Shown here: positions 1 through 57,735 of the stretch, piece by piece
Layout: each line of letters begins with the position of its first letter
Numbering within the stretch: position 1 is the stretch's first letter
Origin: a virus
Direction: 5' to 3' (one strand)
Virus record (IMG/VR): IMGVR_UViG_3300010371_000007
Span: 1-57,735 of that record
DNA length: 57,735 nt
Translations under genes and position numbers: made by a program
The notes under the pieces: model-generated
What the model was told of the DNA's origin: nothing
What the model saw: only the letters and a program-made list of their open reading frames with translations
Databases searched by the model: none

Positions 1-51
1 ACAGCCATCTAGTCTTTTGTTTTTGCGTTGTAGAACGCCACAGTCATTTAA

Positions 52-61
52 CTTATCATCA
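52..61 (-). promoter_or_regulatory. TGATGATAAG motif, terminal-repeat copy
   Basis: The minus strand reads TGATGATAAG here. The same ten bases occur on the plus strand in three gaps between leftward genes (42728, 51022, 53513). It lies 15 bases from palindrome A and is repeated at 57664-57673. The role is unknown; a protein-binding site is the simplest reading. Confidence 0.4.
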
Positions 62-76
62 CCCGCCTGCCGCTGA

Positions 77-93
77 GTTACCGACCCGGTAAC
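77..93. promoter_or_regulatory. Palindrome site A
   Basis: GTTACCGACCCGGTAAC, with arms AGTTACCG / CGGTAACT around a three-base centre. It lies inside the terminal repeat, so a second copy is at 57689-57705. It is the only site not placed just upstream of a gene. It sits between the terminators of the gene at 243-986 and the AT-rich region. Confidence 0.75.
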
Positions 94-127
94 TTCGGCG
101 GACTAGCGCGCTCAAACCGCAGGTACG

Positions 128-181
128 AAAAAGCCCCGACACCCCTAGCTCTTGGACTCAGAGACTCAGGGTGACGGGGCC
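128..181 (-). terminator. Second intrinsic terminator of the leftward gene
   Basis: On the minus strand the arms GCCCCGTCACCCT and AGGGGTGTCGGGGC pair across a loop of about 20 bases and are followed by TTTTT. It lies directly downstream of another terminator with the same core, so leftward transcription from 243-986 is stopped twice before the genome end. Confidence 0.7.
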
Positions 182-195
182 GACTCGCGCCCAGC

Positions 196-229
196 AAAAA
201 GCCCCGACACCTTGTGTGGTGCCGGGGCC
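196..229 (-). terminator. First intrinsic terminator of the leftward gene
   Basis: The minus strand reads GCCCCGGCACC, a short loop, GGTGTCGGGGC and then TTTTT: a GC-rich stem with a U-tract, 14 bases past the stop codon of the gene at 243-986. Confidence 0.85.
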
Positions 230-242
230 AGATTCGCACCAC

Positions 243-986
243 TTAATCCGCCGGGCGCAGCGCCTTGATCGCATCCGCCGCGGCCTCGATCGCCTCGCGC
301 GCGTCACTCACCTTGCGCAGCAGCTTGGCACTCACGTCGATCTTGCCCAGCTGTTCGAGCATGTCGCCGAGGGACAACAGCGCCAGCGATGCAAAGGCGC
401 CCATGGTTTCCGCCTTGCCGACCCGGTGCTGCGCGCCGCGCGGCGCAGGCTTCACCGGCGCGGCCGCTTCGCGCGCTTCGGTCGCCGCCTTGTTGAGCGC
501 CTTTTTCAGCGCCTCGCCCTTCAGGTTCGCGGACTTGATCGCACCCGCCAGTTCCTTTGCCTTGCGCAGCACGCGCAGCACGTTCGCGCGACGGTCGACG
601 CCATGGCTCGCGGCCTCGTCGATCATCCGCGCGGTGAGCTGGGCGACGAACGCGCAGCGCACCTTCCACGCGGAATTGAACTCGCTCGCGCGGATCTTGG
701 CGTCACTGCGCGCGCCGAACTGGCCCGGCGTCACGGCCCCGTGGATACACGCGCGGAACACGTCGACCGCCGCGCCGCGCATGTTGCCTTCGGCCGCGAG
801 GAACGCATCGACCACAGACTGGGCGACGGGCGGCGCGGCTTTCTTGTCGGCCCCGGCCAGCTTGGCCTTGCCTTCGGCATCGGTGATGGCAGGGATGACG
901 GTCACCGGCGCAGGGGTCGCGGGGATGGCGGCGGCCACGGCAACAGCGGTGGCGGACTTGCGGGGGGCTTTCTTGGAAATGGACAT
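243..986 (-). CDS. Ala/Lys-rich protein of unknown function
   Basis: 247 residues, not recognised as a known family. The first 60 residues are low-complexity and basic (begins MSISKKAPRKS) and rich in Ala, Pro and Lys. The rest is largely predicted helix with many Ala and Lys, including a coiled-coil-like C-terminus (about residues 200-247). The start is the ATG preceded by CTGGAGAAC; longer upstream frames have no ribosome-binding site. It is an isolated leftward transcript with its own extended -10 promoter, an abutting palindrome (site B) and two terminators. The basic N-terminus would fit a nucleic-acid-binding or structural role, but that is inference only. Confidence 0.75.
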   Translation of the reverse strand: MSISKKAPRKSATAVAVAAAIPATPAPVTVIPAITDAEGKAKLAGADKKAAPPVAQSVVDAFLAAEGNMRGAAVDVFRACIHGAVTPGQFGARSDAKIRASEFNSAWKVRCAFVAQLTARMIDEAASHGVDRRANVLRVLRKAKELAGAIKSANLKGEALKKALNKAATEAREAAAPVKPAPRGAQHRVGKAETMGAFASLALLSLGDMLEQLGKIDVSAKLLRKVSDAREAIEAAADAIKALRPAD

Positions 987-1040
987 GGCAGTTCTCCAGC
1001 GAATGGGTGCAGGGCATGCGGGATTGCATGCTGCGGAGTG

Positions 1041-1070
1041 ATTGTAACACGTAGGGACTATTCCCTGCAA
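1041..1070 (-). promoter_or_regulatory. Leftward promoter with extended -10
   Basis: Minus strand: -35 TTGCAG (1065-1070), an 18-base spacer ending in TGT, and -10 TACAAT (1041-1046), so a TGn extended -10. Palindrome B abuts the -35 element on its upstream side. It is placed to drive the gene at 243-986. Confidence 0.65.
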
Positions 1071-1087
1071 GTTACCGGGTCGGTAAC
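1071..1087. promoter_or_regulatory. Palindrome site B
   Basis: GTTACCGGGTCGGTAAC, arms AGTTACCG / CGGTAACT. It sits directly upstream of a -35 hexamer, which is an activator-like position, unlike sites E and J that lie downstream of their promoters. Confidence 0.8.
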
Positions 1088-1252
1088 TCCGCTGGCCCCG
1101 TGGGCGCTTCGCGCGGCGGTTTGAGGGGGTAGGGGCTGGGTGGCGCGGGGCATCCGGGAACCTTGGACGGTCATGCCACCCATCCCCTTCACCCCTCCCC
1201 GTTTTGCAGGTAAGCCTCCACATACCATGTAACTTTCACAACCAAAAATTTC

Positions 1253-1267
1253 CAGGAAAAATTCCTG
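1253..1267. other. 15-bp inverted repeat upstream of the first late block
   Basis: CAGGAA-AAA-TTCCTG is a perfect inverted repeat in an AT-richer patch, 83 bases before the first plus-strand gene. No clear sigma70 promoter is visible for the rightward block, so this is a candidate control element. The rest of 1088-1349 holds nothing else I recognise. Confidence 0.4.
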
Positions 1268-1349
1268 AGCGCCTCCCGCTGGAACCCAACCCCGTCCACA
1301 CCGTACACTTCAGCAACCCCGGCCCGCGGGGCTGACCGGGAGAATCCTC

Positions 1350-2303
1350 ATGGCACAAACAACCATCTTGGCGGCAGGGAATGCCGCGGCGTCAAGCGCT
1401 TCCGTCGCGGTCGCTGCGGGCGCGAAAGTCACCGTGGGACTGTTCGTGGCGGCGGGGGGCATACCCTCCAATGCCCAGTTCCAAGTCGTCGAGACCACAC
1501 CGGGCGCGGACCTGCCGCTTCCACTGGTGCTCTCGCCGTCCAGTCCGCGGATCGTGCTCGACAGCCCCGGCACCTACAAGGTGAACCGCATCACGGGTGG
1601 TTCGGCGCTGGCGCGCGGCGCCGTGCCCGATGGTCACTGGTTCTACCGCGTGACCGCGGTGAACGCGCAAGGCGAGTCGCTGCCATCGAACGAGCAGGCA
1701 GTGGCGCTGCCCGAGTCGAACAACACGGTGACCGTCAGTTGGGCCGCGGTCACCGGAGCGGTGACGTACAACGTGTACCGCGGTACGGCAGCAGGTGGTG
1801 AGTCGATGGTCGCCACGGGGGTCGCAGGCACCTCTTACGTGGACACGAACGCGATGGTGGCGGGTACGCCGCCGGCGGCCAACACCAGTGCGCTGCCCGC
1901 ACCCGTGCAGGCAGCGAGCAGTACGGCGACGGCCGGCGGCGCGCTTGCCGCGGGGACGTACTACTACGTGGTCACCGCGACCAACGCGTTGGGCGAGACG
2001 CTCAAGTCCAACGAACAGTCACAGGTGACCACGGGGTCGGCCTCGACCGTGACCGTGAATTGGGCGCTCGTGCCGGGGGCGACGGGATACAAGATCTATC
2101 GCGGCACCGTGGCAGGCGCGGAAGGGACGTTCTTCACGGTAGGCGCCGTGGCGACGTTCACGGACACCGGTGCGGCGGGGACCGCCGGGACACCGCCGGT
2201 AGCGAACACGACGGGGCTCGTCACGCCGGTGCAGGCGGCGCTGGTGACCGCGACGCCCGGTGTGGTCACGCCGGCCAGCGTAGGGGTGTTCACCGAGAGC
2301 TGA
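1350..2303 (+). CDS. Fibronectin III-like virion appendage or decoration protein
   Basis: 317 residues. After a small N-terminal domain (residues 1-85) come two repeated Fn3-like modules. Each has the pattern WFYRVTAVNAQGES / TYYYVVTATNALGET, then a value-of-strand segment and 'YNVYRGT' / 'YKIYRGT', ending in GTPPAANT or GTPPVANT. Such modules are common in capsid decoration and tail-tip proteins of dsDNA phages. The start has a good GGGAGAA site. It opens the rightward appendage/lysis block, just before the tail fibre, so a surface-exposed structural role is likely. The exact location in the particle is not visible. Confidence 0.75.
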   Translation: MAQTTILAAGNAAASSASVAVAAGAKVTVGLFVAAGGIPSNAQFQVVETTPGADLPLPLVLSPSSPRIVLDSPGTYKVNRITGGSALARGAVPDGHWFYRVTAVNAQGESLPSNEQAVALPESNNTVTVSWAAVTGAVTYNVYRGTAAGGESMVATGVAGTSYVDTNAMVAGTPPAANTSALPAPVQAASSTATAGGALAAGTYYYVVTATNALGETLKSNEQSQVTTGSASTVTVNWALVPGATGYKIYRGTVAGAEGTFFTVGAVATFTDTGAAGTAGTPPVANTTGLVTPVQAALVTATPGVVTPASVGVFTES

Positions 2304-2363
2304 TGGGTAGCTCCGGGGGCACGGATGCCCTACACTATGCTGAACCTCGACTGGAGCACCCCG

Positions 2364-4301
2364 ATGACCTTGCCCACCACTTGGCCGACCGTGCCCGTGT
2401 TCGGCACTTACCTGCGCGTCGATGGCACGCCGAACGAAGGGTCCGTCTGGTTCGAGACTTCACAGCGCGTGGTGGTGCTCGACGAGAATGGGCTGACGAT
2501 CGGCGTGGTGCCGCGCCGGATCATCGCGAACCTCGACGCGACGGGCCACTTCATGCTGGACCTACCCTGCACCGACGCCGGCGCGCAGCCGACCGGGTGG
2601 ACGTGGCAGGTCTATGAACGGTTCAACAGCGGCCAGCCTGTGTACAGCATCGAGGTGCCGCAGGCGCTGGCGGCGCAGGGGATCAACCTCGCGCAGTACC
2701 CGCATGCTGTGCCCGTGCCCGTGGCGCCGCCCGTGGTGTCGTACCTGACTACGGCCGACATCGGCGTGACTGTCGCCGATCAGGTGGGTGTGAACACCGC
2801 GATCAGTACGGCGAATGCCGCCTCGACCACGGCGAGTGCCGCGCAGGCGGCGGCAGGGGACGCGGTGACCACGGCGAATGCGGCGAGTGCGACCGCGAAC
2901 GCGATCGACGGGAAAGCGCAGTCGGCACTGGACAACAGCAACGCCGCGGTGACCACGGCGAACACGGCGAGCGCGACCGCCACGGCAGCGCAGAACACGG
3001 CGAACGCGATCGATGGGAAGGCGCAGTCGGCGTTGGACAACAGCAACGCCGCGGTGACCACGGCGAACGCGGCGAGTGCGACCGCCAACGCGATCGACGG
3101 GAAGGCGCAGTCGGCGCTGGACAACAGCAACGCGGCGGTGACCACGGCGAACGCGGCGAGTGCGACCGCCACGGCGGCGAGCAACACGGCGAACGCGATC
3201 TTGCCGATCACGACAGCGAAGATGCTGGGCACCGGGTCGACCGCCGGTCAGGTGCCCGTGTCACAGGGTGCGGCGTCCGCGCCGGCGTGGGGATGGACGT
3301 CGCCCGGATTCAAGAACCTGCTGATAAACGGGAACTTCGACTTCTGGCAACGCGGAACATCTTGGGCGGCTTATGCAAACAGTATTTATACAGCGGATCG
3401 TTGGATCGACCGCAGCGCCGGCACAACCATCGCGCCAAGTAGGCAGTCGTTCGCCACGGGTCAAACCGCAGTGCCGAATGGTCCCGCTTATTTTCATCGC
3501 GCGGTTATTGCGTCTGTTGCGGGTGCTAGCAATTACGCTCGCAGTGAATACCGCATGGAGGGTGTTGCGCCATCGGCGGGTCAAATCTGTACGCTTAGTT
3601 TTTGGGCCAAGGCAGATGCGCCCAAGAAGCTAGCGACAGAATTCGCACAATACTTCGGCTCGGGGGGCGCCCCGTCAGCACCCGCGCTACAGATAGGTGT
3701 AACCCAGTTCAGCCTGACGACAGCGTGGCAGAAGTTTTCAGCTACCATTGTAATGCCGTCCATTGCCGGAGCAACGATGGGGACCAATGGCGATGACACT
3801 TTGCGATTTTGGTTTTGGTACGATGCGGGTTCGACATTCAACGTTGACACGGGAACGATGGGCCAGCAGTCCGGCACGTTCGATATTGCGCAGGTACAGC
3901 TGGAAGTGGGGAGCGTGCCGACGCCGTTCGAGATGCGTCCATTCGGGTTGGAGTTGTCTTTGTGCCAGCGGTATTTCGAGAAGTCTTACGACGTGGGCAC
4001 GGCGCCCGGAACGAACACGACATTGGGGATCATGCAATTCTTTATGTCACCACTACCGTCAGCAACCTACACTGTTAATGTGGGCTCGATATTCAAAGTG
4101 GAGAAGCGCGCCGTGCCTAGCGTGACGCCGTATACGACAGCGGGGGTTTCAGGCAAAGTCAGAGACGCATTCGGGGGTGCGGATGTCACGCCTATTAGCT
4201 CGACTATCAGCACAAAGACATTCTCTTTTGGTGCTGTCACGACAGCAGCCATGACGGCGATTAATATGCAGGGTCATTGGACAGCAGACGCGGAGCTTTG
4301 A
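2364..4301 (+). CDS. Tail fibre with Ala-rich coiled coil and lectin-like C-terminus
   Basis: 645 residues from the ATG preceded by GGAG; an in-frame ATG at 2325 gives 658. The N-terminal 140 residues are a beta-rich attachment domain. Residues about 150-290 are an Ala/Asn/Thr-rich trimeric coiled coil built of repeats 28 and 35 residues long. From about 325 the C-terminal domain starts with 'NLLINGNFDFWQRG', a signature seen in many phage fibres and receptor-binding proteins. The DNA coding for that C-terminal domain (about 3300-4270) is clearly less GC-rich than its surroundings, as expected for a receptor-binding module gained by exchange. The next gene looks like its assembly partner. Confidence 0.85.
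   Translation: MTLPTTWPTVPVFGTYLRVDGTPNEGSVWFETSQRVVVLDENGLTIGVVPRRIIANLDATGHFMLDLPCTDAGAQPTGWTWQVYERFNSGQPVYSIEVPQALAAQGINLAQYPHAVPVPVAPPVVSYLTTADIGVTVADQVGVNTAISTANAASTTASAAQAAAGDAVTTANAASATANAIDGKAQSALDNSNAAVTTANTASATATAAQNTANAIDGKAQSALDNSNAAVTTANAASATANAIDGKAQSALDNSNAAVTTANAASATATAASNTANAILPITTAKMLGTGSTAGQVPVSQGAASAPAWGWTSPGFKNLLINGNFDFWQRGTSWAAYANSIYTADRWIDRSAGTTIAPSRQSFATGQTAVPNGPAYFHRAVIASVAGASNYARSEYRMEGVAPSAGQICTLSFWAKADAPKKLATEFAQYFGSGGAPSAPALQIGVTQFSLTTAWQKFSATIVMPSIAGATMGTNGDDTLRFWFWYDAGSTFNVDTGTMGQQSGTFDIAQVQLEVGSVPTPFEMRPFGLELSLCQRYFEKSYDVGTAPGTNTTLGIMQFFMSPLPSATYTVNVGSIFKVEKRAVPSVTPYTTAGVSGKVRDAFGGADVTPISSTISTKTFSFGAVTTAAMTAINMQGHWTADAEL
2901..3173 (+). repeat. In-frame tandem repeats in the fibre stalk
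   Basis: Units starting GCGATCGAYGGGAARGCGC begin at 2901, 3006 and 3090, spaced 105 and 84 bases apart. These are 35 and 28 codons, both whole numbers of heptads, so gain or loss of a unit would keep the coiled-coil register. Confidence 0.8.
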
Positions 4302-4303
4302 CC

Positions 4304-4735
4304 ATGTATCAGCAAACCACTAATCCTGATGTGATTTTCGACACCGACACTGGCGCATTCATTCCGCGTGGAAACCCACAGTGGCCGGAGGACGAATCCA
4401 CGATCCAGCCGTTGCCACCGCCCACCGTCGCTGACATCGTGGCGCGGTTCCTACCGCAGCTGCAGTCGTGGGTCGATGGGGTCGCGAAGCAGAACGGCTA
4501 CGACACGGCGCTGTCCTGTATCAGCTACGTGGGCAGCAGCGTGACGCAGTGGGACACCGACGCCAAGGCCATGCTCGCGTACCGTGACGCGCTCTGGACG
4601 TGGGCCTACGGCCAGCAGGCGACGCTTGCGGCGATGGCACCTGCAGCACTGGCCGCGCTCACTGTGGACGAGATCCTCGCGCAGGCGCCGAAAGCTGCGG
4701 ATAGCGGGTGGGTCGTGCATGGAGGTGCACCGTGA
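4304..4735 (+). CDS. Tail fibre assembly-like protein
   Basis: 143 residues. The N-terminus is a short beta region with 'DTDTGAFIPRGNPQWPE'; the middle (about 45-100) has the layout common in fibre-assembly chaperones, with 'RFLPQLQSWVDGVAKQNGYD', a conserved Ser/Tyr stretch and 'YRDALWTWAYGQQ'. The start codon lies two bases after the fibre stop, which supports coupled translation. The position right behind a fibre and the 'WxxDAKAMLAYRDALW' region are the main arguments. It is weaker than a direct homology call. Confidence 0.65.
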   Translation: MYQQTTNPDVIFDTDTGAFIPRGNPQWPEDESTIQPLPPPTVADIVARFLPQLQSWVDGVAKQNGYDTALSCISYVGSSVTQWDTDAKAMLAYRDALWTWAYGQQATLAAMAPAALAALTVDEILAQAPKAADSGWVVHGGAP

Positions 4736-5022
4736 AGTCACGCCTGACGCTCCTCTTGCTGTTCCCCATGATCGCCGCTGGCGCTGCACTGGCGCTCGTG
4801 CGGTATCTGCTCTGTGTGTTCCGCGTGCCGGCGAAGGGCATGCGCATCGCCGTGGAGATCGACGAGGCGGTGAACGTGGCGGCGAACGGTCGCAGCGACG
4901 AGACGGTGAGCCTGCGCGCGGCGAAGGCACAGGTCGCCGGACGACGGTGGGGGTGCGTGCTATGCCGTCTGATGGACGTTGTGGCGCCCGGCCACTGCGC
5001 CGACCAGCTGAAAGGAGAGTGA
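4732..5022 (+). CDS. Small single-span membrane protein
   Basis: 96 residues, starting at a GTG that overlaps the previous stop (GTGA). Residues 4-25 form one hydrophobic helix ('LTLLLLFPMIAAGAALALV'), followed by a soluble domain containing 'EIDEAVNVAANG', 'DETVSLRAAKAQ' and two Cys. The family is not recognised. It lies directly upstream of the endolysin, at the head of the lysis cassette, so a lysis-related role is possible. Confidence 0.6.
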   Translation: MKSRLTLLLLFPMIAAGAALALVRYLLCVFRVPAKGMRIAVEIDEAVNVAANGRSDETVSLRAAKAQVAGRRWGCVLCRLMDVVAPGHCADQLKGE

Positions 5023-5023
5023 C

Positions 5024-5509
5024 GTGCTGACGCTACCGACAACCGTCGACGCCGTGCTGGCACAGGTCTGGCGCCCCGCCATGGCGATATTGCCGCCGCT
5101 CGTGCGGTCCGGACGCGCCGATGTGATCGGTCTGGCGATCGGCGGTCAGGAGTCGGGGTATCGGACGCGCGTCCAGACGGGCGGTGGACCGGCGCGGTCG
5201 TTCTGGCAGTTCGAGCGGGGCGGCATCCGCGGCGTGCTCAGCGACCAAACCAGTCGAGCCATGGCCGTTGCCGCATGCACCGAGTTGGGCGTCATGCCGA
5301 CCGTCGACACCGTGTACGTGGCGATGGAGACCAACGACCTGCTGGGTGCCGTGTTCGCCCGTTTGCTGCTCTGGACTGACCCTTTGCCGCTCCCCACTGA
5401 CCCGGCTGGTGCGTATGCGCTCTATCTGCGACTATGGCGGCCGGGGAAGCCAGATGACAGTCGATGGCCACCGGCCTATAAGGCTGCGCTTCATGCACTT
5501 GCCGATTGA
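5024..5509 (+). CDS. Lysozyme-like endolysin (glycan-cleaving)
   Basis: 161 residues. The key segment 'AIGGQESGYRTR...GGPARSFWQFERGG' (about residues 38-68) matches the lysozyme-like enzymes of many Gram-negative podoviruses and siphoviruses; the Glu in QESG is the likely catalytic acid. There is no signal peptide, so it would need a holin. GTG start with AAGGAG nine bases upstream, two bases after the preceding gene. Followed by holin-like and spanin genes, giving a complete diderm lysis module. Expected to cut the glycan chains of peptidoglycan at the end of infection. Confidence 0.75.
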   Translation: MLTLPTTVDAVLAQVWRPAMAILPPLVRSGRADVIGLAIGGQESGYRTRVQTGGGPARSFWQFERGGIRGVLSDQTSRAMAVAACTELGVMPTVDTVYVAMETNDLLGAVFARLLLWTDPLPLPTDPAGAYALYLRLWRPGKPDDSRWPPAYKAALHALAD

Positions 5510-5918
5510 TGTGAAAGCGACCTACGAAGGTATCCGATACGGTTCCACGATCGCCGTGCGCATGCTGCTGGCGATCGCGGCGACGCTGTATGCCGTGTTC
5601 ACCGCGGCAGCGCACGTGGTGCCGTCCGCCGACACGACCTATGTGCTGGTCTCCGGGTTCCGGCACTGGTGGGCGCTGGCGTTCGCGGTCGACGCCGCGT
5701 TCTTGTGGTGGCGCCTGTTCGACCCGCATGCGCGGCCAGCGTTCGCGGCTGTGACCAACATCGCGACATTCGGGTTGTGGGTTGGCGTCACGGGCGGTAC
5801 GATCCTCACTGCCCCCCATGTCGATCCCGACTTCGTGGGGTACATCATCACGTGCATCATGGCGCTCCATGCCGTGGTCCGCACGGATCTGACGCCGCGC
5901 GACCGGGAGACTGCATAG
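5493..5918 (+). CDS. Four-helix holin-like membrane protein
   Basis: 141 residues from the ATG inside the endolysin end; a GTG at 5511 gives 135. Four hydrophobic helices are visible, at about residues 18-42, 52-78, 84-108 and 114-130, with charged ends. The sequence between endolysin and spanins and the helix pattern make it the best holin candidate, but no holin family was recognised by sequence. Confidence 0.6.
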   Translation: MHLPIDVKATYEGIRYGSTIAVRMLLAIAATLYAVFTAAAHVVPSADTTYVLVSGFRHWWALAFAVDAAFLWWRLFDPHARPAFAAVTNIATFGLWVGVTGGTILTAPHVDPDFVGYIITCIMALHAVVRTDLTPRDRETA

Positions 5919-5920
5919 TG

Positions 5921-6319
5921 ATGTTGCCGGCGCCTCCCAATCCCGACCTCAGCATCGATGTCGGGAAGATCATCGGTGGCGCTGTTCTTGTGGCAGGCGC
6001 CGCATGGGGCGTCATCCGGAGGTGGTCGGCGAACCGCCGTGTCGATGGTGTCGCCGACGCGCAGGCTGCGGTGCAGGTGGACTCGTTTCAGGCGTACAGC
6101 CAGACGATCACCATGCTCAACACCATGGTGAAGCAGCTGCGTGACGAGCACGAGAGCGCCAGTGCGAAATGGCGTGCCGACATGGACGCACTCGACGCAC
6201 GGCTGAAACAGGTTTCCGATCAGGTCGACTCCGCGATCCGCCGCGCGCGGCAGGCCGAAGACCTCGTTGACAAGCTGCGCGCCCAGCTGCGCGCGGCGAA
6301 TATGGAGCCCGCCGCATGA
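5921..6319 (+). CDS. Membrane-anchored coiled-coil protein of the lysis cassette
   Basis: 132 residues. One N-terminal hydrophobic helix (about 17-36, 'KIIGGAVLVAGAAWGVIRRW') is followed by a long predicted coiled coil (about 45-125). The layout resembles phage DUF2730-type or holin-associated proteins. The stop overlaps the ATG of the i-spanin (ATGA). It could be a second holin or antiholin; nothing in the sequence proves this. Confidence 0.6.
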   Translation: MLPAPPNPDLSIDVGKIIGGAVLVAGAAWGVIRRWSANRRVDGVADAQAAVQVDSFQAYSQTITMLNTMVKQLRDEHESASAKWRADMDALDARLKQVSDQVDSAIRRARQAEDLVDKLRAQLRAANMEPAA

Positions 6320-6753
6320 CCTCGCAGATCAAACTCGCCATCGTGGCCATCGCGTTCGTGATCGGCGCGATTGTCGGTTCCGGCCTGTGCACGCTGATCC
6401 ACCGCGCCAGCGCTGCCGCCGACCTGAAGGCGCAGATCGACCACGACCAGAAAGTGATGGACCAGCGGATCGAGGACGAGCGCGCTGCAGCGAAACGGAT
6501 CGCGAACCAGCTGGATCAGGAGCGCAGCAAGACGTCCACACTGAACAGCCAGCTGGCCGACCTGCGTACGACGAACCAGACCCTCACGGAGAAGATCAGC
6601 CATGTCGACTTCCATCCCGCGCCGCAGGTGGCCCCGAGTCATCCTGCAGTGGTGTGCCCCGGTCATCCTGTGGCTTCTCCTGAGTTCCTGCAGCTCTACG
6701 ACGCCGCGGCCGGTGCCACCGGTGGCGCAGCCCACGGTGCCGGTCCCGGCTGA
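6316..6753 (+). CDS. i-spanin (Rz-like inner-membrane subunit)
   Basis: 145 residues. An N-terminal transmembrane helix (about 6-28) anchors it in the inner membrane; residues 35-95 are a periplasmic coiled coil. It is overlapped out of frame by a lipoprotein gene at 6602, the classical Rz/Rz1 arrangement. Spanins fuse inner and outer membranes in the last step of lysis of diderm hosts. The last 45 residues are Pro/Ala/Gly-rich, as expected for the part constrained by the overlapping frame. Confidence 0.85.
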   Translation: MTSQIKLAIVAIAFVIGAIVGSGLCTLIHRASAAADLKAQIDHDQKVMDQRIEDERAAAKRIANQLDQERSKTSTLNSQLADLRTTNQTLTEKISHVDFHPAPQVAPSHPAVVCPGHPVASPEFLQLYDAAAGATGGAAHGAGPG

Positions 6754-6928
6754 GTGCCTGAAGTCTGCGCTGGAGGCGACGCCGGCGCTGCTGTCGCGCC
6801 TGCCCGGCGGCTACCTGCTGCTCGCGCCCGACGCGCAGGCACGGGCGATCCTGACCAGCAAGGCGGCAGACGCACAGGCATACGGTACGCTGCGTGTCGT
6901 GGCGATCCGCTGCGCACCGGAGAAGTGA
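6602..6928 (+). CDS. o-spanin (Rz1-like outer-membrane lipoprotein)
   Basis: 108 residues. Basic N-terminus, a hydrophobic stretch (about 13-27) and a lipobox LSSC ending at Cys30, followed by a Pro-rich linker typical of Rz1 proteins. It begins inside the i-spanin gene in another frame and extends 175 bases past it. It would be lipidated, reach the outer membrane and pair with the i-spanin. At 108 residues it is longer than most Rz1 proteins; the extra C-terminal domain (about 50-108) is of unknown role. Confidence 0.85.
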   Translation: MSTSIPRRRWPRVILQWCAPVILWLLLSSCSSTTPRPVPPVAQPTVPVPAECLKSALEATPALLSRLPGGYLLLAPDAQARAILTSKAADAQAYGTLRVVAIRCAPEK

Positions 6929-6929
6929 C

Positions 6930-7268
6930 ATGGACACTCCCACGCCGATCCGCCCTGATGCCACGGGCAAGCTGATCCCCTCCCTTCGCGATGTCGTTGG
7001 TCGGTTGCGCCACATGGCGGATGTGATCGAGCGTGGAGATTACGGCGTCGACAGCGATGGCGACCCCGTGTCGGTACGCACGTTGCTGGTGACCACCTAC
7101 AGCAACAATGGCGAGATCCGACTGCATGCGTTCGGCGAAGCCTGCACCATGAAAACACAGGTGGTGGGTATCCTCGCGCTGGCACAGCGGACGTTCACCG
7201 AAGGGGAAGGCGACATCTCCCGCGGCGAAATTTTCGACGACAAGTCGGATGTCGTCCCGATCAGGTGA
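6930..7268 (+). CDS. Hypothetical protein at the end of the lysis block
   Basis: 112 residues, not recognised. Mixed alpha/beta, with 'LRDVVGRLRHMADVIERGDYG' near the N-terminus and a Lys/Asp-rich end. The ATG follows the o-spanin stop by one base. Its last eight bases overlap the 3' end of the terminase gene on the other strand, so the two transcription units converge here with no room for a separate terminator. Confidence 0.65.
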   Translation: MDTPTPIRPDATGKLIPSLRDVVGRLRHMADVIERGDYGVDSDGDPVSVRTLLVTTYSNNGEIRLHAFGEACTMKTQVVGILALAQRTFTEGEGDISRGEIFDDKSDVVPIR

Positions 7269-8697
7269 ACGCCTTGAGGCTGCGCCGCACCTGCGTGCGC
7301 TTCACGCCACCCCCGAACAGCGCGCTGCGGTTGACGCCGCCGGCGACCAGCGCGGCGTACTGCAAGGTGTCCTGAAGGTCCGACACGGGGTGCTTCTTCT
7401 CGGGCCGGTCTTCCAGCTCGCCGTTGCGCTTCGTGCGGAACCGGTACTCGCTGGTCAGGCCGCGGATCAGTTCCTTGCACCCGGGGTCGATCAGTAGGCC
7501 ATCGCTGCGCTGCAGCGTGCGCTCGACGGCTTCGATGCGCCGCATGATGTCGTTGGTAGGCGCCGGCATGACGGCGAAGCCCATGCGCTTCAGCACCTCG
7601 GCGGGCGACAGGTCGTTGATCTGTGACTTCTGGAAGCCAGCGGGATCGATCACCAGCGTGCACGGCAGCCCGACGAACCCGCGCTCGGCGAGCGCCGGGC
7701 GCAGCACCTCGGTGCCGAACCGGTCCATGCCCATGTTCTGGCCGAACAGCTCGCGCAGGACGTACAGCGTGCCGCGGGGTTGTTGCTGGCAGATCAATGC
7801 TGCCGGGTTGCGCCCTTGGTCCACGGCGATCAGCAGGGAGGGCGAGAAGTCACCGAATTGCCATGTCTGCAGTGGGAGTTCGCTGACGTGCTGGTGGCGC
7901 TTGAACGTGCCGAGGTATACCGCCTTGCCATCGAGACTGGGCGGGTATTCGCACAGCACCATCGACTTCATCCAGTTCTCGGTCGCGCCCTCGGCCAGAT
8001 CCTCGTAGTAGCCCGGTGCGAGCCACTTCACGTTCTCCGCCATCGGGTTCGGCTCGAAGCCGCCGTCCTCTTTCCGCAGCATCGCTGGCGGCTGCATGAG
8101 TGGGTTCAGCCAGCTCGGGCGGTCGACCTCCAGCAGCTGGTGCCACTCGCTGCCTTCGATGGGCATGTTCGACTCGGCCAGCACGCCGTGCCACGTGCAG
8201 CCGCCGTCCTTCATGGAGGGGTAGCGCCCCATGCGCGAGCGCAGGTCGGTGAGCAGCTGGACGGGGATCTCGCGGAACTCGGACAGCCAGCCCGCGGTGT
8301 ACTCCACGGAGAGCAGCTTGCGGGCGTCGTCGGCGTCGTCGAGGGAACGGAACACCCATTCGCTGTAGACCTGCGTGCCGTCCTCCATGCGGTAGGAGAT
8401 GACCTGCGTCATGTCTGTCTCGCGCCAGAGGATGCTCGATCCGTTGGGCGGCAGCCAGTCGTGGACGGACTTCAGCACCGAGTCTTTCAACTGCTGCCTC
8501 GTGTTGCGGACCACGGCGAAGCGCGTGCGGCGGCGACCGCGTTCGTCGGCCTTCTGCGCGTTCATGATACTCAGCAGCGTCATGATGATGCCCACCGTCT
8601 TGCCGCCGCCGATCGGACCCAGCAGGGTCGACACGCGCGAATAGCGGTAGCTCAGCATGAGCTGCGCGACGGTCGGGCTGGCCTCGTAGGTCTTCAT
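7261..8697 (-). CDS. terL: Terminase large subunit
   Basis: 478 residues. The N-terminal ATPase carries a Walker A 'GPIGGGKT' (27-34), and 'YTAGWLSEFREIP' (about 132-144) is the Walker B/catalytic-acid region typical of the T7/podovirus group. The C-terminal RNase H-like nuclease begins around 'AVDQGRNPAALIC', with a second acidic motif 'LVIDPAG'. It packages DNA into the prohead through the portal and cuts it. It follows the small subunit by four bases. The pair runs opposite to all other virion genes, which is unusual. Confidence 0.92.
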   Translation of the reverse strand: MKTYEASPTVAQLMLSYRYSRVSTLLGPIGGGKTVGIIMTLLSIMNAQKADERGRRRTRFAVVRNTRQQLKDSVLKSVHDWLPPNGSSILWRETDMTQVISYRMEDGTQVYSEWVFRSLDDADDARKLLSVEYTAGWLSEFREIPVQLLTDLRSRMGRYPSMKDGGCTWHGVLAESNMPIEGSEWHQLLEVDRPSWLNPLMQPPAMLRKEDGGFEPNPMAENVKWLAPGYYEDLAEGATENWMKSMVLCEYPPSLDGKAVYLGTFKRHQHVSELPLQTWQFGDFSPSLLIAVDQGRNPAALICQQQPRGTLYVLRELFGQNMGMDRFGTEVLRPALAERGFVGLPCTLVIDPAGFQKSQINDLSPAEVLKRMGFAVMPAPTNDIMRRIEAVERTLQRSDGLLIDPGCKELIRGLTSEYRFRTKRNGELEDRPEKKHPVSDLQDTLQYAALVAGGVNRSALFGGGVKRTQVRRSLKAFT

Positions 8698-8701
8698 GCC
8701 G

Positions 8702-9238
8702 TCACTGCTCCGAGACCACGGGACCGATCACACGCGGCGAGGCGTTCCCGCCCGGCATGATGATCGTGATCAGTGGACCGGCGCCGGCTTGGCTGGCCTG
8801 CTGGTCCTTGTGGCGGGTGATGCCGGCGACGTCCGCCAGTGAGTCGAACGCGCCCTTGCGGATGTTCGGTGCGGTCTTGGGGTCGGCCATGATCGAGGCC
8901 ATGTCGAGCACGCCGCCCTCGTTGAGCGCCATGAGCGCCTTCAGGCGCACCTGATCGACAAGCCCGTTGGCGCTGTTCGCCTCGTCGCGCGCCTCCCCCA
9001 TGAGCTTCATGAAGTGGGGATGGAACTCCAGCACCTGCCACTGCTCGGGCGTCAGGCCCATGCCGATGGCCAGCTGCAGGGGTTGGTCCAGCCCGGCTAC
9101 AATGCGGCGCGCCAGCTCGCGAGCGTCGTACTGCAGGAATCGATCCGAGACGCCCACCGCGAGCGGAGAAGCGGCTGGAAGCGTGGTGGGACCCTCGATG
9201 GCCGCAGATGTCGGCGCAGGGGTGTTGGGAACGAACAT
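8702..9238 (-). CDS. terS: Terminase small subunit (probable)
   Basis: 178 residues, directly upstream of terL in the same transcript. The start is chosen at the ATG behind GAGGAG; the longer frame upstream is antisense to the portal gene. The first 35 residues are Pro/Ala-rich; the middle (about 45-140) is helical with 'GMGLTPEQWQVLEFHPHFMKL' and 'DPKTAPNIRKGAFDSLADVAGI'. The layout fits podovirus small terminases, which recognise phage DNA and load TerL. The call rests on position and general shape, not a strong motif. Confidence 0.7.
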   Translation of the reverse strand: MFVPNTPAPTSAAIEGPTTLPAASPLAVGVSDRFLQYDARELARRIVAGLDQPLQLAIGMGLTPEQWQVLEFHPHFMKLMGEARDEANSANGLVDQVRLKALMALNEGGVLDMASIMADPKTAPNIRKGAFDSLADVAGITRHKDQQASQAGAGPLITIIMPGGNASPRVIGPVVSEQ

Positions 9239-9295
9239 GCTGACTCCTCGGGGTCGCGTCTGTATATTACCCGGAACTCGGACGGAGACGACAAC
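9239..9295. promoter_or_regulatory. Divergent control region between terS and portal
   Basis: Only 57 bases separate the divergent start codons. It contains an AT-rich core, TGTATATTAC (about 9260-9269), in otherwise GC-rich DNA. The minus strand offers TAATAT as a -10 with TTGTCG 19 bases upstream. The same TGTATATTAC also occurs at 49108-49117, as part of the site E promoter. Confidence 0.45.
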
Positions 9296-11455
9296 GTGGC
9301 CACCCCCCTCCTGCGCGGCACCTTGGGTGTACCCGTCCCGGCAACGTCCGACGGCGGCGCCATGGGTGGTATGGGGTCGAGCGCTGACCCAACAGATACC
9401 ACGGCGCCATCGTCCGCCGCCAATGAATCGATCGCCTCGGGCCTCGCGAAATACATCCGCGACGCCTACGAGGCATCCCGCGACACGCGCAAGCTGCGCG
9501 GCGTGGACGATGACCTGCTTGCCGCCCTGCGCGCCTCGCGCGGCGAGTACGCCCCGGACAAGCTGAAGCAGATTCAGGACTCCGAGTCGACGGACGTGTT
9601 CCTGCGGCTGGCCGCCAACAAGATCCGAGGCGTCGCCGCGGCGTTGCGCGACGTCTACACATCCACGGATCGACCGTGGGGGATCGAGTCGACGGCCGAG
9701 CCGGAGATGCCGCTCGACACCGAGACGGAAAGCATGATCGCGCAACTGCTGCAGACCGAGGTTCGGCAGGCGCAGAACGACGCGGCAGCCAGCGGCCAGC
9801 CGATTCAGCTGACCCCGCAGATGCTGTTCGCACGCCGGCGCGACCTGCGCGACATGCTGTATCAGCACAAGATGCAGGACTCCACGCAGGCACTGCGACA
9901 GCGCGAGAACCAGCTGGACGACCTGCTGCAGCAGGGTGGGTTCTACTCTGCGCTTTGGTCGTTCCTGCAAGACATCGCCACATTCCCCTACGCCGTGCTG
10001 AAGGGACCGGTGGTGTACTACCGCAACCAGATGCACTGGGAAGGTGGGAAGGCCGTCGTCAAGAACGAGCCGACCATGACGTGGGAGCGGTGCTCACCGT
10101 TCGACGTCTACGTCGCGCCATGGTCCCAGTCGGCGCAGGACGGCTACATCGTCCATAAGCAACGGATCAACCGGCAGGCGTTGCAGTCCCTGATTGGGCT
10201 GCCGGCCTACGACACCGATGCGATCAAGTCGATCCTCGACCGTCAGCCGGAGTCGTTCAAGGACTGGTTCTCGTACACGGAGTGGGAGCGCTCGGTGCTG
10301 GAGCAGCGCGAGTCCGACCAGACGCAGAGCTACCGCACGGACGCCGTGGACCGGCCGTTCCCGATGCTGGAGTTCCATGGCAGTGTGAGCGGCGACCTGC
10401 TGATCGACTGGGGTATGGACGCGAAGGATGTCCCCGATGCCACGCAGGATCTGAACATCACGGGCTGGCTGATCGACGACACGGTGATCGGTGTGCGCAT
10501 CAACCCGCACCCGCTCGGCAACAAGCCGTTCTACATCGACTCGTTCGAGCGCGTGCCCGGCAGCGTGATCGGCCTCGGCGTCCCGAAGATGATCGAGGAC
10601 ATCTGCGACGCAGGCAACGCCACGTTCCGCGCGCTGATCAACAACATGGCGATCGCCAGCGGCCCGCAGGTGGCCGTGAACGAAGGTCGGCTCGACCCCG
10701 AGGAGAAAGACCTCACGATGTTCCCGTGGAAGGTCTGGCCATTCACGGATGACCCCATGGGCCAAGGCAGCCAGCCGCCGATCAATTTCTTCCAGCCCAG
10801 CTCGAACGCCAACGAGCTGATGGGTGTGTTGGAGAAGCTGATGCAGATGGCGGACATCTTCAGCGCCATGCCGCAGTTCATGCAGGGCGACCCGCAGGGG
10901 ATGTCGACGATCGGCCGCACATCGAGCGGCTTGTCGATGCTCATGGACGCCGCGAACCGCACCATGAAACAGGCGGTCACCAGCATCGACAAGAACGTGA
11001 TCGAGCCGGCCGTCATCGACCTGAACATCTACCTGTCGCTGACGCGGCCCGACCTCGTGGACGACGGCGACATCAACGTGGTGGCGAAGGGCGCCACGCA
11101 GCTCGTGCAGCGCGACCAGCTGCGCATGCGCCGCGCGCAGTTCCTGCAGGTCACGGCGAACCCCACCGACCTTGCGATCGTCGGCCCGCAGTTCCGCACG
11201 GAGCTGATCAAGGAAATGGCCAACGACCTGCAGCTGCCCACCGACTCCATCGGCCGCGGCGTGCCGCAGATGGGCGTGGCGCCCGGTCAGGGCGCACCCG
11301 GCCAGCCGCCGCAGCAACCCAACCCTCCGGCGCCGGGTGGCGCCATGGGTGGTCCGTCTGGCCCCGGCACCCCGCCGTCGGCGCAGGCGCCCAACGTCCC
11401 GGCGACGCCGGCACCGCAACCCGCCGCCGATGGCGCGGCACCACCGAAGGCATGA
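9296..11455 (+). CDS. Portal protein
   Basis: 719 residues from a GTG behind GGAG; the upstream part of the open frame is antisense to terS. Large podovirus-type portal. Helical core with 'KMIEDICDAGNATFRALINNMAIASGPQV' broken across the crown region, then 'FMQGDPQGMSTIGRTSSGLSM' as the conserved part near the clip/stem. The last 80 residues are Pro/Gly/Ala-rich and probably disordered. Forms the dodecameric ring at one capsid vertex through which DNA is packaged and ejected. First gene of the main rightward morphogenesis operon. Confidence 0.9.
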   Translation: MATPLLRGTLGVPVPATSDGGAMGGMGSSADPTDTTAPSSAANESIASGLAKYIRDAYEASRDTRKLRGVDDDLLAALRASRGEYAPDKLKQIQDSESTDVFLRLAANKIRGVAAALRDVYTSTDRPWGIESTAEPEMPLDTETESMIAQLLQTEVRQAQNDAAASGQPIQLTPQMLFARRRDLRDMLYQHKMQDSTQALRQRENQLDDLLQQGGFYSALWSFLQDIATFPYAVLKGPVVYYRNQMHWEGGKAVVKNEPTMTWERCSPFDVYVAPWSQSAQDGYIVHKQRINRQALQSLIGLPAYDTDAIKSILDRQPESFKDWFSYTEWERSVLEQRESDQTQSYRTDAVDRPFPMLEFHGSVSGDLLIDWGMDAKDVPDATQDLNITGWLIDDTVIGVRINPHPLGNKPFYIDSFERVPGSVIGLGVPKMIEDICDAGNATFRALINNMAIASGPQVAVNEGRLDPEEKDLTMFPWKVWPFTDDPMGQGSQPPINFFQPSSNANELMGVLEKLMQMADIFSAMPQFMQGDPQGMSTIGRTSSGLSMLMDAANRTMKQAVTSIDKNVIEPAVIDLNIYLSLTRPDLVDDGDINVVAKGATQLVQRDQLRMRRAQFLQVTANPTDLAIVGPQFRTELIKEMANDLQLPTDSIGRGVPQMGVAPGQGAPGQPPQQPNPPAPGGAMGGPSGPGTPPSAQAPNVPATPAPQPAADGAAPPKA

Positions 11456-11459
11456 TCCC

Positions 11460-11627
11460 ATGGCACAGAAGGCAAACCTCGGCACCGGCAAGTCGAAAGT
11501 GATCAGCAGCAAGACCTCGCAGACACCGACCCCGGTCAAGACCCCCACCCTGAAGCCGTTCCCGGCGAACAAGTCGGGCAACAAGAACGGCAACAAGCGT
11601 CAGGCGCCGTCGGTCACCGTCTCGTGA
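11460..11627 (+). CDS. Small basic protein between portal and scaffold
   Basis: 55 residues, rich in Lys, Ser, Thr and Asn (begins MAQKANLGTGKSK) and probably disordered. The start lies four bases after the portal stop, and its end overlaps the next GTG. No family recognised. High GC3 and tight packing in the operon support it being real. Confidence 0.6.
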   Translation: MAQKANLGTGKSKVISSKTSQTPTPVKTPTLKPFPANKSGNKNGNKRQAPSVTVS

Positions 11628-11863
11628 GTGACCTGACGGTCCCGAAGGCGTACAGCAAGGAAGCCCAGCTGCGGCTGACCGAAGCGGTTTGCGCCCTTCG
11701 GCTCAGCCCGGCGTTCAAGGTCGTCCTGACCTGCATGGAAGACCTGCTCGCGCAGCAGAAAGATGCACTCGTCACCAACACGTCAGCGGCCGTTCCGAAC
11801 CTCCAAGGTCGGGCACAACAGCTGAACGACATCATCGCTATCCTCAACAGGAAAAATACCTAA
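11624..11863 (+). CDS. Small helical protein upstream of scaffold
   Basis: 79 residues from a GTG overlapping the previous stop (GTGA). All-helical, with 'LRLSPAFKVVLTCMEDLLAQQKDA'. The stop overlaps the ATG of the scaffold gene (TAATG), so translation is coupled on both sides. Unknown function; position suggests a capsid-assembly accessory role. Confidence 0.65.
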   Translation: MSDLTVPKAYSKEAQLRLTEAVCALRLSPAFKVVLTCMEDLLAQQKDALVTNTSAAVPNLQGRAQQLNDIIAILNRKNT

Positions 11864-12921
11864 TGGCTACCCCCCAGCGCGTACGCGACGCCGCCCGTGA
11901 GGCGGACGAACAGATCACGGCGATCCAGAACGCGGATGGCGTACCGGACGATGGCGCCCCGGCGCCCGATGGCGCGCCGCGTGACCCCGATACCCAGTTC
12001 GGCGTAGGCCAGCAGGTCACGCAGATCGGTGGCGACGGCGCACCGCCGTCCGGCACGGGTCCGATCACGGCCGAGGCGTACGCACAGCTGCAGCAGCGGC
12101 TGGCGACGCTGGAGGGTAACTTCAACCGCACCAACGCCGAGCTGGCGGCCGAGCGCGGCCGTTCGCAGACGCTGGAGCGCATGCTGGAGCGCCGGGTCGA
12201 GCAGCCGCCTGCCGCGCCGGCGCCGGCCGCGCCGCGGTCCAGCGTGACCGAGCAGGAGATCGAGGAATACGGCGCCGACCTGACGGACTTCGTGCGCCGT
12301 ATCGTGGGCGATGGCGTCCGGCCGCTGCTGGACAAGATCCAGAGCATGGAGTCGGCGCTGGCCGGCGTGCGCAACACCTCCGAGGCGACGGCGCAGGTGA
12401 CCCGGAACACGGTCGAGCAGCAATTCGCCGCGCGCATGAACCAGCTGGTGGTCGATGCGCAGGGCGCTCCCGACTGGGAACATATCAATCACATGCACGA
12501 AAGCGGTGACACGCGGTTTGTTGACTGGCTGCAAAAAGTCGGTGAAGATAGCGACGAGCCGAGGTTGGGCATCATCCAGCGAGCTTTCCAGAGGGGGGAC
12601 GCTGACCGATGCGCTCGGATGATCAATCGATTCAAGCAGGACGTGGGAATGGCTGACGGCAATGCCCGTCCAGCCGCCACGCCTCCGCCGGCGAATCCCG
12701 CCGCTGCGCTTGTGTCCCCCTCAGCCTCAGCTGCCTCGACGTCGCCCGGCCGCAATGCGCGGCCGCAGCGGACGTACACGGTGGAAGACGTCAACCGTCA
12801 CTACGACGAGAAGACGAAGGGCAAGTGGAAGGGTCGCGAAGCGAAGTGGCAGGAGATCGCCGACGACATGGACCGGGCAGTGGCGGAGAGTCGGTTTGCC
12901 GACTCCACGCGCCGCCGGTAA
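11863..12921 (+). CDS. Capsid scaffolding protein
   Basis: 352 residues. Acidic, Pro/Gly-rich N-terminus, a coiled-coil segment (about 65-110), an Ala/Pro linker, a helical central domain (about 125-265), another Ala/Pro linker and a Lys/Arg-rich C-terminal helix ending in RRR. A basic C-terminal helix that binds the coat protein is typical of phage scaffolds, as is the place just before the coat gene. It should fill the prohead and leave before DNA packaging. Confidence 0.8.
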   Translation: MATPQRVRDAAREADEQITAIQNADGVPDDGAPAPDGAPRDPDTQFGVGQQVTQIGGDGAPPSGTGPITAEAYAQLQQRLATLEGNFNRTNAELAAERGRSQTLERMLERRVEQPPAAPAPAAPRSSVTEQEIEEYGADLTDFVRRIVGDGVRPLLDKIQSMESALAGVRNTSEATAQVTRNTVEQQFAARMNQLVVDAQGAPDWEHINHMHESGDTRFVDWLQKVGEDSDEPRLGIIQRAFQRGDADRCARMINRFKQDVGMADGNARPAATPPPANPAAALVSPSASAASTSPGRNARPQRTYTVEDVNRHYDEKTKGKWKGREAKWQEIADDMDRAVAESRFADSTRRR

Positions 12922-12949
12922 CGCGATCCGCCACTACTGAGGAGCCATC

Positions 12950-13873
12950 ATGGCCGTCTATCCCATCGCCGCAGGGCAGCCGGATTACTCCGGTAATATC
13001 ATCCCGACCCTCTGGTCGCGCAAGCTGCTGGAGCGCTTCTACGACGCCGCTGTCGTCCCCGCGATCTCGACCACCGACTACCTCGGTGAGATCAAGAACA
13101 TGGGCGACACCGTGGTGATCAACCAAGTACCGGACATCACCATCACGCCGTACAAGATGGGTGACAACCTCACCAATCAGCGGCCGACGCAGACCACGCT
13201 GGACCTGATGATCGATCAGGGCAACTACTGGTCGTTCATCCTCGACGACGTCGCCGATGCGCAGGCCATGTTCAACATGACCGGCCCGTGGGCGGACAAC
13301 GCGTCCGAGAAGATGAAGATCACCGTCGATACCGAGGTGCTGGCGTTCCTGCGTACCCGCGCGGCCGCGGCGAACAAGGGCGCGACGGCGGGCCGTATCT
13401 CGGCCAACATCAACCTCGGTGCCACCGGTGCACCGCTCTCGCTGACGCCGGCCAACATCATCGACACGATCATCGATCTCGGTCTGGTGCTGGACGAGCA
13501 GAACATCCCCGAGACCGGCCGCAAGCTGGTCATGCCGATGTCCTACGCGGCGATGCTGAAAAAGTCCGACCTGCGCAACGCGTCGATCACCGGTGACACG
13601 GTGAGCGTGATGCGCAACGGCCTGCTCGGCACCATCGACCGGTTCGAGATCTACGGCTCGAACCTGATGCCGACGGCGGTGGAAGGCGCGGCCACCGCGT
13701 CGTACATCTACGCGATCCACCCGATGGCGCTGACCTTCGCCACCCAGCTGGTGAAGTCGGAGACCATCCGGTCGGAGAGCACGTTCGGCACGATCATGCG
13801 CGGCCTGCAGGTCTACGGCCGTGGCGTGCCGCAGCCGACGGCGCTCGCCACCGCGTATGCGGTGAAGGGCTAA
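12950..13873 (+). CDS. Major capsid protein
   Basis: 307 residues behind a strong GAGGAG site. The sequence shows the order usual for HK97-fold podovirus coat proteins: N-arm 'IIPTLWSRKLLERFYDAAVVPAI', 'GDTVVINQVPDI', a central 'DVADAQAMFNM' and C-terminal 'YAIHPMALTFATQLVKSE'. The scaffold upstream and an intrinsic terminator downstream fit a highly expressed structural gene. Confidence 0.88.
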   Translation: MAVYPIAAGQPDYSGNIIPTLWSRKLLERFYDAAVVPAISTTDYLGEIKNMGDTVVINQVPDITITPYKMGDNLTNQRPTQTTLDLMIDQGNYWSFILDDVADAQAMFNMTGPWADNASEKMKITVDTEVLAFLRTRAAAANKGATAGRISANINLGATGAPLSLTPANIIDTIIDLGLVLDEQNIPETGRKLVMPMSYAAMLKKSDLRNASITGDTVSVMRNGLLGTIDRFEIYGSNLMPTAVEGAATASYIYAIHPMALTFATQLVKSETIRSESTFGTIMRGLQVYGRGVPQPTALATAYAVKG

Positions 13874-13904
13874 GCGTAGCGAGGTTTCTCGCAGCGTGAC
13901 CTTA

Positions 13905-13930
13905 CCCCCGGCTTCGGCCGGGGGTTCTTT
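13905..13930 (+). terminator. Intrinsic terminator after the capsid gene
   Basis: CCCCCGGC, a TTCG tetraloop, GCCGGGGG and then TTCTTT, 31 bases after the coat stop codon. It would lower expression of the genes downstream relative to the coat protein. Confidence 0.88.
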
Positions 13931-13948
13931 CCGGCCCATGGAGGCGTC

Positions 13949-14287
13949 ATGTCCAAGATCGAAGAGAAAGTCGAGGCATTGTTCTCGCACTACCTGCACA
14001 AGCCGAGCGGTGAAACCGTCGCGGCACTGAAGTTCCCGGCGGGGTACGAGGACCGCAATCCGGGCGAGTTCGAGGGCGTTGCAGGCACCGAGAAGGCTGC
14101 TGCCACGCCGCCGCTGCCCGCCGACCCCGTGCCCGCCGACCCCGTGCTGCAGTTCGAGCCTGCGCCCGCTGACCCCGTGCCCGTCGAGCCCGTGCTGCAG
14201 TTCGAGCCTGCGCCTGCTGACCCCGCGCCCGTTGATCTGGCGCCTGCCGCCGGCGATACTGGCGAGGAAGAAATTTCCACCGAGTAA
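13949..14287 (+). CDS. Pro/Ala-repeat protein
   Basis: 112 residues. A short N-terminal domain (1-50) precedes a low-complexity tail built from 'PVLQFEPAPADP' repeats. Good GGAGG before the ATG. Family not recognised. The place between coat and adaptor genes suggests a minor head or head-neck protein, with the repeat as a flexible extension. Confidence 0.65.
   Translation: MSKIEEKVEALFSHYLHKPSGETVAALKFPAGYEDRNPGEFEGVAGTEKAAATPPLPADPVPADPVLQFEPAPADPVPVEPVLQFEPAPADPAPVDLAPAAGDTGEEEISTE
14144..14239 (+). repeat. Two 48-bp in-frame tandem repeats
   Basis: Units starting GTGCTGCAGTTCGAGCC at 14144 and 14192, 48 bases (16 codons) apart, coding for 'PVLQFEPAPADPxPVx'. Shorter ADPVP echoes lie upstream. 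Confidence 0.75.
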
Positions 14288-14298
14288 TCGAGGACGCC

Positions 14299-14664
14299 AT
14301 GGGTTACAAGGTCTCTGATCTGCTGGATCGCGTTCGTCAGGTCCTCCAAGATCAGGACCAAGGGCGTGGCTTCCGATACCCCACGAGCGATCTCGTGGGG
14401 TATCTCAACGATGCGGTGTCCGAGGCGAAGCGCCTCCGCCCCGACATGTTCGTCGGCACGTTCCAGCTCAGCCGCAGCTTCGTTTCGACCGACCCCTCGA
14501 CTGACTACTCGGCGGTTGACTTCCCCCTAGCCGATACGTGCTTCAGCGCCTGCGTTGGGTATGTCGCCGGCTGGGCGGAGATCCGTGATGACGAGTTTGC
14601 CGTCGACGGCCGCGCGATGACGTTCATCACGGCGTTCACGCAGAAACTGATCGGAGCCGCGTGA
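14299..14664 (+). CDS. Head-tail adaptor-like protein (DUF6682-like)
   Basis: 121 residues. Starts 'MGYKVSDLLDRVRQVLQDQD' and has 'DLVGYLNDAVSEAKRLRPDMF', the pattern of short helical adaptor proteins that sit below the portal in podoviruses. Its stop overlaps the ATG of the next gene. The family assignment is from memory of the pattern and is moderate. Confidence 0.65.
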   Translation: MGYKVSDLLDRVRQVLQDQDQGRGFRYPTSDLVGYLNDAVSEAKRLRPDMFVGTFQLSRSFVSTDPSTDYSAVDFPLADTCFSACVGYVAGWAEIRDDEFAVDGRAMTFITAFTQKLIGAA

Positions 14665-15311
14665 TGGCGAACTTCAAGGATTTCTACGACTACATCATGC
14701 CAGTGCTCCGCGGTGTCGATGCGCCCATGGTGGACTTCGAGTTGCGCAAGGCGATCCGTGATTGGCAGCGCTCGACGACCATGTGGCGTGAGGCTGTCCC
14801 GCTCACGTTCCAGCCCGGCGTGACGGACTACCGCGTCGAAGCGCGCGACGGCGGCCTCATTGCGGGCATTCTGTCGATGCCCTACCCGACGGACCCATCG
14901 CGGTCGATGCCGTCGGTGGTCGAGTCCCATCGCTGGCCGGAGGGCTACTTGCCTGAGCCCGGCACGCCAGATGGCTGGTGGCAGCTGTACCCCGGCGTCA
15001 TCCGCATCAACCGGCCGCCGGATGCTGCCTACCCGGTCACCGTGTTGATCTACAAGCAGCTGACGCAGGACCCCGCGGACGACTACGTGCCCGACGACCT
15101 GTTCGACGACTACGCGGAGAAGGTCGCGTCCGGCGCGCTCGCGCAGTTCTTCGCGATGCCTGCCAAGCCGTGGCGCGACACGTCCATGGCCAGCTACCAC
15201 ATGATGAACTTCACCAAGGCGAAGCAGGCACTCCGCGCCAAAGTACGGCGTGGTGGTGCGACGGCGCAGCCGCGCGTGAAGGCACCCACCTTCGCCGGCA
15301 GGATTCGTTGA
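14664..15311 (+). CDS. Head-tail connector or tail component
   Basis: 215 residues from the ATG overlapping the previous stop; a GTG three bases upstream adds one residue. Features: 'FYDYIMPVLRGVDAPMVDFELRKAIRDW' at the start, a beta-rich middle and 'DDLFDDYAEKVASGALAQFFAMPAKPW' near the end. This layout recurs downstream of adaptors in podovirus genomes. The exact role (upper tail ring or adaptor) is inferred from position. Confidence 0.65.
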   Translation: MANFKDFYDYIMPVLRGVDAPMVDFELRKAIRDWQRSTTMWREAVPLTFQPGVTDYRVEARDGGLIAGILSMPYPTDPSRSMPSVVESHRWPEGYLPEPGTPDGWWQLYPGVIRINRPPDAAYPVTVLIYKQLTQDPADDYVPDDLFDDYAEKVASGALAQFFAMPAKPWRDTSMASYHMMNFTKAKQALRAKVRRGGATAQPRVKAPTFAGRIR

Positions 15312-15312
15312 C

Positions 15313-16413
15313 ATGGCCAAGTACCTCTACGCCAACAATGCGCGCAGCTCGTTGCTCGGCAACGTCGCACCGACGGACCCCGCCATCACGCTGCCCAACG
15401 GCGACGGCGCGCTGTTTCCGATGCCGGCGGCTGGCAAGACGTTTCTTTTGACGATCGAGGACATCACAGGCAATATCGAGATCGTCGAGTGCACCGCGCG
15501 TACGGCGGACACGCTGACCGTGACTCGCGGACGCGAGGGAACACTCGCTCGCGCGTTTTCTGCCTCGACGCTGGTCGAGATGCGGATCACTGCAGGCATG
15601 CTCGGCAACATCGACTGGACGGCGTTCGCTGGCACCGCGAATGGTGTCGCGACGCTCGACGGCGACGCAAAGCTCCCGATCGCGCAGTTCGACACGCCGC
15701 TGCAGACGTTCGGCGATGCGCGCTGGAATGCAAAGCTCAACTTCACGCCCGTGCAGCAGGGTGGTGGCGCAGGCCAGCTGACGAACAAGGTTTACGTGGG
15801 GTGGAATGGCGCGGACGTAACGATGCAGGTCGACGCCACGGGGATGGGCGCTATCGCATCGAAAGCGTGGGTCGCGACCACGACCGTTGCGAACGCGAAC
15901 AAGCTCACCAACGCGCGAAACATCGCACTGACCGGGACGGTCACAGGCAGTGCGAACTTCGACGGCTCTGGCAACATAGCGCTCGCGACGTCGATCGGTG
16001 CCGCAGCGCTTTCGACGGCGATGACCAACGGGCTCGATGCGGCGCTCGCCGCACGCCCGCAGAACAACGCGACGAATGCTGCCAGCATCACGTTCACTGG
16101 CACGATCACGGGCGGCTCTGTGATCGACAGTTCCGACATGCGGATCAAGGAAAACATCGACAGCATGGCGCTCGACGACGCCGTGGGCATCGTCATGCAG
16201 TCGCGCCCGGTGCGCTACCACAACCTGCAAACGGACCGCGCTGACTTCGGGTTCGTTGCGGACGAGCAGGCGGACGTCACCCCCGAGCTGATCTTCGAGG
16301 GTCCCGGCGACAAGAAACTCAAGGGTATGGCTTACCAGCGGATGACGTCACCGATCACGCGCGTCTTGCAGGCGCTTATCGAAGACGCACGCTCGCGCGG
16401 AGTGCAGATCTGA
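15313..16413 (+). CDS. Tail fibre/spike with S74 self-cleaving chaperone domain
   Basis: 366 residues. The N-terminal part is a small beta domain (1-90), the middle a repetitive beta/Ala-rich stalk, and the C-terminus (about 275-366) an intramolecular chaperone of the endosialidase type (peptidase S74). 'SSDMRIKENI' has the Ser and Lys of the expected catalytic pair, and 'VRYHNLQTDRADFGFVADE' follows as in that family. The chaperone trimerises the fibre and is then cut off. This is a second appendage, separate from the 2364 fibre. Confidence 0.85.
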   Translation: MAKYLYANNARSSLLGNVAPTDPAITLPNGDGALFPMPAAGKTFLLTIEDITGNIEIVECTARTADTLTVTRGREGTLARAFSASTLVEMRITAGMLGNIDWTAFAGTANGVATLDGDAKLPIAQFDTPLQTFGDARWNAKLNFTPVQQGGGAGQLTNKVYVGWNGADVTMQVDATGMGAIASKAWVATTTVANANKLTNARNIALTGTVTGSANFDGSGNIALATSIGAAALSTAMTNGLDAALAARPQNNATNAASITFTGTITGGSVIDSSDMRIKENIDSMALDDAVGIVMQSRPVRYHNLQTDRADFGFVADEQADVTPELIFEGPGDKKLKGMAYQRMTSPITRVLQALIEDARSRGVQI

Positions 16414-16898
16414 TGGCGGTCCCCGGGCCTCCGGTGTCCCTGTCTGCGGTGCGCGCGGAGTTCGGCGCGCCGGCAGGCACGCCGCTGCACGCGTTCGTGC
16501 GCGGTGGTGCGTGGGTACCGGATACGGCGCAGAACGCTGGTGTTCCGACGGCACCTCCGATCCGTTTGGCGCAGCTGGCCGGCGCGGTGAAATACCAGCC
16601 GGTGACAGCCACGGCGGCGCCTACGTCTGTGTCTGGTAGTGGTAGCGGCCCCAACCCGAGCGGCTTCGTGGCCAGCAACACGGTCACCGTCACTGGGCAC
16701 GGTGGCAATGCCGCCTACACCTACAGCTGGAGCATCATCTCTGGCTCAGTGACAATAAACGCGCCCAGTAGTGCGTCGACCTATTTTTCCGCGCAGGTGT
16801 TCAATACGCTCGACGCCGTTGCGCGCTGCACCGTTTCCGATGGCACGACGTCGAGCTACGTGGACGTGCCGGTCTCGCTCACGTACACGAGGGACTAG
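16413..16898 (+). CDS. Ig-like tail-associated protein
   Basis: 161 residues, ATG overlapping the previous stop (TGATG). The N-terminal motif 'PVSLSAVRAEFGAPAGTPLHAFVRGGAWVP' is split here by line of sight into a helix and a turn; it recurs in phage tail proteins. Residues 70-161 form an Ig/PKD-like beta-sandwich with 'YTYSWSIISGSVTI'. Probably a decoration of the tail or fibre base. Confidence 0.65.
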   Translation: MAVPGPPVSLSAVRAEFGAPAGTPLHAFVRGGAWVPDTAQNAGVPTAPPIRLAQLAGAVKYQPVTATAAPTSVSGSGSGPNPSGFVASNTVTVTGHGGNAAYTYSWSIISGSVTINAPSSASTYFSAQVFNTLDAVARCTVSDGTTSSYVDVPVSLTYTRD

Positions 16899-16903
16899 GG
16901 TCA

Positions 16904-18679
16904 ATGACGATCCTGCGCATCTCTGGCTTCGGCGGCATCATCCCGCGACTGGGAAGCCGACTGCTGCCTGACAACGCTGCGCAGTACGCGCTCAATGCGC
17001 AGCTGTTCTCTGGCGAGCTTCGCAGCTGGAGCCAGCTGAAGCTGCTCGCGACGTATGCGTCGCACCCCAACCTGCAGGACGTTTTTCACTACCGCCACCC
17101 GAACGACCCGACGCTGACGAACTACTACATCCCGTTCGACCAGCGCACGGACGTGGTGAAGGCGCCGATCATCAACGATGCGTACAACCGGCTCTACTGG
17201 ACGGATGGTATCAAGTTCACCATCACGACGATGGCCGATGTCGAGGCGGGCACGCCGGGCCAACCGGTCGGCCTACCCCCACCGACGTTCGGGACGACGC
17301 CTGCGATCGCCACCGCGGGTGGTACATCGGCGAATGCCGTTACGCGCGTGTACACGTTCATCCTCGTGTCGAAGTACGGCGAGGAAGGCCCGGCCAGCGA
17401 CACGTCCACGATCACTGTGTCGGGCAACAGTGACGGCACGTGGACGATCACCAACGCAAACACGCTGGTGGCGCCCACGAACCCGAACATCATCAAGCTG
17501 CGGATGTACCGCACGATCGCGTCGCTCACCTCGAACACCGTCACATATCGTGAAGTGGTGGAGTGGGACATCGGCAGCGTGCCTGCCAGCTACTCGGATG
17601 TGATGTCAGAGACCACGCTGGCGACGCAGCCCGCCATGCAGTCGCTGCAATGGGATGCGCCGCCGGCCGACCTGAAGGGTCTGTGTGCTGGCCCGAACGG
17701 CATGCTGTCGGCGTTCAAGGGTCGCACGGTGTATTTCAGCGTGCCGTGGTTCCCGCACGCATGGCCCGACAGCTACCAGATCGCGGTGCCTGAAGACATC
17801 GTGGCCATCGGGTGGATCGGTTCGCTGCTGGTGATCGGCACGACCGGACGCCCAGCCGTGGTGTCAGGCACGAGCCCGACGTCGCTCTCCACACAGAACT
17901 TCGGCGAAGTCATCCCTTGCCTGTCGCAGGACGGCTTCGTGTGCACGTCGACCGCTGCGTTCTACCCGTCGCTGGATGGCTTGATCTCGCTCTCGGCCGA
18001 CGGCGTGGTGAACAACAGCAACGCGTTCGCCACGCGCAAGGACTGGCTGGCGCGGTTCCCGCCAGTGTCGACGTCCGGCGCGATCTACCAGAGCCGGTAC
18101 TTCGGGTTCTACTCGTCACAGCTGGGCTACTCGCTCGGTTTCGACGACGCGACGACGGGCCTCACGGACCTGCAGGTCAACGGCGTGAAGCGGATCAAGA
18201 ACTCCGCCGTGGACAATAGTGCGCACGTCATCATCGGTGACCAGCTGTTCCAGTGGGATGGTGCGGTGGACAGCCCGCTGGTGTTCGTGTGGCGGTCGAA
18301 ACCGTTCATGGTGCCGAAGCCGGTGAACATGGGCGTACTGCAGGTGCGCGGCGATTTCCTCGCGTTCGGCAACGCACCGGCGCCGCCGGCACCGCCGCCG
18401 TTCGACCCATCGGGCTACGCCATCGACGACAAGGGCATCAACGAGGGCGGCATCAACGGGCTGGGTGTCCCACAGCAGTCGCTGGCCTCGGACTCGATCG
18501 GCGTGAAGGTCTACGCGGACGACACGCTCGTGTGGGTCGGTGTGGTGAACTCGGAGGAGCCGGTTAACCTGCCGTCGGGCTTCAAGGCGGTAAAGTGGGA
18601 AGTCGAGGTATCCGGCACCCTCTCAGTGTTCTCGGTAGTGCTGGCCGGTACGCGGAAAGAACTGGAGAACGTCCCATGA
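16904..18679 (+). CDS. Large tail protein, nozzle-like
   Basis: 591 residues. Beta-rich throughout; begins 'MTILRISGFGGIIPRLGSRL', then 'AAQYALNAQLFSGELRSW', a pattern shared by large podovirus tail proteins. A beta-sandwich inserted at about 140-195 has an Fn3-like 'YTFILVSKYGEEGPAS'. Beyond it the protein looks like a propeller or platform. In podoviruses a protein of this size at this place forms the tail nozzle. The call is by layout and not by a catalytic motif. Confidence 0.65.
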   Translation: MTILRISGFGGIIPRLGSRLLPDNAAQYALNAQLFSGELRSWSQLKLLATYASHPNLQDVFHYRHPNDPTLTNYYIPFDQRTDVVKAPIINDAYNRLYWTDGIKFTITTMADVEAGTPGQPVGLPPPTFGTTPAIATAGGTSANAVTRVYTFILVSKYGEEGPASDTSTITVSGNSDGTWTITNANTLVAPTNPNIIKLRMYRTIASLTSNTVTYREVVEWDIGSVPASYSDVMSETTLATQPAMQSLQWDAPPADLKGLCAGPNGMLSAFKGRTVYFSVPWFPHAWPDSYQIAVPEDIVAIGWIGSLLVIGTTGRPAVVSGTSPTSLSTQNFGEVIPCLSQDGFVCTSTAAFYPSLDGLISLSADGVVNNSNAFATRKDWLARFPPVSTSGAIYQSRYFGFYSSQLGYSLGFDDATTGLTDLQVNGVKRIKNSAVDNSAHVIIGDQLFQWDGAVDSPLVFVWRSKPFMVPKPVNMGVLQVRGDFLAFGNAPAPPAPPPFDPSGYAIDDKGINEGGINGLGVPQQSLASDSIGVKVYADDTLVWVGVVNSEEPVNLPSGFKAVKWEVEVSGTLSVFSVVLAGTRKELENVP

Positions 18680-18867
18680 CGGATGTCAAGAAAATCGATG
18701 TCACGACCCACATCGGCGCGACGCCGAAGTTTCAGCTGGAGAAGCTCGCCGAGGCGGTCAACATGCTGCAGGGTGTCACCGACGATGACCAGCGCGCGAC
18801 TCGGAAGTTCGAGTTCGAGCAGCGGCTGGCAGCGGTGGAGGCCCGGCTGAAGAACGCCGGTGTGTGA
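18676..18867 (+). CDS. Small helical protein
   Basis: 63 residues, ATGA overlap with the tail gene upstream. Contains 'EKLAEAVNMLQG' and a C-terminal charged helix with coiled-coil character. Function unknown; probably a small tail or assembly factor. Confidence 0.6.
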   Translation: MTDVKKIDVTTHIGATPKFQLEKLAEAVNMLQGVTDDDQRATRKFEFEQRLAAVEARLKNAGV

Positions 18868-19246
18868 CGACCCGAACTACCTCGCGCGCCTGCTCTACGC
18901 GCGCGTGATGTCGGCGCACGAGACGGTGGGCGCCCCCATCGAGCCGTTCGGCGAATTCGCTGCCGGGGAGTGGGAGCTGACACATCTCGGCACGGACGGC
19001 GTGATCGGGTTCAAGCTCTGCCCGGAGAAGGATGGCGACAGTGTGATCGTGGCCCTCCCGACGAACCATTCCCCCGCGGCGTCGCGCCGGGTCGTCCGGT
19101 TGATATGGGGGAGGGTTCGCACCGGGCGGAAGGTCTACAGTGCGGCATGGAAAAACCATACGCTGGCGGTTAATATCAACGTCAGGATGGGCGCACGGGC
19201 GCTCGGGGAAACACCCGGCGGGTACTTCCACTTCGTGTACGAGTAG
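18860..19246 (+). CDS. Hypothetical protein before the ejection genes
   Basis: 128 residues from a GTG overlapping the previous gene. Not recognised by sequence. It has 'YLARLLYARVMSAHETVGAPIEP' and 'GDSVIVALPTNHSPAASRRVVRL', features of a small alpha/beta enzyme or acetyltransferase-like fold, without a clear catalytic motif. It sits just upstream of the internal virion proteins. Confidence 0.6.
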   Translation: MCDDPNYLARLLYARVMSAHETVGAPIEPFGEFAAGEWELTHLGTDGVIGFKLCPEKDGDSVIVALPTNHSPAASRRVVRLIWGRVRTGRKVYSAAWKNHTLAVNINVRMGARALGETPGGYFHFVYE

Positions 19247-19261
19247 CTGAGGAGCACTCCG

Positions 19262-20692
19262 GTGGGAAAAAAGAGCACGCCTAAGCCGCCCGACCTGACC
19301 CCGCTCAGCAACGCGCAGCTGGAGATCTCCAAGCAGCAGCTGGCGCAGGCGCAGCAGCAGATGAACATGTCCGCGGAGCAGTTCAACCGCTACATGGACC
19401 TGTCCAACCAAGAGCTGCAGCAGAGTCAGGCGCAGTACGACACGCAGATGGGTCTGCAGAGCCGCGCGCTGGATCAGGCGGACGCGGCCAACGCCATCTC
19501 GCGCCAAGTCGCTGACAAGCAGATGTCGGCCATGGACCAGTCCATGCAGTACGCGCAGGAGGACCGCGCGCGCTACACGAACACGATCCTGCCGCTGCAA
19601 GACCAATACATCAAGGAAGCGCAGGCGTACTCGTCGCCTGAGAAGCAAGCTGCTGCTGCGGCTCAGGCGCTGGCCGACAACCAGACGCAGATCGAGGCGC
19701 AGCGCAACAACCAGATGTCCCAGCTCGCGTCGATGGGTATCGACCCGTCGCAGGTGATGTCGTCGTCGCTGTCGAGTCAGCTCGGTGTCGCCGGCGCGGC
19801 GCAGGGCGCGCTCAACGCCAACACGGCGCGCGAGAACACGATCCAGACCGGGTACAACATGCTCGGCAATGCGATCAACATGGGCAACAACCTGCCCTCG
19901 CAGGCGCTGGGAGCACTGGGCACGGGCACGCAGGCAGGCAACAGCGCCGCCGGCAACATGCAGTCGGGCGCGAACGTCTACGCCAACGCGTCGCAGATCG
20001 GCGCCACGGCGTCCGGCATCCGCCAGAGTTCGCTCGGCCTGTCCTCACAGCTGACCGGCTCGCCGATGTCGTGGGCGTCGTTGGGTAACCAGTCTTACGG
20101 TGGCGCCAGCAACGGCATCATGAACGCATCGAGCATCCAGAACCAGATGTTCCAGAACCAGATGTCGCAGCAGGCGATGAAAAACCAGCAGTCGCAGTCC
20201 ACCATGAGCGCGATCGGCGGCATGGCCGGTATGGCCGCGATGTTCATGGCGGAAGGTGGCGTGGTCGATCCTGAACAGCTGCCTCCGATCATCGGGAGCA
20301 CTGGAGCGCCCGTAATCGCACAACCGAACACGGACGTCACGCTCAGCGACGCCGCGCCGGCGATCGGCGACGTCAATCATGTGTACGCGGCACGTCCCGC
20401 CATGTTGTCCGACCGCGACCGTATGGGGATGTCGATCGCCGCAGGCATGCTGGACCGCGGCGCCAATTCGCCGGCGTACACGGACGCCAATATGCAGACG
20501 CCGTGGCTGCGCCCGCAGATGCGTGCGGAGGGTGGCGCCATGGGCCGCGTGATGCCGAGTATGGCCGCGCGCGACAAGATCCTGACCTTTACGACGCCGG
20601 GCGAGTACGTGGTGCCTGCTGACGTCGTTCGCCAGCTGGGTATCCAGCACTTCGAGAAGCTGGTCCATAAATACCATCGACCGGGAGCGTGA
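19262..20692 (+). CDS. Internal virion/ejection protein, Gln-rich
   Basis: 476 residues from a GTG behind GAGGAG. The first 170 residues are a Gln/Ala-rich coiled coil; the middle is Gly/Ser/Asn-rich. The end has 'FMAEGGVVDPEQLPP' and 'TTPGEYVVPADVVRQLG', signatures seen in podovirus internal virion proteins. These are packed under the portal and ejected with the DNA. First of at least three ejection genes in a row. Confidence 0.75.
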   Translation: MGKKSTPKPPDLTPLSNAQLEISKQQLAQAQQQMNMSAEQFNRYMDLSNQELQQSQAQYDTQMGLQSRALDQADAANAISRQVADKQMSAMDQSMQYAQEDRARYTNTILPLQDQYIKEAQAYSSPEKQAAAAAQALADNQTQIEAQRNNQMSQLASMGIDPSQVMSSSLSSQLGVAGAAQGALNANTARENTIQTGYNMLGNAINMGNNLPSQALGALGTGTQAGNSAAGNMQSGANVYANASQIGATASGIRQSSLGLSSQLTGSPMSWASLGNQSYGGASNGIMNASSIQNQMFQNQMSQQAMKNQQSQSTMSAIGGMAGMAAMFMAEGGVVDPEQLPPIIGSTGAPVIAQPNTDVTLSDAAPAIGDVNHVYAARPAMLSDRDRMGMSIAAGMLDRGANSPAYTDANMQTPWLRPQMRAEGGAMGRVMPSMAARDKILTFTTPGEYVVPADVVRQLGIQHFEKLVHKYHRPGA

Positions 20693-20693
20693 C

Positions 20694-21197
20694 ATGTCGG
20701 CATCTAGCGGGTTCATGACGGGTCTGCTGCAGGGCGTTGCTGCCGGCAAGGTGCTCGGCGATCGTTTCGCAATGTCTCGGTCCAACAGCCGCATGCAGGC
20801 GGTGCAGGACGCCATCGACGCGGGCAAGTACACCAACGATGCCGCTGGGCAGGCGCAGCTCCAGACCGACCTGCGCAACGCGCAAGCGCCGTTGTCGAAC
20901 CGCGGCATGGACGATACCTACGGTGAAGACCAGTATTCGCGCCTGCTCGACCTAGAAGCTCCGCGCCGCGCAGCAGGCGGGGTCCAGTGTCCCTGCGTCG
21001 GCGCCGGGCGCCGACGGCGCGTCCTCGCTGCCGCCGGATTACAGCGGCGCACTGAGTGGCTACGCGACGAACCTGCGCGGACTCGGCGACCTGCAGGGCG
21101 GCATGCAGGCAGACCAGATGTCGGGCCAGATCACAGCAGGTCGCAACGCGATCAACCAGACGGGCCAGATGTCGCCGACCGGCACGCAGCCGGGTGA
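20694..21197 (+). CDS. N-terminal part of the transglycosylase ejection protein (frame broken)
   Basis: As read, 167 residues. Only the first 87 or so look coding ('SSGFMTGLLQGVAAGKVLG', 'QAVQDAIDAGKYTND', 'GEDQYSRLLDLE'). Beyond 20955 this frame turns Arg-rich and loses GC3 bias, while the +1 frame becomes coding and runs to 22647. The natural product is therefore probably one protein of about 650 residues joined by a +1 shift near GAC CTA GAA GCT (20949-20960). The break may be a sequencing indel, a real mutation or programmed frameshifting. Starts two bases after the previous stop. Confidence 0.65.
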   Translation: MSASSGFMTGLLQGVAAGKVLGDRFAMSRSNSRMQAVQDAIDAGKYTNDAAGQAQLQTDLRNAQAPLSNRGMDDTYGEDQYSRLLDLEAPRRAAGGVQCPCVGAGRRRRVLAAAGLQRRTEWLRDEPARTRRPAGRHAGRPDVGPDHSRSQRDQPDGPDVADRHAAG

Positions 21198-22647
21198 GGT
21201 GGATCAGGCGCGACTGGGGGCGGGCGTGGCGGCGAACAATGCCGCCATGGGCGATGCCAGTGGCTCGGCGCAGTGGGGTGACCGTGCGAAGCAGCAGGGC
21301 GATACCCAGCTGCAGGGAATGCTCGGTCGCGCGCTGACCATGGCGCAGAACCCTTCGCTGGGTGGCATGCAGGGCGCCGCACCGTTCCTCAATTCCGCTG
21401 CGCAGATGATGGGCTACGGCCAAGTGCAGTATTCGCCGAGTCAGGACTCGCTGACGGTGATGTCGCGCGACAACCAGCCACTGGCGACGATCAACCAGCA
21501 GAACATCCAGCAGTTCGCGGAAACGCTCGGCAACCAACCTGAGAACCTGCTCGGCAACCTGCGTGCGCTGCAGACCCAGCAGTATCAGGCCGCTACGAAG
21601 CAGCGCACGGACGACTACAACGCAGGCCGCTACACGCTGCTCGGGCTCGCCAAGAGCGCGCCGAGCGATGCCATGCTCAATCAGGCGGAACGTATCGCCG
21701 TGTCGAGCAGCAACGCGGCGGAGAAAACGAACTGGCAGACCATCTCGACGACGCCAGTCACCGACAAGGACGGCGCGCCGACGGGCGTGGTGCGCTCGAT
21801 CGTGAAGCCGCCCGGTAGCCCGGCGCTGATCCTCACCGTGCTGCCCGAAGACCCCTCCAAGCCGGCGCAGCCAGCGTACCGGCTCCAGCGGCAGGACGGC
21901 TCCGATGTGTCCGGCAACGAGCTAGGCCAGTACGCTGCGTCCGCACAGATTGTGGCGCAGGCGGCGCGCGACCGCGCCATGCTCGACAACCTGAAGCTCA
22001 ATCAGGCTCGGTTCCAGCAGGGGCGCGCGAACGTCTACGACGTGCTGGGTTCGCTCGGCTCAGGTGCCTTCGGTGGGTCAATGCCACAAGGTGGCCAGCT
22101 GCCACCTCCGCATGCCATTACGAGCGCACAGGTGCAGGTCGAGTCTGGCGGCAACCAGAACGCGGTCTCACCCAAGGGCGCCGTTGGCGCCATGCAGCTG
22201 ATGCCCGACACGGCGCGCGAGCAGGAACAGAAGCTCGGCTTGGCGCCGGGCTCAACAGACACGTCGGCCGCGGCGAACACGAAGGCAGGCGAAGCGTACC
22301 GCCAGCAGCTGGTGGCGCGGTACACGAAACAGTCGGGCAACGAGCTCACCGGCCTCGCGCAGGGTCTGATCGCCTACAACATGGGTCCGGGCAAGACGGA
22401 CAAGTGGCTGGCCGCCGGCGCTGACCCGGCGAAGCTGCCGAAGGAAACCCGCGACTACGTGACCAAGGTTTTCTCGAAACTGGGCCTCCCCGGAATGACC
22501 GCAGCGCGCGGCAGTTCTGGCATCATGGGCGCCAGCGCGGAGCCGAAGCTGCCGAAGGTGAAGCTCAACGCTGCGGGGACCGCCCCGCTCACCTCGGCGC
22601 CCACGGCGAAACTCTCCAACGGGCCGGCAAACAAGTACCTCCTCTAA
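21103..22647 (+). CDS. Ejection protein with C-terminal lytic transglycosylase (SLT) domain
   Basis: 514 residues from the first ATG, but the coding signal in this frame starts right after a TAG at 20953 (reads KLRAAQQAG...), so the true N-terminus is almost certainly the 20694 frame. The SLT domain lies at about 345-450: 'ITSAQVQVESGG' (catalytic Glu), 'KGAVGAMQLMPDTA', 'IAYNMGPG' and 'ETRDYVTKV'. Such domains open peptidoglycan during DNA entry, as in T7 gp16. No RBS precedes ATG 21103. Confidence 0.8.
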   Translation: MQADQMSGQITAGRNAINQTGQMSPTGTQPGEVDQARLGAGVAANNAAMGDASGSAQWGDRAKQQGDTQLQGMLGRALTMAQNPSLGGMQGAAPFLNSAAQMMGYGQVQYSPSQDSLTVMSRDNQPLATINQQNIQQFAETLGNQPENLLGNLRALQTQQYQAATKQRTDDYNAGRYTLLGLAKSAPSDAMLNQAERIAVSSSNAAEKTNWQTISTTPVTDKDGAPTGVVRSIVKPPGSPALILTVLPEDPSKPAQPAYRLQRQDGSDVSGNELGQYAASAQIVAQAARDRAMLDNLKLNQARFQQGRANVYDVLGSLGSGAFGGSMPQGGQLPPPHAITSAQVQVESGGNQNAVSPKGAVGAMQLMPDTAREQEQKLGLAPGSTDTSAAANTKAGEAYRQQLVARYTKQSGNELTGLAQGLIAYNMGPGKTDKWLAAGADPAKLPKETRDYVTKVFSKLGLPGMTAARGSSGIMGASAEPKLPKVKLNAAGTAPLTSAPTAKLSNGPANKYLL

Positions 22648-22656
22648 GGACGATCC

Positions 22657-25611
22657 ATGGCCGACTTCACCGACCCGATCACGCAGGCACTCCAGCAGCG
22701 CCTTGCGTCCGGCCCGACGATCTCGGACAACGGCACGCCCCGAGGCGACGCGCAGCTCCAGCAGAACCTCGCCGATGTCACTGCCTCGGCGTCGAATGGC
22801 GCGGTGGGTGGTGCGATGGGCGCCATGGGTGGCGCCGCGGCACAGGCGCCGGAAGCGACGTTCTACGCGTACAACCCGCACACGGACACCCTGCTCGTCA
22901 ACGGCGAGGCCGTCCCCCACGATTTCCAAGCGTGGTCGCATGTCGCGTCGGTGAGTCCAGACCAGCTGCGGCCGATGTCGGTCAGCGCCGTGTCCGAGGA
23001 TGGCTACATCCCACTGACGCAAGGGCGCTTGCAGGAGTTTCTGCAGCAGACGGACCAGAACGCGCAGTCGCATTTCACCGGCGACACGCTGAGCCATCTC
23101 TGGACGGGCACCGTGCGCATGGCGGGCGGCCTCGCACGTGAGCTTCCTCGTGTACTGGCGGGTACACCCGATGGGCGCATGGCGGCGTTCGCAGGTGACG
23201 CGCTGGCTAGCGGGTTGGGTGTAGACCCGAGCAAGTACGGCGGCTTGGCTGCCGCTGCGCAGGACGTGGGCCGGAACATTTCCGACACGAATGCCGCCTA
23301 TGCCCAACAGTGGGATGCCGACCGCCGCGCGGGCCAGACGCTGGCCGAGCAGGCGTACAGCGACTCGACGTTCAGCGCGCACCCACTGCGCGCCACAGGC
23401 AATCTGATATCGAACCAGCTGGCGGAGAGCATCCCCGCGATCGGCGCGTTCGCGTTCAACCCTGCGGCCGGCGCGCTCGCGATCGGTGGGCAGGGCGCAC
23501 AGATGAACGCCGAGAACGCGGGTCAGCGCTTCGACGCGTGGCGACAGGCGCACCCCGAGCAGTTCTCGGCGACCAACCCTGTCTATGCGCAGCTGCGTGC
23601 GCAAGGTCTGAGTGACGAGCAGACCGTCGCCGCGATGCGCCAGCAGTCGATGGACGTCGCCGGTGATGTCGGCGGTGCCCTGTCGCTGGCCACGGCGCCG
23701 CTGGCAGGACGCATCCCGCTGGCCGCGATCGGCCGTGCGTCTGCGCTGGCGCCCGCCATGGGCGGATCGGGCATCGGGTCGTTCATCGGCCGACGGCTCG
23801 CCATGAGCGGACTGACGGCAGCCGAGGGTGCCGGTATCGGCGCGGTGTCGAACATTCCGGGTCAGGTGGCAGCGGACGCCACCAGCGGTCGCGGTGTCCA
23901 AGGCGTGGGAGACTACACGCACGGCCTCGGTGAGATGGCGCTGCTCGGTGGCCTCATGGGCAGCGTGACGCGCGCGCCGGTGCGCAACGCCGCCGCTGCA
24001 TCGGATATCGCCGCGGCCACGGGTGCGATCCCCGGCAAGTCCCCGGTGAGTGACGCCAACCCGGCGCCCACCGGCATGCCGCAGATGCCGCTCCCCGACG
24101 TGCAAGGCCCGGCGCCCGCTGGCGCACCGCCCGTCCCCGGCTCCCCCGCGCGGCCGATGCCGCAGCCGGGCGAGATGGGCGATCTGCTCGGTGGGCAGCC
24201 GCGCCCAGCACCACAGCCCTCCGCTCCGGAGCCCGGCGCGGCGACACCGCCGGCGTTCAACCCGAACCAGACCGAACTCCCCGGGGTGCCGCCGGTCGGT
24301 CCGCAGCTGCCGCAGCGCGCCGGGCCGTCCCTGATCCAGCAGCGCGCAGCTGAACAGGCTGCCGCGCAGAACGCTCCGGCGCCCGCCGAGCCAGCCGGCG
24401 CGCTCCCCGCGCCCGGCATCACGCCGGCGCAAACGGAAGCCGCGGCCAGCGCGCACCAGTCGCTCCAGATGGTCCAGAACCTGCTGGACTCCGGGCAGTT
24501 CAACAAGCGCACGAAGACGGGCAAGGCGACGATCGACCAGCTGACGGCCGAACGCGACCGGCTGCAGGCCGTCGTGGACCAGCACCAGAACGACATACTG
24601 GCCGACCAGATCGCGCAGGCGCGCGCGGCGCGACCACCACAGCCGCCCGCTTCGTTCGTCGAGGACGCGAACGGCCAGCGCGGTCTGCCCGGTGTCGAGC
24701 CCGTGTCCACCCCGGACGGCGCGCCGCCGGCGAACATGGAGCCGGCACCGATCGGTCAGGACCAGCCGATGTCGCCGCAGGAGGCGCAGGCGCGCCTCGC
24801 CATGCAGCGCGCGCGCAACCCGGAGAACCGGCCGCCGCAGGAGGACTTGTTCCCGCGCCAGCTGAAGCAGGGGCTGCAGGCGGTCATCGACAAGAGCCGT
24901 CAGAGCGTGTCCGAGTCGACGCCAGAGCCTGCGGTGGACTTGGCGGCGCAGATGGCCGCGCTCAAGTCCGGCGCGCGGGACGCGGTGTTCGTCGCTGCAG
25001 GCAACGAGGCGCAGGCACCGAAGGTAGCCGGCAAGGCGGTCCGAAAGGTCGTGCGTCCGGAGGGGACGCTGTACACCACGAACGCAGCGAAAGCCAAAGC
25101 CTACAGGGAGGCGCCGGCGCTCAATGACGACATTCTCGCCCGCATGCAGGACTTGCCACAGTCGAAAGCTGACGCTGTACAGCGAGGCGACACGACTGTC
25201 ACTCAGGCGCTGGACGCGAATGGCGCCGTGGTCAAAGAGGCACTGGGGAAGGGAAACACGGCTGCGGTCGCGGAAGCGGCACCACCCGGTGGCGCAGTGC
25301 GCCAGTTGCCGGCCGAGGCGGCACAAGCGCGTCGCGCGGAGCTGAACGCTCGATTCGACCGCGGCGAGGCGATGTCGAACGCCGACCTGCGAGCTGCTGT
25401 CACACACGCAAGCGGAGCGCGACACGGGCGCGCCGGGCCAGCAGCCGTTGGAGGGCATGCTGAACGGCACGGCAGGCCCGCGCGCGGCGGCAGAGGCTGG
25501 TCACAAGGGTTTCCTGCATGCCGACATGAACGGCCTCAAGGCCATCAACGACACGGCGGGTCACGCGGCCGGCGACGCGCTGCTGCAGGCGTTCGGCTCG
25601 CTGTACCGTGA
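22657..25611 (+). CDS. Very large ejection protein, N-terminal section
   Basis: 984 residues as read. Residues 1-450 contain Gly/Ala-rich hydrophobic segments ('AIGAFAFNPAAGALAIGGQG', 'SGIGSFIGRRLAMSGLTAAE') that could insert into a membrane. Residues 460-620 are a Pro-rich linker, followed by helices up to 'AMSNADL'. After about 25390 the frame looks non-coding (His/Gly/Arg-rich) and the +1 frame continues with the GGDEF-containing open frame. The real product may thus be one protein of about 2,600 residues. Start nine bases after the SLT gene, good RBS. Confidence 0.75.
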   Translation: MADFTDPITQALQQRLASGPTISDNGTPRGDAQLQQNLADVTASASNGAVGGAMGAMGGAAAQAPEATFYAYNPHTDTLLVNGEAVPHDFQAWSHVASVSPDQLRPMSVSAVSEDGYIPLTQGRLQEFLQQTDQNAQSHFTGDTLSHLWTGTVRMAGGLARELPRVLAGTPDGRMAAFAGDALASGLGVDPSKYGGLAAAAQDVGRNISDTNAAYAQQWDADRRAGQTLAEQAYSDSTFSAHPLRATGNLISNQLAESIPAIGAFAFNPAAGALAIGGQGAQMNAENAGQRFDAWRQAHPEQFSATNPVYAQLRAQGLSDEQTVAAMRQQSMDVAGDVGGALSLATAPLAGRIPLAAIGRASALAPAMGGSGIGSFIGRRLAMSGLTAAEGAGIGAVSNIPGQVAADATSGRGVQGVGDYTHGLGEMALLGGLMGSVTRAPVRNAAAASDIAAATGAIPGKSPVSDANPAPTGMPQMPLPDVQGPAPAGAPPVPGSPARPMPQPGEMGDLLGGQPRPAPQPSAPEPGAATPPAFNPNQTELPGVPPVGPQLPQRAGPSLIQQRAAEQAAAQNAPAPAEPAGALPAPGITPAQTEAAASAHQSLQMVQNLLDSGQFNKRTKTGKATIDQLTAERDRLQAVVDQHQNDILADQIAQARAARPPQPPASFVEDANGQRGLPGVEPVSTPDGAPPANMEPAPIGQDQPMSPQEAQARLAMQRARNPENRPPQEDLFPRQLKQGLQAVIDKSRQSVSESTPEPAVDLAAQMAALKSGARDAVFVAAGNEAQAPKVAGKAVRKVVRPEGTLYTTNAAKAKAYREAPALNDDILARMQDLPQSKADAVQRGDTTVTQALDANGAVVKEALGKGNTAAVAEAAPPGGAVRQLPAEAAQARRAELNARFDRGEAMSNADLRAAVTHASGARHGRAGPAAVGGHAERHGRPARGGRGWSQGFPACRHERPQGHQRHGGSRGRRRAAAGVRLAVP

Positions 25612-28600
25612 CGTGGCGCGCCGGCACGGTGGCACGCCGTGGCTCGCCGGCGGCGACGAGTTCGTCTCGTCGTACCCGACGCGCGCGGCTGCGCAGAAGG
25701 CGCACGCAGAGCTGCAGGCGCTGGCGAAAAACCACGTCGTCGATTTCCAAGCCAACGACGGCACCACTCACCGAATCGAAGGCGTCGGGTTTGCCGGCGG
25801 GGTAGGGAAAAATGTCCGAGAAGCCGATGCAGCCTCTGAAGCCGCCAAGCGTGCCCACTACGCCAGCTCCGGCACCGAACGACGCGTCGGGTCAGCCCCC
25901 GGCCGTCGTGCACAAGAACCTCACCCTGCAACAGATCGCCGAGCTGATGAAGGCGCAGGGCGTGCAGCCGGGAAGCGTGCGCGTGTTCCCGAGCCCGCGC
26001 CGCGTGAAGTAAAGCCCACCCGCGCGGAACAGCTGAAGGCCAAGACGGCGGCGAAGCGTGAGGCCAAGGCCGACGCTTCGCGCGTCGAGTCTGTCATCGG
26101 TAAAAAAAAAGTCACGCCCGAGGAGCTAAGCGCCCGGACCCGCGCAAGCGACGCTGACGTCGCCGCGGCGACCAAGACGCTGCAGGAGGACGTGGCCGCG
26201 AACCACCCGCAGCACGTCGACGCGTTCGCCGCACAGGCGCATGAGGGCGCCGGGCGCCAGCCCGAGTCCCCGCTGCTGTCGGTGCCGCTGACCGAGCGCG
26301 AGCTGGGCACCGTGGGCGAGCGCGTGCAGGCGACGGCACAGGCGGAGCACGCGCAGGTCAAGGACGGCTCGTGGTCGCCGGCCAAGTCGGTGGTCGCGCG
26401 CGTGCTCGACGCCGCCGGCATGACGCTGGAGGGGTCGAAGCTCAAGGCCGCGATCCAGTCGTTCGCCGAGGCCACGCCGAAGCAGCTGAAGGCGTTCATG
26501 GAGATGGTCGCGCCGCGGCTCGCCGACTCGACGCTTGCCAAGGGCATTGCGCGCGGGATGGACAACGTGCGTGCGGCAGCCAAGGACACGAACAGCGACA
26601 TCCGCGAGATGGCGCTCGGCACGCCGAAGGCACCGAAGCCTGACAAGGCGCCCGAGAAAAACGACGCCTTCAGCGGCGGCCGCGTCACCATGTACGGCCA
26701 CGACGTGCCGGCCGCGGCCGGTCGCGCCGTGCGCCACTGGGTGGGTACGTTCGAGAAGACGTCCGGCCAGTTCCTCCCCGACGAGCTGCACGTGATGTCG
26801 CCGGCGGAGGCCAGCGCACGCTACGGGCAGGACTTCGGCAGTGAGGGGTTCTCCGGTGCGGCCAAGAACCCCGAGACGGGCGCCATGGAGCACGTGATCG
26901 CGGTCGACTGGAAGCGCGTCGGGGATGGTCCGGCGGCCGTGGAGGCGCTGGCGCACGAGTTCGCCCACACCGCCATGGACCACGTGTTCGACAAGCTCCC
27001 CAAGGTGGATCAGGACGCCGTGCGCAGTGCGTACAACGACTGGCTCAAGGCGCAGGGGCGCGGCACGCCGACAGAGACGCTGCTGAACCGCCTGCCGCCA
27101 GCGCTGGCGGACCTCGCGCGCGAGGTGGGGTCGAAGCCCGAGCGCGCCTATGCGGAGAGCTGGCACGAGTGGCTGGCCGACCAGACGGCGAAGTGGATGC
27201 TCACCGATGCCCGGCCGCGCACGGCGGTGGAGCGGTTTTTCGGCCGTCTGGCCGACGCATTCCAGAAGCTCTACGCCAGCGTGACCGGCCGCGGTCGCCC
27301 CACCGACGCCGTGGCGGCGATGATGGACAACCTCGTCGAGCGGTCGCAGAACCTGCGACAGCAGGATGCCACGGTGCGCGCCAACGAGATGACTTATGGC
27401 CGTGAGGCGGCCACGCCGCCCCCGGCGCCCGAGCTGGCGCGCCAGAAGATCGACGTGCGTGCGGTGCAGGCGCGGGTCGACCGCACGCTGCAGGGCGCCA
27501 AGGCGCTCGGCGACGACGTGGGCAAGATGCTCGGGGGCGACACCCATGCCGTGCTCGACCGCCTCAACCGTTCGTGGTCGCACCTCGCGGAGGGGAAGGC
27601 CGGCGACCTCATGCGGAACATCTTCCATGGTGTCATGTCCATGCGCGACATCGTGGACCGATACCGCAAGCGGGGGGAGTTCGGCGAGGGGCTGGTCGAC
27701 TGGGACAACGCCATGCGCGCCGCCGAGAAGCACTCGCGCGAGGTGCAGCAGTCGGCGAACATCGCCAGCGAGCAGGCGCACCGCCTGAGCGCCCCGGTGC
27801 GCACCGCCCTGAACACGCTGATGTACAAGACCACGACGTGGGGTATCCACCCGGACGAGGCGTTCGGCACGGGCCGCAACGCGCACCTCGCCGACGCCGA
27901 CAAGACCGTCGAGGGGAACAACCGAGCGCGCTACAACGAGGTGCGCCAGTTGTGGGACCAGATGCGCAGTATCCCCGGCGACCCGCAGCGGATCTTCAAG
28001 CAGCTGGCTGGCGCGCTGCGCACGATCCAGCACGAGACGTTCACCGCGCGCCACGCGAACATCGATCGCCTCCAGCTGTCCGAAGCGGCGAAGGCGGAGA
28101 TGCACGCCCTGCTCGACGCGCAGGAAGCCCGGATGGTCAAGGGTCCGTATTTCCCGCTGACGCGACAGGGCAACTACATCACCTCGGTAACGATGCCGCA
28201 GACCCGCGTGGGCGAGTACCCGACCAAGGCGGAAGCGAAGCGCATCGCGGACCAGCAGAAGTCGATCAACCCGCACGCGGACGTGACGGTCTCAAAGACA
28301 CCGGACGACACGTGGGATGTGCATGTGGGCGAGAAGGCGGTTTACTTCCACCCCACCCTGCGCGACGCCAAGGAAGCCCAAGCGGGCATCTTGCGTGAGG
28401 TGAAGGAAGCGTGGGCGCACATGGGCGTCGACTACGACATGGCGCAGACCGAGCTGGGGCGCTCGATGGTCAAGGGTCCGTTCCACACGCAGGACTTCTA
28501 TCGCAAGATGGAGGTTCCGAACTTCAACAAGTTCACCCACGAGCTGAACGACCTGTACGCCAAGGGCCAGATCGACCCCGAGGTGTATAAGACATTCAGC

Positions 28601-30508
28601 GAGATGGTGATCGAGGCGCTGCCTGAGACCAGCACGCGCAAGTCGGGCCTCGCGCGGCAGAACATCCGCGGCGCCGATCAGGACATGCTGGGCGGCTACG
28701 TGCGTCACGTCGCCGGCGCCGCGCACGCCTACGGCAAGACGAAGGTCGCGCGCGACATCAACGACGCGTGGGCGCTGATGCACAAGCATGCAGATAGCGA
28801 GCCCGAGCTGAACACCGTCATGAACAGCCTGCGCAACCGGCAGGAAGTGCTGGCGAAGCGCATGGCGCGCAACTGGGAGAACACCACGGCGAACACGCTA
28901 CAGGACATGTCCAGCATGATGTCGCTCGGCATGTCACCGGCGTTCATGGTGCAGCAGGCGCTGCAGCCGATCGTGGTCACGCTGCCGGTACTCGCTGCGC
29001 GCAACATGGAGCGGGGCGGCAAGGCGGTCGGCTACGGCCACGCCATGCAGTACCTGAAGGACGCCTACCAAGGCGCCGTGCCGTTCTTCACCAAGCGCGG
29101 CGGTGAGCAGTTCATGGCCGAAGCGCGCCGCATGCTCGGCACCTACGCGGGCGAGGGGAAGACGCTGCAGGAGTCGGCCAACGACATGATCTCCACGTTC
29201 GGCAAGAACGCCAACGAGCGCGAGATGCTGGAGTACATGCACGCCCGCGGCACGCTCGACTTCGCGTTCCTGAACGCCGTCGCCGATGCTGCGTCGTCCT
29301 CGAAGTTTGGTGATAAGACAAAGGCCGCGCTGCGTATCGCGATGGCGCTCCCCCAGCAGATCGAGGCAATGAACCGCATGGTCTCCGGGCTCGCCGCGTA
29401 CCGCCTCGCGCGTGACCTGCGCGGATTCGACCACGCGCAGGCGATGCACGAGGCGGACACGGTGGTCTCGCAGACGCACGGCGACTACAGCCGCTACAAC
29501 CGCCCCAGCGCGTTCAACCGGCCGTGGGTCGGCATGGCGCTGCAGTTCAAGATGTATACCCAGTTCGTCTACTCGCTGCTGGTGCGCAACTTCGCGAACA
29601 TGATGGACCGCAGCCTGACGAAGGACGAGCGCACGCAGGCGGCGCGCACGCTCGGTTACGTGATCGGCAGCCACGCCACGTTCGGCGGCCTGACCGGCAT
29701 CGGTCCCGTCGCCGCTGCGGCGAAGGTGGGGCTGGGCGGCCTGATGTACGCGGCGGCCGGCGCCGGCGTGATCGACCCGAAAAAGCGCGACCAGACGGTC
29801 GGTGACTGGATCGACGCGAACTTCAACCAGTGGGCGGATGACTCGCTCGGCAAGGGCGCCGGCGCGTACCTGTCGAAGATCGCGGCCTACGGCCTGCCCG
29901 CGGCGGCGAACATCAACATCGCCAACAAGATCGGCATCCCCGACCTGACCGACTCGCGCTACATGGGCAAGGCGGACAAGGCCAGCGACACGATCGGCCA
30001 GCAGGTGCTCGCGATGCTCGGCCCGGTCTACGCGAACGCGGTGCGCGTCGCCGATGGCGCGCAGCAGCTCACGAAGGGGAACCTCGGGGCGGCGGGCAAG
30101 CTGATGCTGCCGGCGGCACCGCGCGCCATCCTGAACGCGATCACGGAGCAGCAGGACGGCGTGGCCACGTCGAGCGGCAACGTGATCCGACCGGCGGCGG
30201 ACCTGTCGCCCTACCGGACGTTCCTGCGCGCCATGGGGCTGCAGGACGCCGACACATCGCGCATCTACGACCAGCGCAGCGCGCGGTACGCCGCGAAGGA
30301 CCGGATCACCAGCGAGCGTACCGACCTGTTGCAGGAGTACGCGCAGGCGAAGGGCGATGACCGCCACGACGTCGCGCTGAAGATTGCCGCGTTCAACAAG
30401 GGCCGCGCGCCGGAGTTCCAGATCTCGCCGGCAACGCTGCAGCGCCAGCTCCAGCGTCAGCCGATGTCGAAGACGGACCGCGCCGCAGCACGCGCGATCG
30501 GACAGTAG
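25448..30508 (+). CDS. Giant polyvalent ejection protein with GGDEF domain and HEFAH zincin motif
   Basis: 1,686 residues from a TTG; the frame is open from 25346 and probably continues the 22657 gene by a +1 shift, since no good start exists. Residues about 1-145: a GGDEF-type nucleotide cyclase domain with 'HADMNGLKAINDTAGH', 'AAGDALL', the signature GGDEF (68-72) and a C-terminal 'EADAASEAAKRAHYASSG'. The Arg/Lys usually two or three residues before GGDEF is replaced ('WLAGGDEF'). Residues about 410-610: a zinc metallopeptidase-like segment with HEFAH (503-507) and a downstream acidic helix. The remaining 1,000 residues are helical with Gly/Ala-rich membrane-like segments, typical of large podovirus ejection proteins. 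It ends at a strong terminator. Confidence 0.82.
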   Translation: MEGMLNGTAGPRAAAEAGHKGFLHADMNGLKAINDTAGHAAGDALLQAFGSLYRDVARRHGGTPWLAGGDEFVSSYPTRAAAQKAHAELQALAKNHVVDFQANDGTTHRIEGVGFAGGVGKNVREADAASEAAKRAHYASSGTERRVGSAPGRRAQEPHPATDRRADEGAGRAAGKRARVPEPAPREVKPTRAEQLKAKTAAKREAKADASRVESVIGKKKVTPEELSARTRASDADVAAATKTLQEDVAANHPQHVDAFAAQAHEGAGRQPESPLLSVPLTERELGTVGERVQATAQAEHAQVKDGSWSPAKSVVARVLDAAGMTLEGSKLKAAIQSFAEATPKQLKAFMEMVAPRLADSTLAKGIARGMDNVRAAAKDTNSDIREMALGTPKAPKPDKAPEKNDAFSGGRVTMYGHDVPAAAGRAVRHWVGTFEKTSGQFLPDELHVMSPAEASARYGQDFGSEGFSGAAKNPETGAMEHVIAVDWKRVGDGPAAVEALAHEFAHTAMDHVFDKLPKVDQDAVRSAYNDWLKAQGRGTPTETLLNRLPPALADLAREVGSKPERAYAESWHEWLADQTAKWMLTDARPRTAVERFFGRLADAFQKLYASVTGRGRPTDAVAAMMDNLVERSQNLRQQDATVRANEMTYGREAATPPPAPELARQKIDVRAVQARVDRTLQGAKALGDDVGKMLGGDTHAVLDRLNRSWSHLAEGKAGDLMRNIFHGVMSMRDIVDRYRKRGEFGEGLVDWDNAMRAAEKHSREVQQSANIASEQAHRLSAPVRTALNTLMYKTTTWGIHPDEAFGTGRNAHLADADKTVEGNNRARYNEVRQLWDQMRSIPGDPQRIFKQLAGALRTIQHETFTARHANIDRLQLSEAAKAEMHALLDAQEARMVKGPYFPLTRQGNYITSVTMPQTRVGEYPTKAEAKRIADQQKSINPHADVTVSKTPDDTWDVHVGEKAVYFHPTLRDAKEAQAGILREVKEAWAHMGVDYDMAQTELGRSMVKGPFHTQDFYRKMEVPNFNKFTHELNDLYAKGQIDPEVYKTFSEMVIEALPETSTRKSGLARQNIRGADQDMLGGYVRHVAGAAHAYGKTKVARDINDAWALMHKHADSEPELNTVMNSLRNRQEVLAKRMARNWENTTANTLQDMSSMMSLGMSPAFMVQQALQPIVVTLPVLAARNMERGGKAVGYGHAMQYLKDAYQGAVPFFTKRGGEQFMAEARRMLGTYAGEGKTLQESANDMISTFGKNANEREMLEYMHARGTLDFAFLNAVADAASSSKFGDKTKAALRIAMALPQQIEAMNRMVSGLAAYRLARDLRGFDHAQAMHEADTVVSQTHGDYSRYNRPSAFNRPWVGMALQFKMYTQFVYSLLVRNFANMMDRSLTKDERTQAARTLGYVIGSHATFGGLTGIGPVAAAAKVGLGGLMYAAAGAGVIDPKKRDQTVGDWIDANFNQWADDSLGKGAGAYLSKIAAYGLPAAANINIANKIGIPDLTDSRYMGKADKASDTIGQQVLAMLGPVYANAVRVADGAQQLTKGNLGAAGKLMLPAAPRAILNAITEQQDGVATSSGNVIRPAADLSPYRTFLRAMGLQDADTSRIYDQRSARYAAKDRITSERTDLLQEYAQAKGDDRHDVALKIAAFNKGRAPEFQISPATLQRQLQRQPMSKTDRAAARAIGQ
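25812..26012 (+). CDS. Nested 66-residue protein inside the giant ejection gene
   Basis: 66 residues in a third frame. The ATG follows GGGTAGGGAAAA. The N-terminal half is Pro-rich, the C-terminal half has 'NLTLQQIAELMKAQGVQ', like a small helical or HTH-type unit. Between about 25880 and 26010 this frame has the strong G/C third-position bias of the genome, while the host frame does not and reads as a charged linker. That is good evidence of an overprinted gene, or of two further compensating frame breaks. Function unknown. Confidence 0.5.
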   Translation: MSEKPMQPLKPPSVPTTPAPAPNDASGQPPAVVHKNLTLQQIAELMKAQGVQPGSVRVFPSPRRVK

Positions 30509-30514
30509 AAAAGG

Positions 30515-30546
30515 GAAACGCCCGACAGGGGGCTGCCGGGCGTTTC
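30515..30546. terminator. Convergent terminator between late and early halves
   Basis: Perfect 10-bp arms GAAACGCCCG / CGGGCGTTTC around a 12-base loop. On the minus strand it is followed by CCTTTT. It separates the rightward ejection genes from the leftward block. The rest of 30509-30696 is non-coding. Confidence 0.8.
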
Positions 30547-30594
30547 GGGGGTGCGATGGGTGCGGGCCATCGCGGGTTGGGGTCCCCTCACGGA

Positions 30595-30624
30595 CACCAA
30601 GGCCAGCATATAGCCGCCTTGGTG
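30595..30624. other. Second hairpin in the convergent gap
   Basis: CACCAAGGC and GCCTTGGTG pair perfectly (9 bp) across a 12-base loop. There is no U-tract, so it could be a weak or factor-assisted terminator or an RNA 3'-end stabiliser. Confidence 0.45.
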
Positions 30625-30696
30625 CAATGCGCAAGGGGGTGTTGTCTGGCGTTCAGGCGAGCAGAACGCCGTTCGCGCACTCCTTCGCTGCGGCTT

Positions 30697-30834
30697 TCAG
30701 TGTCGCCGCCAGCGCAGGACGCCGGGCAGCAGCGGCTTCACTTTCTGAATCGTGTGGCCTGCCGCGCGCAGGTGCTGCTCGAAGACCGGCAGCTTCCACT
30801 CGTCGAGCATGATGGCGGCTTTCTTGACGGCCAT
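30697..30834 (-). CDS. Small hypothetical protein (45 residues)
   Basis: Begins MAVKKAAIMLDEWKLPVFE and has 'LRAAGHTIQKVKPLLPGV'. The ATG is preceded by GAGGAG at good spacing. Last gene of the leftward transcript before the terminator, directly behind the Acb2-like gene. This edge is a common place for accessory anti-defence genes, but no family was recognised. Confidence 0.65.
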   Translation of the reverse strand: MAVKKAAIMLDEWKLPVFEQHLRAAGHTIQKVKPLLPGVLRWRRH

Positions 30835-30844
30835 GGGGATCTCC

Positions 30845-31069
30845 TCAGAAGAAACTGGGCTTCGCCACGCCGCGCGTGAGCGCCATGAGACCAGTCTGCA
30901 GGTCTGTCGCACCGATGCTAACCCAACGCTGGTCGACTTCCGAGTTCGCTCGCAGCTGAGCGACCAGTTCGCCGAGCACGACGCCTTGCGCCTTGATCTG
31001 GTTCATGAGGTCGATCTCGGTCTGCGATAGCTCGCGGTAGCCTTTTATCTGACGATGCTGATTGTCCAT
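30845..31069 (-). CDS. acb2: Acb2/Tad1-type hairpin protein, probable anti-CBASS cyclic-nucleotide sponge
   Basis: 74 residues. The whole protein fits the compact helical-hairpin family (DUF7681): 'HRQIKGYRELSQTEIDLMN', 'IKAQGVVLGELV', then 'DQRWVSIGATDLQTGLMAL' and 'TRGVAKPSFF' at the end. Known members bind and hide cyclic di- and trinucleotides made by CBASS (and related signals of Thoeris for Tad1-like forms), so that the host effector is not switched on. AGGAGA precedes the ATG. It lies at the distal end of the leftward replication operon, behind the primase-helicase. The exact ligand cannot be read from the sequence. Confidence 0.8.
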   Translation of the reverse strand: MDNQHRQIKGYRELSQTEIDLMNQIKAQGVVLGELVAQLRANSEVDQRWVSIGATDLQTGLMALTRGVAKPSFF

Positions 31070-31078
31070 GGTGGTCTC

Positions 31079-34000
31079 CTAGTGTGCCGCCGCGATGGCG
31101 ACGACGTTGGTGGCAGGTGCCGCGATGGAGATGACGGGGTAGCCCAGCACCTCCGCGGTGAACTCGATACCGTCGGCCCGGAAACTCTTGGCCGTGCCGC
31201 GCATGAACACGATGCGCGCGATGCGCTTGACCTTCTCGCCCTGTTTCGCCGACTGCCGCATCCAGTCGAGCACCGCCTTGAAGTCGCCGTTCTTGCCGAT
31301 GACGTACTCGCGCAGCAGGTGGGTGGGCACGATGACGTCGGACACGGTGAGCTTCGAGCCGGACGTGGCGCCGCGGATCTCGCCGACGTACGCATGGGTG
31401 GGCGCCGTGATCAGGTTGTCGCCGGTCGGGCCGCCGAACACCGCGAATGCGTTGATCTTGTCCGTGATGTACTGGGTCACGAAGTCCTCGGGGCGCGTGC
31501 GCGCCATGTCGAACTCGGTGGTCTGCGTTTCCCAGTGCTGGCGCACCACGTCGACGATGGCGGCGCGGTCGAACGCGAGACCGAACGCCTTGCCGATGCC
31601 CGCGCCGATGTCGATCAGTGCCGCGACCACGGTGCGGAAGCGGTCGCCCGTGTCGTGCGCCATGTGCTGGTCCCACCACGCGAGGCGGTCCATCACGACC
31701 TTGCGCCAGAAGTCCGCGCCCTTGTCCACGAACAGCTTCGCCAGCTTCGGGCCGAGGAAACCGTAGTTCGTCTTGAGCAGGCCGATCTCGACCTTCGCCG
31801 CGCCCATCTGCATGGGGTCGATGTTGAGCGGGTACAGGCGCATCTCGAATACGCGCGCGGCTTCGGCGGTGGCGTCCTGCCGGAAGTTCTGCAGCTTCGC
31901 GTGCACGCTGGTGTTCGACGTGGCGATCGCCGGCAGGCACCAGCGGTGCACGTTGTCGCGCAGCTTCGCCTCGCTCGATAGGCGGTGGCGCTCGCGCCCC
32001 TGCGTGATCGTGTAGACGTAGTTCGACAGCTCCTTCCCTTCGACGTTGGTAAACTCGTCGATCACCATGGGCATGTTGCCACTCACGCTGGCGAGGTGGA
32101 ACGTAGCCGCCGGCGAGTCGCGGAAGTCCTTGCGGAGCGTGTCCGGCTTCCCCCATATCGACAGGATCGCGTCGCACAGGGTGGACTTGCCCACGCCCGA
32201 CTCGGGGCTGTACGCGTTCAGCAGCACGCCGTCCACGCCGGTGAACGCCATGAGCGGCGCGGCGATGCCGAGCGCGACGATGGCGGCGCGGTCGTTGCCG
32301 CCGGCGATCACACGGTTGAACGCGCGCAGCCACTCCTGCTCGCTGCCCTCTTGGTGGTACGCCTCGATCTCGGACACGGCGGTGGCAGGGCGCACCGACT
32401 CGGTGCCGGCGGCGCTGTACATCGACGTGCCGAGCACGAATTTCTGCATGTCCTCGGTCCAGCCGCAGCGGGACGCGATGGTGCTTGCCTGCCGCAAGCG
32501 CTGGAGCTGGGAGAGGAACTCTGGCATGAATTTGTCCTGTAGGTCCTTGACCTGCTGCGACGTGTAGTGCATGCCCGCACCCGACAGCAGGGTAGCGAAC
32601 GCGCGCACGTCCGTCATGGCCTTGTGGTCGAACTCGACGCGGGTAATGCCGTCCGAATGCCGGTTGAACGTGATCGACGTCAGCGAGGCATGCCCCTGCA
32701 CGTCGAGCAGGCGCTCCGCGCTGATCATGGCGTAGCTGCCGATCGGGATGATGATCGGCGGGGGCGGCTGACCGCCGGGCACGGGCGCCGGGTCCTGCTT
32801 CAGGATCGACGGGATGCCGTTGTGCACGGTGAGCCGGGACGTGAGCTGGCCATCGACCACCTGCACGCTGTTGACCCCGTTCGTGATCAGGAAGCACCCG
32901 ACCTGCTGGCTGGCCGCAGCCGGCGACAGGCCGATCTGCTGGGCACTGGGCGGGGGCGGCACGCTGGCGGCCGGCGGCGCTACCGCGGGGACGGGCACGG
33001 CGGCGGTCGACGGCAACACGCGGGGCTGGTATCGCCCGGTGACCGATGGCGCTTTGTGCGTGGCTCGCAGGGGGCAGCGCTGGCACTCGGCCATGCCGAG
33101 CCTCGCCATGGTCTCGCAGGTCGGCGGCTCATACTGCTGATCGACCACCTGCGCCCATTTCGCGTCGAACACGGCACGGTCGAAGTCGGGGTGGCCGGCG
33201 GACAGGTGCAGCGCCACGCGTTCCTTGGTATGCGCCGGGTCATCGCTGGCCGCGACGAGGGTGAGCACGGCATGCCACAGGGGCTCGCTGTCGTGCGCGC
33301 CCTGCGTCTGGAACCGAGCCACCATGCCCGGACAGGTCTTGAGCACGCCCTGCATGGAGAACGGCGGGTGCATGTTCGCCGACAGCGGCGACACCGTGGT
33401 GCCGAGACCCATGGGGCGCTGACCGGCGATAGCCGGCGCGGCGCTGACGGGGGTGTAGCGCGCCAGCTGCTGCTCGTACCACGCCGGGTCCATCGGGGTG
33501 CCGGTAGTCAGCTGCTTGACCGGTTGCGGGTTCGCCAAGTCCTTGAAATTCCAGCTGCCCGGCAAGCGCAGGATGCGCGCGGCGTCCTGCGTGGTCGTGG
33601 TGTCGACCACTAGCCCGTGCTGCGCCAGCGCTGCGCCCAGCTGGCGCACCAGTGGCTGCCAGCGTACCAGCTCGATATCGCGATCCAGCAGCCAATAGCA
33701 GTGGATGCCATAGCCCGAGTCGACCAGCGTGGGCATGGGCAGCCCGATGCCCTGCAGCGCGGCCTTGAGCGCCTGCCAGCCTTGCGCCTTCGATCGGTAC
33801 GGGACCTGCGCCAGCTTGTTCGTGTCGGTGCCGTTGTACACGTCCACGTCGATGCGCAGGCTGCGGTGCCACAGCGCGTTCTCCGCGGTGCGCGCGGCGA
33901 CCAGCACGCCGGCGTTCTTGCCCGACTTGATCGGACGCTGGCCCGGACCGTAGCCGGCGATGGCGACGTAGGCGTCAGCCTGCCGCTGGATCGCCCACGC

Positions 34001-34153
34001 CAGCTGGCGCTCGGTGTCCGCCTGCGCGGTGCCGGGTGCAGCATCCAGCTGCCACGTGGAGCGCTGGCCCGGCGCACCGGGGAAGATCAGGTCATAGATT
34101 CGCGTGCCACATGAGGGGAGTACCGCGTCGAGGAAGTTCGTTGGTAGTTGCAT
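31079..34153 (-). CDS. Bifunctional primase-helicase
   Basis: 1,024 residues. The N-terminal half (about 1-260) looks like an archaeo-eukaryotic-type primase/polymerase, with 'DSGYGIHCYWLLD' and 'DAARILRLPGSWNFK'. A Cys-containing middle ('CETMARLGMAECQRCPLR') may bind zinc or an Fe-S cluster. A long Pro-rich linker leads to a C-terminal helicase (about 560-900) with Walker A 'SPESGVGKST' and Walker B 'MPMVIDEFTN', as in DUF927-type phage helicases. It should prime and unwind at the replication fork and work with the family A polymerase at 39595. A hairpin separates it from the gene upstream. Confidence 0.85.
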   Translation of the reverse strand: MQLPTNFLDAVLPSCGTRIYDLIFPGAPGQRSTWQLDAAPGTAQADTERQLAWAIQRQADAYVAIAGYGPGQRPIKSGKNAGVLVAARTAENALWHRSLRIDVDVYNGTDTNKLAQVPYRSKAQGWQALKAALQGIGLPMPTLVDSGYGIHCYWLLDRDIELVRWQPLVRQLGAALAQHGLVVDTTTTQDAARILRLPGSWNFKDLANPQPVKQLTTGTPMDPAWYEQQLARYTPVSAAPAIAGQRPMGLGTTVSPLSANMHPPFSMQGVLKTCPGMVARFQTQGAHDSEPLWHAVLTLVAASDDPAHTKERVALHLSAGHPDFDRAVFDAKWAQVVDQQYEPPTCETMARLGMAECQRCPLRATHKAPSVTGRYQPRVLPSTAAVPVPAVAPPAASVPPPPSAQQIGLSPAAASQQVGCFLITNGVNSVQVVDGQLTSRLTVHNGIPSILKQDPAPVPGGQPPPPIIIPIGSYAMISAERLLDVQGHASLTSITFNRHSDGITRVEFDHKAMTDVRAFATLLSGAGMHYTSQQVKDLQDKFMPEFLSQLQRLRQASTIASRCGWTEDMQKFVLGTSMYSAAGTESVRPATAVSEIEAYHQEGSEQEWLRAFNRVIAGGNDRAAIVALGIAAPLMAFTGVDGVLLNAYSPESGVGKSTLCDAILSIWGKPDTLRKDFRDSPAATFHLASVSGNMPMVIDEFTNVEGKELSNYVYTITQGRERHRLSSEAKLRDNVHRWCLPAIATSNTSVHAKLQNFRQDATAEAARVFEMRLYPLNIDPMQMGAAKVEIGLLKTNYGFLGPKLAKLFVDKGADFWRKVVMDRLAWWDQHMAHDTGDRFRTVVAALIDIGAGIGKAFGLAFDRAAIVDVVRQHWETQTTEFDMARTRPEDFVTQYITDKINAFAVFGGPTGDNLITAPTHAYVGEIRGATSGSKLTVSDVIVPTHLLREYVIGKNGDFKAVLDWMRQSAKQGEKVKRIARIVFMRGTAKSFRADGIEFTAEVLGYPVISIAAPATNVVAIAAAH

Positions 34154-34174
34154 CGCCCCAGCCCTTGTAAGTCG

Positions 34175-34196
34175 CCCCGGTGGATACCCACCGGGG
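34175..34196. other. Perfect hairpin upstream of the primase-helicase
   Basis: CCCCGGTGG and CCACCGGGG pair over a 4-base loop. It lies in the 67-base gap, 22 bases before the start codon of the primase-helicase on the minus strand. No T-tract follows, so it is more likely an RNA-stability or translation-control element than a terminator. Confidence 0.55.
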
Positions 34197-34220
34197 TGTT
34201 ACCGCACAGCGGGTAGGCGA

Positions 34221-35435
34221 TCAGCCGAACATGCTGTCCACGCCCTCGATCACAGCCTGCGGCAGCGGCGCGCCGGCGGCGGGCGCCGGAGGGACCGCCG
34301 CGAACGGCTGCGGGTTCGGCTGCGGCGCCATGGTCGGCTGGACGGGCGGCGCGAACTGGGGCTGGCCCGGCGGCGGAGCGAACTGCGGCGGCTGCATGGC
34401 GACCGTGGTCGGGATCGTGGGCGCTGCCATCGGCTGGGCGAGCGGCTGCGCGACCGGCGCGGTGCCCCATGCGGCCGTCGGCTGCGCGGGTGCGGGAGGC
34501 GCCGGCGGATATGCAACGGGCTGGGCGACCGCCGGAGGCGCCGGCGGGTACGCAGGCTGGGGCGCCACGGGGGGCTGCGGCTGGGCGGCCGGAGCGCTGA
34601 CCATGGGCTGGGGCGCCCCCATCCCCGCGGGCGCCACGCCGGCCGGCGCCGGCAGTGCTGCAGTGTTCTGTGGTGCGGCGAGGGAACCGTTCGACAGGAT
34701 GTCCAGCGTGCGGTGGTCGTTGCGCAGCGCCTGCGCCTTCGCGAACTGGGCGTCGTCGAGGTACTGCATCGCTTGGAACTGCAGCTTCGGGTAAGCCACG
34801 GTGTAGTCGAACGTGATGCGGACAATCACTGCGAAGTAGGGCACGCCCTGCGCTTGCAGCTGGCGGTCGAACTGGGCGAGGCCCGACAGCGACGCCGCCG
34901 GCACGCGCAGCAGCATGGGGCCGCCGAACTGTTCGTTGTCCATGTTCACCGGCGGCACGATCACGACCTTGCGGGTGTCGGCGCACGCCTTGCTGTTCGA
35001 CGCCGTGCCGTCGGTCGATTTCTTGGAGCCGAACGCGTTCCACGGGCAGGTGCGGCAGTCGACCGCCTGCGGCTGTTTGCCGGGGGGCGCCACCGGGTGC
35101 ACGCCGTCCTCACTGGAGCAGTCGGGCGCCTCGCTGGTGCCCTCCACGTAGGACTTCTCGTAGAACGTCTTCGACAGCTCGGCCTTGGCCGAGATGATCA
35201 CGACGTCGAGGTACTGCAGCGGCTGGTTGCTGCGCGGGTCGATCAGCAGCGTCTCATTGGCGCCGTACTTGATCTTGAAGACCTTGCCCTTGTAGGACAC
35301 GTTGGCGAACTGCACGCCAACACCCTGACTGAGGTCGCCGCCGGCTGGCTGGCCTGCGTGCTGGGCGAGGTACTGCTGGATGGCAGCGGGGACCGGCATC
35401 TGGCCGGCGTTGAACGGAACGACATTGGTGGACAT
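34221..35435 (-). CDS. Putative ssDNA-binding/replication accessory protein
   Basis: 404 residues. Residues 1-230 form a conserved globular part with beta strands and a Cys cluster: 'DCSSEDG' then 'VDCRTCPWNAFGS' and a later single Cys, which could bind zinc. Residues 240-395 are a Pro/Gln/Ala-rich low-complexity tail ending 'VIEGVDSMFG', a short acidic/hydrophobic tip like the tips of ssDNA-binding proteins. Position between primase-helicase and recombination genes suggests DNA binding. The function is inference; no catalytic motif is present. Confidence 0.6.
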   Translation of the reverse strand: MSTNVVPFNAGQMPVPAAIQQYLAQHAGQPAGGDLSQGVGVQFANVSYKGKVFKIKYGANETLLIDPRSNQPLQYLDVVIISAKAELSKTFYEKSYVEGTSEAPDCSSEDGVHPVAPPGKQPQAVDCRTCPWNAFGSKKSTDGTASNSKACADTRKVVIVPPVNMDNEQFGGPMLLRVPAASLSGLAQFDRQLQAQGVPYFAVIVRITFDYTVAYPKLQFQAMQYLDDAQFAKAQALRNDHRTLDILSNGSLAAPQNTAALPAPAGVAPAGMGAPQPMVSAPAAQPQPPVAPQPAYPPAPPAVAQPVAYPPAPPAPAQPTAAWGTAPVAQPLAQPMAAPTIPTTVAMQPPQFAPPPGQPQFAPPVQPTMAPQPNPQPFAAVPPAPAAGAPLPQAVIEGVDSMFG

Positions 35436-35449
35436 GAAGGGCTCCCGGG

Positions 35450-36061
35450 TTAACGACGAAACTGGACGACGACTTCGCTCCAGACCTTGATGCCCGGAGG
35501 CAGCGTGCCTGTGTGCTCGAAGTAATCCCGCACTGGGTCTTGCTTGACGTCGCGCTTGAGCATGTCGGTCTGGCCGTTGGCCTCGACCCACGGCATGAAC
35601 ACGGCGGCGTCGTCGACACTATAACGCGAGACCGTCTTGGTGAACGCAGTCCCCGTGTCCGCCTTGAACTGCGTGAGGTTGCCACGGTCGAGCCGGCCCT
35701 TCATGACCGTCTCGATGCGGTCCATCCGCTGGACGAACTGCTTGTCGATGGCTTCCTTGTGAGCGGCCTCGCGGCGCTTTTTCTCGTCGCGCAGCGCGAT
35801 GTACTGCTCGATCAGCTCGGCCTCGGTGTGCTTGTCGTCCGGGTCCGGTGCGGCCGGGACAGCCAGAACCGGCGGCGAGCCCGGCAGCTGGGGCGCAAGG
35901 ATCGGCGCGCTGGCCGTGGGGAGCGCCGGCGGCGGGCTGGCCATCGCCTGCATCGCGGGGTTGCCGAGGTGCGGCGCGCCGAGGACAGGGATGCCACCGA
36001 CGGGCTTGGGCACGACGGGCGGCGGTGGGGGTGCAGCGGGGTTCAGCAGGTTCGGGATCAT
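35450..36061 (-). CDS. Replication-region protein of unknown function
   Basis: 203 residues. The first 70 are Pro-rich and disordered; the rest is a charged helix ('ELIEQYIALRDEKKRREAA') and a small alpha/beta domain with 'SRYSVDDAAVFMPWVEANG' and 'DYFEHTGTLPPGIKVW'. Such proteins are common beside phage recombination and ssDNA-binding genes, but I cannot name a reaction. RBS is AGGAG. Confidence 0.65.
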   Translation of the reverse strand: MIPNLLNPAAPPPPPVVPKPVGGIPVLGAPHLGNPAMQAMASPPPALPTASAPILAPQLPGSPPVLAVPAAPDPDDKHTEAELIEQYIALRDEKKRREAAHKEAIDKQFVQRMDRIETVMKGRLDRGNLTQFKADTGTAFTKTVSRYSVDDAAVFMPWVEANGQTDMLKRDVKQDPVRDYFEHTGTLPPGIKVWSEVVVQFRR

Positions 36062-36071
36062 GAGGGGTCTC

Positions 36072-37652
36072 CTAGAGGACTTCAGCGAGCTGCTGGTTCT
36101 TGACCAGCGACATCAGCAGCCCGGCGGTGGTCACCCGCTGTTCGAGCTGCCGATAACGTTGCGCCTCCATCGTGGTCGCCACGATGTGCGCGATGTACTG
36201 GTGCTGCTTTTGGCCGGGGCGCGTGATGCGCGCGTTGGCCTGTTCGTAGATCTCGACGCTCGGTGGTAGACCCCACCACGCGATGACGCTCGCGGAGGTG
36301 AGCGTCAGACCGTGTGACATGCACTGCGGGTGCGCCACGAGGATGCGTAGGGATGGGTCGTCCATGAACGCCTTGAAGATCCGGTCGCGCTCGCCGACCG
36401 ACGTGTCGCCTGACACCTGCTCCGCGGACCAGCCGCCCTTGTGCAGGTGCTCCACGAGCATTTTCAGGTTGTGCTTGTACGGCGTGAACACGATCAGCTT
36501 TGACGCCAGTGCGGTCTGCTGCACGATCTCGTCGAGCACCTTCAGCCGCGGGGAGCAATCGAGGTAGTGCACCGTGCCGTCAGTCTGGTACACGCAGCCG
36601 AGCACGACCTGCAGCATTTTGTTGATCTTGTCTGCCTCGTTCTGGACGGTGATCTCGCCTGCCTGCAGCTGCGCGTGGAACTCCTTCCGAAGGATATCGA
36701 ACAGTTTGTGCTGCTCGGCGGACAGCTTGCACTCGTAGTCGACGTACTGGCACGGCGGCAAGTCGATGCACTGGTCGCGCGTGAACCGCACGGCCGGCTG
36801 CGCGAACCGGAACACGGTTTCGTTGGCGTCAGGCTTCGGCAGATACTTGAACGCGGTGACCTTCCGCATGGTGACGTCGCGGAACTGCGAGAACGACATG
36901 CCGTCCAGCGCACGCGGTGTCAGCGCTTTGATCTGGCCGTAGGCGTCGATCGGCGACTGCGGCGTGAGCAGGCCCGTCATGCCGACGAGGCGCCTAATGT
37001 GTGGCAGGCGGAACAGCGCGTTCGCCGTCTTCCATCGGTCGCTTCGCGCGTTCTTGATCGCGGTCAGCTCGTCGTAGATCACCATGTCGATGTCGGGCCG
37101 CTGGCGCAACGCGTCGAGGATGATCGGCAGGCCGTCGTGGTTGATGATATAGACGTCCGCATCCTCGGCGAGCAGCTTGTGCCGCCTGTCCGCGGAGCCG
37201 TGCAGTACGCGCGTGGTCATGCCACTGAACGCCTGCAGGACCTCCAGCGCCCACGTGCGGCGCAGGGTCGATAGCGGCGCGACCACGAGCACCTTGTGCA
37301 CGACACCCTCGCGCTTAAGGTAGTCGAATGCGAACAGCGACGCTCTGGTTTTGCCTGTGCCGAGGTCATTGCACACGTAGGACGCGTCGTTCGTCGTGAT
37401 AAGTGCAGCCGTGAACCGCTGCGCGTCGAACGGCTGGAACCCGTTGACAATGGGCCACGTGTAGTCGGTGAGGATCGGCGGCGTGATGTCGTACTGGAGG
37501 TTGCGCAGCACGCGGTACTCGTCCAGCTTGTGCGGGACGATGGTGAACTCGCGACCGTCTTTCTGCATGACCTTGGCGTGCGGGATCAATGCCTTGATCC
37601 GTGGGTCGTCGGCGATGATCAGATGGTTTCGGTAGAGGGTAGGCTGGGGCAT
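36072..37652 (-). CDS. SNF2-type (SF2) DNA helicase/translocase
   Basis: 526 residues from ATG 37652; a TTG 15 bases upstream is possible. Walker A 'NDLGTGKTRAS' (about 95-105), Walker B-like 'MVIYDELTAIKN', motif III region 'LVGMTGLL', and in the second RecA lobe 'KLIVFTPYKHN' and motif VI 'QANARITRPGQ'. The QxxARxxRxGQ form marks SNF2-like phage helicases. It overlaps the VRR-NUC gene and probably works with it on branched DNA during replication or recombination. Confidence 0.87.
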   Translation of the reverse strand: MPQPTLYRNHLIIADDPRIKALIPHAKVMQKDGREFTIVPHKLDEYRVLRNLQYDITPPILTDYTWPIVNGFQPFDAQRFTAALITTNDASYVCNDLGTGKTRASLFAFDYLKREGVVHKVLVVAPLSTLRRTWALEVLQAFSGMTTRVLHGSADRRHKLLAEDADVYIINHDGLPIILDALRQRPDIDMVIYDELTAIKNARSDRWKTANALFRLPHIRRLVGMTGLLTPQSPIDAYGQIKALTPRALDGMSFSQFRDVTMRKVTAFKYLPKPDANETVFRFAQPAVRFTRDQCIDLPPCQYVDYECKLSAEQHKLFDILRKEFHAQLQAGEITVQNEADKINKMLQVVLGCVYQTDGTVHYLDCSPRLKVLDEIVQQTALASKLIVFTPYKHNLKMLVEHLHKGGWSAEQVSGDTSVGERDRIFKAFMDDPSLRILVAHPQCMSHGLTLTSASVIAWWGLPPSVEIYEQANARITRPGQKQHQYIAHIVATTMEAQRYRQLEQRVTTAGLLMSLVKNQQLAEVL

Positions 37653-37981
37653 CGTGAGAGAATCCAATGGGTGAAGATCGCCAGATCCGCATCTGAGGCG
37701 ATGACGACCGCCGCAATGCCGCCGAAGCGCATGGTGCGGATGGTCTTTTCCTGCCGGCCGGTCAGCTTCCCTTTACCGTCGAACCGCTTCACTTCGACCG
37801 CAAAGGGAATACCCCAAACGTTCTCGGGGAATTTGATCGTGCCGGTAATGTCGAGCGTGGGGGTGCTGAACCCATCCCCCGCATGCGACTCGTAGTAGAG
37901 CATCGCGCCAGACCTAGTGCAAGCGCCCTTCATGGCGTTCAGGATCGCTGCCTTCGCACGCGACTCAGGTGTCGCTGCCAT
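37619..37981 (-). CDS. VRR-NUC domain nuclease
   Basis: 120 residues from the ATG preceded by GGAGACG. A standalone VRR-NUC module: 'PTLDITGTIKF' gives the active Asp, and 'FAVEVKRFDGKGKLTGRQ' gives the E-x-K pair and the Gln that follow in this PD-(D/E)XK family. These small nucleases cut structured (Holliday-like) DNA. Overlaps the helicase gene by 34 bases and the zinc-finger gene by 17, which points to tightly coupled translation. Confidence 0.85.
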   Translation of the reverse strand: MAATPESRAKAAILNAMKGACTRSGAMLYYESHAGDGFSTPTLDITGTIKFPENVWGIPFAVEVKRFDGKGKLTGRQEKTIRTMRFGGIAAVVIASDADLAIFTHWILSRCPSLPSTETI

Positions 37982-38372
37982 GATCGTCTCCATACGACGG
38001 GTGCTTCGTGTGCATGTGGCGCTGCAGGTTCTGGAACGTTCGCTGGCAGCACGGGCAGACGCCGTTCGACACGCGCTCCTTCACCTTTTTCAGTCGCGTG
38101 CCTTGCGCCTTCGTCGCGCGCTGCGCGTAGTCGAGCTGCTTTCGGGTTCGCTCCACTCGCGAGCGTTCGATATCGAGCTGCGACGCGAGTCGTTGGATCT
38201 TGGTCTCGTCCGCCTCGCCGGGGAACCACTGCGGATGGCCTGCGGGGCAGTAGAACAAGTCGCGCTTGGCCCGCCGCTGTCCCTCGAACTCCCGCGTAAG
38301 GGCGAACTCCAAGGAACACCGCGCGCAGGCAAACACAACAAACGTCGTTCGGTTCGTGAATACGGTGCTCAT
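37965..38372 (-). CDS. Zinc-finger protein with C2H2 motif and coiled coil
   Basis: 135 residues. An N-terminal treble-like zinc site ('CARCSLEFAL' ... 'FYCPAGHPQWFPG'), a central coiled coil (about 58-105) and a C-terminal classical C2H2 finger, 'CPCCQRTFQNLQRHMHTKH'. C2H2 fingers are uncommon in bacterial viruses outside this small family. Located between two nuclease genes, so likely a DNA-binding partner in the recombination module. Confidence 0.75.
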   Translation of the reverse strand: MSTVFTNRTTFVVFACARCSLEFALTREFEGQRRAKRDLFYCPAGHPQWFPGEADETKIQRLASQLDIERSRVERTRKQLDYAQRATKAQGTRLKKVKERVSNGVCPCCQRTFQNLQRHMHTKHPSYGDDHGSDT

Positions 38373-38375
38373 GGC

Positions 38376-39074
38376 TTACTCCGGTTGGCGCGCGGCAGCT
38401 TCCCGCGCAAGGCGTTCGTCCATCGTGTTGTGCTGGCACTGCTTGACCGGGCACCAGCCGCACAGCGGACCGGGCGTCTTCGGCCAGTTGTCCTGCTGCT
38501 TCGCTTGCGCGAGTCGGTTGACGTCCGGCAAGAACAGGTTCCAGATCGTCGGGATGTCCTCGCGCCGCCAGTGGTTCGGCACCCACTTGTCGTGCAGGGC
38601 ATACCAGTAGTTCGTCGTCACCTCCTGCACCTGCGGGTGGGTGTGCATGAGCACGGCGGCGCCGAGCGCGTTCTGCTCCTGATCCTTTTTCGGCTTGCCG
38701 AACTTGTAGTCGATCCACCACGCGCGCGACCCGTTGACGATCGACACGTCGGCGACGGCGCGGACGAACGCGCGGTCCCAGTCCTTGAATCCGCACGACT
38801 GGTAGTTCGCATCGAGCGCCAGCTGGTTCTCGCACAGCAGGGCGCCGGGCTGGCGCTTGATCCGGTCGAGCACGGGCGCGTAGCGCTGGAGGTTCACCGG
38901 CAGGGATTTCCCGCGCGATACGTACAGCTCGAAATCGCGATGGTAGTCCTCGCCGGCAGAGTTCTGCTGGTTGACGTCGGAGACGATCTTGCCGATGCGC
39001 ACCGCCCAGTATTTGTACGGGCAGGTCTTGAAGTCGTTGAGCGCGGAAAAACTCCACGCGATGATCGGGCGCAT
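38376..39074 (-). CDS. Cas4/RecB-like PD-(D/E)XK nuclease with Fe-S cysteines
   Basis: 232 residues. Starts with the family hallmark 'SFSALNDFKTCPYKYW' (first Cys), has the core 'ADVSIVNGSRAWWIDYKFGK' (Asp ... Asp-x-Lys) and ends with a cysteine cluster 'GPLCGWCPVKQCQHN'. The four Cys fit the Fe-S site of Cas4/AddB-type nucleases. Likely an exonuclease for recombination or end processing of phage DNA. No CRISPR array or cas1/cas2 is present, so a link to adaptation is not suggested. Confidence 0.85.
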   Translation of the reverse strand: MRPIIAWSFSALNDFKTCPYKYWAVRIGKIVSDVNQQNSAGEDYHRDFELYVSRGKSLPVNLQRYAPVLDRIKRQPGALLCENQLALDANYQSCGFKDWDRAFVRAVADVSIVNGSRAWWIDYKFGKPKKDQEQNALGAAVLMHTHPQVQEVTTNYWYALHDKWVPNHWRREDIPTIWNLFLPDVNRLAQAKQQDNWPKTPGPLCGWCPVKQCQHNTMDERLAREAAARQPE

Positions 39075-39199
39075 TACTTGTCTCCTCGCAAATAATCCTG
39101 CATGTCGTTCAGTAGTTTTGTCTCGCCATCGCCTGTACAGCCGCGCTTGAAAATGAGGTCAGTCAGCTTTTTGAGAGCGCGTCGGCGTTCGCTCTGAAA
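39074..39199 (-). other. Open frame without a normal start codon
   Basis: A 41-codon open frame in the gap upstream of the Cas4-like gene, containing 'LKKLTDLIFKRGCTGDGETK' and ending so that its TAA overlaps the next ATG (TAATG). It reads like a real protein end, but no ATG/GTG/TTG precedes it except a late ATG giving nine residues. It could be the remnant of a gene whose 5' end was lost, or be expressed by a rare start. Confidence 0.35.
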
Positions 39200-39585
39200 C
39201 CACTACGCGCTTGGTCGCGAATGAACGCCTCTGCCGCGTCGCGCGTCCCAAACGCTGGGTAGGGGTATGTCATGCTTTGGTAATTTTTGTTGAAGTCATC
39301 CCCGTCGATGATCGACAACGGGAACTTCGCTTCGCGCACCACGCGCCCTTCCTCGCCTCCCGCCGTATCGACGTAGTACACCGTCAGGTGCTCGCAGCGT
39401 TTCGCGCGTTCGTCAGATATTCCATACGTTGGCGATGCGAACTGTGTCGGCTGGAATGCTGCTTTTTGGGCGTTGTACGCACCCATCAGAGACTGCTGCG
39501 CGATGGGCGGTTGGCTGGACATCATCGCGCCCTGCATGGCTACCATTTTTTGCATGTGCTCATTCATCACGTCTTGGGTCGACAC
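39163..39585 (-). CDS. Hypothetical protein, Met/Gln-rich N-terminus
   Basis: 140 residues from a GTG behind AGGAGA. The first 50 residues are Met/Gln-rich; the second half has a compact domain with 'DERAKRCEHLTVYYVDTAGG' and 'YPYPAFGTRDAAEAFIRDQA'. Not recognised. Lies between polymerase and Cas4-like nuclease in the replication cluster. Confidence 0.65.
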   Translation of the reverse strand: MSTQDVMNEHMQKMVAMQGAMMSSQPPIAQQSLMGAYNAQKAAFQPTQFASPTYGISDERAKRCEHLTVYYVDTAGGEEGRVVREAKFPLSIIDGDDFNKNYQSMTYPYPAFGTRDAAEAFIRDQARSGFRANADALSKS

Positions 39586-39594
39586 GGTAGTCTC

Positions 39595-41478
39595 CTATTT
39601 TGCTTCGCCATACGACTTGCCGATGGAGCCTTCCGCGGCGAGCGGCAGGCCCATGGCAACGAAGGGATGGCTGGTCATGCACCGGATCGCCAGTGCTTCC
39701 GTTGTTTTCACGTCACAGGTATCCGGAACGACGTAGATCGCCTCGTCGTGCACGCTGCCGGCGACCCACACGTGTTTGCGCAGCTGCAGGATGCCATCGC
39801 GCATGATGCCTCGCGCGATGCGCTGACATAGGTTCTCGAAAACAAGTCCTCCGTATACCCACTTCGGCCGCATGCGCCGCGACTTCCCGTCCCACTTGTC
39901 GTACACCCATCCTGTCTTGCCTTCATCACTGGTGTACCGCCGCAGGTTCGGGTACCGCAGCCACATGCCATCGGGCATGGCGATGGCGCCGTTCTCGATC
40001 CGCAGCGACCCGAGCATCCCGTTGCCGCCGGCGGCCATGATCTCCAGCGCCTGCTCGCACGCCCGCCAGAACGCCACGATCTGCGGGTTCTTCCGGCGGT
40101 ATGCCTGCACGACGCGCAGCCCGAACTCCTCACTCTCGTCGGCCAGCACCAACCCTTCCCGACGCGCGTTCACCTGCAGCATGCGGGCGAACTTCGGACC
40201 GCCCACGCCGTACTGCGCTGACAGGCACGCGACCTTGCCGACGAACCGCTCCATGGGGTGCTGTGCCTTGACGACCGCGTAGCCGTAGATGTCGGCGGCC
40301 ATCGCGCAATACAGGTCCTGCCCGTTGCGCAGCATGTCGAGTGCGTCGACCTGCCCGGACAGCCAGAGCGCCACGCGCATCTCGATCTGCGACAGGTCGA
40401 CCACGCCGAGCAGGTGGCCCGGTGGCGGCTTGATCGCGTCGCGGAGCGGCGACCGTCCACCCTTCGGCGCGCGTGGCAGGTTTTGCAGGTTGATCTGCTG
40501 GCCGAGCGCCGCCTGCCAGCGGTCCGTGGGGAGCGCCGCAGCGTAGCCGAGGGGGTAAGGCATCGTACCGCGCCGGCCGATCGCGGCGAACGCGCCGAGC
40601 CGGGTCTCGACGATCGACGTCTTGGCGCTCAGCCGTGCGTCGATGACCGCGGACACACGGGGGTCGGGATGCTCGGCGAGGTCGAGGAACGCGACGTCCG
40701 ACTTTGCGAACGCCCACAGCTCCTTCGGCGAGCCGTCTGCGTTCTTCTGCTTCGGGCTCTCCTTGGTCGGCGGGTCGACGCCGAGCGAGATCAGCATGTC
40801 GGCGACCACCTGATCGCTGCGCAACGCTTCGATGGTCACGCCGAGGTTCGCCAGCGCCGTGTCGCGCTGCTGGATGTGATCGCGCAGCGCCTGCTCGGCG
40901 AGCGGCACGTCCACGCGCAACGTGGGTCGCGCGAAGATCTGCGTGGTCCAGTCGATCGCCTGCAGCTCTTCCACGGGGAAGTATGGGCGCATGAGCTTGT
41001 ACAGCTGTCGGCACAACCACGTGTCGTGCTTGCAGTACTCGCCGTAGTCCGCGAGCATCGCCGCGGTGAAGTCCTCGCGCCGCAGTCCGTCGGCGATGGC
41101 GACGTAGCCGCCCTTCTCCGGTAGCCCGTAGCGCTCCGCCATGGCCGCGAGTGAGCAGGACCCTTCGAGACCATGCAGCTTGCGCGCCATCGCGAGCGTG
41201 TCGCACATCACGGTGGGATAGATACCGAAGCGCCAGCACAGGATCGCCATGTCGAACAGGGCGTTGTGCGAGCATACGGCTTGGTTCCAGTCGAACCGGC
41301 GCAGCCACTCGCTGATGGCCACCTCGTCGCCCGTGAACCACTCCACAGGACCGTCGTCGACCATGACGGACAGTCCGATGGCCTCGAAACGCGGGTCGCG
41401 GACGTACTCCTCGTACGTCATCTTCGACAGCGTGTAGTCGGCCTTGGAGTAGAACGTCTCCCAGTCCAGCGTGATCAT
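39595..41478 (-). CDS. Family A DNA polymerase with 3'-5' exonuclease
   Basis: 627 residues. Exonuclease motifs: 'LDWETF' (Asp5, Glu7), 'HNALFDMAIL' and 'DYGEYCKHD'. Polymerase motifs: A 'VVDLSQIEMR' (about 358-367), B 'KVACLSAQYGVGG' (Lys ... Tyr-Gly) and C 'GSVHDEAIY' (His-Asp-Glu). The 5'-nuclease domain of PolI is absent, as usual for phage replicases. It should copy phage DNA together with the primase-helicase. Start overlaps the upstream stop (ATGA). Confidence 0.93.
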   Translation of the reverse strand: MITLDWETFYSKADYTLSKMTYEEYVRDPRFEAIGLSVMVDDGPVEWFTGDEVAISEWLRRFDWNQAVCSHNALFDMAILCWRFGIYPTVMCDTLAMARKLHGLEGSCSLAAMAERYGLPEKGGYVAIADGLRREDFTAAMLADYGEYCKHDTWLCRQLYKLMRPYFPVEELQAIDWTTQIFARPTLRVDVPLAEQALRDHIQQRDTALANLGVTIEALRSDQVVADMLISLGVDPPTKESPKQKNADGSPKELWAFAKSDVAFLDLAEHPDPRVSAVIDARLSAKTSIVETRLGAFAAIGRRGTMPYPLGYAAALPTDRWQAALGQQINLQNLPRAPKGGRSPLRDAIKPPPGHLLGVVDLSQIEMRVALWLSGQVDALDMLRNGQDLYCAMAADIYGYAVVKAQHPMERFVGKVACLSAQYGVGGPKFARMLQVNARREGLVLADESEEFGLRVVQAYRRKNPQIVAFWRACEQALEIMAAGGNGMLGSLRIENGAIAMPDGMWLRYPNLRRYTSDEGKTGWVYDKWDGKSRRMRPKWVYGGLVFENLCQRIARGIMRDGILQLRKHVWVAGSVHDEAIYVVPDTCDVKTTEALAIRCMTSHPFVAMGLPLAAEGSIGKSYGEAK

Positions 41479-42035
41479 CGGGCGTCTCCGCGCTGCACGT
41501 CCTGCATCGGCGTGCCGTACGTGCGGAAGTGGCTACGAAGCGACGTAACAAAGGGGATGTGGCGCTTCAGTTTCGACGCGCCGGCAAGCGCGACAAGCGC
41601 ACTGGGGCGGCGCGTGTCATTGATATAACAACCGAGCTTATGCCAAAGCTCGATTCCGCGATCCAGCGCTTCAAAATCGAGGTACTTGCAGAACGGCGGT
41701 ATGCCGCGCCGAATGCCAAACGTACCATCCGGAAACTGGATGAGCTTCATGGTAGATCTCCGTGAGGGCGCGACGTTACTGCGTAGCTTATTTCGCGAGT
41801 GCGGTGTCGGTCGCACGGTTCTCTTTTCCCAAGCCTTAGCAACAGCGGTGGCTTGGCGGTACGCAGCAACCATTGCGTCGTCGATAGTTGACGCCTCAAT
41901 GCTAGTAGCGTATTCCAACGAATCAATAAGGCCGTGTGTCGTTCCGAACTGATGCTTAAACGTGAATTCAAAATGGAACGTCGGCGTAGATGCGTTCGTT
42001 CGCTCCACACTGACGCAATGGAGGTATATGCGCAT
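41475..42035 (-). CDS. Hypothetical protein, apparently two genes in one frame
   Basis: 186 residues from the ATG behind GGAGC; palindrome C lies 24 bases upstream. The frame runs without a stop through a second good start, ATG 41750 (preceded by GGAG), which alone gives 91 residues ('KLIQFPDGTFGIRRGIPPF'). The N-terminal part has 'FHFEFTFKHQFGTTHG' and 'DAMVAAYRQATAVAKAW'. Either a fusion of two neighbouring genes after loss of a stop, or one gene with an internal start. Neither half is recognised. Confidence 0.6.
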   Translation of the reverse strand: MRIYLHCVSVERTNASTPTFHFEFTFKHQFGTTHGLIDSLEYATSIEASTIDDAMVAAYRQATAVAKAWEKRTVRPTPHSRNKLRSNVAPSRRSTMKLIQFPDGTFGIRRGIPPFCKYLDFEALDRGIELWHKLGCYINDTRRPSALVALAGASKLKRHIPFVTSLRSHFRTYGTPMQDVQRGDAR

Positions 42036-42055
42036 GATTGTGCTCCGTGAGAGGA

Positions 42056-42080
42056 CGCGGTTACCGAGTCGGTAACCGCG
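42056..42080. promoter_or_regulatory. Palindrome site C (longest copy)
   Basis: Core GTTACCGAGTCGGTAAC at 42060-42076, with perfect pairing extended to 25 bp. It lies 24 bases upstream of the 42035 start. It overlaps the 3' end of the gene at 42061-42249, whose TAA stop is made by the palindrome itself. No good sigma70 promoter is seen directly upstream. Confidence 0.85.
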
Positions 42081-42249
42081 GTAGTGAACAACCCTTGACG
42101 CGCTTGAGCCTCGGGTTGGCTTTCTTCGCTTTGGTGGACGCACCACGCGCACTCGCGGCGAGGATGGCTTTCGCGCCCTTCATCGGGATGCCTTCCTTGG
42201 CGGCGATGGACGCGGCGGCTTTCTGGAAGCCGGGGTGCTTGCTGGCCAT
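42061..42249 (-). CDS. Small basic protein
   Basis: 62 residues, rich in Lys and Ala ('HPGFQKAAASIAAKEGIPM', 'KGAKAILAASARGASTKAKK'). Good AGGAG site before the ATG. The pattern resembles short phage proteins thought to bind DNA. The last residues (LPRLPTR and stop) are encoded by palindrome C. Confidence 0.7.
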   Translation of the reverse strand: MASKHPGFQKAAASIAAKEGIPMKGAKAILAASARGASTKAKKANPRLKRVKGCSLPRLPTR

Positions 42250-42258
42250 GCTGCTCTC

Positions 42259-42477
42259 CTACTGCTTGACACGGTTGGCGTGGGCCGAGATGACCCGCTT
42301 GTTGCTCGGCCTGTTGTTCATCGGATCGCCGTCCTTGTGATCGACGTGCTTGCCGTCACCCTTGTGCGCCTTTCCTTCGCGCATCGCTTGCCGGCGTGCC
42401 TTGTTGCGCGCCGCGCGCTCTTTCTTCATGCGCGGCGACGCATGGTACTTTTCGTAGTCCCCCTGCTTGTACCCCAT
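42259..42477 (-). CDS. Small HNH-like protein
   Basis: 72 residues. N-terminus highly charged; C-terminus 'GKHVDHKDGDPMNNRPSNKR' resembles the His-x-Asp-His ... Asn-Asn-Arg core of short HNH proteins. The full metal site of an HNH nuclease is incomplete, so activity is uncertain. GGAG before the ATG. Confidence 0.65.
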   Translation of the reverse strand: MGYKQGDYEKYHASPRMKKERAARNKARRQAMREGKAHKGDGKHVDHKDGDPMNNRPSNKRVISAHANRVKQ

Positions 42478-42480
42478 GGC

Positions 42481-42702
42481 TCAGCTCCGGCAGGGGTTGA
42501 ACGGGGCTCCGACGGCCTTCCCGTCCGCCTTGGTGGTCTCCGGACCTGCCTTGGCCGCCTGCTCGGTGACCGCGTAGTACGGGCGGTTGGCGTTCACGAT
42601 CGCCGCCTGCGCCGCGTTCGCCGCCGACTCCAGCTTCTCGTCGTTGTCGTTCGGGTCCTTGATCGGGGTGCTGCTCTTGGTGCCGCCCAGCTGCTTTGCC
42701 AT
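42481..42702 (-). CDS. Hypothetical small acidic protein
   Basis: 73 residues, Ala/Asn/Lys-rich, probably disordered at the ends ('TKSSTPIKDPNDNDEK'). Start preceded by GGAG. The upstream gap carries the TGATGATAAG motif 25 bases before the ATG. Function unknown. Confidence 0.6.
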   Translation of the reverse strand: MAKQLGGTKSSTPIKDPNDNDEKLESAANAAQAAIVNANRPYYAVTEQAAKAGPETTKADGKAVGAPFNPCRS

Positions 42703-42727
42703 GGTCTGCGCTCCGTGGATGGTCACT

Positions 42728-42737
42728 TGATGATAAG
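42728..42737 (+). promoter_or_regulatory. TGATGATAAG motif, gap before 42702
   Basis: TTGATGATAAG at 42727-42737 in the gap between two leftward genes. Minus-strand sequence around it gives no -35 at normal spacing, so it is not an ordinary sigma70 -10. Confidence 0.4.
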
Positions 42738-42779
42738 CGCGTTCAGGGCGCGGCGCTACTGCCATGTTCCTACGCGCGG

Positions 42780-43073
42780 TCAGTCGTCGACCATGTTTGC
42801 GTTGCTTGCCTCGGCACGAAAAACCGGCTGCCCATATGCCTCGCCGATCTGCGCCCACCGATAACCGACCTTCGGCAGCCGCTTGCCGTTCGGCGCGCAG
42901 TAGTAGTCACTCCCCAACACGTACACCGAGGGCGAAGTGAAGCGGGTCGGCTGATACCGGCACTCACTCATTTCGGCAAGGTCGTACCCGCGCAGGAACG
43001 CAATGCGCTCGGCGGCCGTCACTCGGCGCGCAGTCTGTGCAGGGGTTTCGGGTGGCGCGTCTTTGTGGGTCAT
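42780..43073 (-). CDS. Hypothetical protein (97 residues)
   Basis: ATG preceded by AAGGAG. Contains 'TAAERIAFLRGYDLAEMSE' and a beta-rich part with 'SVYVLGSDYYCAPNGKRLPK'. No family recognised. Three bases separate it from the gene upstream. Confidence 0.65.
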   Translation of the reverse strand: MTHKDAPPETPAQTARRVTAAERIAFLRGYDLAEMSECRYQPTRFTSPSVYVLGSDYYCAPNGKRLPKVGYRWAQIGEAYGQPVFRAEASNANMVDD

Positions 43074-43076
43074 CTC

Positions 43077-43607
43077 TCACTCCTTCTCGGGCTTCGCTGA
43101 TCCCTTTTTAAGCATTTCACGAGCAAGACTAAATGCCTTTTCTCGCGCATTCTTAGGCCATATGGTTTCGGGCTTCGGGGCAGCGGCGAGCATAGTAATC
43201 ACTCGCTCTACTCGCTGCGCCCACCCAATATGGGTGAGGCGATTGTTGTTCCCTGCCTGTTGTCGCATGTCATAGGCAAGGTTTTTCAAGGCGATCAGCT
43301 CAGCTTCCGGCACCCGCGCACTCGCCAGCATCGGCGCGACGGCTTCAAGGGCGGCGCGCATGGCTGCGTTGTCAGACACATTGATGCGGCCTTTTCGTGA
43401 AATGATTTCGATACGCGCATCCACTGCTCGCTCCACCATTTCATCCGTCACCGCCGCCTTCGCCGATTCGCGCTCGCGCAGGAGGGCGTCGATGGCATCG
43501 GCCATGGCATTAAGTCTGCCAGCGCTTTCGAGAGAGTTAGATTCATACTCTTCTGTAGCCTCGCTTCGCAGCCAATCACGCACCTGCTCCGCTGTGTATT
43601 TGCTCAT
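43077..43607 (-). CDS. Helical hypothetical protein (176 residues)
   Basis: Begins 'MSKYTAEQVRDWLRSEATEE'. Mostly helical, with 'AAVTDEMVERAVDARIEI' and a Lys-rich end. The 'VTDEMVERA' string is a common low-information pattern in phage early proteins. Overlaps the small HTH gene by four bases. Third-position base bias is weaker than in its neighbours. Function unknown. Confidence 0.65.
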   Translation of the reverse strand: MSKYTAEQVRDWLRSEATEEYESNSLESAGRLNAMADAIDALLRERESAKAAVTDEMVERAVDARIEIISRKGRINVSDNAAMRAALEAVAPMLASARVPEAELIALKNLAYDMRQQAGNNNRLTHIGWAQRVERVITMLAAAPKPETIWPKNAREKAFSLAREMLKKGSAKPEKE

Positions 43608-43819
43608 GGCTGTCCTCGCTGTGTGGTCTGGTACGCGAACGGTTCGCCGCGTACGTCGGGGTTGGTGACGCGAACCTCGCGTCGGTTGCGCATGCCGCGC
43701 AGGCAGGCGTTGACGCCCTCTTCCGCGATGCCGGTGATCTGCGCGATCTCCTTGGTGGTGTAGGGGCGACGCTCCGTCATCGCGGCCTTGATCTTGAGGT
43801 GGGTGTCCGTGCGTTTCAC
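43604..43819 (-). CDS. Small winged-helix/HTH-like protein
   Basis: 71 residues from a GTG preceded by GGAGC; an ATG inside gives 58. 'YTTKEIAQITGIAEEGVNAC' followed by 'LRGMRNRREVRV' looks like a helix-turn-helix with a wing, the layout of small phage DNA-binding regulators. It is one of the few visible candidates for a phage-coded regulator of the palindrome sites, although nothing ties it to them directly. Confidence 0.6.
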   Translation of the reverse strand: MKRTDTHLKIKAAMTERRPYTTKEIAQITGIAEEGVNACLRGMRNRREVRVTNPDVRGEPFAYQTTQRGQP

Positions 43820-43821
43820 GA

Positions 43822-44148
43822 CTAGCTCCAAGCCCGACGCTCGCCGTCGGGGTGTATCGGGTTGAACGTGCACCAGCCACGACCATGGGCGTGGGGGAAA
43901 CTGTAGCCGCTGCATCCGGAGTGGTCCGGACGGCAGGTGCCTGTCGACCGCTGCTCGCGACCGCTGTTGCGGTACGTGTCGACGCGCCATGTCGGCGGAA
44001 ACGGACGTCCCTTCCGGTCGGCCTTGTCGAACGCGCGGCGCTCCAGACGACAGCCACACCGCGGCACGCGGGTGTAGTGCTCCGGGTGGTCCGCCAGCGT
44101 GCGGCGTCGCCCGCAGAACCGACACCGGCAACGCGTGCGGGCTTTCAT
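43822..44148 (-). CDS. Cys/His-rich putative zinc protein
   Basis: 108 residues. N-terminal 'RCRCRFCGRR' and 'RVPRCGCRLERRAF' plus later Cys and His suggest one or two zinc sites. Arg-rich. The stop lies just before the HTH gene. The family is not recognised; nucleic-acid binding is the likely role. Confidence 0.6.
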   Translation of the reverse strand: MKARTRCRCRFCGRRRTLADHPEHYTRVPRCGCRLERRAFDKADRKGRPFPPTWRVDTYRNSGREQRSTGTCRPDHSGCSGYSFPHAHGRGWCTFNPIHPDGERRAWS

Positions 44149-44621
44149 GGCTTGGCCACCCATGCAGACGGCGGCTTGACCGGCGTGCTGCCCAGTGCAC
44201 CGGGCTCGGGCGTGGTATCCGCCTTCGCTTCAGCCGCCTCGTTGATGTGCTGCAGGTACGCGTCGACGCTACCGAACCGATCGATGGTATCGACCAGCTG
44301 CGTGACGGTTGCCTCGTCCTGCTGGATCTGCTCCGCAGCAACGATGACACCGAGTGCCTTCGCCATGTTGTAGACGTTGGCGACGGCGCCTTGCGGTAGC
44401 CAGTCGGGCATGTCGACGTGGCGCGGCTTGCCGACGCGCGTGGCGTACGGACGGCACCCGGCCGATCCACACGACTTGATGCGGCCGGCGCGCAGGTTCG
44501 AGCGCAGCACCCACTTCTGGCGCCCGCAGGTGCACTCGACGAGTGCGGTGTCGCCACCGTAGTCCGCGACGACTTTCAGCGCGCCGTAGTGGGGGTCGAG
44601 GGGGGATCGTGGCCGTGCCAT
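44145..44621 (-). CDS. Zinc-ribbon-like hypothetical protein
   Basis: 158 residues behind GGAGC. 'VECTCGRQKWVLRSNLRAG' with 'KSCGSAGC' forms a four-Cys site as in phage DNA-binding ribbons. The C-terminal half is helical ('EATVTQLVDTIDRFGSVDAY') with a Pro-rich tail. Overlaps the next gene by four bases. Confidence 0.65.
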   Translation of the reverse strand: MARPRSPLDPHYGALKVVADYGGDTALVECTCGRQKWVLRSNLRAGRIKSCGSAGCRPYATRVGKPRHVDMPDWLPQGAVANVYNMAKALGVIVAAEQIQQDEATVTQLVDTIDRFGSVDAYLQHINEAAEAKADTTPEPGALGSTPVKPPSAWVAKP

Positions 44622-44623
44622 GG

Positions 44624-45193
44624 TCAGCTCCGGTTGGGGTGATTGATGGCATCGATGTTCATCACACCGACGAAGGGGACGGTAACCGTGCGCGGCTCGA
44701 ACCGCCGGCGTGGTCGGTTGCACTGTCGCAGGAACTCCTCGCTTTCGAGGAGCGGCCATGCGCGGGCAAACGTACGCTCCCATGGCGGGTATCGACCGGC
44801 GAGCCGCCATATCACAGGGTCCATGGGCAGGGCGTTCCTCGCCACCCAGCGGCGGAGGTGCCTCCGAAAATTGTCCTGCGATATGTCGCTGAGCTCGATG
44901 CACGTGACACCCTCCACGATCAGATACGCGTCGTGGAATTGCGCGTCCAGCTGCGCGACGCACTCCCCGACGATGTTGTCGATGGAGATCTCGTGGAAAT
45001 CGCTGTCGGCTGCGTCGTCGAGCGCGCAGTCGGGGCGTAGCAAAAACGCTATCCCATGGCCATTGGCGAACGCGTCGATGTCACTGTGATTGATGGAGGG
45101 GTCAGCGAAGAGAACCGTGAAGTCACGACGTATCGCGCAGCTGCGCCGTTGGAACCTGTCCACACTACGACGCACGCAGGAGTTGATTTTCAT
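44624..45193 (-). CDS. Hypothetical protein (189 residues)
   Basis: ATG preceded by GAGGAAGC; an in-frame ATG 24 bases upstream lacks a site. Residues 1-100 carry acidic strings ('INHSDIDAFANGHG', 'DDAADSDFHEISIDN'); residues 105-170 are Arg/Trp-rich ('RRHLRRWVARNALPMDP', 'RYPPWERTFARAWPLLE'). Not recognised. Confidence 0.6.
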   Translation of the reverse strand: MKINSCVRRSVDRFQRRSCAIRRDFTVLFADPSINHSDIDAFANGHGIAFLLRPDCALDDAADSDFHEISIDNIVGECVAQLDAQFHDAYLIVEGVTCIELSDISQDNFRRHLRRWVARNALPMDPVIWRLAGRYPPWERTFARAWPLLESEEFLRQCNRPRRRFEPRTVTVPFVGVMNIDAINHPNRS

Positions 45194-45537
45194 GTCCGCT
45201 TCCTCGCAAACATCCACGCCATCGCCAGTGCGAACCCATCGCGATCCGCGTTCAGGACGGACCCAACCATCGGACCGAGCGCGGTCAGGAGCGTCTTGTC
45301 CGAAAGCAGCTGCCAGATGTCCGGGTGCGGGTCGATCCCGGCTTCACGCATGTTGTTCGCCATGGCTGTCGCTGCGCGCCGCCACTCGCGACGCGACAGC
45401 TTGCGACGGACACTAGACGACCCACCCGCACCTGTTGCGTATTGGACGTAGGATGTTCTGATTGTTTGGCTCACTGTTGCCTCTACTGCAGCACGGTCAT
45501 ACAGGATTTGGGGAAACCGCTTCACCTTCGAGCCCAT
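45190..45537 (-). CDS. Hypothetical protein (115 residues)
   Basis: Begins MGSKVKRFPQILYDRAAVE. Helical and basic in the middle ('RRKLSRREWRRAATAMANN'). Translation is probably coupled to the DUF3150-like gene, whose stop lies one base upstream. Not recognised. Confidence 0.6.
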   Translation of the reverse strand: MGSKVKRFPQILYDRAAVEATVSQTIRTSYVQYATGAGGSSSVRRKLSRREWRRAATAMANNMREAGIDPHPDIWQLLSDKTLLTALGPMVGSVLNADRDGFALAMAWMFARKRT

Positions 45538-45538
45538 G

Positions 45539-46411
45539 TCACAACCCCATCGACGCCATGCGGTCCACGATCGACTGCGCCGTCTGCCGTGCCTCCGCCG
45601 CGACCATGATGCTGCCGCGCAGGTCGTCGACGTCGTACCGGCACAGCTGGCCATCCAGCGCGCTGTGCAGTGCCTTCAGCTCCGGCGAGTCGAACACGTT
45701 GAGGCTGGCCATGAGTGCCACCGTCTCACGCAGGTTCGACACCAGCGTGTAGGTGAACTGCTTGTTCTTGCCATCGGCCGTCGGGGTCAGTCGCTCCAGC
45801 ATGCGCTCGACGTTCTCGCGCAGGCGGGTGAACGCCGACGCCTGTGCGTCCTCGAACTGCGACTTCACCTGCTGCGCGTACTGCTCGTTCAATGCCCTCA
45901 CCTGCTCGGGCGACAGACCGGTGCGCACGTCGTCGTAGCCGGCGGGGAGTGGCGACAGCGCGGTCGCCATGGAGAACTTCGCACGCACCTGCTCGGCGCT
46001 GGGATAGTCGTTCACGTCAGCCATGTCGCCGAGCGCGGCGATCGACTTCGCCATGAGTGTGGGGTAGTCCGCGACGAACGCGTCAGCCGCTGCGGAGAAC
46101 TCACGCTCCACGCTGCCCAGCTCGCCGAGCAGGGTGAACAGGGTGAGGTTCGACACGAGACGATTACCTGCGGCGTCCCACGGCAAGGTGTGCTCCTCGA
46201 CCAGATCGCGGGCCTGCCGCGCGAGCCGGGCGATGTTTTTGAGCTGCGTGTCCGCCTCGGCCATGAGGTACTTGTTGACGCGGCTGGCGTTCACCGACGC
46301 CGACTTCTCCGTGTTGAGTTCGGCGGTAACGGTCTTGTCCAGCTTGCGCGCCGCCCACTGCGACACGGTGAGGTAGATCAGCTGGCTGGAGCTATGGATA
46401 TCGTTGTGCAT
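45539..46411 (-). CDS. DUF3150-like protein of the MoxR/VWA cluster
   Basis: 290 residues, helical. 'QLIYLTVSQWAARKLDKTV' at the start and 'LMAEADTQLKNIARLARQAR' fit the DUF3150 family found beside MoxR ATPase and VWA genes in phages and prophages. A 'GYDDVRTGLSPEQVRALNEQ' segment is central. Palindrome D lies 17 bases upstream of the ATG, so this gene begins a regulated unit. Molecular role is unknown. Confidence 0.7.
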   Translation of the reverse strand: MHNDIHSSSQLIYLTVSQWAARKLDKTVTAELNTEKSASVNASRVNKYLMAEADTQLKNIARLARQARDLVEEHTLPWDAAGNRLVSNLTLFTLLGELGSVEREFSAAADAFVADYPTLMAKSIAALGDMADVNDYPSAEQVRAKFSMATALSPLPAGYDDVRTGLSPEQVRALNEQYAQQVKSQFEDAQASAFTRLRENVERMLERLTPTADGKNKQFTYTLVSNLRETVALMASLNVFDSPELKALHSALDGQLCRYDVDDLRGSIMVAAEARQTAQSIVDRMASMGL

Positions 46412-46428
46412 GAGGGTTCTCCGAATGG

Positions 46429-46445
46429 GTTACCGAGTCGGTAAC
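46429..46445. promoter_or_regulatory. Palindrome site D
   Basis: GTTACCGAGTCGGTAAC, perfect. It starts 17 bases upstream of the DUF3150-like start codon and touches the stop codon of the gene at 46445-46639. No convincing promoter was found next to it. Confidence 0.85.
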
Positions 46446-46639
46446 TAGTAGGGTAGTTCGGTGTAGCGCAGCGTGTACGTGTACCCCGGCTTCTCGCGTT
46501 TTCTAAGCGCGGCGTGTAGATCAACCCTGCGGTCCGCGTAGATACGAACCACGTGCGGCTGCGTTACTGCGGGATGCCAGTACTCGCCGTGGAACACGTA
46601 ACAGATAAGGCGATCAGCAGATTTTGATGTTTCGTCCAT
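46445..46639 (-). CDS. Hypothetical protein (64 residues)
   Basis: Starts inside the end of the VWA gene in another frame, behind GGAGG ten bases upstream. Tyr/His-rich with 'YVFHGEYWHPAVTQPHVVRI' and 'KPGYTYTLRYTELPY'. Its stop codon abuts palindrome D. Not recognised. Confidence 0.55.
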   Translation of the reverse strand: MDETSKSADRLICYVFHGEYWHPAVTQPHVVRIYADRRVDLHAALRKREKPGYTYTLRYTELPY

Positions 46640-47753
46640 AGGGCGCCTGCACCTCCGTCGTCATCGCCCAGATCACCGGGCGTTTCGGTCCCTTCGTGAA
46701 AGCCGTATAGCCATCCGTGAGTACGGCGATGACGTCGCACTTATCATCGACGGCGTTCTTGATGCCACACTCCATGTCGGTGCCACCGCCACCGGGTACG
46801 GGCTTCGACAGCATCTGGCGCAGCTGCTGACCCGACTTGATCGTGTCCACGCGGTGGACCTTCGCATCGGTCCAGTACACGCGGATCTCGCGCGGCTTTG
46901 CGTCCGACAGGATCGCACCCATGTGCGAGCCGAACAGCTGCAGCAACTCGTCGCCGATACTGCCGCTGGTGTCGACCACCACGCCGACCGGGCCGCAGGC
47001 ATACCCGGTGCGACCGGGCATCACCACGCCGCGCGACATCATGTGCCGGTTGAGGCGGCGCCACGTCGTCGTGTCGTGGCCGCGCATGGCGCTGATGACG
47101 GCTTGCCGCAGCCTCGCCCATGGCGAGTGCTTGGGTCGGATGATGCTGCCGATCAGGCGCTCGATACCGGCCGGCACGTGGCCGAGCGCCTTCGCGGTCT
47201 CGAACGCCGACTGCACGTCCTGCGGCTGGATCGCGTTCTGTTTCTGGTTGCCCGCGGCGCCATCGGAGATGTGCGTGTCGTGGCTCTGCTGGGCGCCACC
47301 CTTGCCGCCACCGCCCTTCGGCGGGTTGGACGGCAACGCCTCGTAGATCTCCGCCGGCGTCATGGTGTGTGGGTACGCCGCGTCCCAGCACCAGCCCGCA
47401 CCGATCGTGCCGATGCCGTTCTGTTTGATCAGATCGTTGATGACGTAATCGGCGGCGCGGTTGTACTTGTCCTGTTCGTAGGGCTTGCCGTCCGGGCCGA
47501 TGCCCGACTCGTGGTACATGTCCATCTCGACGAGGTGCGCGAACATGCCGTGCATGACCTCGTGCGTGATGGCGGCGATGCACTCGTCGTCACTGATCGA
47601 CTCGATGAATGCCGGGTTGTAGTACATCGTGTCGAGCGAGACGGCGAGCGTCGGGAACCGATCGGTCGGCTCGATCTTGAACCGCGTGAGCAGCTGACCG
47701 AAGAACGGCTGCGTGAGCATCACCGCGGTGTATGCGTCATCGAAGATAGCCAT
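46614..47753 (-). CDS. Metallopeptidase-VWA protein (DUF2201-like)
   Basis: 379 residues in two domains. The N-terminal zincin-like domain has HEVMH (64-68). A Gly/Lys/Gln-rich linker (about 145-185) leads to a C-terminal von Willebrand A domain with the MIDAS start DTSGS (261-265), a Thr in 'GGGTDMECG' and Asp in 'IAVLTDGY'. In bacteria such proteins pair with MoxR ATPases; the ATPase is 181 bases upstream here. In phages the target of the pair is unknown. A chelatase- or chaperone-like remodelling role is an inference. Confidence 0.82.
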   Translation of the reverse strand: MAIFDDAYTAVMLTQPFFGQLLTRFKIEPTDRFPTLAVSLDTMYYNPAFIESISDDECIAAITHEVMHGMFAHLVEMDMYHESGIGPDGKPYEQDKYNRAADYVINDLIKQNGIGTIGAGWCWDAAYPHTMTPAEIYEALPSNPPKGGGGKGGAQQSHDTHISDGAAGNQKQNAIQPQDVQSAFETAKALGHVPAGIERLIGSIIRPKHSPWARLRQAVISAMRGHDTTTWRRLNRHMMSRGVVMPGRTGYACGPVGVVVDTSGSIGDELLQLFGSHMGAILSDAKPREIRVYWTDAKVHRVDTIKSGQQLRQMLSKPVPGGGGTDMECGIKNAVDDKCDVIAVLTDGYTAFTKGPKRPVIWAMTTEVQAPYGRNIKIC

Positions 47754-47754
47754 G

Positions 47755-47931
47755 TCACTTCACCTCTCGGGTCTTGACGTCAAGCACGCGCTCTTCGTCG
47801 GGGATGCGACCGCGTACCTGCAGATCCATAGCGGTGTTGGAGGCGCCGTCTTTTGAAAATGCCGTAACGTAATAGACGCGCTCCGTCAAGATCGCAACGC
47901 GATAACGCGGAATATGCGTGTCGTGTGTCAT
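47755..47931 (-). CDS. Small protein between VWA and MoxR genes
   Basis: 58 residues (begins MTHDTHIPRYRVA, ends DVKTREVK). Start behind AAGGGG, three bases after the MoxR stop; its TGA lies just before the VWA ATG. Beta-rich with 'ILTERVYYVTAFSKDG'. The tight packing shows it belongs to the MoxR/VWA unit; possibly an adaptor. Family not recognised. Confidence 0.65.
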   Translation of the reverse strand: MTHDTHIPRYRVAILTERVYYVTAFSKDGASNTAMDLQVRGRIPDEERVLDVKTREVK

Positions 47932-47934
47932 GAC

Positions 47935-49038
47935 TTACCCCTTCTTCACGCGCAGGTGGCGCGACAGCTTCTGCACCATCGTCTTGTTGTCGCGCACCCA
48001 CTCCGACAGTCCCTTGGCGCGCGAGAACGACGCGTCGCGATTCAGCAGCGCGGCGATGCCGACGATGGCGAAGTTCGCATCGAACCGGGTGAGGTACTTC
48101 ATCACGGGGTCGCCGTCGGTGTCCTTGGCGCGCATCGCCGTCATCATGAGGCTGGCGTACGCCTCGTCCGGCTTGCTCGGCACGGGCACCTTGTCCGGCG
48201 TGGCGACGATCTCCTCGTACGTGGGCAGCTTCGATGCCATCGTGATGACGCCGTACAGCTCGGCCGCCGCGCCGTCGCCGACGAACCCACGGATCACCGC
48301 CATGCCGGCCGGCTGGTCGATCATCGCGATCAGGCCGTTCGGCCAGCGCGCCGCCACGTTAGACAGCGCCTCGACCGAGCGCGGCGTGCAGTACGGCTTG
48401 TCCGCGACGGACAGGTCGGGCGCACCGAACACAGTGCCCGGCCGGATCTTCGCGAACGCCATCAGCTCCGGCATCACGCCGGCGCCGGCGGCCCACTCCA
48501 GCCAGTCGTCCACTTCGGGCGGCGCGACGTCGATCAGGCACATGCGGTTGATGACGTGCGACAGCAGGTCGTTCGCGCCGGCGTTGTCCTCGGTGCGGTT
48601 GCCGGCGCAGCACAGCATCCAGCCGGGCGGCAGGACGTACTCGCCAATGCGCCGGTCGAGCAGCAGCGGCGCGACTGCCTTCTGCATCTCCGGTGGCGCT
48701 TGCGGGAACTCGTCGAGGAACAGGATGCCGCGGGCATGCTTCGCGACCTGCGAGGCGAACGGCGGCGTGGTGAACCGCGCCTCACCGTCGGTCGGGATCA
48801 GATACCCGCGCACGTCCACCTCGGACATGCTGGCGAGGTGCAGCTCGATCACGCCGACCTCGGTGTGCGCATCGCCGATCGACTGCATCCACGCGCCGAT
48901 CTGCCGGGCGCCTTCGTGCACGAGGTCGGTCTTGCCGCAGCCGGGCTGGCCGCGGAAGTACGGCGTGCGGCCGGAGCCATAGAACGCCATGAGGACCGAG
49001 GGGATATCGGTGGAGCGGATGGACTGCTTCATGTTCAT
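47935..49038 (-). CDS. MoxR-family AAA+ ATPase
   Basis: 367 residues. Walker A 'GQPGCGKT' (30-37), Walker B 'ILFLDE' (105-110), sensor 1 'CCAGNRTED' and a downstream Arg-rich region, in the order of MoxR/CobS-type ATPases. The tail has 'RDNKTMVQKLSRHLRVKKG'. Cobaltochelatase-like ATPases of this kind are known in several phage groups with unknown roles. Promoter, leader hairpin and palindrome E stand directly upstream, so it opens an operon with the VWA and small genes. Confidence 0.85.
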   Translation of the reverse strand: MNMKQSIRSTDIPSVLMAFYGSGRTPYFRGQPGCGKTDLVHEGARQIGAWMQSIGDAHTEVGVIELHLASMSEVDVRGYLIPTDGEARFTTPPFASQVAKHARGILFLDEFPQAPPEMQKAVAPLLLDRRIGEYVLPPGWMLCCAGNRTEDNAGANDLLSHVINRMCLIDVAPPEVDDWLEWAAGAGVMPELMAFAKIRPGTVFGAPDLSVADKPYCTPRSVEALSNVAARWPNGLIAMIDQPAGMAVIRGFVGDGAAAELYGVITMASKLPTYEEIVATPDKVPVPSKPDEAYASLMMTAMRAKDTDGDPVMKYLTRFDANFAIVGIAALLNRDASFSRAKGLSEWVRDNKTMVQKLSRHLRVKKG

Positions 49039-49058
49039 GAGGGGATTCCTTGGTTGGA

Positions 49059-49075
49059 GTTACCGACTCGGTAAC
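49059..49075. promoter_or_regulatory. Palindrome site E
   Basis: GTTACCGACTCGGTAAC, perfect, 20 bases upstream of the MoxR ATG. It lies about 36 bases downstream of the -10 of a strong promoter, i.e. inside the transcribed leader. Confidence 0.88.
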
Positions 49076-49079
49076 CATG

Positions 49080-49102
49080 CCAGCAGACCGCACGTCTGCT
49101 GG
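49080..49102 (-). other. Leader hairpin of the MoxR operon
   Basis: CCAGCAGAC and GTCTGCTGG pair perfectly (9 bp) with a 5-base loop, between the promoter and palindrome E. In RNA both this stem and the palindrome could fold. No U-tract, so not a plain terminator. Confidence 0.6.
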
Positions 49103-49110
49103 TATTGTGT

Positions 49111-49139
49111 ATATTACATTTAACTGGTGGTTAAGTCAA
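49111..49139 (-). promoter_or_regulatory. Sigma70-type leftward promoter of the MoxR operon
   Basis: Minus strand: -35 TTGACT (49134-49139), 17-base spacer, -10 TAATAT (49111-49116). One of the two best promoters in the window. The -35 overlaps the 3' end of the gene at 49131-49334. Confidence 0.8.
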
Positions 49140-49334
49140 GTCGTACTGGTCGAGCCAGTACTTCGCCCGGGCGTAGCCCGGCGCGACCACGACCGTGAAG
49201 TCCTTGCCGTCCACCATCTCGCAGCGACAGCTCAGCTGCAGGCGGTCCAGCTCGTCCAGCAGGGTCGCCAGCCGCTCGCGGTCGTTGTCCCGAAGCTTCT
49301 GCCAGTCGACGAGGGTGGCGTGCCGGTTACTCAC
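49131..49334 (-). CDS. Hypothetical protein (67 residues)
   Basis: GTG start overlapping the end of the gene upstream. 'DWQKLRDNDRERLATLLDEL' then 'KDFTVVVAPGYARAKYWLDQ'. Not recognised. Its 3' end carries the -35 box of the MoxR promoter. Confidence 0.6.
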   Translation of the reverse strand: MSNRHATLVDWQKLRDNDRERLATLLDELDRLQLSCRCEMVDGKDFTVVVAPGYARAKYWLDQYDLT

Positions 49335-50433
49335 TGTCGCCGCCCTGCAGCATCCACTTCTCGAACGCCAGCAGCGTCGGACCAGCTGCCGAGGTGGACG
49401 CGTTGTAACGCAGGTGGTCGAGGTGCCACATGAGGTAGCCGACCGGGCAGTTGGCGTCGGGCACACTGGCCAGCGCCTGCTTCAACAGGCTGACCGCAGC
49501 GAGGTACACGCGCTGGCGCTGCGCGCTGCCCGTTCCCTTGCCCACCACGTCGCCGGCCGGCATCGCGAACATCCGGGGCATCATGTCGTACATGTCGCGG
49601 ATCTGGCGCTGCACGTTCTTCGGCGGCTCGCCGCCGGGGTCCTTGTCGAACGGGCTGGCGCCCTTGCTCGCGGTCATGTGTGGCTGGGGCAGGCCGTACT
49701 GGCCCGCGCCTTCCACCTGCGGCGGCTCCTGCGCGGCGGGCGGTGGGGGGGCCGCATGGGGAGTACCACCCGACAGCCCGACGTCCATGGCGGGCGCGCT
49801 GGTGGCCTCCCGCGGCGTGTGGCGCGCGGCCTCGATCTGCTCGGCGGTCGCCGCCGGCATGCTGATCTGCGCGCCCATGACCGGGGTCTGCACCATCACC
49901 GGCGCTGCCGCGGCCGGCTCGACGCTGAACTCGCCCTCGATCGTGGTCGGCTGCAGGTCCAGCGTCTGCGGCGCCGGCGGCGTGGCGGCGACTGGCACGG
50001 GCTGCGGGAACGGGTCGGGTGTGGGCGCCGGCGCCGGCGCAGGCTGCGCGGCCGGCGGTGCGACCGGTGCGACCACGGGCGCAGGCACGGGCTTGAACCG
50101 CGGCTGGATATAGCTGAGCGGCTGCCACGCACCGTCGACGCCCACGTAGAGGTTGTCGGGGATCGGCGCGCCGACCTTCTCGCACAGGTCGACGAGCAGC
50201 TGGGCGAACACGTAGGGGTGCGCGATGCGCGGCCAGTCCTGCGACTGGAACGCCGGCAGCGATGACAGCTCGGTCCAGCCGGCCTCCATGCGCGGGTTGC
50301 GGGCATAGAAGTCCTGCGGGTTGGCACCGTGCTGCTGCACGATGCTGGTCAGGAACTCCAGCTGGTCGGGCGTGCCGGTGAACATGGCGAGCAGGTTCTG
50401 CACCGGCTCGTAATTGTTGGGAAGCTGAATCAT
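49327..50433 (-). CDS. Hypothetical protein with Pro/Ala-rich linker
   Basis: 368 residues behind AGGAG. N-terminal helical domain (1-115, 'NNYEPVQNLLAMFTGTPDQL'), a long Pro/Ala linker (115-255) and a C-terminal helical domain (255-360) with 'RQIRDMYDMMPRMFAMPAGD' and 'WHLDHLRYNASTSAAGPT'. The two-domain layout with a flexible arm suggests a scaffold between partners. Family not recognised. Confidence 0.65.
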   Translation of the reverse strand: MIQLPNNYEPVQNLLAMFTGTPDQLEFLTSIVQQHGANPQDFYARNPRMEAGWTELSSLPAFQSQDWPRIAHPYVFAQLLVDLCEKVGAPIPDNLYVGVDGAWQPLSYIQPRFKPVPAPVVAPVAPPAAQPAPAPAPTPDPFPQPVPVAATPPAPQTLDLQPTTIEGEFSVEPAAAAPVMVQTPVMGAQISMPAATAEQIEAARHTPREATSAPAMDVGLSGGTPHAAPPPPAAQEPPQVEGAGQYGLPQPHMTASKGASPFDKDPGGEPPKNVQRQIRDMYDMMPRMFAMPAGDVVGKGTGSAQRQRVYLAAVSLLKQALASVPDANCPVGYLMWHLDHLRYNASTSAAGPTLLAFEKWMLQGGDSE

Positions 50434-50444
50434 GGAGGGAACTC

Positions 50445-50639
50445 CTAGTCGGACAGGCGCAGGGATGCGCGGGCGGCGCGGGCAAGGTCACGAGCGTACG
50501 CCAGTGCCTGTTCCGCAGTAAGCATGGACACGACCACACCACCGTCTTCGGTGTCGGTGTCCACGCGGACGAGGCTCGGCGCGACCGCGCACACGACGTG
50601 CACGTGGTCGGCCAAGATGGGGGCGAGTTCACGCGCCAT
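50445..50639 (-). CDS. Hypothetical protein (64 residues)
   Basis: Overlaps the previous gene by 11 bases. 'ADHVHVVCAVAPSLVRVDTD' then a helix 'EQALAYARDLARAARASL'. Small alpha/beta protein, not recognised. No strong ribosome-binding site; coupling is likely. Confidence 0.55.
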   Translation of the reverse strand: MARELAPILADHVHVVCAVAPSLVRVDTDTEDGGVVVSMLTAEQALAYARDLARAARASLRLSD

Positions 50640-50979
50640 CGGGGGCGCGCTGCAGCTTCACGGGGACGAACCGGGTTTCGTTGCGCGCCGCGGCATTGGC
50701 ACGGATGACGTAGGCCGTCGCCGCGGCCGGTCCGTGGAACAGCTGGTTGACGTACAGCTGGTCACCGCTGTCCCATACCGCCCACACCGGCTCGACACCG
50801 GGTGGTGCGATGCGGTACTCGCATTCGGTGAAGTTCAGCAGGTGCGGGTGGCTGGATACCTTCGTCCACGTATCAGGGGCAGCAAACTCGGGCTGCGCGC
50901 TGCGCCGTTTGCGGACTTCGACAACCTTGCCCGCAGCGATGGCGGTGAGGATGGACAGCTGGTGCTCGAATGCGTTCAT
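50629..50979 (-). CDS. Hypothetical protein (116 residues)
   Basis: ATG preceded by GGAGAAC. N-terminal helix 'NAFEHQLSILTAIAAGKVVE', then a beta-rich domain with 'CEYRIAPPGVEPVWAVWDSG'. Resembles small phage proteins of the YopX/DUF551 sort in size only; not recognised. The gap upstream carries the TGATGATAAG motif. Confidence 0.6.
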   Translation of the reverse strand: MNAFEHQLSILTAIAAGKVVEVRKRRSAQPEFAAPDTWTKVSSHPHLLNFTECEYRIAPPGVEPVWAVWDSGDQLYVNQLFHGPAAATAYVIRANAAARNETRFVPVKLQRAPDGA

Positions 50980-51021
50980 GGTGTTCTCCGAATGGCGCCG
51001 CGTCGCGCGGCAAAAAGCGAT

Positions 51022-51031
51022 TGATGATAAG
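51022..51031 (+). promoter_or_regulatory. TGATGATAAG motif, gap before 50979
   Basis: TTGATGATAAG at 51021-51031, followed by TG, in the 54-base gap between two leftward genes, 42 bases before the start codon of the gene downstream. Confidence 0.4.
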
Positions 51032-51033
51032 TG

Positions 51034-51354
51034 TTACTGCGGATCGAGCAGCCAGTCAAGGCCATACTGGTCGTTGGCTGCGCGGATGCAGCTGCTCGCG
51101 GCCGACGTTTGGGGGATACACACGAGTCCGCCGTTTCCGATCAGGGGTAGCCAGCCGCGCAACTCGGCCGCCGTCGTGTCGGCTTCGATGATCGCAAGCT
51201 GCCCGCTCGGGGTCACGAACACCCATCGTGAACGGTGCTTGTTCGCCAACCTGCATACCTCCGCGACCACGTTCGGCGAGGGCGTGATGCCGCACGCCGC
51301 CGCGATACCCAGCACCACTTGAGACTCCGTGACTGTATCGCGCATGGCGGTCAC
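51034..51354 (-). CDS. Hypothetical protein (106 residues)
   Basis: GTG start overlapping the previous stop (GTGA); an ATG nine bases in is the alternative. Contains 'VLGIAAACGITPSPNVVAEV' and 'GLVCIPQTSAASSCIRAAND'. Fold unclear, family not recognised. Confidence 0.55.
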   Translation of the reverse strand: MTAMRDTVTESQVVLGIAAACGITPSPNVVAEVCRLANKHRSRWVFVTPSGQLAIIEADTTAAELRGWLPLIGNGGLVCIPQTSAASSCIRAANDQYGLDWLLDPQ

Positions 51355-51584
51355 CCGAAGATCTGGAACGCGGCGGCGGCGCCGACGAGCAGGTGTACGA
51401 AGCGCCAGAATGACGCCGCGCTCGAAAACCGGGTGTACTCACGAACGCCGGCGGTGTCGTTCACCATGCGTGCGTTCGCGTTCATCGCCTTTGCGATGCC
51501 CACCAGCCGGCTGAAGTGCCAGACGGAGTACGCACAGTACAGCGCGACCATTCCACAAACCCACATCCACAGGAAGTGCAACAT
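51351..51584 (-). CDS. Small two-span membrane protein
   Basis: 77 residues behind AAGGAGAA. Hydrophobic segments at about 3-22 ('HFLWMWVCGMVALYCAYSVW') and 56-76, the second rich in Ala/Val/Phe. The intervening loop is polar. Early expression suggests an effect on the host envelope, but this is inference. Confidence 0.65.
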   Translation of the reverse strand: MLHFLWMWVCGMVALYCAYSVWHFSRLVGIAKAMNANARMVNDTAGVREYTRFSSAASFWRFVHLLVGAAAAFQIFG

Positions 51585-51595
51585 GTCGTTCTCCT

Positions 51596-51715
51596 TCAGA
51601 GATGACTGAACGCCACGGCCAGCAGGCCGAGCGCGGTGGTGATGACAGTGACGAGCAGGGACAGCACGACGGCGATCCCCCACTGCGTCGCGGTGAGCGG
51701 CGTGTACGGTTTCAT
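51596..51715 (-). CDS. Single-span membrane peptide (39 residues)
   Basis: Starts MKPYTPLTATQWGI; residues 13-36 form one hydrophobic helix ('VVLSLLVTVITTALGLLAVA'). Good GGAGG before the ATG. Overlaps the next gene upstream by four bases (ATGA). Short genes like this are easily missed by gene callers. Role unknown. Confidence 0.65.
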   Translation of the reverse strand: MKPYTPLTATQWGIAVVLSLLVTVITTALGLLAVAFSHL

Positions 51716-51888
51716 TCGTCGTCCTCCAGATACTTCGTCAGGATGATGTTGAGCTGGCCGAGCAGTCCCTGCACGCGGCGGAACGTGTCCACCTCGGGCC
51801 AGCGCTGCCGGCAACGACTGGTGTCCGCGCTCAGCTTCCGCACCTTCTCGCGCAGCGTGAACGCGCTCTCTCGCTGGATGTCGTTCAT
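51712..51888 (-). CDS. Small helical protein (58 residues)
   Basis: Begins MNDIQRESAFTLREKV, ends TKYLEDDE. Two charged helices ('FRRVQGLLGQLNIILTKY'). Overlaps both neighbours by four bases. Not recognised. Confidence 0.6.
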   Translation of the reverse strand: MNDIQRESAFTLREKVRKLSADTSRCRQRWPEVDTFRRVQGLLGQLNIILTKYLEDDE

Positions 51889-52214
51889 GACACGATCCTC
51901 GGTGTGGCCCAGTCGGCGGCGTAGCCCGGTGCGAACCGCGCACCCACGGTCATGTGGTTCATCGCCTCGTTGATCGTCTGCGTCAGCTCGATCGCACTCA
52001 GGTCCGCGAGGTGGTCAACGTCCACGACGTAGTGCCGCTGCATCTGCTTCAGCATGCCGACAACGCCCAGCTGCAGCACCTGCATGGCGGGGACGTCGGG
52101 TGCGTTCTCACGGTGCGCGCACTCGACCACCGTCGCGGCGTATCGCTCGCCGATGGTGGCGCATGCCACCACGAACCGCCCTTGCTGCACCAGCTTCTCG
52201 TAGTCACGATTCAT
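51885..52214 (-). CDS. Hypothetical protein (109 residues)
   Basis: ATG behind GGAGGTG, which directly abuts palindrome F. 'YEKLVQQGRFVVACATIGER' and 'HLADLSAIELTQTINEAMNH'. Mostly helical. If the palindrome is bound, the ribosome-binding site would be next to the bound protein on DNA. Function unknown. Confidence 0.6.
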   Translation of the reverse strand: MNRDYEKLVQQGRFVVACATIGERYAATVVECAHRENAPDVPAMQVLQLGVVGMLKQMQRHYVVDVDHLADLSAIELTQTINEAMNHMTVGARFAPGYAADWATPRIVS

Positions 52215-52569
52215 TGCACACCTCCGTTACCGACTCGGTAACCGGCGCGGCAACGGAATCCACCAGCTTCGACTTCTCGCGGTCGATGGACGGGAGCGCT
52301 GCGGCAGCGTCGGGCGCCGGCTGCGGCAGCGCGGACAGCTTGATGCCGAGGATCGCCAGCTCATGCTCGATCTTGCGGGCGCGGTCGGCGAACACCGAGC
52401 GCACCTCGTCGACGGTGAGCCGCAGCGTGACGTCGCCTACATCGGCGTTTACGGTGGCGCTGTTGTCGTGCTGGGCAAGTGAAGCGATCACGCGCTCGAT
52501 CTGTTCGAGATCGAGCAACAGGGCCGCGGTGCGCTTGCGGTTGTCGGGGCCGTACAGGACACAGGACAT
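52204..52569 (-). CDS. Hypothetical protein (121 residues)
   Basis: AGGAG before the ATG. An N-terminal alpha/beta part ('KRTAALLLDLEQIERVIASL') and a coiled-coil segment with 'LAILGIKLSALPQPAPDAA', the same string found in the gene at 53092. The end contains palindrome F as coding sequence. Not recognised. Confidence 0.6.
   Translation of the reverse strand: MSCVLYGPDNRKRTAALLLDLEQIERVIASLAQHDNSATVNADVGDVTLRLTVDEVRSVFADRARKIEHELAILGIKLSALPQPAPDAAAALPSIDREKSKLVDSVAAPVTESVTEVCNES
52226..52242. promoter_or_regulatory. Palindrome site F
   Basis: GTTACCGACTCGGTAAC, perfect. Only 11 bases from the start codon at 52214 and inside the 3' end of the overlapping upstream gene, where it codes for Val-Thr-Glu-Ser-Val-Thr. 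Confidence 0.85.
52304..52360 (-). repeat. 57-bp direct repeat, copy 1
   Basis: Matches 53105-53161 at 56 of 57 positions. Both copies are coding and give 'LAILGIKLSALPQPAPDAA'. Recent duplication or gene-conversion between two nearby unrelated genes. Confidence 0.85.
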
Positions 52570-52571
52570 GG

Positions 52572-52844
52572 TTAAACTCCTAGCCGGCCGAGCAGATGCT
52601 GGCCTTCGGCGTGTGGGTTGAGGTAGTAGACGGGAACTTCGAGGAAGAACTGTGCGGCGTCTTCAGGAAGCCGGTAGTTCAGGTATTTGAGGTCGAGGTA
52701 GGCCCTCCCCGGTAGCTGCCGAAACGAACAACCGATGGTTTGCGCCAGCTCCGTCAGCTGGTAGAACAACGCCGTGTCTTCGTCGTCGAGCACGATGAAC
52801 CGCTTCATCCATCCGGGTTTCGCGAACTCGAACGCGCGGATCAT
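52572..52844 (-). CDS. Hypothetical protein (90 residues)
   Basis: ATGA overlap with the gene upstream. 'AFEFAKPGWMKRFIVLDDED' and 'GRAYLDLKYLNYRLPEDAAQ'. Small alpha/beta fold with many aromatic residues. Not recognised. Confidence 0.6.
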   Translation of the reverse strand: MIRAFEFAKPGWMKRFIVLDDEDTALFYQLTELAQTIGCSFRQLPGRAYLDLKYLNYRLPEDAAQFFLEVPVYYLNPHAEGQHLLGRLGV

Positions 52845-53095
52845 GGGTCACCCATTGCAGCGATGATGTGTAGCAGTGCAGCTGCTTGTTCGTCCGGCAT
52901 CACGAACACGGCGACGGTGGGCACCGGGCGAGCCGTTTCACCGGACGCCACGACAATGTGCTGGAAGAACGCCAGCTCGTTCAGTGCTACCAAGGACGCC
53001 GTGCTGCCCTTGCGAGCGACCACTTCGCATATCAGTCCCTCGGACATGGCGCACCGCGAGTCGTACAGGCGGTATATCCGGAACTCCTCGTTCAT
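52841..53095 (-). CDS. Hypothetical protein (84 residues)
   Basis: Begins MNEEFRIYRLYDSRCAMSEG. Alpha/beta with 'QHIVVASGETARPVPTVAVF'. Four-base overlaps on both sides. Not recognised. Confidence 0.6.
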   Translation of the reverse strand: MNEEFRIYRLYDSRCAMSEGLICEVVARKGSTASLVALNELAFFQHIVVASGETARPVPTVAVFVMPDEQAAALLHIIAAMGDP

Positions 53096-53454
53096 GGCGC
53101 CGGAGCAGCGTCGGGCGCAGGCTGCGGCAGCGCGGACAGCTTGATGCCGAGGATCGCCAGCATGAGCGCGTCGTACGACTTGACGATGCGCTGCAGGCGA
53201 TCGCGCTCGATCTGCAGATCCTTGATCGCGCAGCGGCGCTGCGTCAGTTCCTGTCCCTGCACGCGCAGCATCGCCTTCGCGCGGCTCACTCGGTTACTCA
53301 GGTCCACGTTCAACAGCGCAAGCCGATCAAGCTGCGTGGTGAGTTGTGCGATGGTCTGTTCCTGCGCGGTGACCTGCGCCTCCAGCTGCATGTTCTCGGA
53401 CAGCAAGTGGTCCAGCGCGCAGTCGGATTTCGTCGGAACGATCAGGTTCGTCAT
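53092..53454 (-). CDS. Coiled-coil protein (120 residues)
   Basis: GGAG before the ATG. Residues 15-85 form a long coiled coil ('ENMQLEAQVTAQEQTIAQL'). The end carries the 57-bp repeat shared with 52204-52569. A TGATGATAAG motif lies 58 bases upstream of the start. Function unknown. Confidence 0.6.
   Translation of the reverse strand: MTNLIVPTKSDCALDHLLSENMQLEAQVTAQEQTIAQLTTQLDRLALLNVDLSNRVSRAKAMLRVQGQELTQRRCAIKDLQIERDRLQRIVKSYDALMLAILGIKLSALPQPAPDAAPAP
53105..53161 (-). repeat. 57-bp direct repeat, copy 2
   Basis: Second copy of the repeat at 52304-52360, one mismatch. It lies at the C-terminal end of its gene, where the two proteins share the same terminal Pro/Ala segment. Confidence 0.85.
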
Positions 53455-53512
53455 GGTTGTTTCTCCGTGAGGGTGAGTGGCCAACAGGGTCATTTTTGCA
53501 TGAAAAACTTTT

Positions 53513-53522
53513 TGATGATAAG
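53513..53522 (+). promoter_or_regulatory. TGATGATAAG motif, gap before 53454
   Basis: TTGATGATAAG at 53512-53522 in an AT-rich 74-base gap. The gap also contains runs AAAAAGTTTTTC on the minus strand. Together with the other copies it always lies outside genes. Confidence 0.4.
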
Positions 53523-53528
53523 TGACCG

Positions 53529-55043
53529 TCACAGCAGTGCTGCGATGGTGTCGACCTCGCTCGCGGGGATGTCGTGGCAACCGATCACGAGCGATCCATC
53601 CGTGCGGATCGTGGACAGGGGGTAGTTACCGACCCGGTAACCTTCGGCCGTCAACCGCGTCGCCAACTGGGTCGTCCCTTCCACGTCACCACGAACACGC
53701 TGCAGCAGGCGCCACAAGCGACGCGCCGACTCCGCCGGAACACGCGCACCCCAGCTCGTCTCGACGACATCCCCGACCAACCGCAGCAGCGGCGTGGTGG
53801 TGTGGCCGATGCTCCCCATCCCCGCACGCCATGCGTCGACGGCTGCCGCCTCACGCGCTGCGCGGTTCGCTTCCCACTCGGCGAGTGCCTCTTCCGCAGC
53901 GACGCTGCGTTCTGCCAGTGCAGACAGCTGGACGTTGATGGGGTGTGTCGGCGGGAACGCCGCCATGTCGCGAACAGTCTTCTGGTACATGGCCAACCAC
54001 GACGCCAGCTGCGGCATGTCTACCGTGGCCGTTCCGCGAAGTGCGACCAACCGTTCCTCACAGTCCGCGACGACGGCTGATCGCTCAAGCCGCCGACGCA
54101 GGTCGACCACGCGCGCCGGGACGGGGATACCACAATAGCTCGCGATGTTGATGCTATGGTCGATCCAAGCGCCGCTGCTCGTATCCTTCCGCGTGTCGCG
54201 CTGCGCGCGCTCCGTCGTCTGCCACGCGCGCCGCAGGTTGTGCATGGCGGCCGTGCGGCGTTCTTGTCGGATCTCTGCAGTCACCTGCTGCCGCACGGCC
54301 TCGATCTGATCGACGGACGGTACACCTTGCGGACGCACGAACCGTTTCCCGCACTCCTTCGCGAGCAGCTGCAGCTGACTGACTGCCTGCGCCAGACTGT
54401 CCAACGCATGCTCCCGTGACGACAGGCTGAGCGCAGCATCGGAGGCCATCTCCCAACCGCGCACCGCGCGACCAACCGCGTCGGCACGACGCGCCGCACG
54501 TGACGGCTCGCCGAGCGCCGCTGCTCGCTTCGCCCATGCGTCGACAGGCAGGCCCAGTGCGTTGACCACAGCACGGTGCAATGCTGCCATCCCGCGCTGG
54601 CGCGGCGCCCGCTGGATCATGCGCATGGCATCGTCCAGCCGCTGGTGCGCGGTATCGACCAGTGTCTCCCTTACGAACGACTCGCGCTTTTTCGCCGCGG
54701 CCTGCCGGTACTTCTCGCTGGCGTCCCGCACCAGCCACGCCGCCAGTCGCCTCTCCCAACCGTCACGCTGCAGGTCCATCGCATGCAGACTCTCGCACTG
54801 GACCACGGTCGCGCCACGGGGTATCGCTCGACGCACCCACGACTGGTGTTTGCTCGTCGTGATGCTGAACCGACCCACGTCGACCACGAACAACGTGGGT
54901 GCAACACGAACGGCGATGGTGGTGTTGTAGCTGTACAGTATGCCGCCCGCGAACGACACGTTCCCTCCGGGGTTACGCGCGCTGTCCTGTGTGGCATGTG
55001 CCCACAGGTGGGCAATCTCAGTGGATGGATACACGGTCTTCAT
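53529..55043 (-). CDS. Large unknown early protein (504 residues)
   Basis: ATG behind GAGGAG; an in-frame ATG 15 bases upstream lacks a site. N-terminal beta-rich domain (1-85) with 'NPGGNVSFAGGILYSYNTTI' that recalls DNA-clamp-like or phage 'recombination-accessory' folds, then a long Arg/Ala-rich helical region (90-440) and a small C-terminal domain. The frame crosses palindrome G near its end. Not assigned to a family. Its long helices and basic charge would allow nucleic-acid binding. Confidence 0.65.
   Translation of the reverse strand: MKTVYPSTEIAHLWAHATQDSARNPGGNVSFAGGILYSYNTTIAVRVAPTLFVVDVGRFSITTSKHQSWVRRAIPRGATVVQCESLHAMDLQRDGWERRLAAWLVRDASEKYRQAAAKKRESFVRETLVDTAHQRLDDAMRMIQRAPRQRGMAALHRAVVNALGLPVDAWAKRAAALGEPSRAARRADAVGRAVRGWEMASDAALSLSSREHALDSLAQAVSQLQLLAKECGKRFVRPQGVPSVDQIEAVRQQVTAEIRQERRTAAMHNLRRAWQTTERAQRDTRKDTSSGAWIDHSINIASYCGIPVPARVVDLRRRLERSAVVADCEERLVALRGTATVDMPQLASWLAMYQKTVRDMAAFPPTHPINVQLSALAERSVAAEEALAEWEANRAAREAAAVDAWRAGMGSIGHTTTPLLRLVGDVVETSWGARVPAESARRLWRLLQRVRGDVEGTTQLATRLTAEGYRVGNYPLSTIRTDGSLVIGCHDIPASEVDTIAALL
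53625..53641. promoter_or_regulatory. Palindrome site G
   Basis: GTTACCGACCCGGTAAC, same centre type as sites A and B. It is inside the coding end of the 504-residue gene (reads Tyr-Arg-Val-Gly-Asn-Tyr), 170 bases before the next start codon, so it is the least promoter-like copy. Confidence 0.75.
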
Positions 55044-55058
55044 GGTGTAGCTCCTCAA

Positions 55059-55094
55059 GGGCCGATGGCCCGTTGGCTATGTGCCGATGGCACA
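55059..55094 (-). other. Two tandem hairpins in the leader of the 504-residue gene
   Basis: GGGCC-GAT-GGCCC (55059-55071) and TGTGCC-GAT-GGCACA (55080-55094) share the core GCCGATGGC. They lie between palindrome H and the start codon at 55043 and could form two short RNA stems with the same three-base loop. Confidence 0.5.
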
Positions 55095-55103
55095 GGTGGT
55101 GAA

Positions 55104-55685
55104 TCACTTCGCGGTTACCGACTCGGTAACCGTCACGGACGGCGACGCCCGCATCTCGTGCAGTATCTCATCGGCCAGCTGCCGCGCTTCCTCCATGATG
55201 TTCGCCTCGCTGCCGGGCAGACCCCAGTCCATGCCGCCCAACGAGGACGACCGCTCTGTCGGCGCGCCGTACGCATCCTGCAGCGCCACGGTGACGACCG
55301 CCCAACACCAGTCGTCGCGCAGCCAGCCACGCAGGGTATCCATGTCCTGCTGCACAGCCAGCGCCGCGATGCGCCGACGCGTCAACGGCAGCCCGCGCAG
55401 CAGCTGGTCGCGGCGTGTCTCGTCACTGATCCCCCACCCATCGCGCAGGGCGGTCTGCTGGGCCTTCTGGACGTCGTACACCCACGCCGTGCCGTCGTCG
55501 ATGTGCAGCACGCGCTCGCCCGGCGCGGTCGGACAGTGGACATGCCCTCGGAACGTCCGTTCCTCGACCGGTCCGTGCCCGTCGTGCTCGATCCACGGGG
55601 GACCCATGCCGCCGTCCCGATCGACCGCCACGAGGAAATGACGTCCGCCATACGCGAGCGGCTCGATGTGCAGTGTCCCGATCAT
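55104..55685 (-). CDS. Hypothetical protein (193 residues)
   Basis: N-terminal beta part 'IEPLAYGGRHFLVAVDRDGG' and 'VEERTFRGHVHCPTAP', then helices with 'DMDTLRGWLRDDWCWAVVTV' and 'NIMEEARQLADEILHEM'. The C-terminus is coded by palindrome H. Overlaps the next gene by four bases. Not recognised. Confidence 0.6.
   Translation of the reverse strand: MIGTLHIEPLAYGGRHFLVAVDRDGGMGPPWIEHDGHGPVEERTFRGHVHCPTAPGERVLHIDDGTAWVYDVQKAQQTALRDGWGISDETRRDQLLRGLPLTRRRIAALAVQQDMDTLRGWLRDDWCWAVVTVALQDAYGAPTERSSSLGGMDWGLPGSEANIMEEARQLADEILHEMRASPSVTVTESVTAK
55114..55130. promoter_or_regulatory. Palindrome site H
   Basis: GTTACCGACTCGGTAAC, pairing extends to 21 bp (55112-55132). It is inside the 3' end of the gene upstream, where it again codes for Val-Thr-Glu-Ser-Val-Thr, 70 bases before the start at 55043. 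Confidence 0.85.
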
Positions 55686-55831
55686 GGCGACACCCCCAGC
55701 AGGCGGGACAGGACGAGGACGGCGGCGAGCAGCGCACCGCGGACGAGCCACGGCACGACGTTGACGGTGTGCCGCCGGACTGGCGCGGTCGGGTATCGGA
55801 ACGTGGGGGTGACGCGGTGGGTGCGGCTCAT
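55682..55831 (-). CDS. Small single-span membrane protein (49 residues)
   Basis: Polar, Arg-rich N-terminus and one hydrophobic helix at about 26-46 ('VPWLVRGALLAAVLVLSRLL'). Overlaps both neighbours by four bases. Short early membrane proteins may act on the host envelope; no proof here. Confidence 0.55.
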   Translation of the reverse strand: MSRTHRVTPTFRYPTAPVRRHTVNVVPWLVRGALLAAVLVLSRLLGVSP

Positions 55832-56037
55832 GACGCGAACGCCATGCAGTCGGCGAACGGGACGCCCGCCGCCACGTCGCAGCCGATGGCGTAGGCCACG
55901 TCGGCTGACACGTGCGACGCGCACCAGCGCATCTGCCAGAGGGTGAGTGGCATGGTGGTGAACCCACGGTACGCGAACTCGCGGACGAGTCCGTCTACGT
56001 AGTCGCGCTCTTCGGGTGATCGACTCTGAACGTTCAT
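55828..56037 (-). CDS. Hypothetical protein (69 residues)
   Basis: ATG behind AAGGAGC; palindrome I lies 22 bases upstream. 'VREFAYRGFTTMPLTLWQMR' and two Cys in 'AIGCDVAAGVPFADCMAFA'. Not recognised. First gene of the unit 56037-55104. Confidence 0.6.
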   Translation of the reverse strand: MNVQSRSPEERDYVDGLVREFAYRGFTTMPLTLWQMRWCASHVSADVAYAIGCDVAAGVPFADCMAFAS

Positions 56038-56059
56038 GACGCTAGCTCCTTCAGGCTAG

Positions 56060-56076
56060 GTTACCGACTCGGTAAC
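56060..56076. promoter_or_regulatory. Palindrome site I
   Basis: GTTACCGACTCGGTAAC, 19-bp pairing with flanking G/C, 22 bases upstream of the start at 56037. It stands in a 105-base gap; no clear promoter boxes were found there. Confidence 0.85.
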
Positions 56077-56142
56077 CGGTAAGGTCAGCGCGTCGCCGTC
56101 GCAGACGGTGACCACGCGGACTGAGGGTGTATCACGGGGTAC

Positions 56143-56922
56143 TCACCGCAGGCGGGACCACGGTACGCGCGGCCGAGATCCGGACGCTTTCCAGTCGCAT
56201 ATCGTGTCGCCGTCGACCACGGCATGGCTGTAGACGCGGCCATGCCGCGTCACCCGTGCCCGGTCGCACACGGTGGCATGGGCGCACACCACGGCGTCGC
56301 CCTCGACGATGGCACGGTCGCGCACCACGGCGTGGCTGTACACGCGGGCACGGTCACGGATGACCGCCGTGCCGCGCACCTGCGCATCGCCTTGCACCTG
56401 CGCCGCGTCGATCACCATGGCATCGTCGTACACCCAGCCGTCGCCGTCGTGCGACAGGTTGTACTCCGACTCGACCCAGCCGCCGACGTCGCCCTCGTGC
56501 ACTCGGTTGTCGCCCACACCGAACGGGATGATGGCGACGATGCGATGCAGTACGCGGTTCGGGTTGTCCCGTGTGGGCAGGGGCAGTGTCGCGCCGGTCA
56601 GTGCGTATTTGGGTTCGCCACGCTTGCGCTGGTGCGGCTGCGGATTCGCCGTGTAGGCCGGGGGCAAGACGATCGATGGCTTCCGCGCAGGGTGCAGGGC
56701 CAGCCACTTCGCCACCGCCTCGTTGTAGCGCTTCAGGGACGGCCAGCGCTCGACTGGAATCGTCCGGGGGTCGACGGTCGGGTCGAACGTGGCGAACGCC
56801 TGCGGGCTGGCAGGGCGCGGGGAGTGCGGTTCGCTGAACGCCGGATCAAGCGGACCGGGCAGGGCAGGGGGGTCGATGGGGATGATGGGCAGGAACGTGC
56901 GTTCGCGGGGTAGGCGGGGCAT
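56143..56922 (-). CDS. Early protein with left-handed beta-helix (hexapeptide-like) repeats
   Basis: 259 residues behind GGAGG. First 110 residues: Pro-rich, then 'HRIVAIIPFGVGDNRVHEGD' leading to 'GGWVESEYNLSHDGDGWVY'. From about 165 on, a run of six-residue turns ('AQVQGDAQVRGTAVIRDRAR', 'VYSHAVVRDRAIVEGDAVV') builds a left-handed beta-helix as in YdcK-like and acyltransferase-type proteins. No catalytic His is evident. It is the first gene behind the best leftward promoter, so it is probably made very early. Confidence 0.75.
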   Translation of the reverse strand: MPRLPRERTFLPIIPIDPPALPGPLDPAFSEPHSPRPASPQAFATFDPTVDPRTIPVERWPSLKRYNEAVAKWLALHPARKPSIVLPPAYTANPQPHQRKRGEPKYALTGATLPLPTRDNPNRVLHRIVAIIPFGVGDNRVHEGDVGGWVESEYNLSHDGDGWVYDDAMVIDAAQVQGDAQVRGTAVIRDRARVYSHAVVRDRAIVEGDAVVCAHATVCDRARVTRHGRVYSHAVVDGDTICDWKASGSRPRVPWSRLR

Positions 56923-56965
56923 GAGTGGCCTCCAGTGAGGTGGATGGTTACCGTGGCGCCATGCG

Positions 56966-56982
56966 GTTACCGAGTCGGTAAC
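56966..56982. promoter_or_regulatory. Palindrome site J
   Basis: GTTACCGAGTCGGTAAC, pairing extends to 19 bp. It lies 43 bases upstream of the 56922 start and about 37 bases downstream of the promoter's -10. An isolated half-site (GGTTACCG) lies 20 bases to its left. Confidence 0.88.
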
Positions 56983-57018
56983 CTGCGTTCGGTGGGCACG
57001 GTTCTCTCAGATGGTCAC

Positions 57019-57047
57019 ATTATTACACGAAACAGGTGTCGTGTCAA
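57019..57047 (-). promoter_or_regulatory. Strong sigma70-type leftward promoter
   Basis: Minus strand: -35 TTGACA (57042-57047, consensus), 17-base spacer, -10 AATAAT (57019-57024; TAATAA with 16). Leads into palindrome J and the beta-helix gene. Best candidate for the first host-RNA-polymerase promoter of the early region. Confidence 0.85.
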
Positions 57048-57049
57048 GG

Positions 57050-57612
57050 TGCTGGGTGGCCGTGAAACGGCGAGCGTAGGGCGCGTTTCGATATACTTGG
57101 GTACGGTGGGTGAAAAGAGGGGTGGTCCCCATTTATGGACCCATGAGGGGTTTTGGGCGCAAATCGTGTGCCCCGAAATCCCGCCAAAAGTCGCGCATAG
57201 GTTCAATTTTTTCTCAAACCAAATCCGTTAAACTTATACGATTCTATATAACTCTAGTTACCTAAAAATAGATATATATATAGTGTTTTGTTCGTGTACG
57301 CGTTTGTTCATGCTGTGCAGCTGCTGTACGTCGTGGCGTACGAGCTTTTTAAAGGGGGTGTTTAATTTTACAATTAAAGCTGTCGTGCATGCACGAGGCA
57401 CTTTTATGGCGTTAGAGTCTATAGCGAAAAACACGCTTGAATCGTACAAAGTACTCTGTAGAGTGCCAAACATACATTCTACGATTTTTTATTTTGCGTG
57501 TTTTGTGACGTAAGGTTCTACAGCCGATTTTTTTCAATACTTACATTTCGAGACTTTTATGCTCGTGCGTCACCGCGTGCCGTCGCCATACATGACGTTA
57601 GTGCTGAAACTT
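57050..57612. other. Non-coding, AT-rich control region
   Basis: No convincing gene: open frames here have no ribosome-binding site and unusual codon use. From 57200 the base composition drops well below the rest of the genome, with TATATATATAT (about 57270), a perfect TCGTGCATGCACGA palindrome (about 57381), several T-runs and A-runs and a terminator-like hairpin. This is the likeliest place for a replication origin and additional early promoters, but no defined iterons were found. 57050-57200 is GC-richer and contains nothing I recognise. Confidence 0.5.
57458..57495 (+). terminator. Possible rightward terminator in the AT-rich region
   Basis: GTAGAGTG and CATTCTAC pair (one G-T) over a 9-base loop and are followed by GATTTTTTATTTT. 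It would stop transcription running rightward toward the genome end. Confidence 0.5.
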
Positions 57613-57735
57613 ACAGCCATCTAGTCTTTTGTTTTTGCGTTGTAGAACGCCACAGTCATTTAACTTATCATCACCCGCCTGCCGCTGAGTTACCGACCCG
57701 GTAACTTCGGCGGACTAGCGCGCTCAAACCGCAGG
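57613..57735. repeat. Terminal direct repeat, right copy
   Basis: Identical to 1-123. Contains the second copies of the CTTATCATCA motif (57664-57673) and palindrome A (57689-57705). Confidence 0.95.

Follow-up and report, generated by a model that had tools for sequence, protein, structure and literature searches.

Does the giant, probably injected protein of this phage carry a genuine nucleotide cyclase domain, and could such a domain act on the host from the start of infection? We addressed this question in the window, that is, the whole 57,735-nucleotide stretch of IMG/VR record IMGVR_UViG_3300010371_000007. The PF00990 profile matched the domain with a score of 43.7 bits (cutoff 23.8), which is a true GGDEF match with chance excluded, and a profile search of the whole record found no second domain of this type. 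The motif order given by the first-pass annotation (HADMNGLKAIND, GH, GD, GGDEF and a closing AKR) was recovered in the frame that it had named, with the GHAAGD motif in the frame of the domain and the closing EAD...AAKR motif ending near position 25861. The AlphaFold2 model of the domain, built from a 14-sequence alignment (pLDDT 88.7, pTM 0.85), alternates helices and strands in the order of a palm domain. Foldseek comparison of this model with the PDB showed that GGDEF proteins fill the top 50 matches, the best being diguanylate cyclase GGDEF domains (SadC at E 1.7e-8), while Marinobacter 3ign gave the highest TMq (0.74) and DosC and PleD were also matched. The domain is thus predicted to have the RRM-like palm fold of the GGDEF family, and the profile score, the modelled fold and the PDB matches agree with the diguanylate cyclase-type layout that had been proposed. 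Two observations had been named as speaking against that proposal, a model without the palm core and a loss of the GGDEF motif or the metal Asp in relatives; the model contains the core, and the residues are conserved in the alignment.

We then compared the window gene with its intact IMG/VR relatives, L002 and L004, in which the giant protein is encoded by a single ORF of 2576 and 2622 residues, respectively. The domain lies at residues ~900-1050 of these proteins and, because their ORFs run through and the domain is internal, its placement at the start of the giant protein, as first annotated, was rejected. The apparent start in the window results from a split of the gene at ~25388. Residues 1-881 of L002 matched positions 22657-25440 at 45% identity in tblastn searches, and residues 865-2576 matched the frame ending at 30508 at 65% identity. 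The distance between the conserved GE and EL codons is 28 nucleotides in the window rather than the 30 found in both L002 and L004; since the relatives have a single ORF, this indicates one frame break in the window copy, either a real mutation or an assembly error. A programmed frameshift at 25388 was not supported, as the relatives need none. The GC content by frame had also raised the idea that the GGDEF domain ends a separate gene and that the giant protein starts at the ATG at 25812; this was rejected because the +1 signal at that position is a nested ORF and the main frame is unbroken in L002 and L004. No relative of the window giant gene was detected at the DNA level in the phage collection searched.

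The single break might mean that the giant gene or its domain is decaying, or that the break is an assembly artefact, and that the window copy is non-functional. We regard such a remnant as very improbable, because both halves are open, resemble the intact relatives at the identities given above and have no further break, and because the nested gene is also retained. Comparison with a third relative, L005, showed a continuous ORF of 2421 residues that is 55% identical in its C-terminal part and has no GGDEF stretch, so the domain is an optional module.

Table 1. Features of the giant gene and its surroundings (positions in the window).
Feature	Position	Strand	Basis or remark
Virion lytic transglycosylase-type protein, adjoining the giant gene	21103..22647	+	phrog_2013, phrog_669, phrog_342
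N-terminal part of the giant polyvalent protein	22657..25611	+	tblastn with L002 protein; genuine coding sequence up to ~25388, out of frame beyond
Open frame with the GGDEF domain and the remainder of the giant protein	25346..30508	+	65% identity to L002 residues 865-2576
Frame break within the giant gene, frame 1 to frame 2	25385..25392	+	nucleotide spacing compared with L002 and L004
GGDEF domain region	25391..25900	+	HMM core 25496-25855
HADMNGLKAIND, metal Asp, Lys and guanine-binding Asn	25517..25552	+	D, K and N unchanged across all compared phage giants
WLAGGDEFV, putative catalytic hairpin with Leu replacing Arg/His at -2	25640..25666	+	alignment
Gene nested in the +1 frame, 66 aa, with its start within the final helix of the domain	25812..26012	+	start and stop shared with L002 and L004
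HEFAHTAMD, HExxH zincin-like peptidase motif of the same protein	26954..26980	+	sequence; kept in L002 and L004, HEMGH in L005
LPD39 large-polyvalent-protein domain	27590..28153	+	PF18858, 27 bits, exactly at the cutoff of 27
PLxRFG (tail-700) C-terminal region	28571..30478	+	NF032893, 216.8 bits, cutoff 100
Acb2/Tad1-type cyclic-nucleotide sponge, convergent with the giant gene	30845..31069 (gene); 30860..31042 (PF24729)	-	60.9 bits, cutoff 27

The remaining features of the giant protein place the domain in its context. Polyvalent proteins are recognized by unrelated enzymatic domains joined in one chain together with LPD-type domains, and the GGDEF domain, the HExxH motif, LPD39 and the PLxRFG region occur together here; judged from its sequence, the giant protein has the anatomy of a polyvalent protein. 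The order of the genes, an internal virion protein (phrog_511), a virion protein, the lytic transglycosylase and the giant protein, suggests that the giant protein is packaged and ejected with the DNA. The profile, the fold and the neighbouring virion genes agree with the initial view of a GGDEF-family palm domain in a phage polyvalent or ejection-type protein.

A search for the domain in other phage giant proteins, proposed with the first annotation, was made by alignment-guided scans of viral contigs and genome contigs and found related domains within the giant ORFs of ~30 further non-identical contigs. Seven of the 40 proteins tallied as giants were long bacterial-type cyclases, which left ~33 phage giants. 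PF00990 scored between 36.8 and 48.6 bits in the giants L024, L027, L037 and L038. Close relatives of the window domain were also sought in bacterial genomes, and none was found. In L036 (3437-3850), the GGDEF-like domain of a 3073-residue giant is apparently permuted, an SGDEF hairpin (GFFHRSGDEFAAIFDDG) preceding the metal-Asp strand (IAAIDMDGLKRIND). The Myxococcus phage Mx1 (L008, 7875-8606) encodes a 243-residue 'nucleotide cyclase' with a GGDEF motif, which may also be a virion component because its gene lies between those of a putative prohead protease and the major capsid protein.

Pfam detected an inorganic pyrophosphatase domain (PF18823) in three giants, and a profile built from these three detected it in ten non-identical GGDEF giants. 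In nine of the ten, 106 to 237 residues separate it from the GGDEF motif, on the N-terminal or the C-terminal side. The giants in which a pyrophosphatase was seen close to the GGDEF domain are L027, L036, L044, L088, L090, L091, L093, L098, L105 and L108. The same profile found no pyrophosphatase domain in the window clade (the window, L002 and L004). A neighbouring pyrophosphatase would clear the PPi that a cyclase produces, which suggests active catalysis in the wider family of giants. This bears on the possibility that the domain is a module for the structure or assembly of the virion core, in which the cyclase fold is re-used without a signalling role. The position of the domain in a large protein among virion genes and its absence from one relative fit such a module, but its catalytic residues are conserved across ~33 divergent giants, the adjacent pyrophosphatase suggests chemistry and standalone relatives exist in YuA-type phages, and we consider this alternative unlikely.

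Between L002 and L004, no segment of the giant protein is under stronger constraint than the domain: its pN/pS is 0.072, compared with 0.13-0.25 for most other segments and 0.59 for the linker that follows it. In PleD numbering, we take N335 and D344 to be the residues that bind guanine and Lys-442 and Arg-446 to be those that contact phosphate. The Asn and the Asp are both present in the window, L002 and L004. The equivalent of Lys-442 is conserved in this clade, and the expected position of Arg-446 has no Arg, yet an Arg directly follows the Lys. Alignment of the ~33 phage giants showed that the metal Asp, the Lys, the Asn, the GDE and the Lys-442 equivalent are invariant and that the first G of GGDEF is replaced by S in most of them.

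The positively charged residue before GGDEF had been reported as missing, and indeed a Leu is found at position -2 of the window domain. This Leu occurs only in the window, L002 and L004, compared with an Arg or a His in the other phage giants and an Arg in 24 of 24 bacterial-type sequences. Most phage forms read Y[HR]xSGDEF and the window clade reads WLAGGDEF. The DxLTGLxNR motif is degenerate in the window clade (DTGAPGQQ) and kept in most other phage giants, and no RxxD site was found in the sequences of the window clade. In a quick tree of GGDEF domains, midpoint rooted and read with branch support not considered, phage and bacterial-type domains formed separate groups, with a long branch leading to the window clade.

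These residues leave the catalytic activity of the window clade uncertain. The domain may be a GGDEF without catalytic activity whose role is to bind GTP or a cyclic dinucleotide, as an allosteric sensor, timer or competitor within the ejected protein. The clade-specific Leu at -2, the missing Arg-446 equivalent and N-terminal motif, the long branch in the tree and the lack of a pyrophosphatase partner all point in this direction. Dead GGDEF domains, however, usually lose some of the metal, acidic, guanine-binding and Lys-442 residues, and the window clade keeps the metal Asp, both acidic residues of GGDEF, the guanine Asn and Asp and the Lys-442 equivalent under strong constraint; we therefore hold a dead binder to be possible but doubtful. 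Given Leu at position -2 and the loss of the second residue that would bind phosphate, weak or altered activity is possible as well. An SGDEF motif, the usual phage form, has been deduced to make c-di-GMP in V. cholerae MbaA (PMC8079147), and in related palm enzymes an Asn or a Ser in the base pocket steers recognition towards guanine or adenine, respectively (PMC12657218). The base-recognition residue of the window domain is an Asn, which makes guanine its more likely substrate base.

Our preferred explanation is that a podovirus-like phage encodes a polyvalent ejection protein of ~2,600 residues, the middle of which holds a modular nucleotidyl-cyclase domain of the GGDEF family. The giant protein would be packaged and would enter the cell together with the DNA. 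At its conserved Asn, Asp and metal site, the domain would bind GTP, from which it would make c-di-GMP or another, related guanine dinucleotide as infection begins, and the product would shift host signalling or defence. What counts for this explanation is the HMM and fold matches, the lowest pN/pS, the invariant residues, the pyrophosphatase adjacency, the virion gene order, the activity deduced for the SGDEF form in MbaA and the Asn. Against it stand the losses in the window clade (the -2 Arg/His, the DxLTGLxNR motif and the Arg-446 equivalent), its lack of a pyrophosphatase, the survival of L005 without the domain and the frame break in the window copy. As a whole, we give the ejected cyclase an even chance of being correct, and active signal synthesis in the window clade itself could about equally well hold or fail. 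If the domain is active, phages would deliver a synthase of signal nucleotides as soon as infection begins and ahead of all phage gene expression, a new means of setting host c-di-GMP or of jamming defences based on nucleotides. The intact domains of L002 and L004 and the giants with an adjoining pyrophosphatase make activity testable.

The first-pass annotation had connected the domain with a cyclic-nucleotide sponge in the same phage. The sponge itself was confirmed by its PF24729 match (Table 1), but the connection did not hold: L002 and L004 have the GGDEF domain and gave no match to PF24729. A coupling of the domain to the Acb2 sponge was therefore rejected, and the two are not a fixed pair.

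Comparison with known systems showed several likenesses. GGDEF domains in polyvalent proteins were described by Iyer et al. in 2017, who proposed a cyclic-nucleotide role, considered the domain not very widespread and named one prophage example in the text (PMC5512222). In their systems and in ours, the GGDEF domain belongs to giant phage proteins that combine several enzymes and are thought to be injected. What is new here is the breadth of the family in giants (~30 phage contigs), the pyrophosphatase adjacency, the Leu clade and the nested +1 gene. The standalone phage GGDEF proteins, YuA gp44 of the Pseudomonas YuA type and those of Bordetella Vojvodinavirus, are likewise of the short [SG]GDE(F) type and close to the giant-protein domains in the tree; unlike the window domain, the YuA gp44-type proteins are standalone, with ~150 residues, keep the Arg at -2 and, in YuA, are encoded outside the virion block. 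The bacterial PleD, WspR, SadC and DosC share with the window domain the palm fold, the metal Asp, the GGDEF motif, the guanine Asn and Asp and the Lys-442 equivalent, but their identity to it in structural alignment is 19-28%, and the window domain, embedded in mid-protein, has no RxxD I-site, no -2 Arg and no sensor domain. The mCpol/OptS enzyme of Panoptes and the Cas10 palm belong to the same palm superfamily, and OptS makes cyclic dinucleotides in phage conflict; these are, however, bacterial defence enzymes, and the window sequence is clearly GGDEF with a guanine-type Asn.

The nested gene was first flagged by third-position GC in a second frame between 25812 and 26012. Its counterparts lie at 8422-8619 of L002 and 7299-7496 of L004, and the nested protein of the window is 49-51% identical to these two, which are 69% identical to each other. 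The excess of the +1 frame over the main frame peaks at the nested site in all three pairwise comparisons. Synonymous redraws of the main frame (2000 trials per pair) gave maximum nested scores of 101-138, compared with observed scores of 145-228, although this control ignores shared ancestry and is generous for the closest pair. A +1 ORF of at least 45 codons with an ATG start at the same place was found in 25 of the 33 giants, compared with 4.3 expected from other sites of the same genes and a maximum of 14 across 200,000 draws, and in 0 of 33 in the +2 frame; the 33 include the window clade and, the loci being partly related, are not fully independent. Such nested ORFs were also seen in L024, L028, L044, L046, L047 and many of L087-L111. 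No +1 ORF comparable to those of the giants was found in the standalone YuA-type and Bordetella GGDEF genes.

Part of the regularity of the start site follows from conserved main-frame motifs (G-x-G, E-A-D), which is why codon choice and C-terminal conservation matter as tests. A ribosome-binding-like sequence precedes 20 of the 25 nested starts, compared with 6.5% of other +1 ATGs, and the Gly codons just upstream of the nested start are GGA or GGG in 32 of 39 cases, compared with 406 of 1139 elsewhere (p = 7e-9). The 59 Asn codons of the window frame include a single AAT, and this codon creates the nested ATG, which a ribosome-binding site precedes. Many nested proteins share the ending ..LPPGGKLTVTLPPK. 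The nested ORF thus appears, from its codons and its conservation, to be a conserved gene with a selected start and selected ribosome-binding codons. The nested protein of the window is divergent, with 9-28% identity to members outside the window clade, so its homology to these rests mainly on position and a similar pattern. The family had no match in PHROGs, in the PDB by profile or in phages by tblastn, a non-exhaustive literature search found no publication on the gene, and the structure model was poor (pLDDT 65), for which reason we make no claim on the fold.

The GGDEF module and its nested partner gene may travel as a cassette in which the nested protein, made in the producing cell, controls or accompanies the cyclase, for example by silencing it until the cyclase is ejected alone into the next host. 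We offer this reading tentatively, as it is rather improbable; if it were true, the signal-making enzyme that phages inject would be regulated by a protein overprinted on it. The nested +1 gene is an independent, widely conserved gene that apparently lacks annotation, within a class of phage proteins already known. Two giants, L099 (8506-8661) and L111 (8596-8793), contain nested +1 ORFs of another type (MPFKSRKQQAFLNAHPEK... and MIKKTSQGYQVTSRKGKPLSK..., respectively), which have good ribosome-binding sites and resemble common small phage proteins.

Follow-up and report, generated by a model that had tools for sequence, protein, structure and literature searches.

The locus raises the question of whether an AAA+ ATPase, a metallopeptidase-VWA protein and a DUF3150 protein encoded side by side in a phage genome form one functional unit, and what such a unit would act on. 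The window, i.e. the whole stretch of DNA analysed, represents a complete phage contig; it is 57,735 bp long, has a GC content of 65.7% and carries a direct terminal repeat of 123 bp. Its 45-50.5 kb stretch shows no DNA similarity among 50,697 phage records. The cluster and its surroundings are composed as follows:

47935..49038, minus strand: AAA+ ATPase, 367 aa (AAA_5, phrog_1297, N4 gp24-like)
47755..47931, minus strand: 58-aa ORF (ORF call), accessory, between the ATPase and VWA genes
46614..47753, minus strand: peptidase-VWA protein, N4 gp25-like, 379 aa, with a DUF2201_N domain fused to a VWA domain
46445..46639, minus strand: 64-aa ORF (ORF call), accessory, overlapping the 3' end of the VWA gene
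45539..46411, minus strand: DUF3150 protein, the recurrent third partner, 290 aa (Pfam PF11348)
39595-41478, minus strand, the same as the cluster: DNA polymerase A, downstream of the cluster
49111..49139, minus strand: promoter-like TTGACT-N17-TAATAT, matching 9/12 consensus positions
49080..49102, minus strand: 5'-leader hairpin with loop GTGCG
49059..49075, no strand assigned: palindrome GTTACCG-ACT-CGGTAAC, 20 nt before the ATPase start
46429..46445, no strand assigned: palindrome GTTACCG-AGT-CGGTAAC, 17 nt before the DUF3150 start

The four leftward ORFs of the original prediction (AAA+, 58-aa, peptidase-VWA and DUF3150) are real, and the products of the three large ones score above Pfam cut-offs; its gene list overlooked the 64-aa ORF at 46445-46639. 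The small intervening protein had also been counted as a part of the system. Neither of the relatives L002 and L008 has a homologue of the 58-aa ORF; their ATPase and VWA genes are separated by 3 bp or by unrelated ORFs. The 58-aa product was therefore rejected as a partner. No significant homologue of the 64-aa ORF was detected in these two relatives.

Sequence comparisons place both large pair proteins in known families. The ATPase matches Pfam AAA_5 (E 8.8e-6, over the cut-off), given instead of any MoxR-specific Pfam model at E 1, and aligns with phrog_1297 across residues 3-357 (7.8e-74), which identifies it as the N4 gp24-type member of the pair. It is 69% identical to its L002 homologue. 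Key residues comprise Walker A G33/G35/K36, Walker B D109, N147, R165 and P219-R220, and in 80 nonredundant sequences K36 is retained in 76 (4 gaps), D109 in 75, N147 and R165 in 77, and R220 in 79. The VWA protein matches DUF2201_N (6.9e-24) and DUF2201 (1e-18), both over Pfam cut-offs, while its alignment with phrog_1314 across residues 4-378 (2.7e-73) identifies it as gp25-type. The HEVMH site ascribed to it is present at residues 64-68, as a part of the N-terminal metallopeptidase-like motif H64 E65 xx H68 xxxx H73, and the MIDAS residues are D261, S263, S265, T325 and D347. Among 94 nonredundant sequences, H64, E65 and H68 occur in 93 (one gap), H73 in 89, D261, S263 and S265 in 92, T325 in 93 and D347 in 92. 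The AlphaFold model (pLDDT 86.2) gives VWA-fold matches with Z up to 12.6 (residues 252-379) and contains a low-confidence linker, residues about 140-170, after the peptidase-like domain. We read the ATPase as a putative motor of the MoxR/NorQ type that would work a peptidase-VWA arm.

The third protein belongs to the DUF3150 family, with an E value of 7.4e-8 and 32.4 bits against the curated PF11348 cut-off of 24.9. Its AlphaFold model (pLDDT 91.3) has no PDB match at E 0.001; in a viral model library it has 8 matches at the same threshold, one of them named DUF3150. A claim about its fold was dropped, since Z values of up to 10.5 (VIA-align) for the C-terminal helical bundle (172-290) lie within the chance range for bundles, in a comparison that tested only this helical part well and the N-terminal part barely.

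To characterize the association of the three genes, linkage was scored where DUF3150 lay ≤6 kb from both partners on the same strand. A scan of viral records with two DUF3150 peptide patterns gave 75 loci, 62 of which have all three genes; the remainder have DUF3150 with VWA only (4), with AAA only (4) or with neither (5), and many of these incomplete loci are cut by contig ends. Seeding with VWA instead, the best 80 of 549 matches, which are redundant (80 reduce to 58 nonredundant), include DUF3150 in 50 loci and all three genes in 44; AAA without DUF3150 occurs in 23, DUF3150 without AAA in 6 and VWA alone in 7, and here too many loci end at contig edges. In both seeded sets every module gene found is on the same strand. 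The isolated cyanophage MinM2 also carries the trio, in the order AAA-DUF3150-VWA, one of three gene orders observed together with AAA-VWA-DUF3150 and DUF3150-AAA-VWA. On the VWA tree (90 nonredundant sequences, 81 scored), DUF3150 presence changes at least 4 times and gene order at least 15 times, the latter count being inflated by six rows labelled DV without AAA in the locus, mostly contig ends. Correlations between the distances of the three proteins persist once those of DNA polymerase A are taken into account, with partial r of 0.83, 0.75 and 0.67 (23 loci; descriptive only). Such linkage, changes of order and correlated distances look like what a functional unit would leave in sequences. 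On these comparative grounds, the trio is a real conserved three-part module, in which a little-known protein joins a known pair. The original prediction thus placed DUF3150 correctly in the cluster but underrated its weight as the recurrent third partner.

DUF3150 is not an obligatory companion of the pair, because 14 of the 81 scored tree rows lack it and it is absent from all 18 pair-only records searched (two of them N4-like, Ab09 and VBP47), with the control L138 positive. A hidden DUF3150 was sought in the pair-only phages Ab09, phage G, phiFa, SCTP-2 and RHph_TM3_14A by profile and HHalign comparison of large neighbours and by whole-record search, and nothing convincing was found. Records with DUF3150 and no matching VWA are L043, L004 and L164 (control 4/4).

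The module extends beyond phages. DUF3150 was detected on 44 of 72,556 plasmid records (16 conjugative, 8 mobilizable and 20 non-mobilizable). The trio is present in four of five plasmid neighbourhoods examined (L162, L163, L165 and L166), with the ATPase some 3.6 kb upstream in L163, while the L164 plasmid locus has DUF3150 without matching AAA or VWA. In total, 14 of the 15 plasmid and GTDB loci L162-L176 have all three genes, the AAA and DUF3150 matches of L176 being split across two frames. In the class of the Cupriavidus seed genome, 1 of 369 genomes matched, which is the seed itself. Because the trio occurs on plasmids and only in the seed among these 369 genomes, the module looks like cargo of mobile elements. 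A parallel with cobS/cobT of SXT/IncC was set aside, as no such plasmid group was named among the 44 records of each of two plasmid searches.

We have also addressed the question of control of the cluster. The strong promoter claimed before it exists as a site, but chance alone would give 1.2 consensus matches in 42-53 kb, where TTGACT-N17-TAATAT (49139-49111, minus) is the sole one; it is credible as the ATPase promoter only because L002 and L008 have a TTGACA promoter at the corresponding position. The order of elements in the ATPase leader (promoter-like site, GTGCG-loop hairpin, palindrome and ribosome-site motif) is kept in both relatives, in which the hairpin stems differ and the CGTGCG loop core is maintained. 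The window includes 11 exact copies of GTTACCG-N3-CGGTAAC, all with the 3-bp spacer, and 13 sites with ≤2 mismatches against 0.13 expected (0/100 shuffles as high). Leaving the terminal repeats aside, eight of nine palindromes precede, by 11-84 nt, a minus-strand start codon that is accompanied by a ribosome-site motif. The two palindromes said to flank the cluster are both real and have homologous sites with a 2-bp spacer in L002 and L008; the one at 49059 lies upstream of the ATPase gene, but the one at 46429 is inside the cluster, between the VWA and DUF3150 genes.

Among the matches listed in an IMG/VR scan, the spacer of exact palindromes is 2 bp in 6/6 copies in G001 (the L002 genome, with one further 1-mismatch copy having a 3-bp spacer) and in 8/8 copies in G389 (the L008 genome), 4 bp in 13/13 copies in G386, and mixed in G387 (18 with 3 bp and 6 with 2 bp). 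Fixed arms combined with a changing spacer among relatives favour a putative dimeric DNA-binding factor, and the mixture in G387 speaks for some spacer tolerance of such a factor. Because G386 and G387 gave no DUF3150 match, in a search run without a positive control, the palindrome seems to belong to a regulon rather than to the trio as such. Palindrome control of the cluster is plausible by position and conservation.

Among 36 nonredundant VWA-seeded loci with long flanks (from the best 80 of 549), AAA is present in 36 and DUF3150 in 21; in BLAST clusters DNA polymerase A was found in 20 of them, and every other family in ≤8. Terminase families account for 5 of 132 neighbour proteins scanned, a count of proteins and not of loci, covering those of the 282 neighbour ORFs with ≥190 aa.

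We regard it as an evenly balanced proposition that the trio constitutes a three-component remodelling machine of mobile DNA that is powered by ATP. The AAA+ protein would form a ring and hold the VWA domain in the way that NorQ holds NorD. Twisting of the VWA arm, driven by ATP hydrolysis, would open the N-terminal peptidase-like domain or present it to the client. Since this domain precedes a low-confidence linker, movement of the NorQD kind could serve to open the peptidase or to direct it. DUF3150 may bring or check the client, as an adaptor or regulator. The client would be a DNA replication or host take-over protein and not a virion protein, because the genes lie close to DNA polymerase A and are carried by plasmids as well. 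In its most specific and still tentative form, the proposal is that DUF3150 marks an undescribed class of AAA+/vWA ternary machine that large plasmids have in common with phages; DUF3150 may aim its ATP-driven zinc peptidase at a host or replication protein during copying of the element DNA.

The foremost alternative, rather unlikely in our estimate, is a virion-assembly chaperone with a processing peptidase, in which the motor and peptidase-VWA protein mature a structural protein. Such a role has been proposed, by analogy with an archaeal virus tail, for MoxR-vWA-metallopeptidase pairs of group 2.2 jumbo phages in PMC7824862; in Roseophage RPP1 four virion proteins are reported to be encoded near gp24/gp25 homologues, and terminase does appear among the neighbours. 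The trio is nevertheless found on plasmids, where the stretches examined include no gene named as a virion gene, and DNA polymerase A is the most frequent of the other neighbours; together these weaken virion assembly as a general or sole role. The reported middle transcription of gp24/gp25 in N4 adds to these two features, and all three point away from a purely structural role.

An unlikely second alternative is a conflict system, i.e. an anti-host, anti-plasmid or superinfection-exclusion device with DUF3150 as the sensor. The three-part plan resembles MoxR-vWA ternary systems, as described in PMC7159879 and PMC12839542, and the mobile-element distribution, with the Cupriavidus seed alone in its class, would suit it. 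Against this, the peptidase domain-VWA fusion is the same throughout the aligned sequences, with no variable effector, and no PADLOC match was obtained for six proteins, so a known defence system was rejected; NCBIfam gave no relevant match. A role in inserting a cofactor or metal into an enzyme of the phage or its host, established for the AAA+/VWA pair NorQD with nitric oxide reductase (PMC13036017), is very improbable here, as the neighbour families shown include no recurrent metalloenzyme and the additional intact HExxH-type site points to cutting.

Known systems close to the trio include the N4 gp24/gp25 pair (Schitoviridae; phrog_1297 and phrog_1314). As in the window, its metallopeptidase-VWA gene follows the AAA+ gene on one strand, and DNA polymerase is nearby (L005). 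DUF3150 is absent from the N4-like records searched (Ab09 and VBP47), whereas the window has it and is thus not a two-gene system of the N4 kind. In tblastn searches of phage records the VWA protein was found in 399 and the ATPase in 764, all at <60% identity, and identity to the named phages listed is <35%. By homology, the AAA+ and VWA pair is that of N4 gp24/gp25 and hence not new, because these are core genes of N4-like phages (PMC2784036, PMC7650795 and PMC4193335). No tested function of gp24/gp25-like genes was found in the literature searched, and a published screen searched for gp24/gp25 yielded no knock-down data. The original prediction was right in recognizing an AAA+ plus VWA system with DUF3150, but the pair had already been noticed in phages; its description as unexplained holds for tests of its role, and not for proposals, given the virion-assembly role suggested in PMC7824862. 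The jumbo-phage pair treated there consists of the same two protein types, with the peptidase N-terminal to vWA, and DUF3150 has 0 occurrences in that paper.

NorQD and RavA-ViaA share with the trio an AAA+ ring and a VWA partner. They are cellular systems and are not known to have a peptidase domain or DUF3150. In NorQD, according to PMC13036017, a finger of the VWA protein reaches into the pore of the AAA+ ring; ATP rotates the VWA domain and extends its linker. MoxR-vWA ternary conflict systems of the VMAP, iSTAND and FtsH classes also combine a motor, vWA and a third component (PMC7159879). The phage trio differs in having DUF3150 as the third part, in its phage and plasmid carriage and in its constant peptidase domain; no VMAP, iSTAND or FtsH family was detected at E 1 (Pfam), nor any PADLOC match at E 0.1. 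DUF3150 is named in no paper of the literature searched, and the AAA+/VWA/DUF3150 trio in none among the matches listed; a role established for the trio would give this family a function. Plasmid carriage means that virion assembly cannot be assumed for the module, and a recurrent third gene defines a complex that can be purified and makes for a cleaner test by genetics. With the AAA+/VWA pair already known, the new part is the recurrent DUF3150 link.

The peptidase-VWA protein of the window matches DUF2201_N and VWA, whereas its family, PHROG 1314, is labelled 'HNH endonuclease'. The same label is attached to the peptidase-VWA protein in many phage records:

L005 (locus with an N4-type AAA+/VWA pair), 6586-7812, peptidase-VWA protein labelled 'HNH endonuclease'
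L179, 6848-8026, likewise
further phage records, likewise

The DUF3150 protein of Tunturi_3 (L004) is also labelled in this way. A matching VWA protein was found nowhere in the whole DUF3150-bearing records of Tunturi_3 and of L043, a 181-kb viral contig. The VWA partner is likewise absent in a Candidatus Manganitrophus plasmid (L164), whose DUF3150 gene has as neighbours a gene for an ATPase of the AAA family and the genes for DUF1257 and DUF2997.

Elsewhere in the window, one long ORF combines two domains:

25448-30508, plus strand, 1,686-aa ORF with a GGDEF domain and an LPD39 polyvalent-protein domain

The GGDEF domain is located close to the N terminus and its GGDEF motif is intact. The product is a possible diguanylate cyclase within a phage polyvalent protein.

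The segment at ~57020-57650, adjoining the terminal repeat, appears AT-rich and devoid of long ORFs; possibly, it represents an early promoter or origin region.

Copies of the palindrome GTTACCG-N3-CGGTAAC were mapped in the window, with the one at 53625 residing within an ORF:

77, 1071, 42060, 46429, 49059, 52226, 53625, 55114, 56060, 56966 and 57689, palindrome copies

A genome-wide spread characterizes this palindrome in the window and in the related phage genomes G001, G386, G387 and G389, among which its arms are constant and the spacer varies in length, giving GTTACCG-N(2-4)-CGGTAAC overall.
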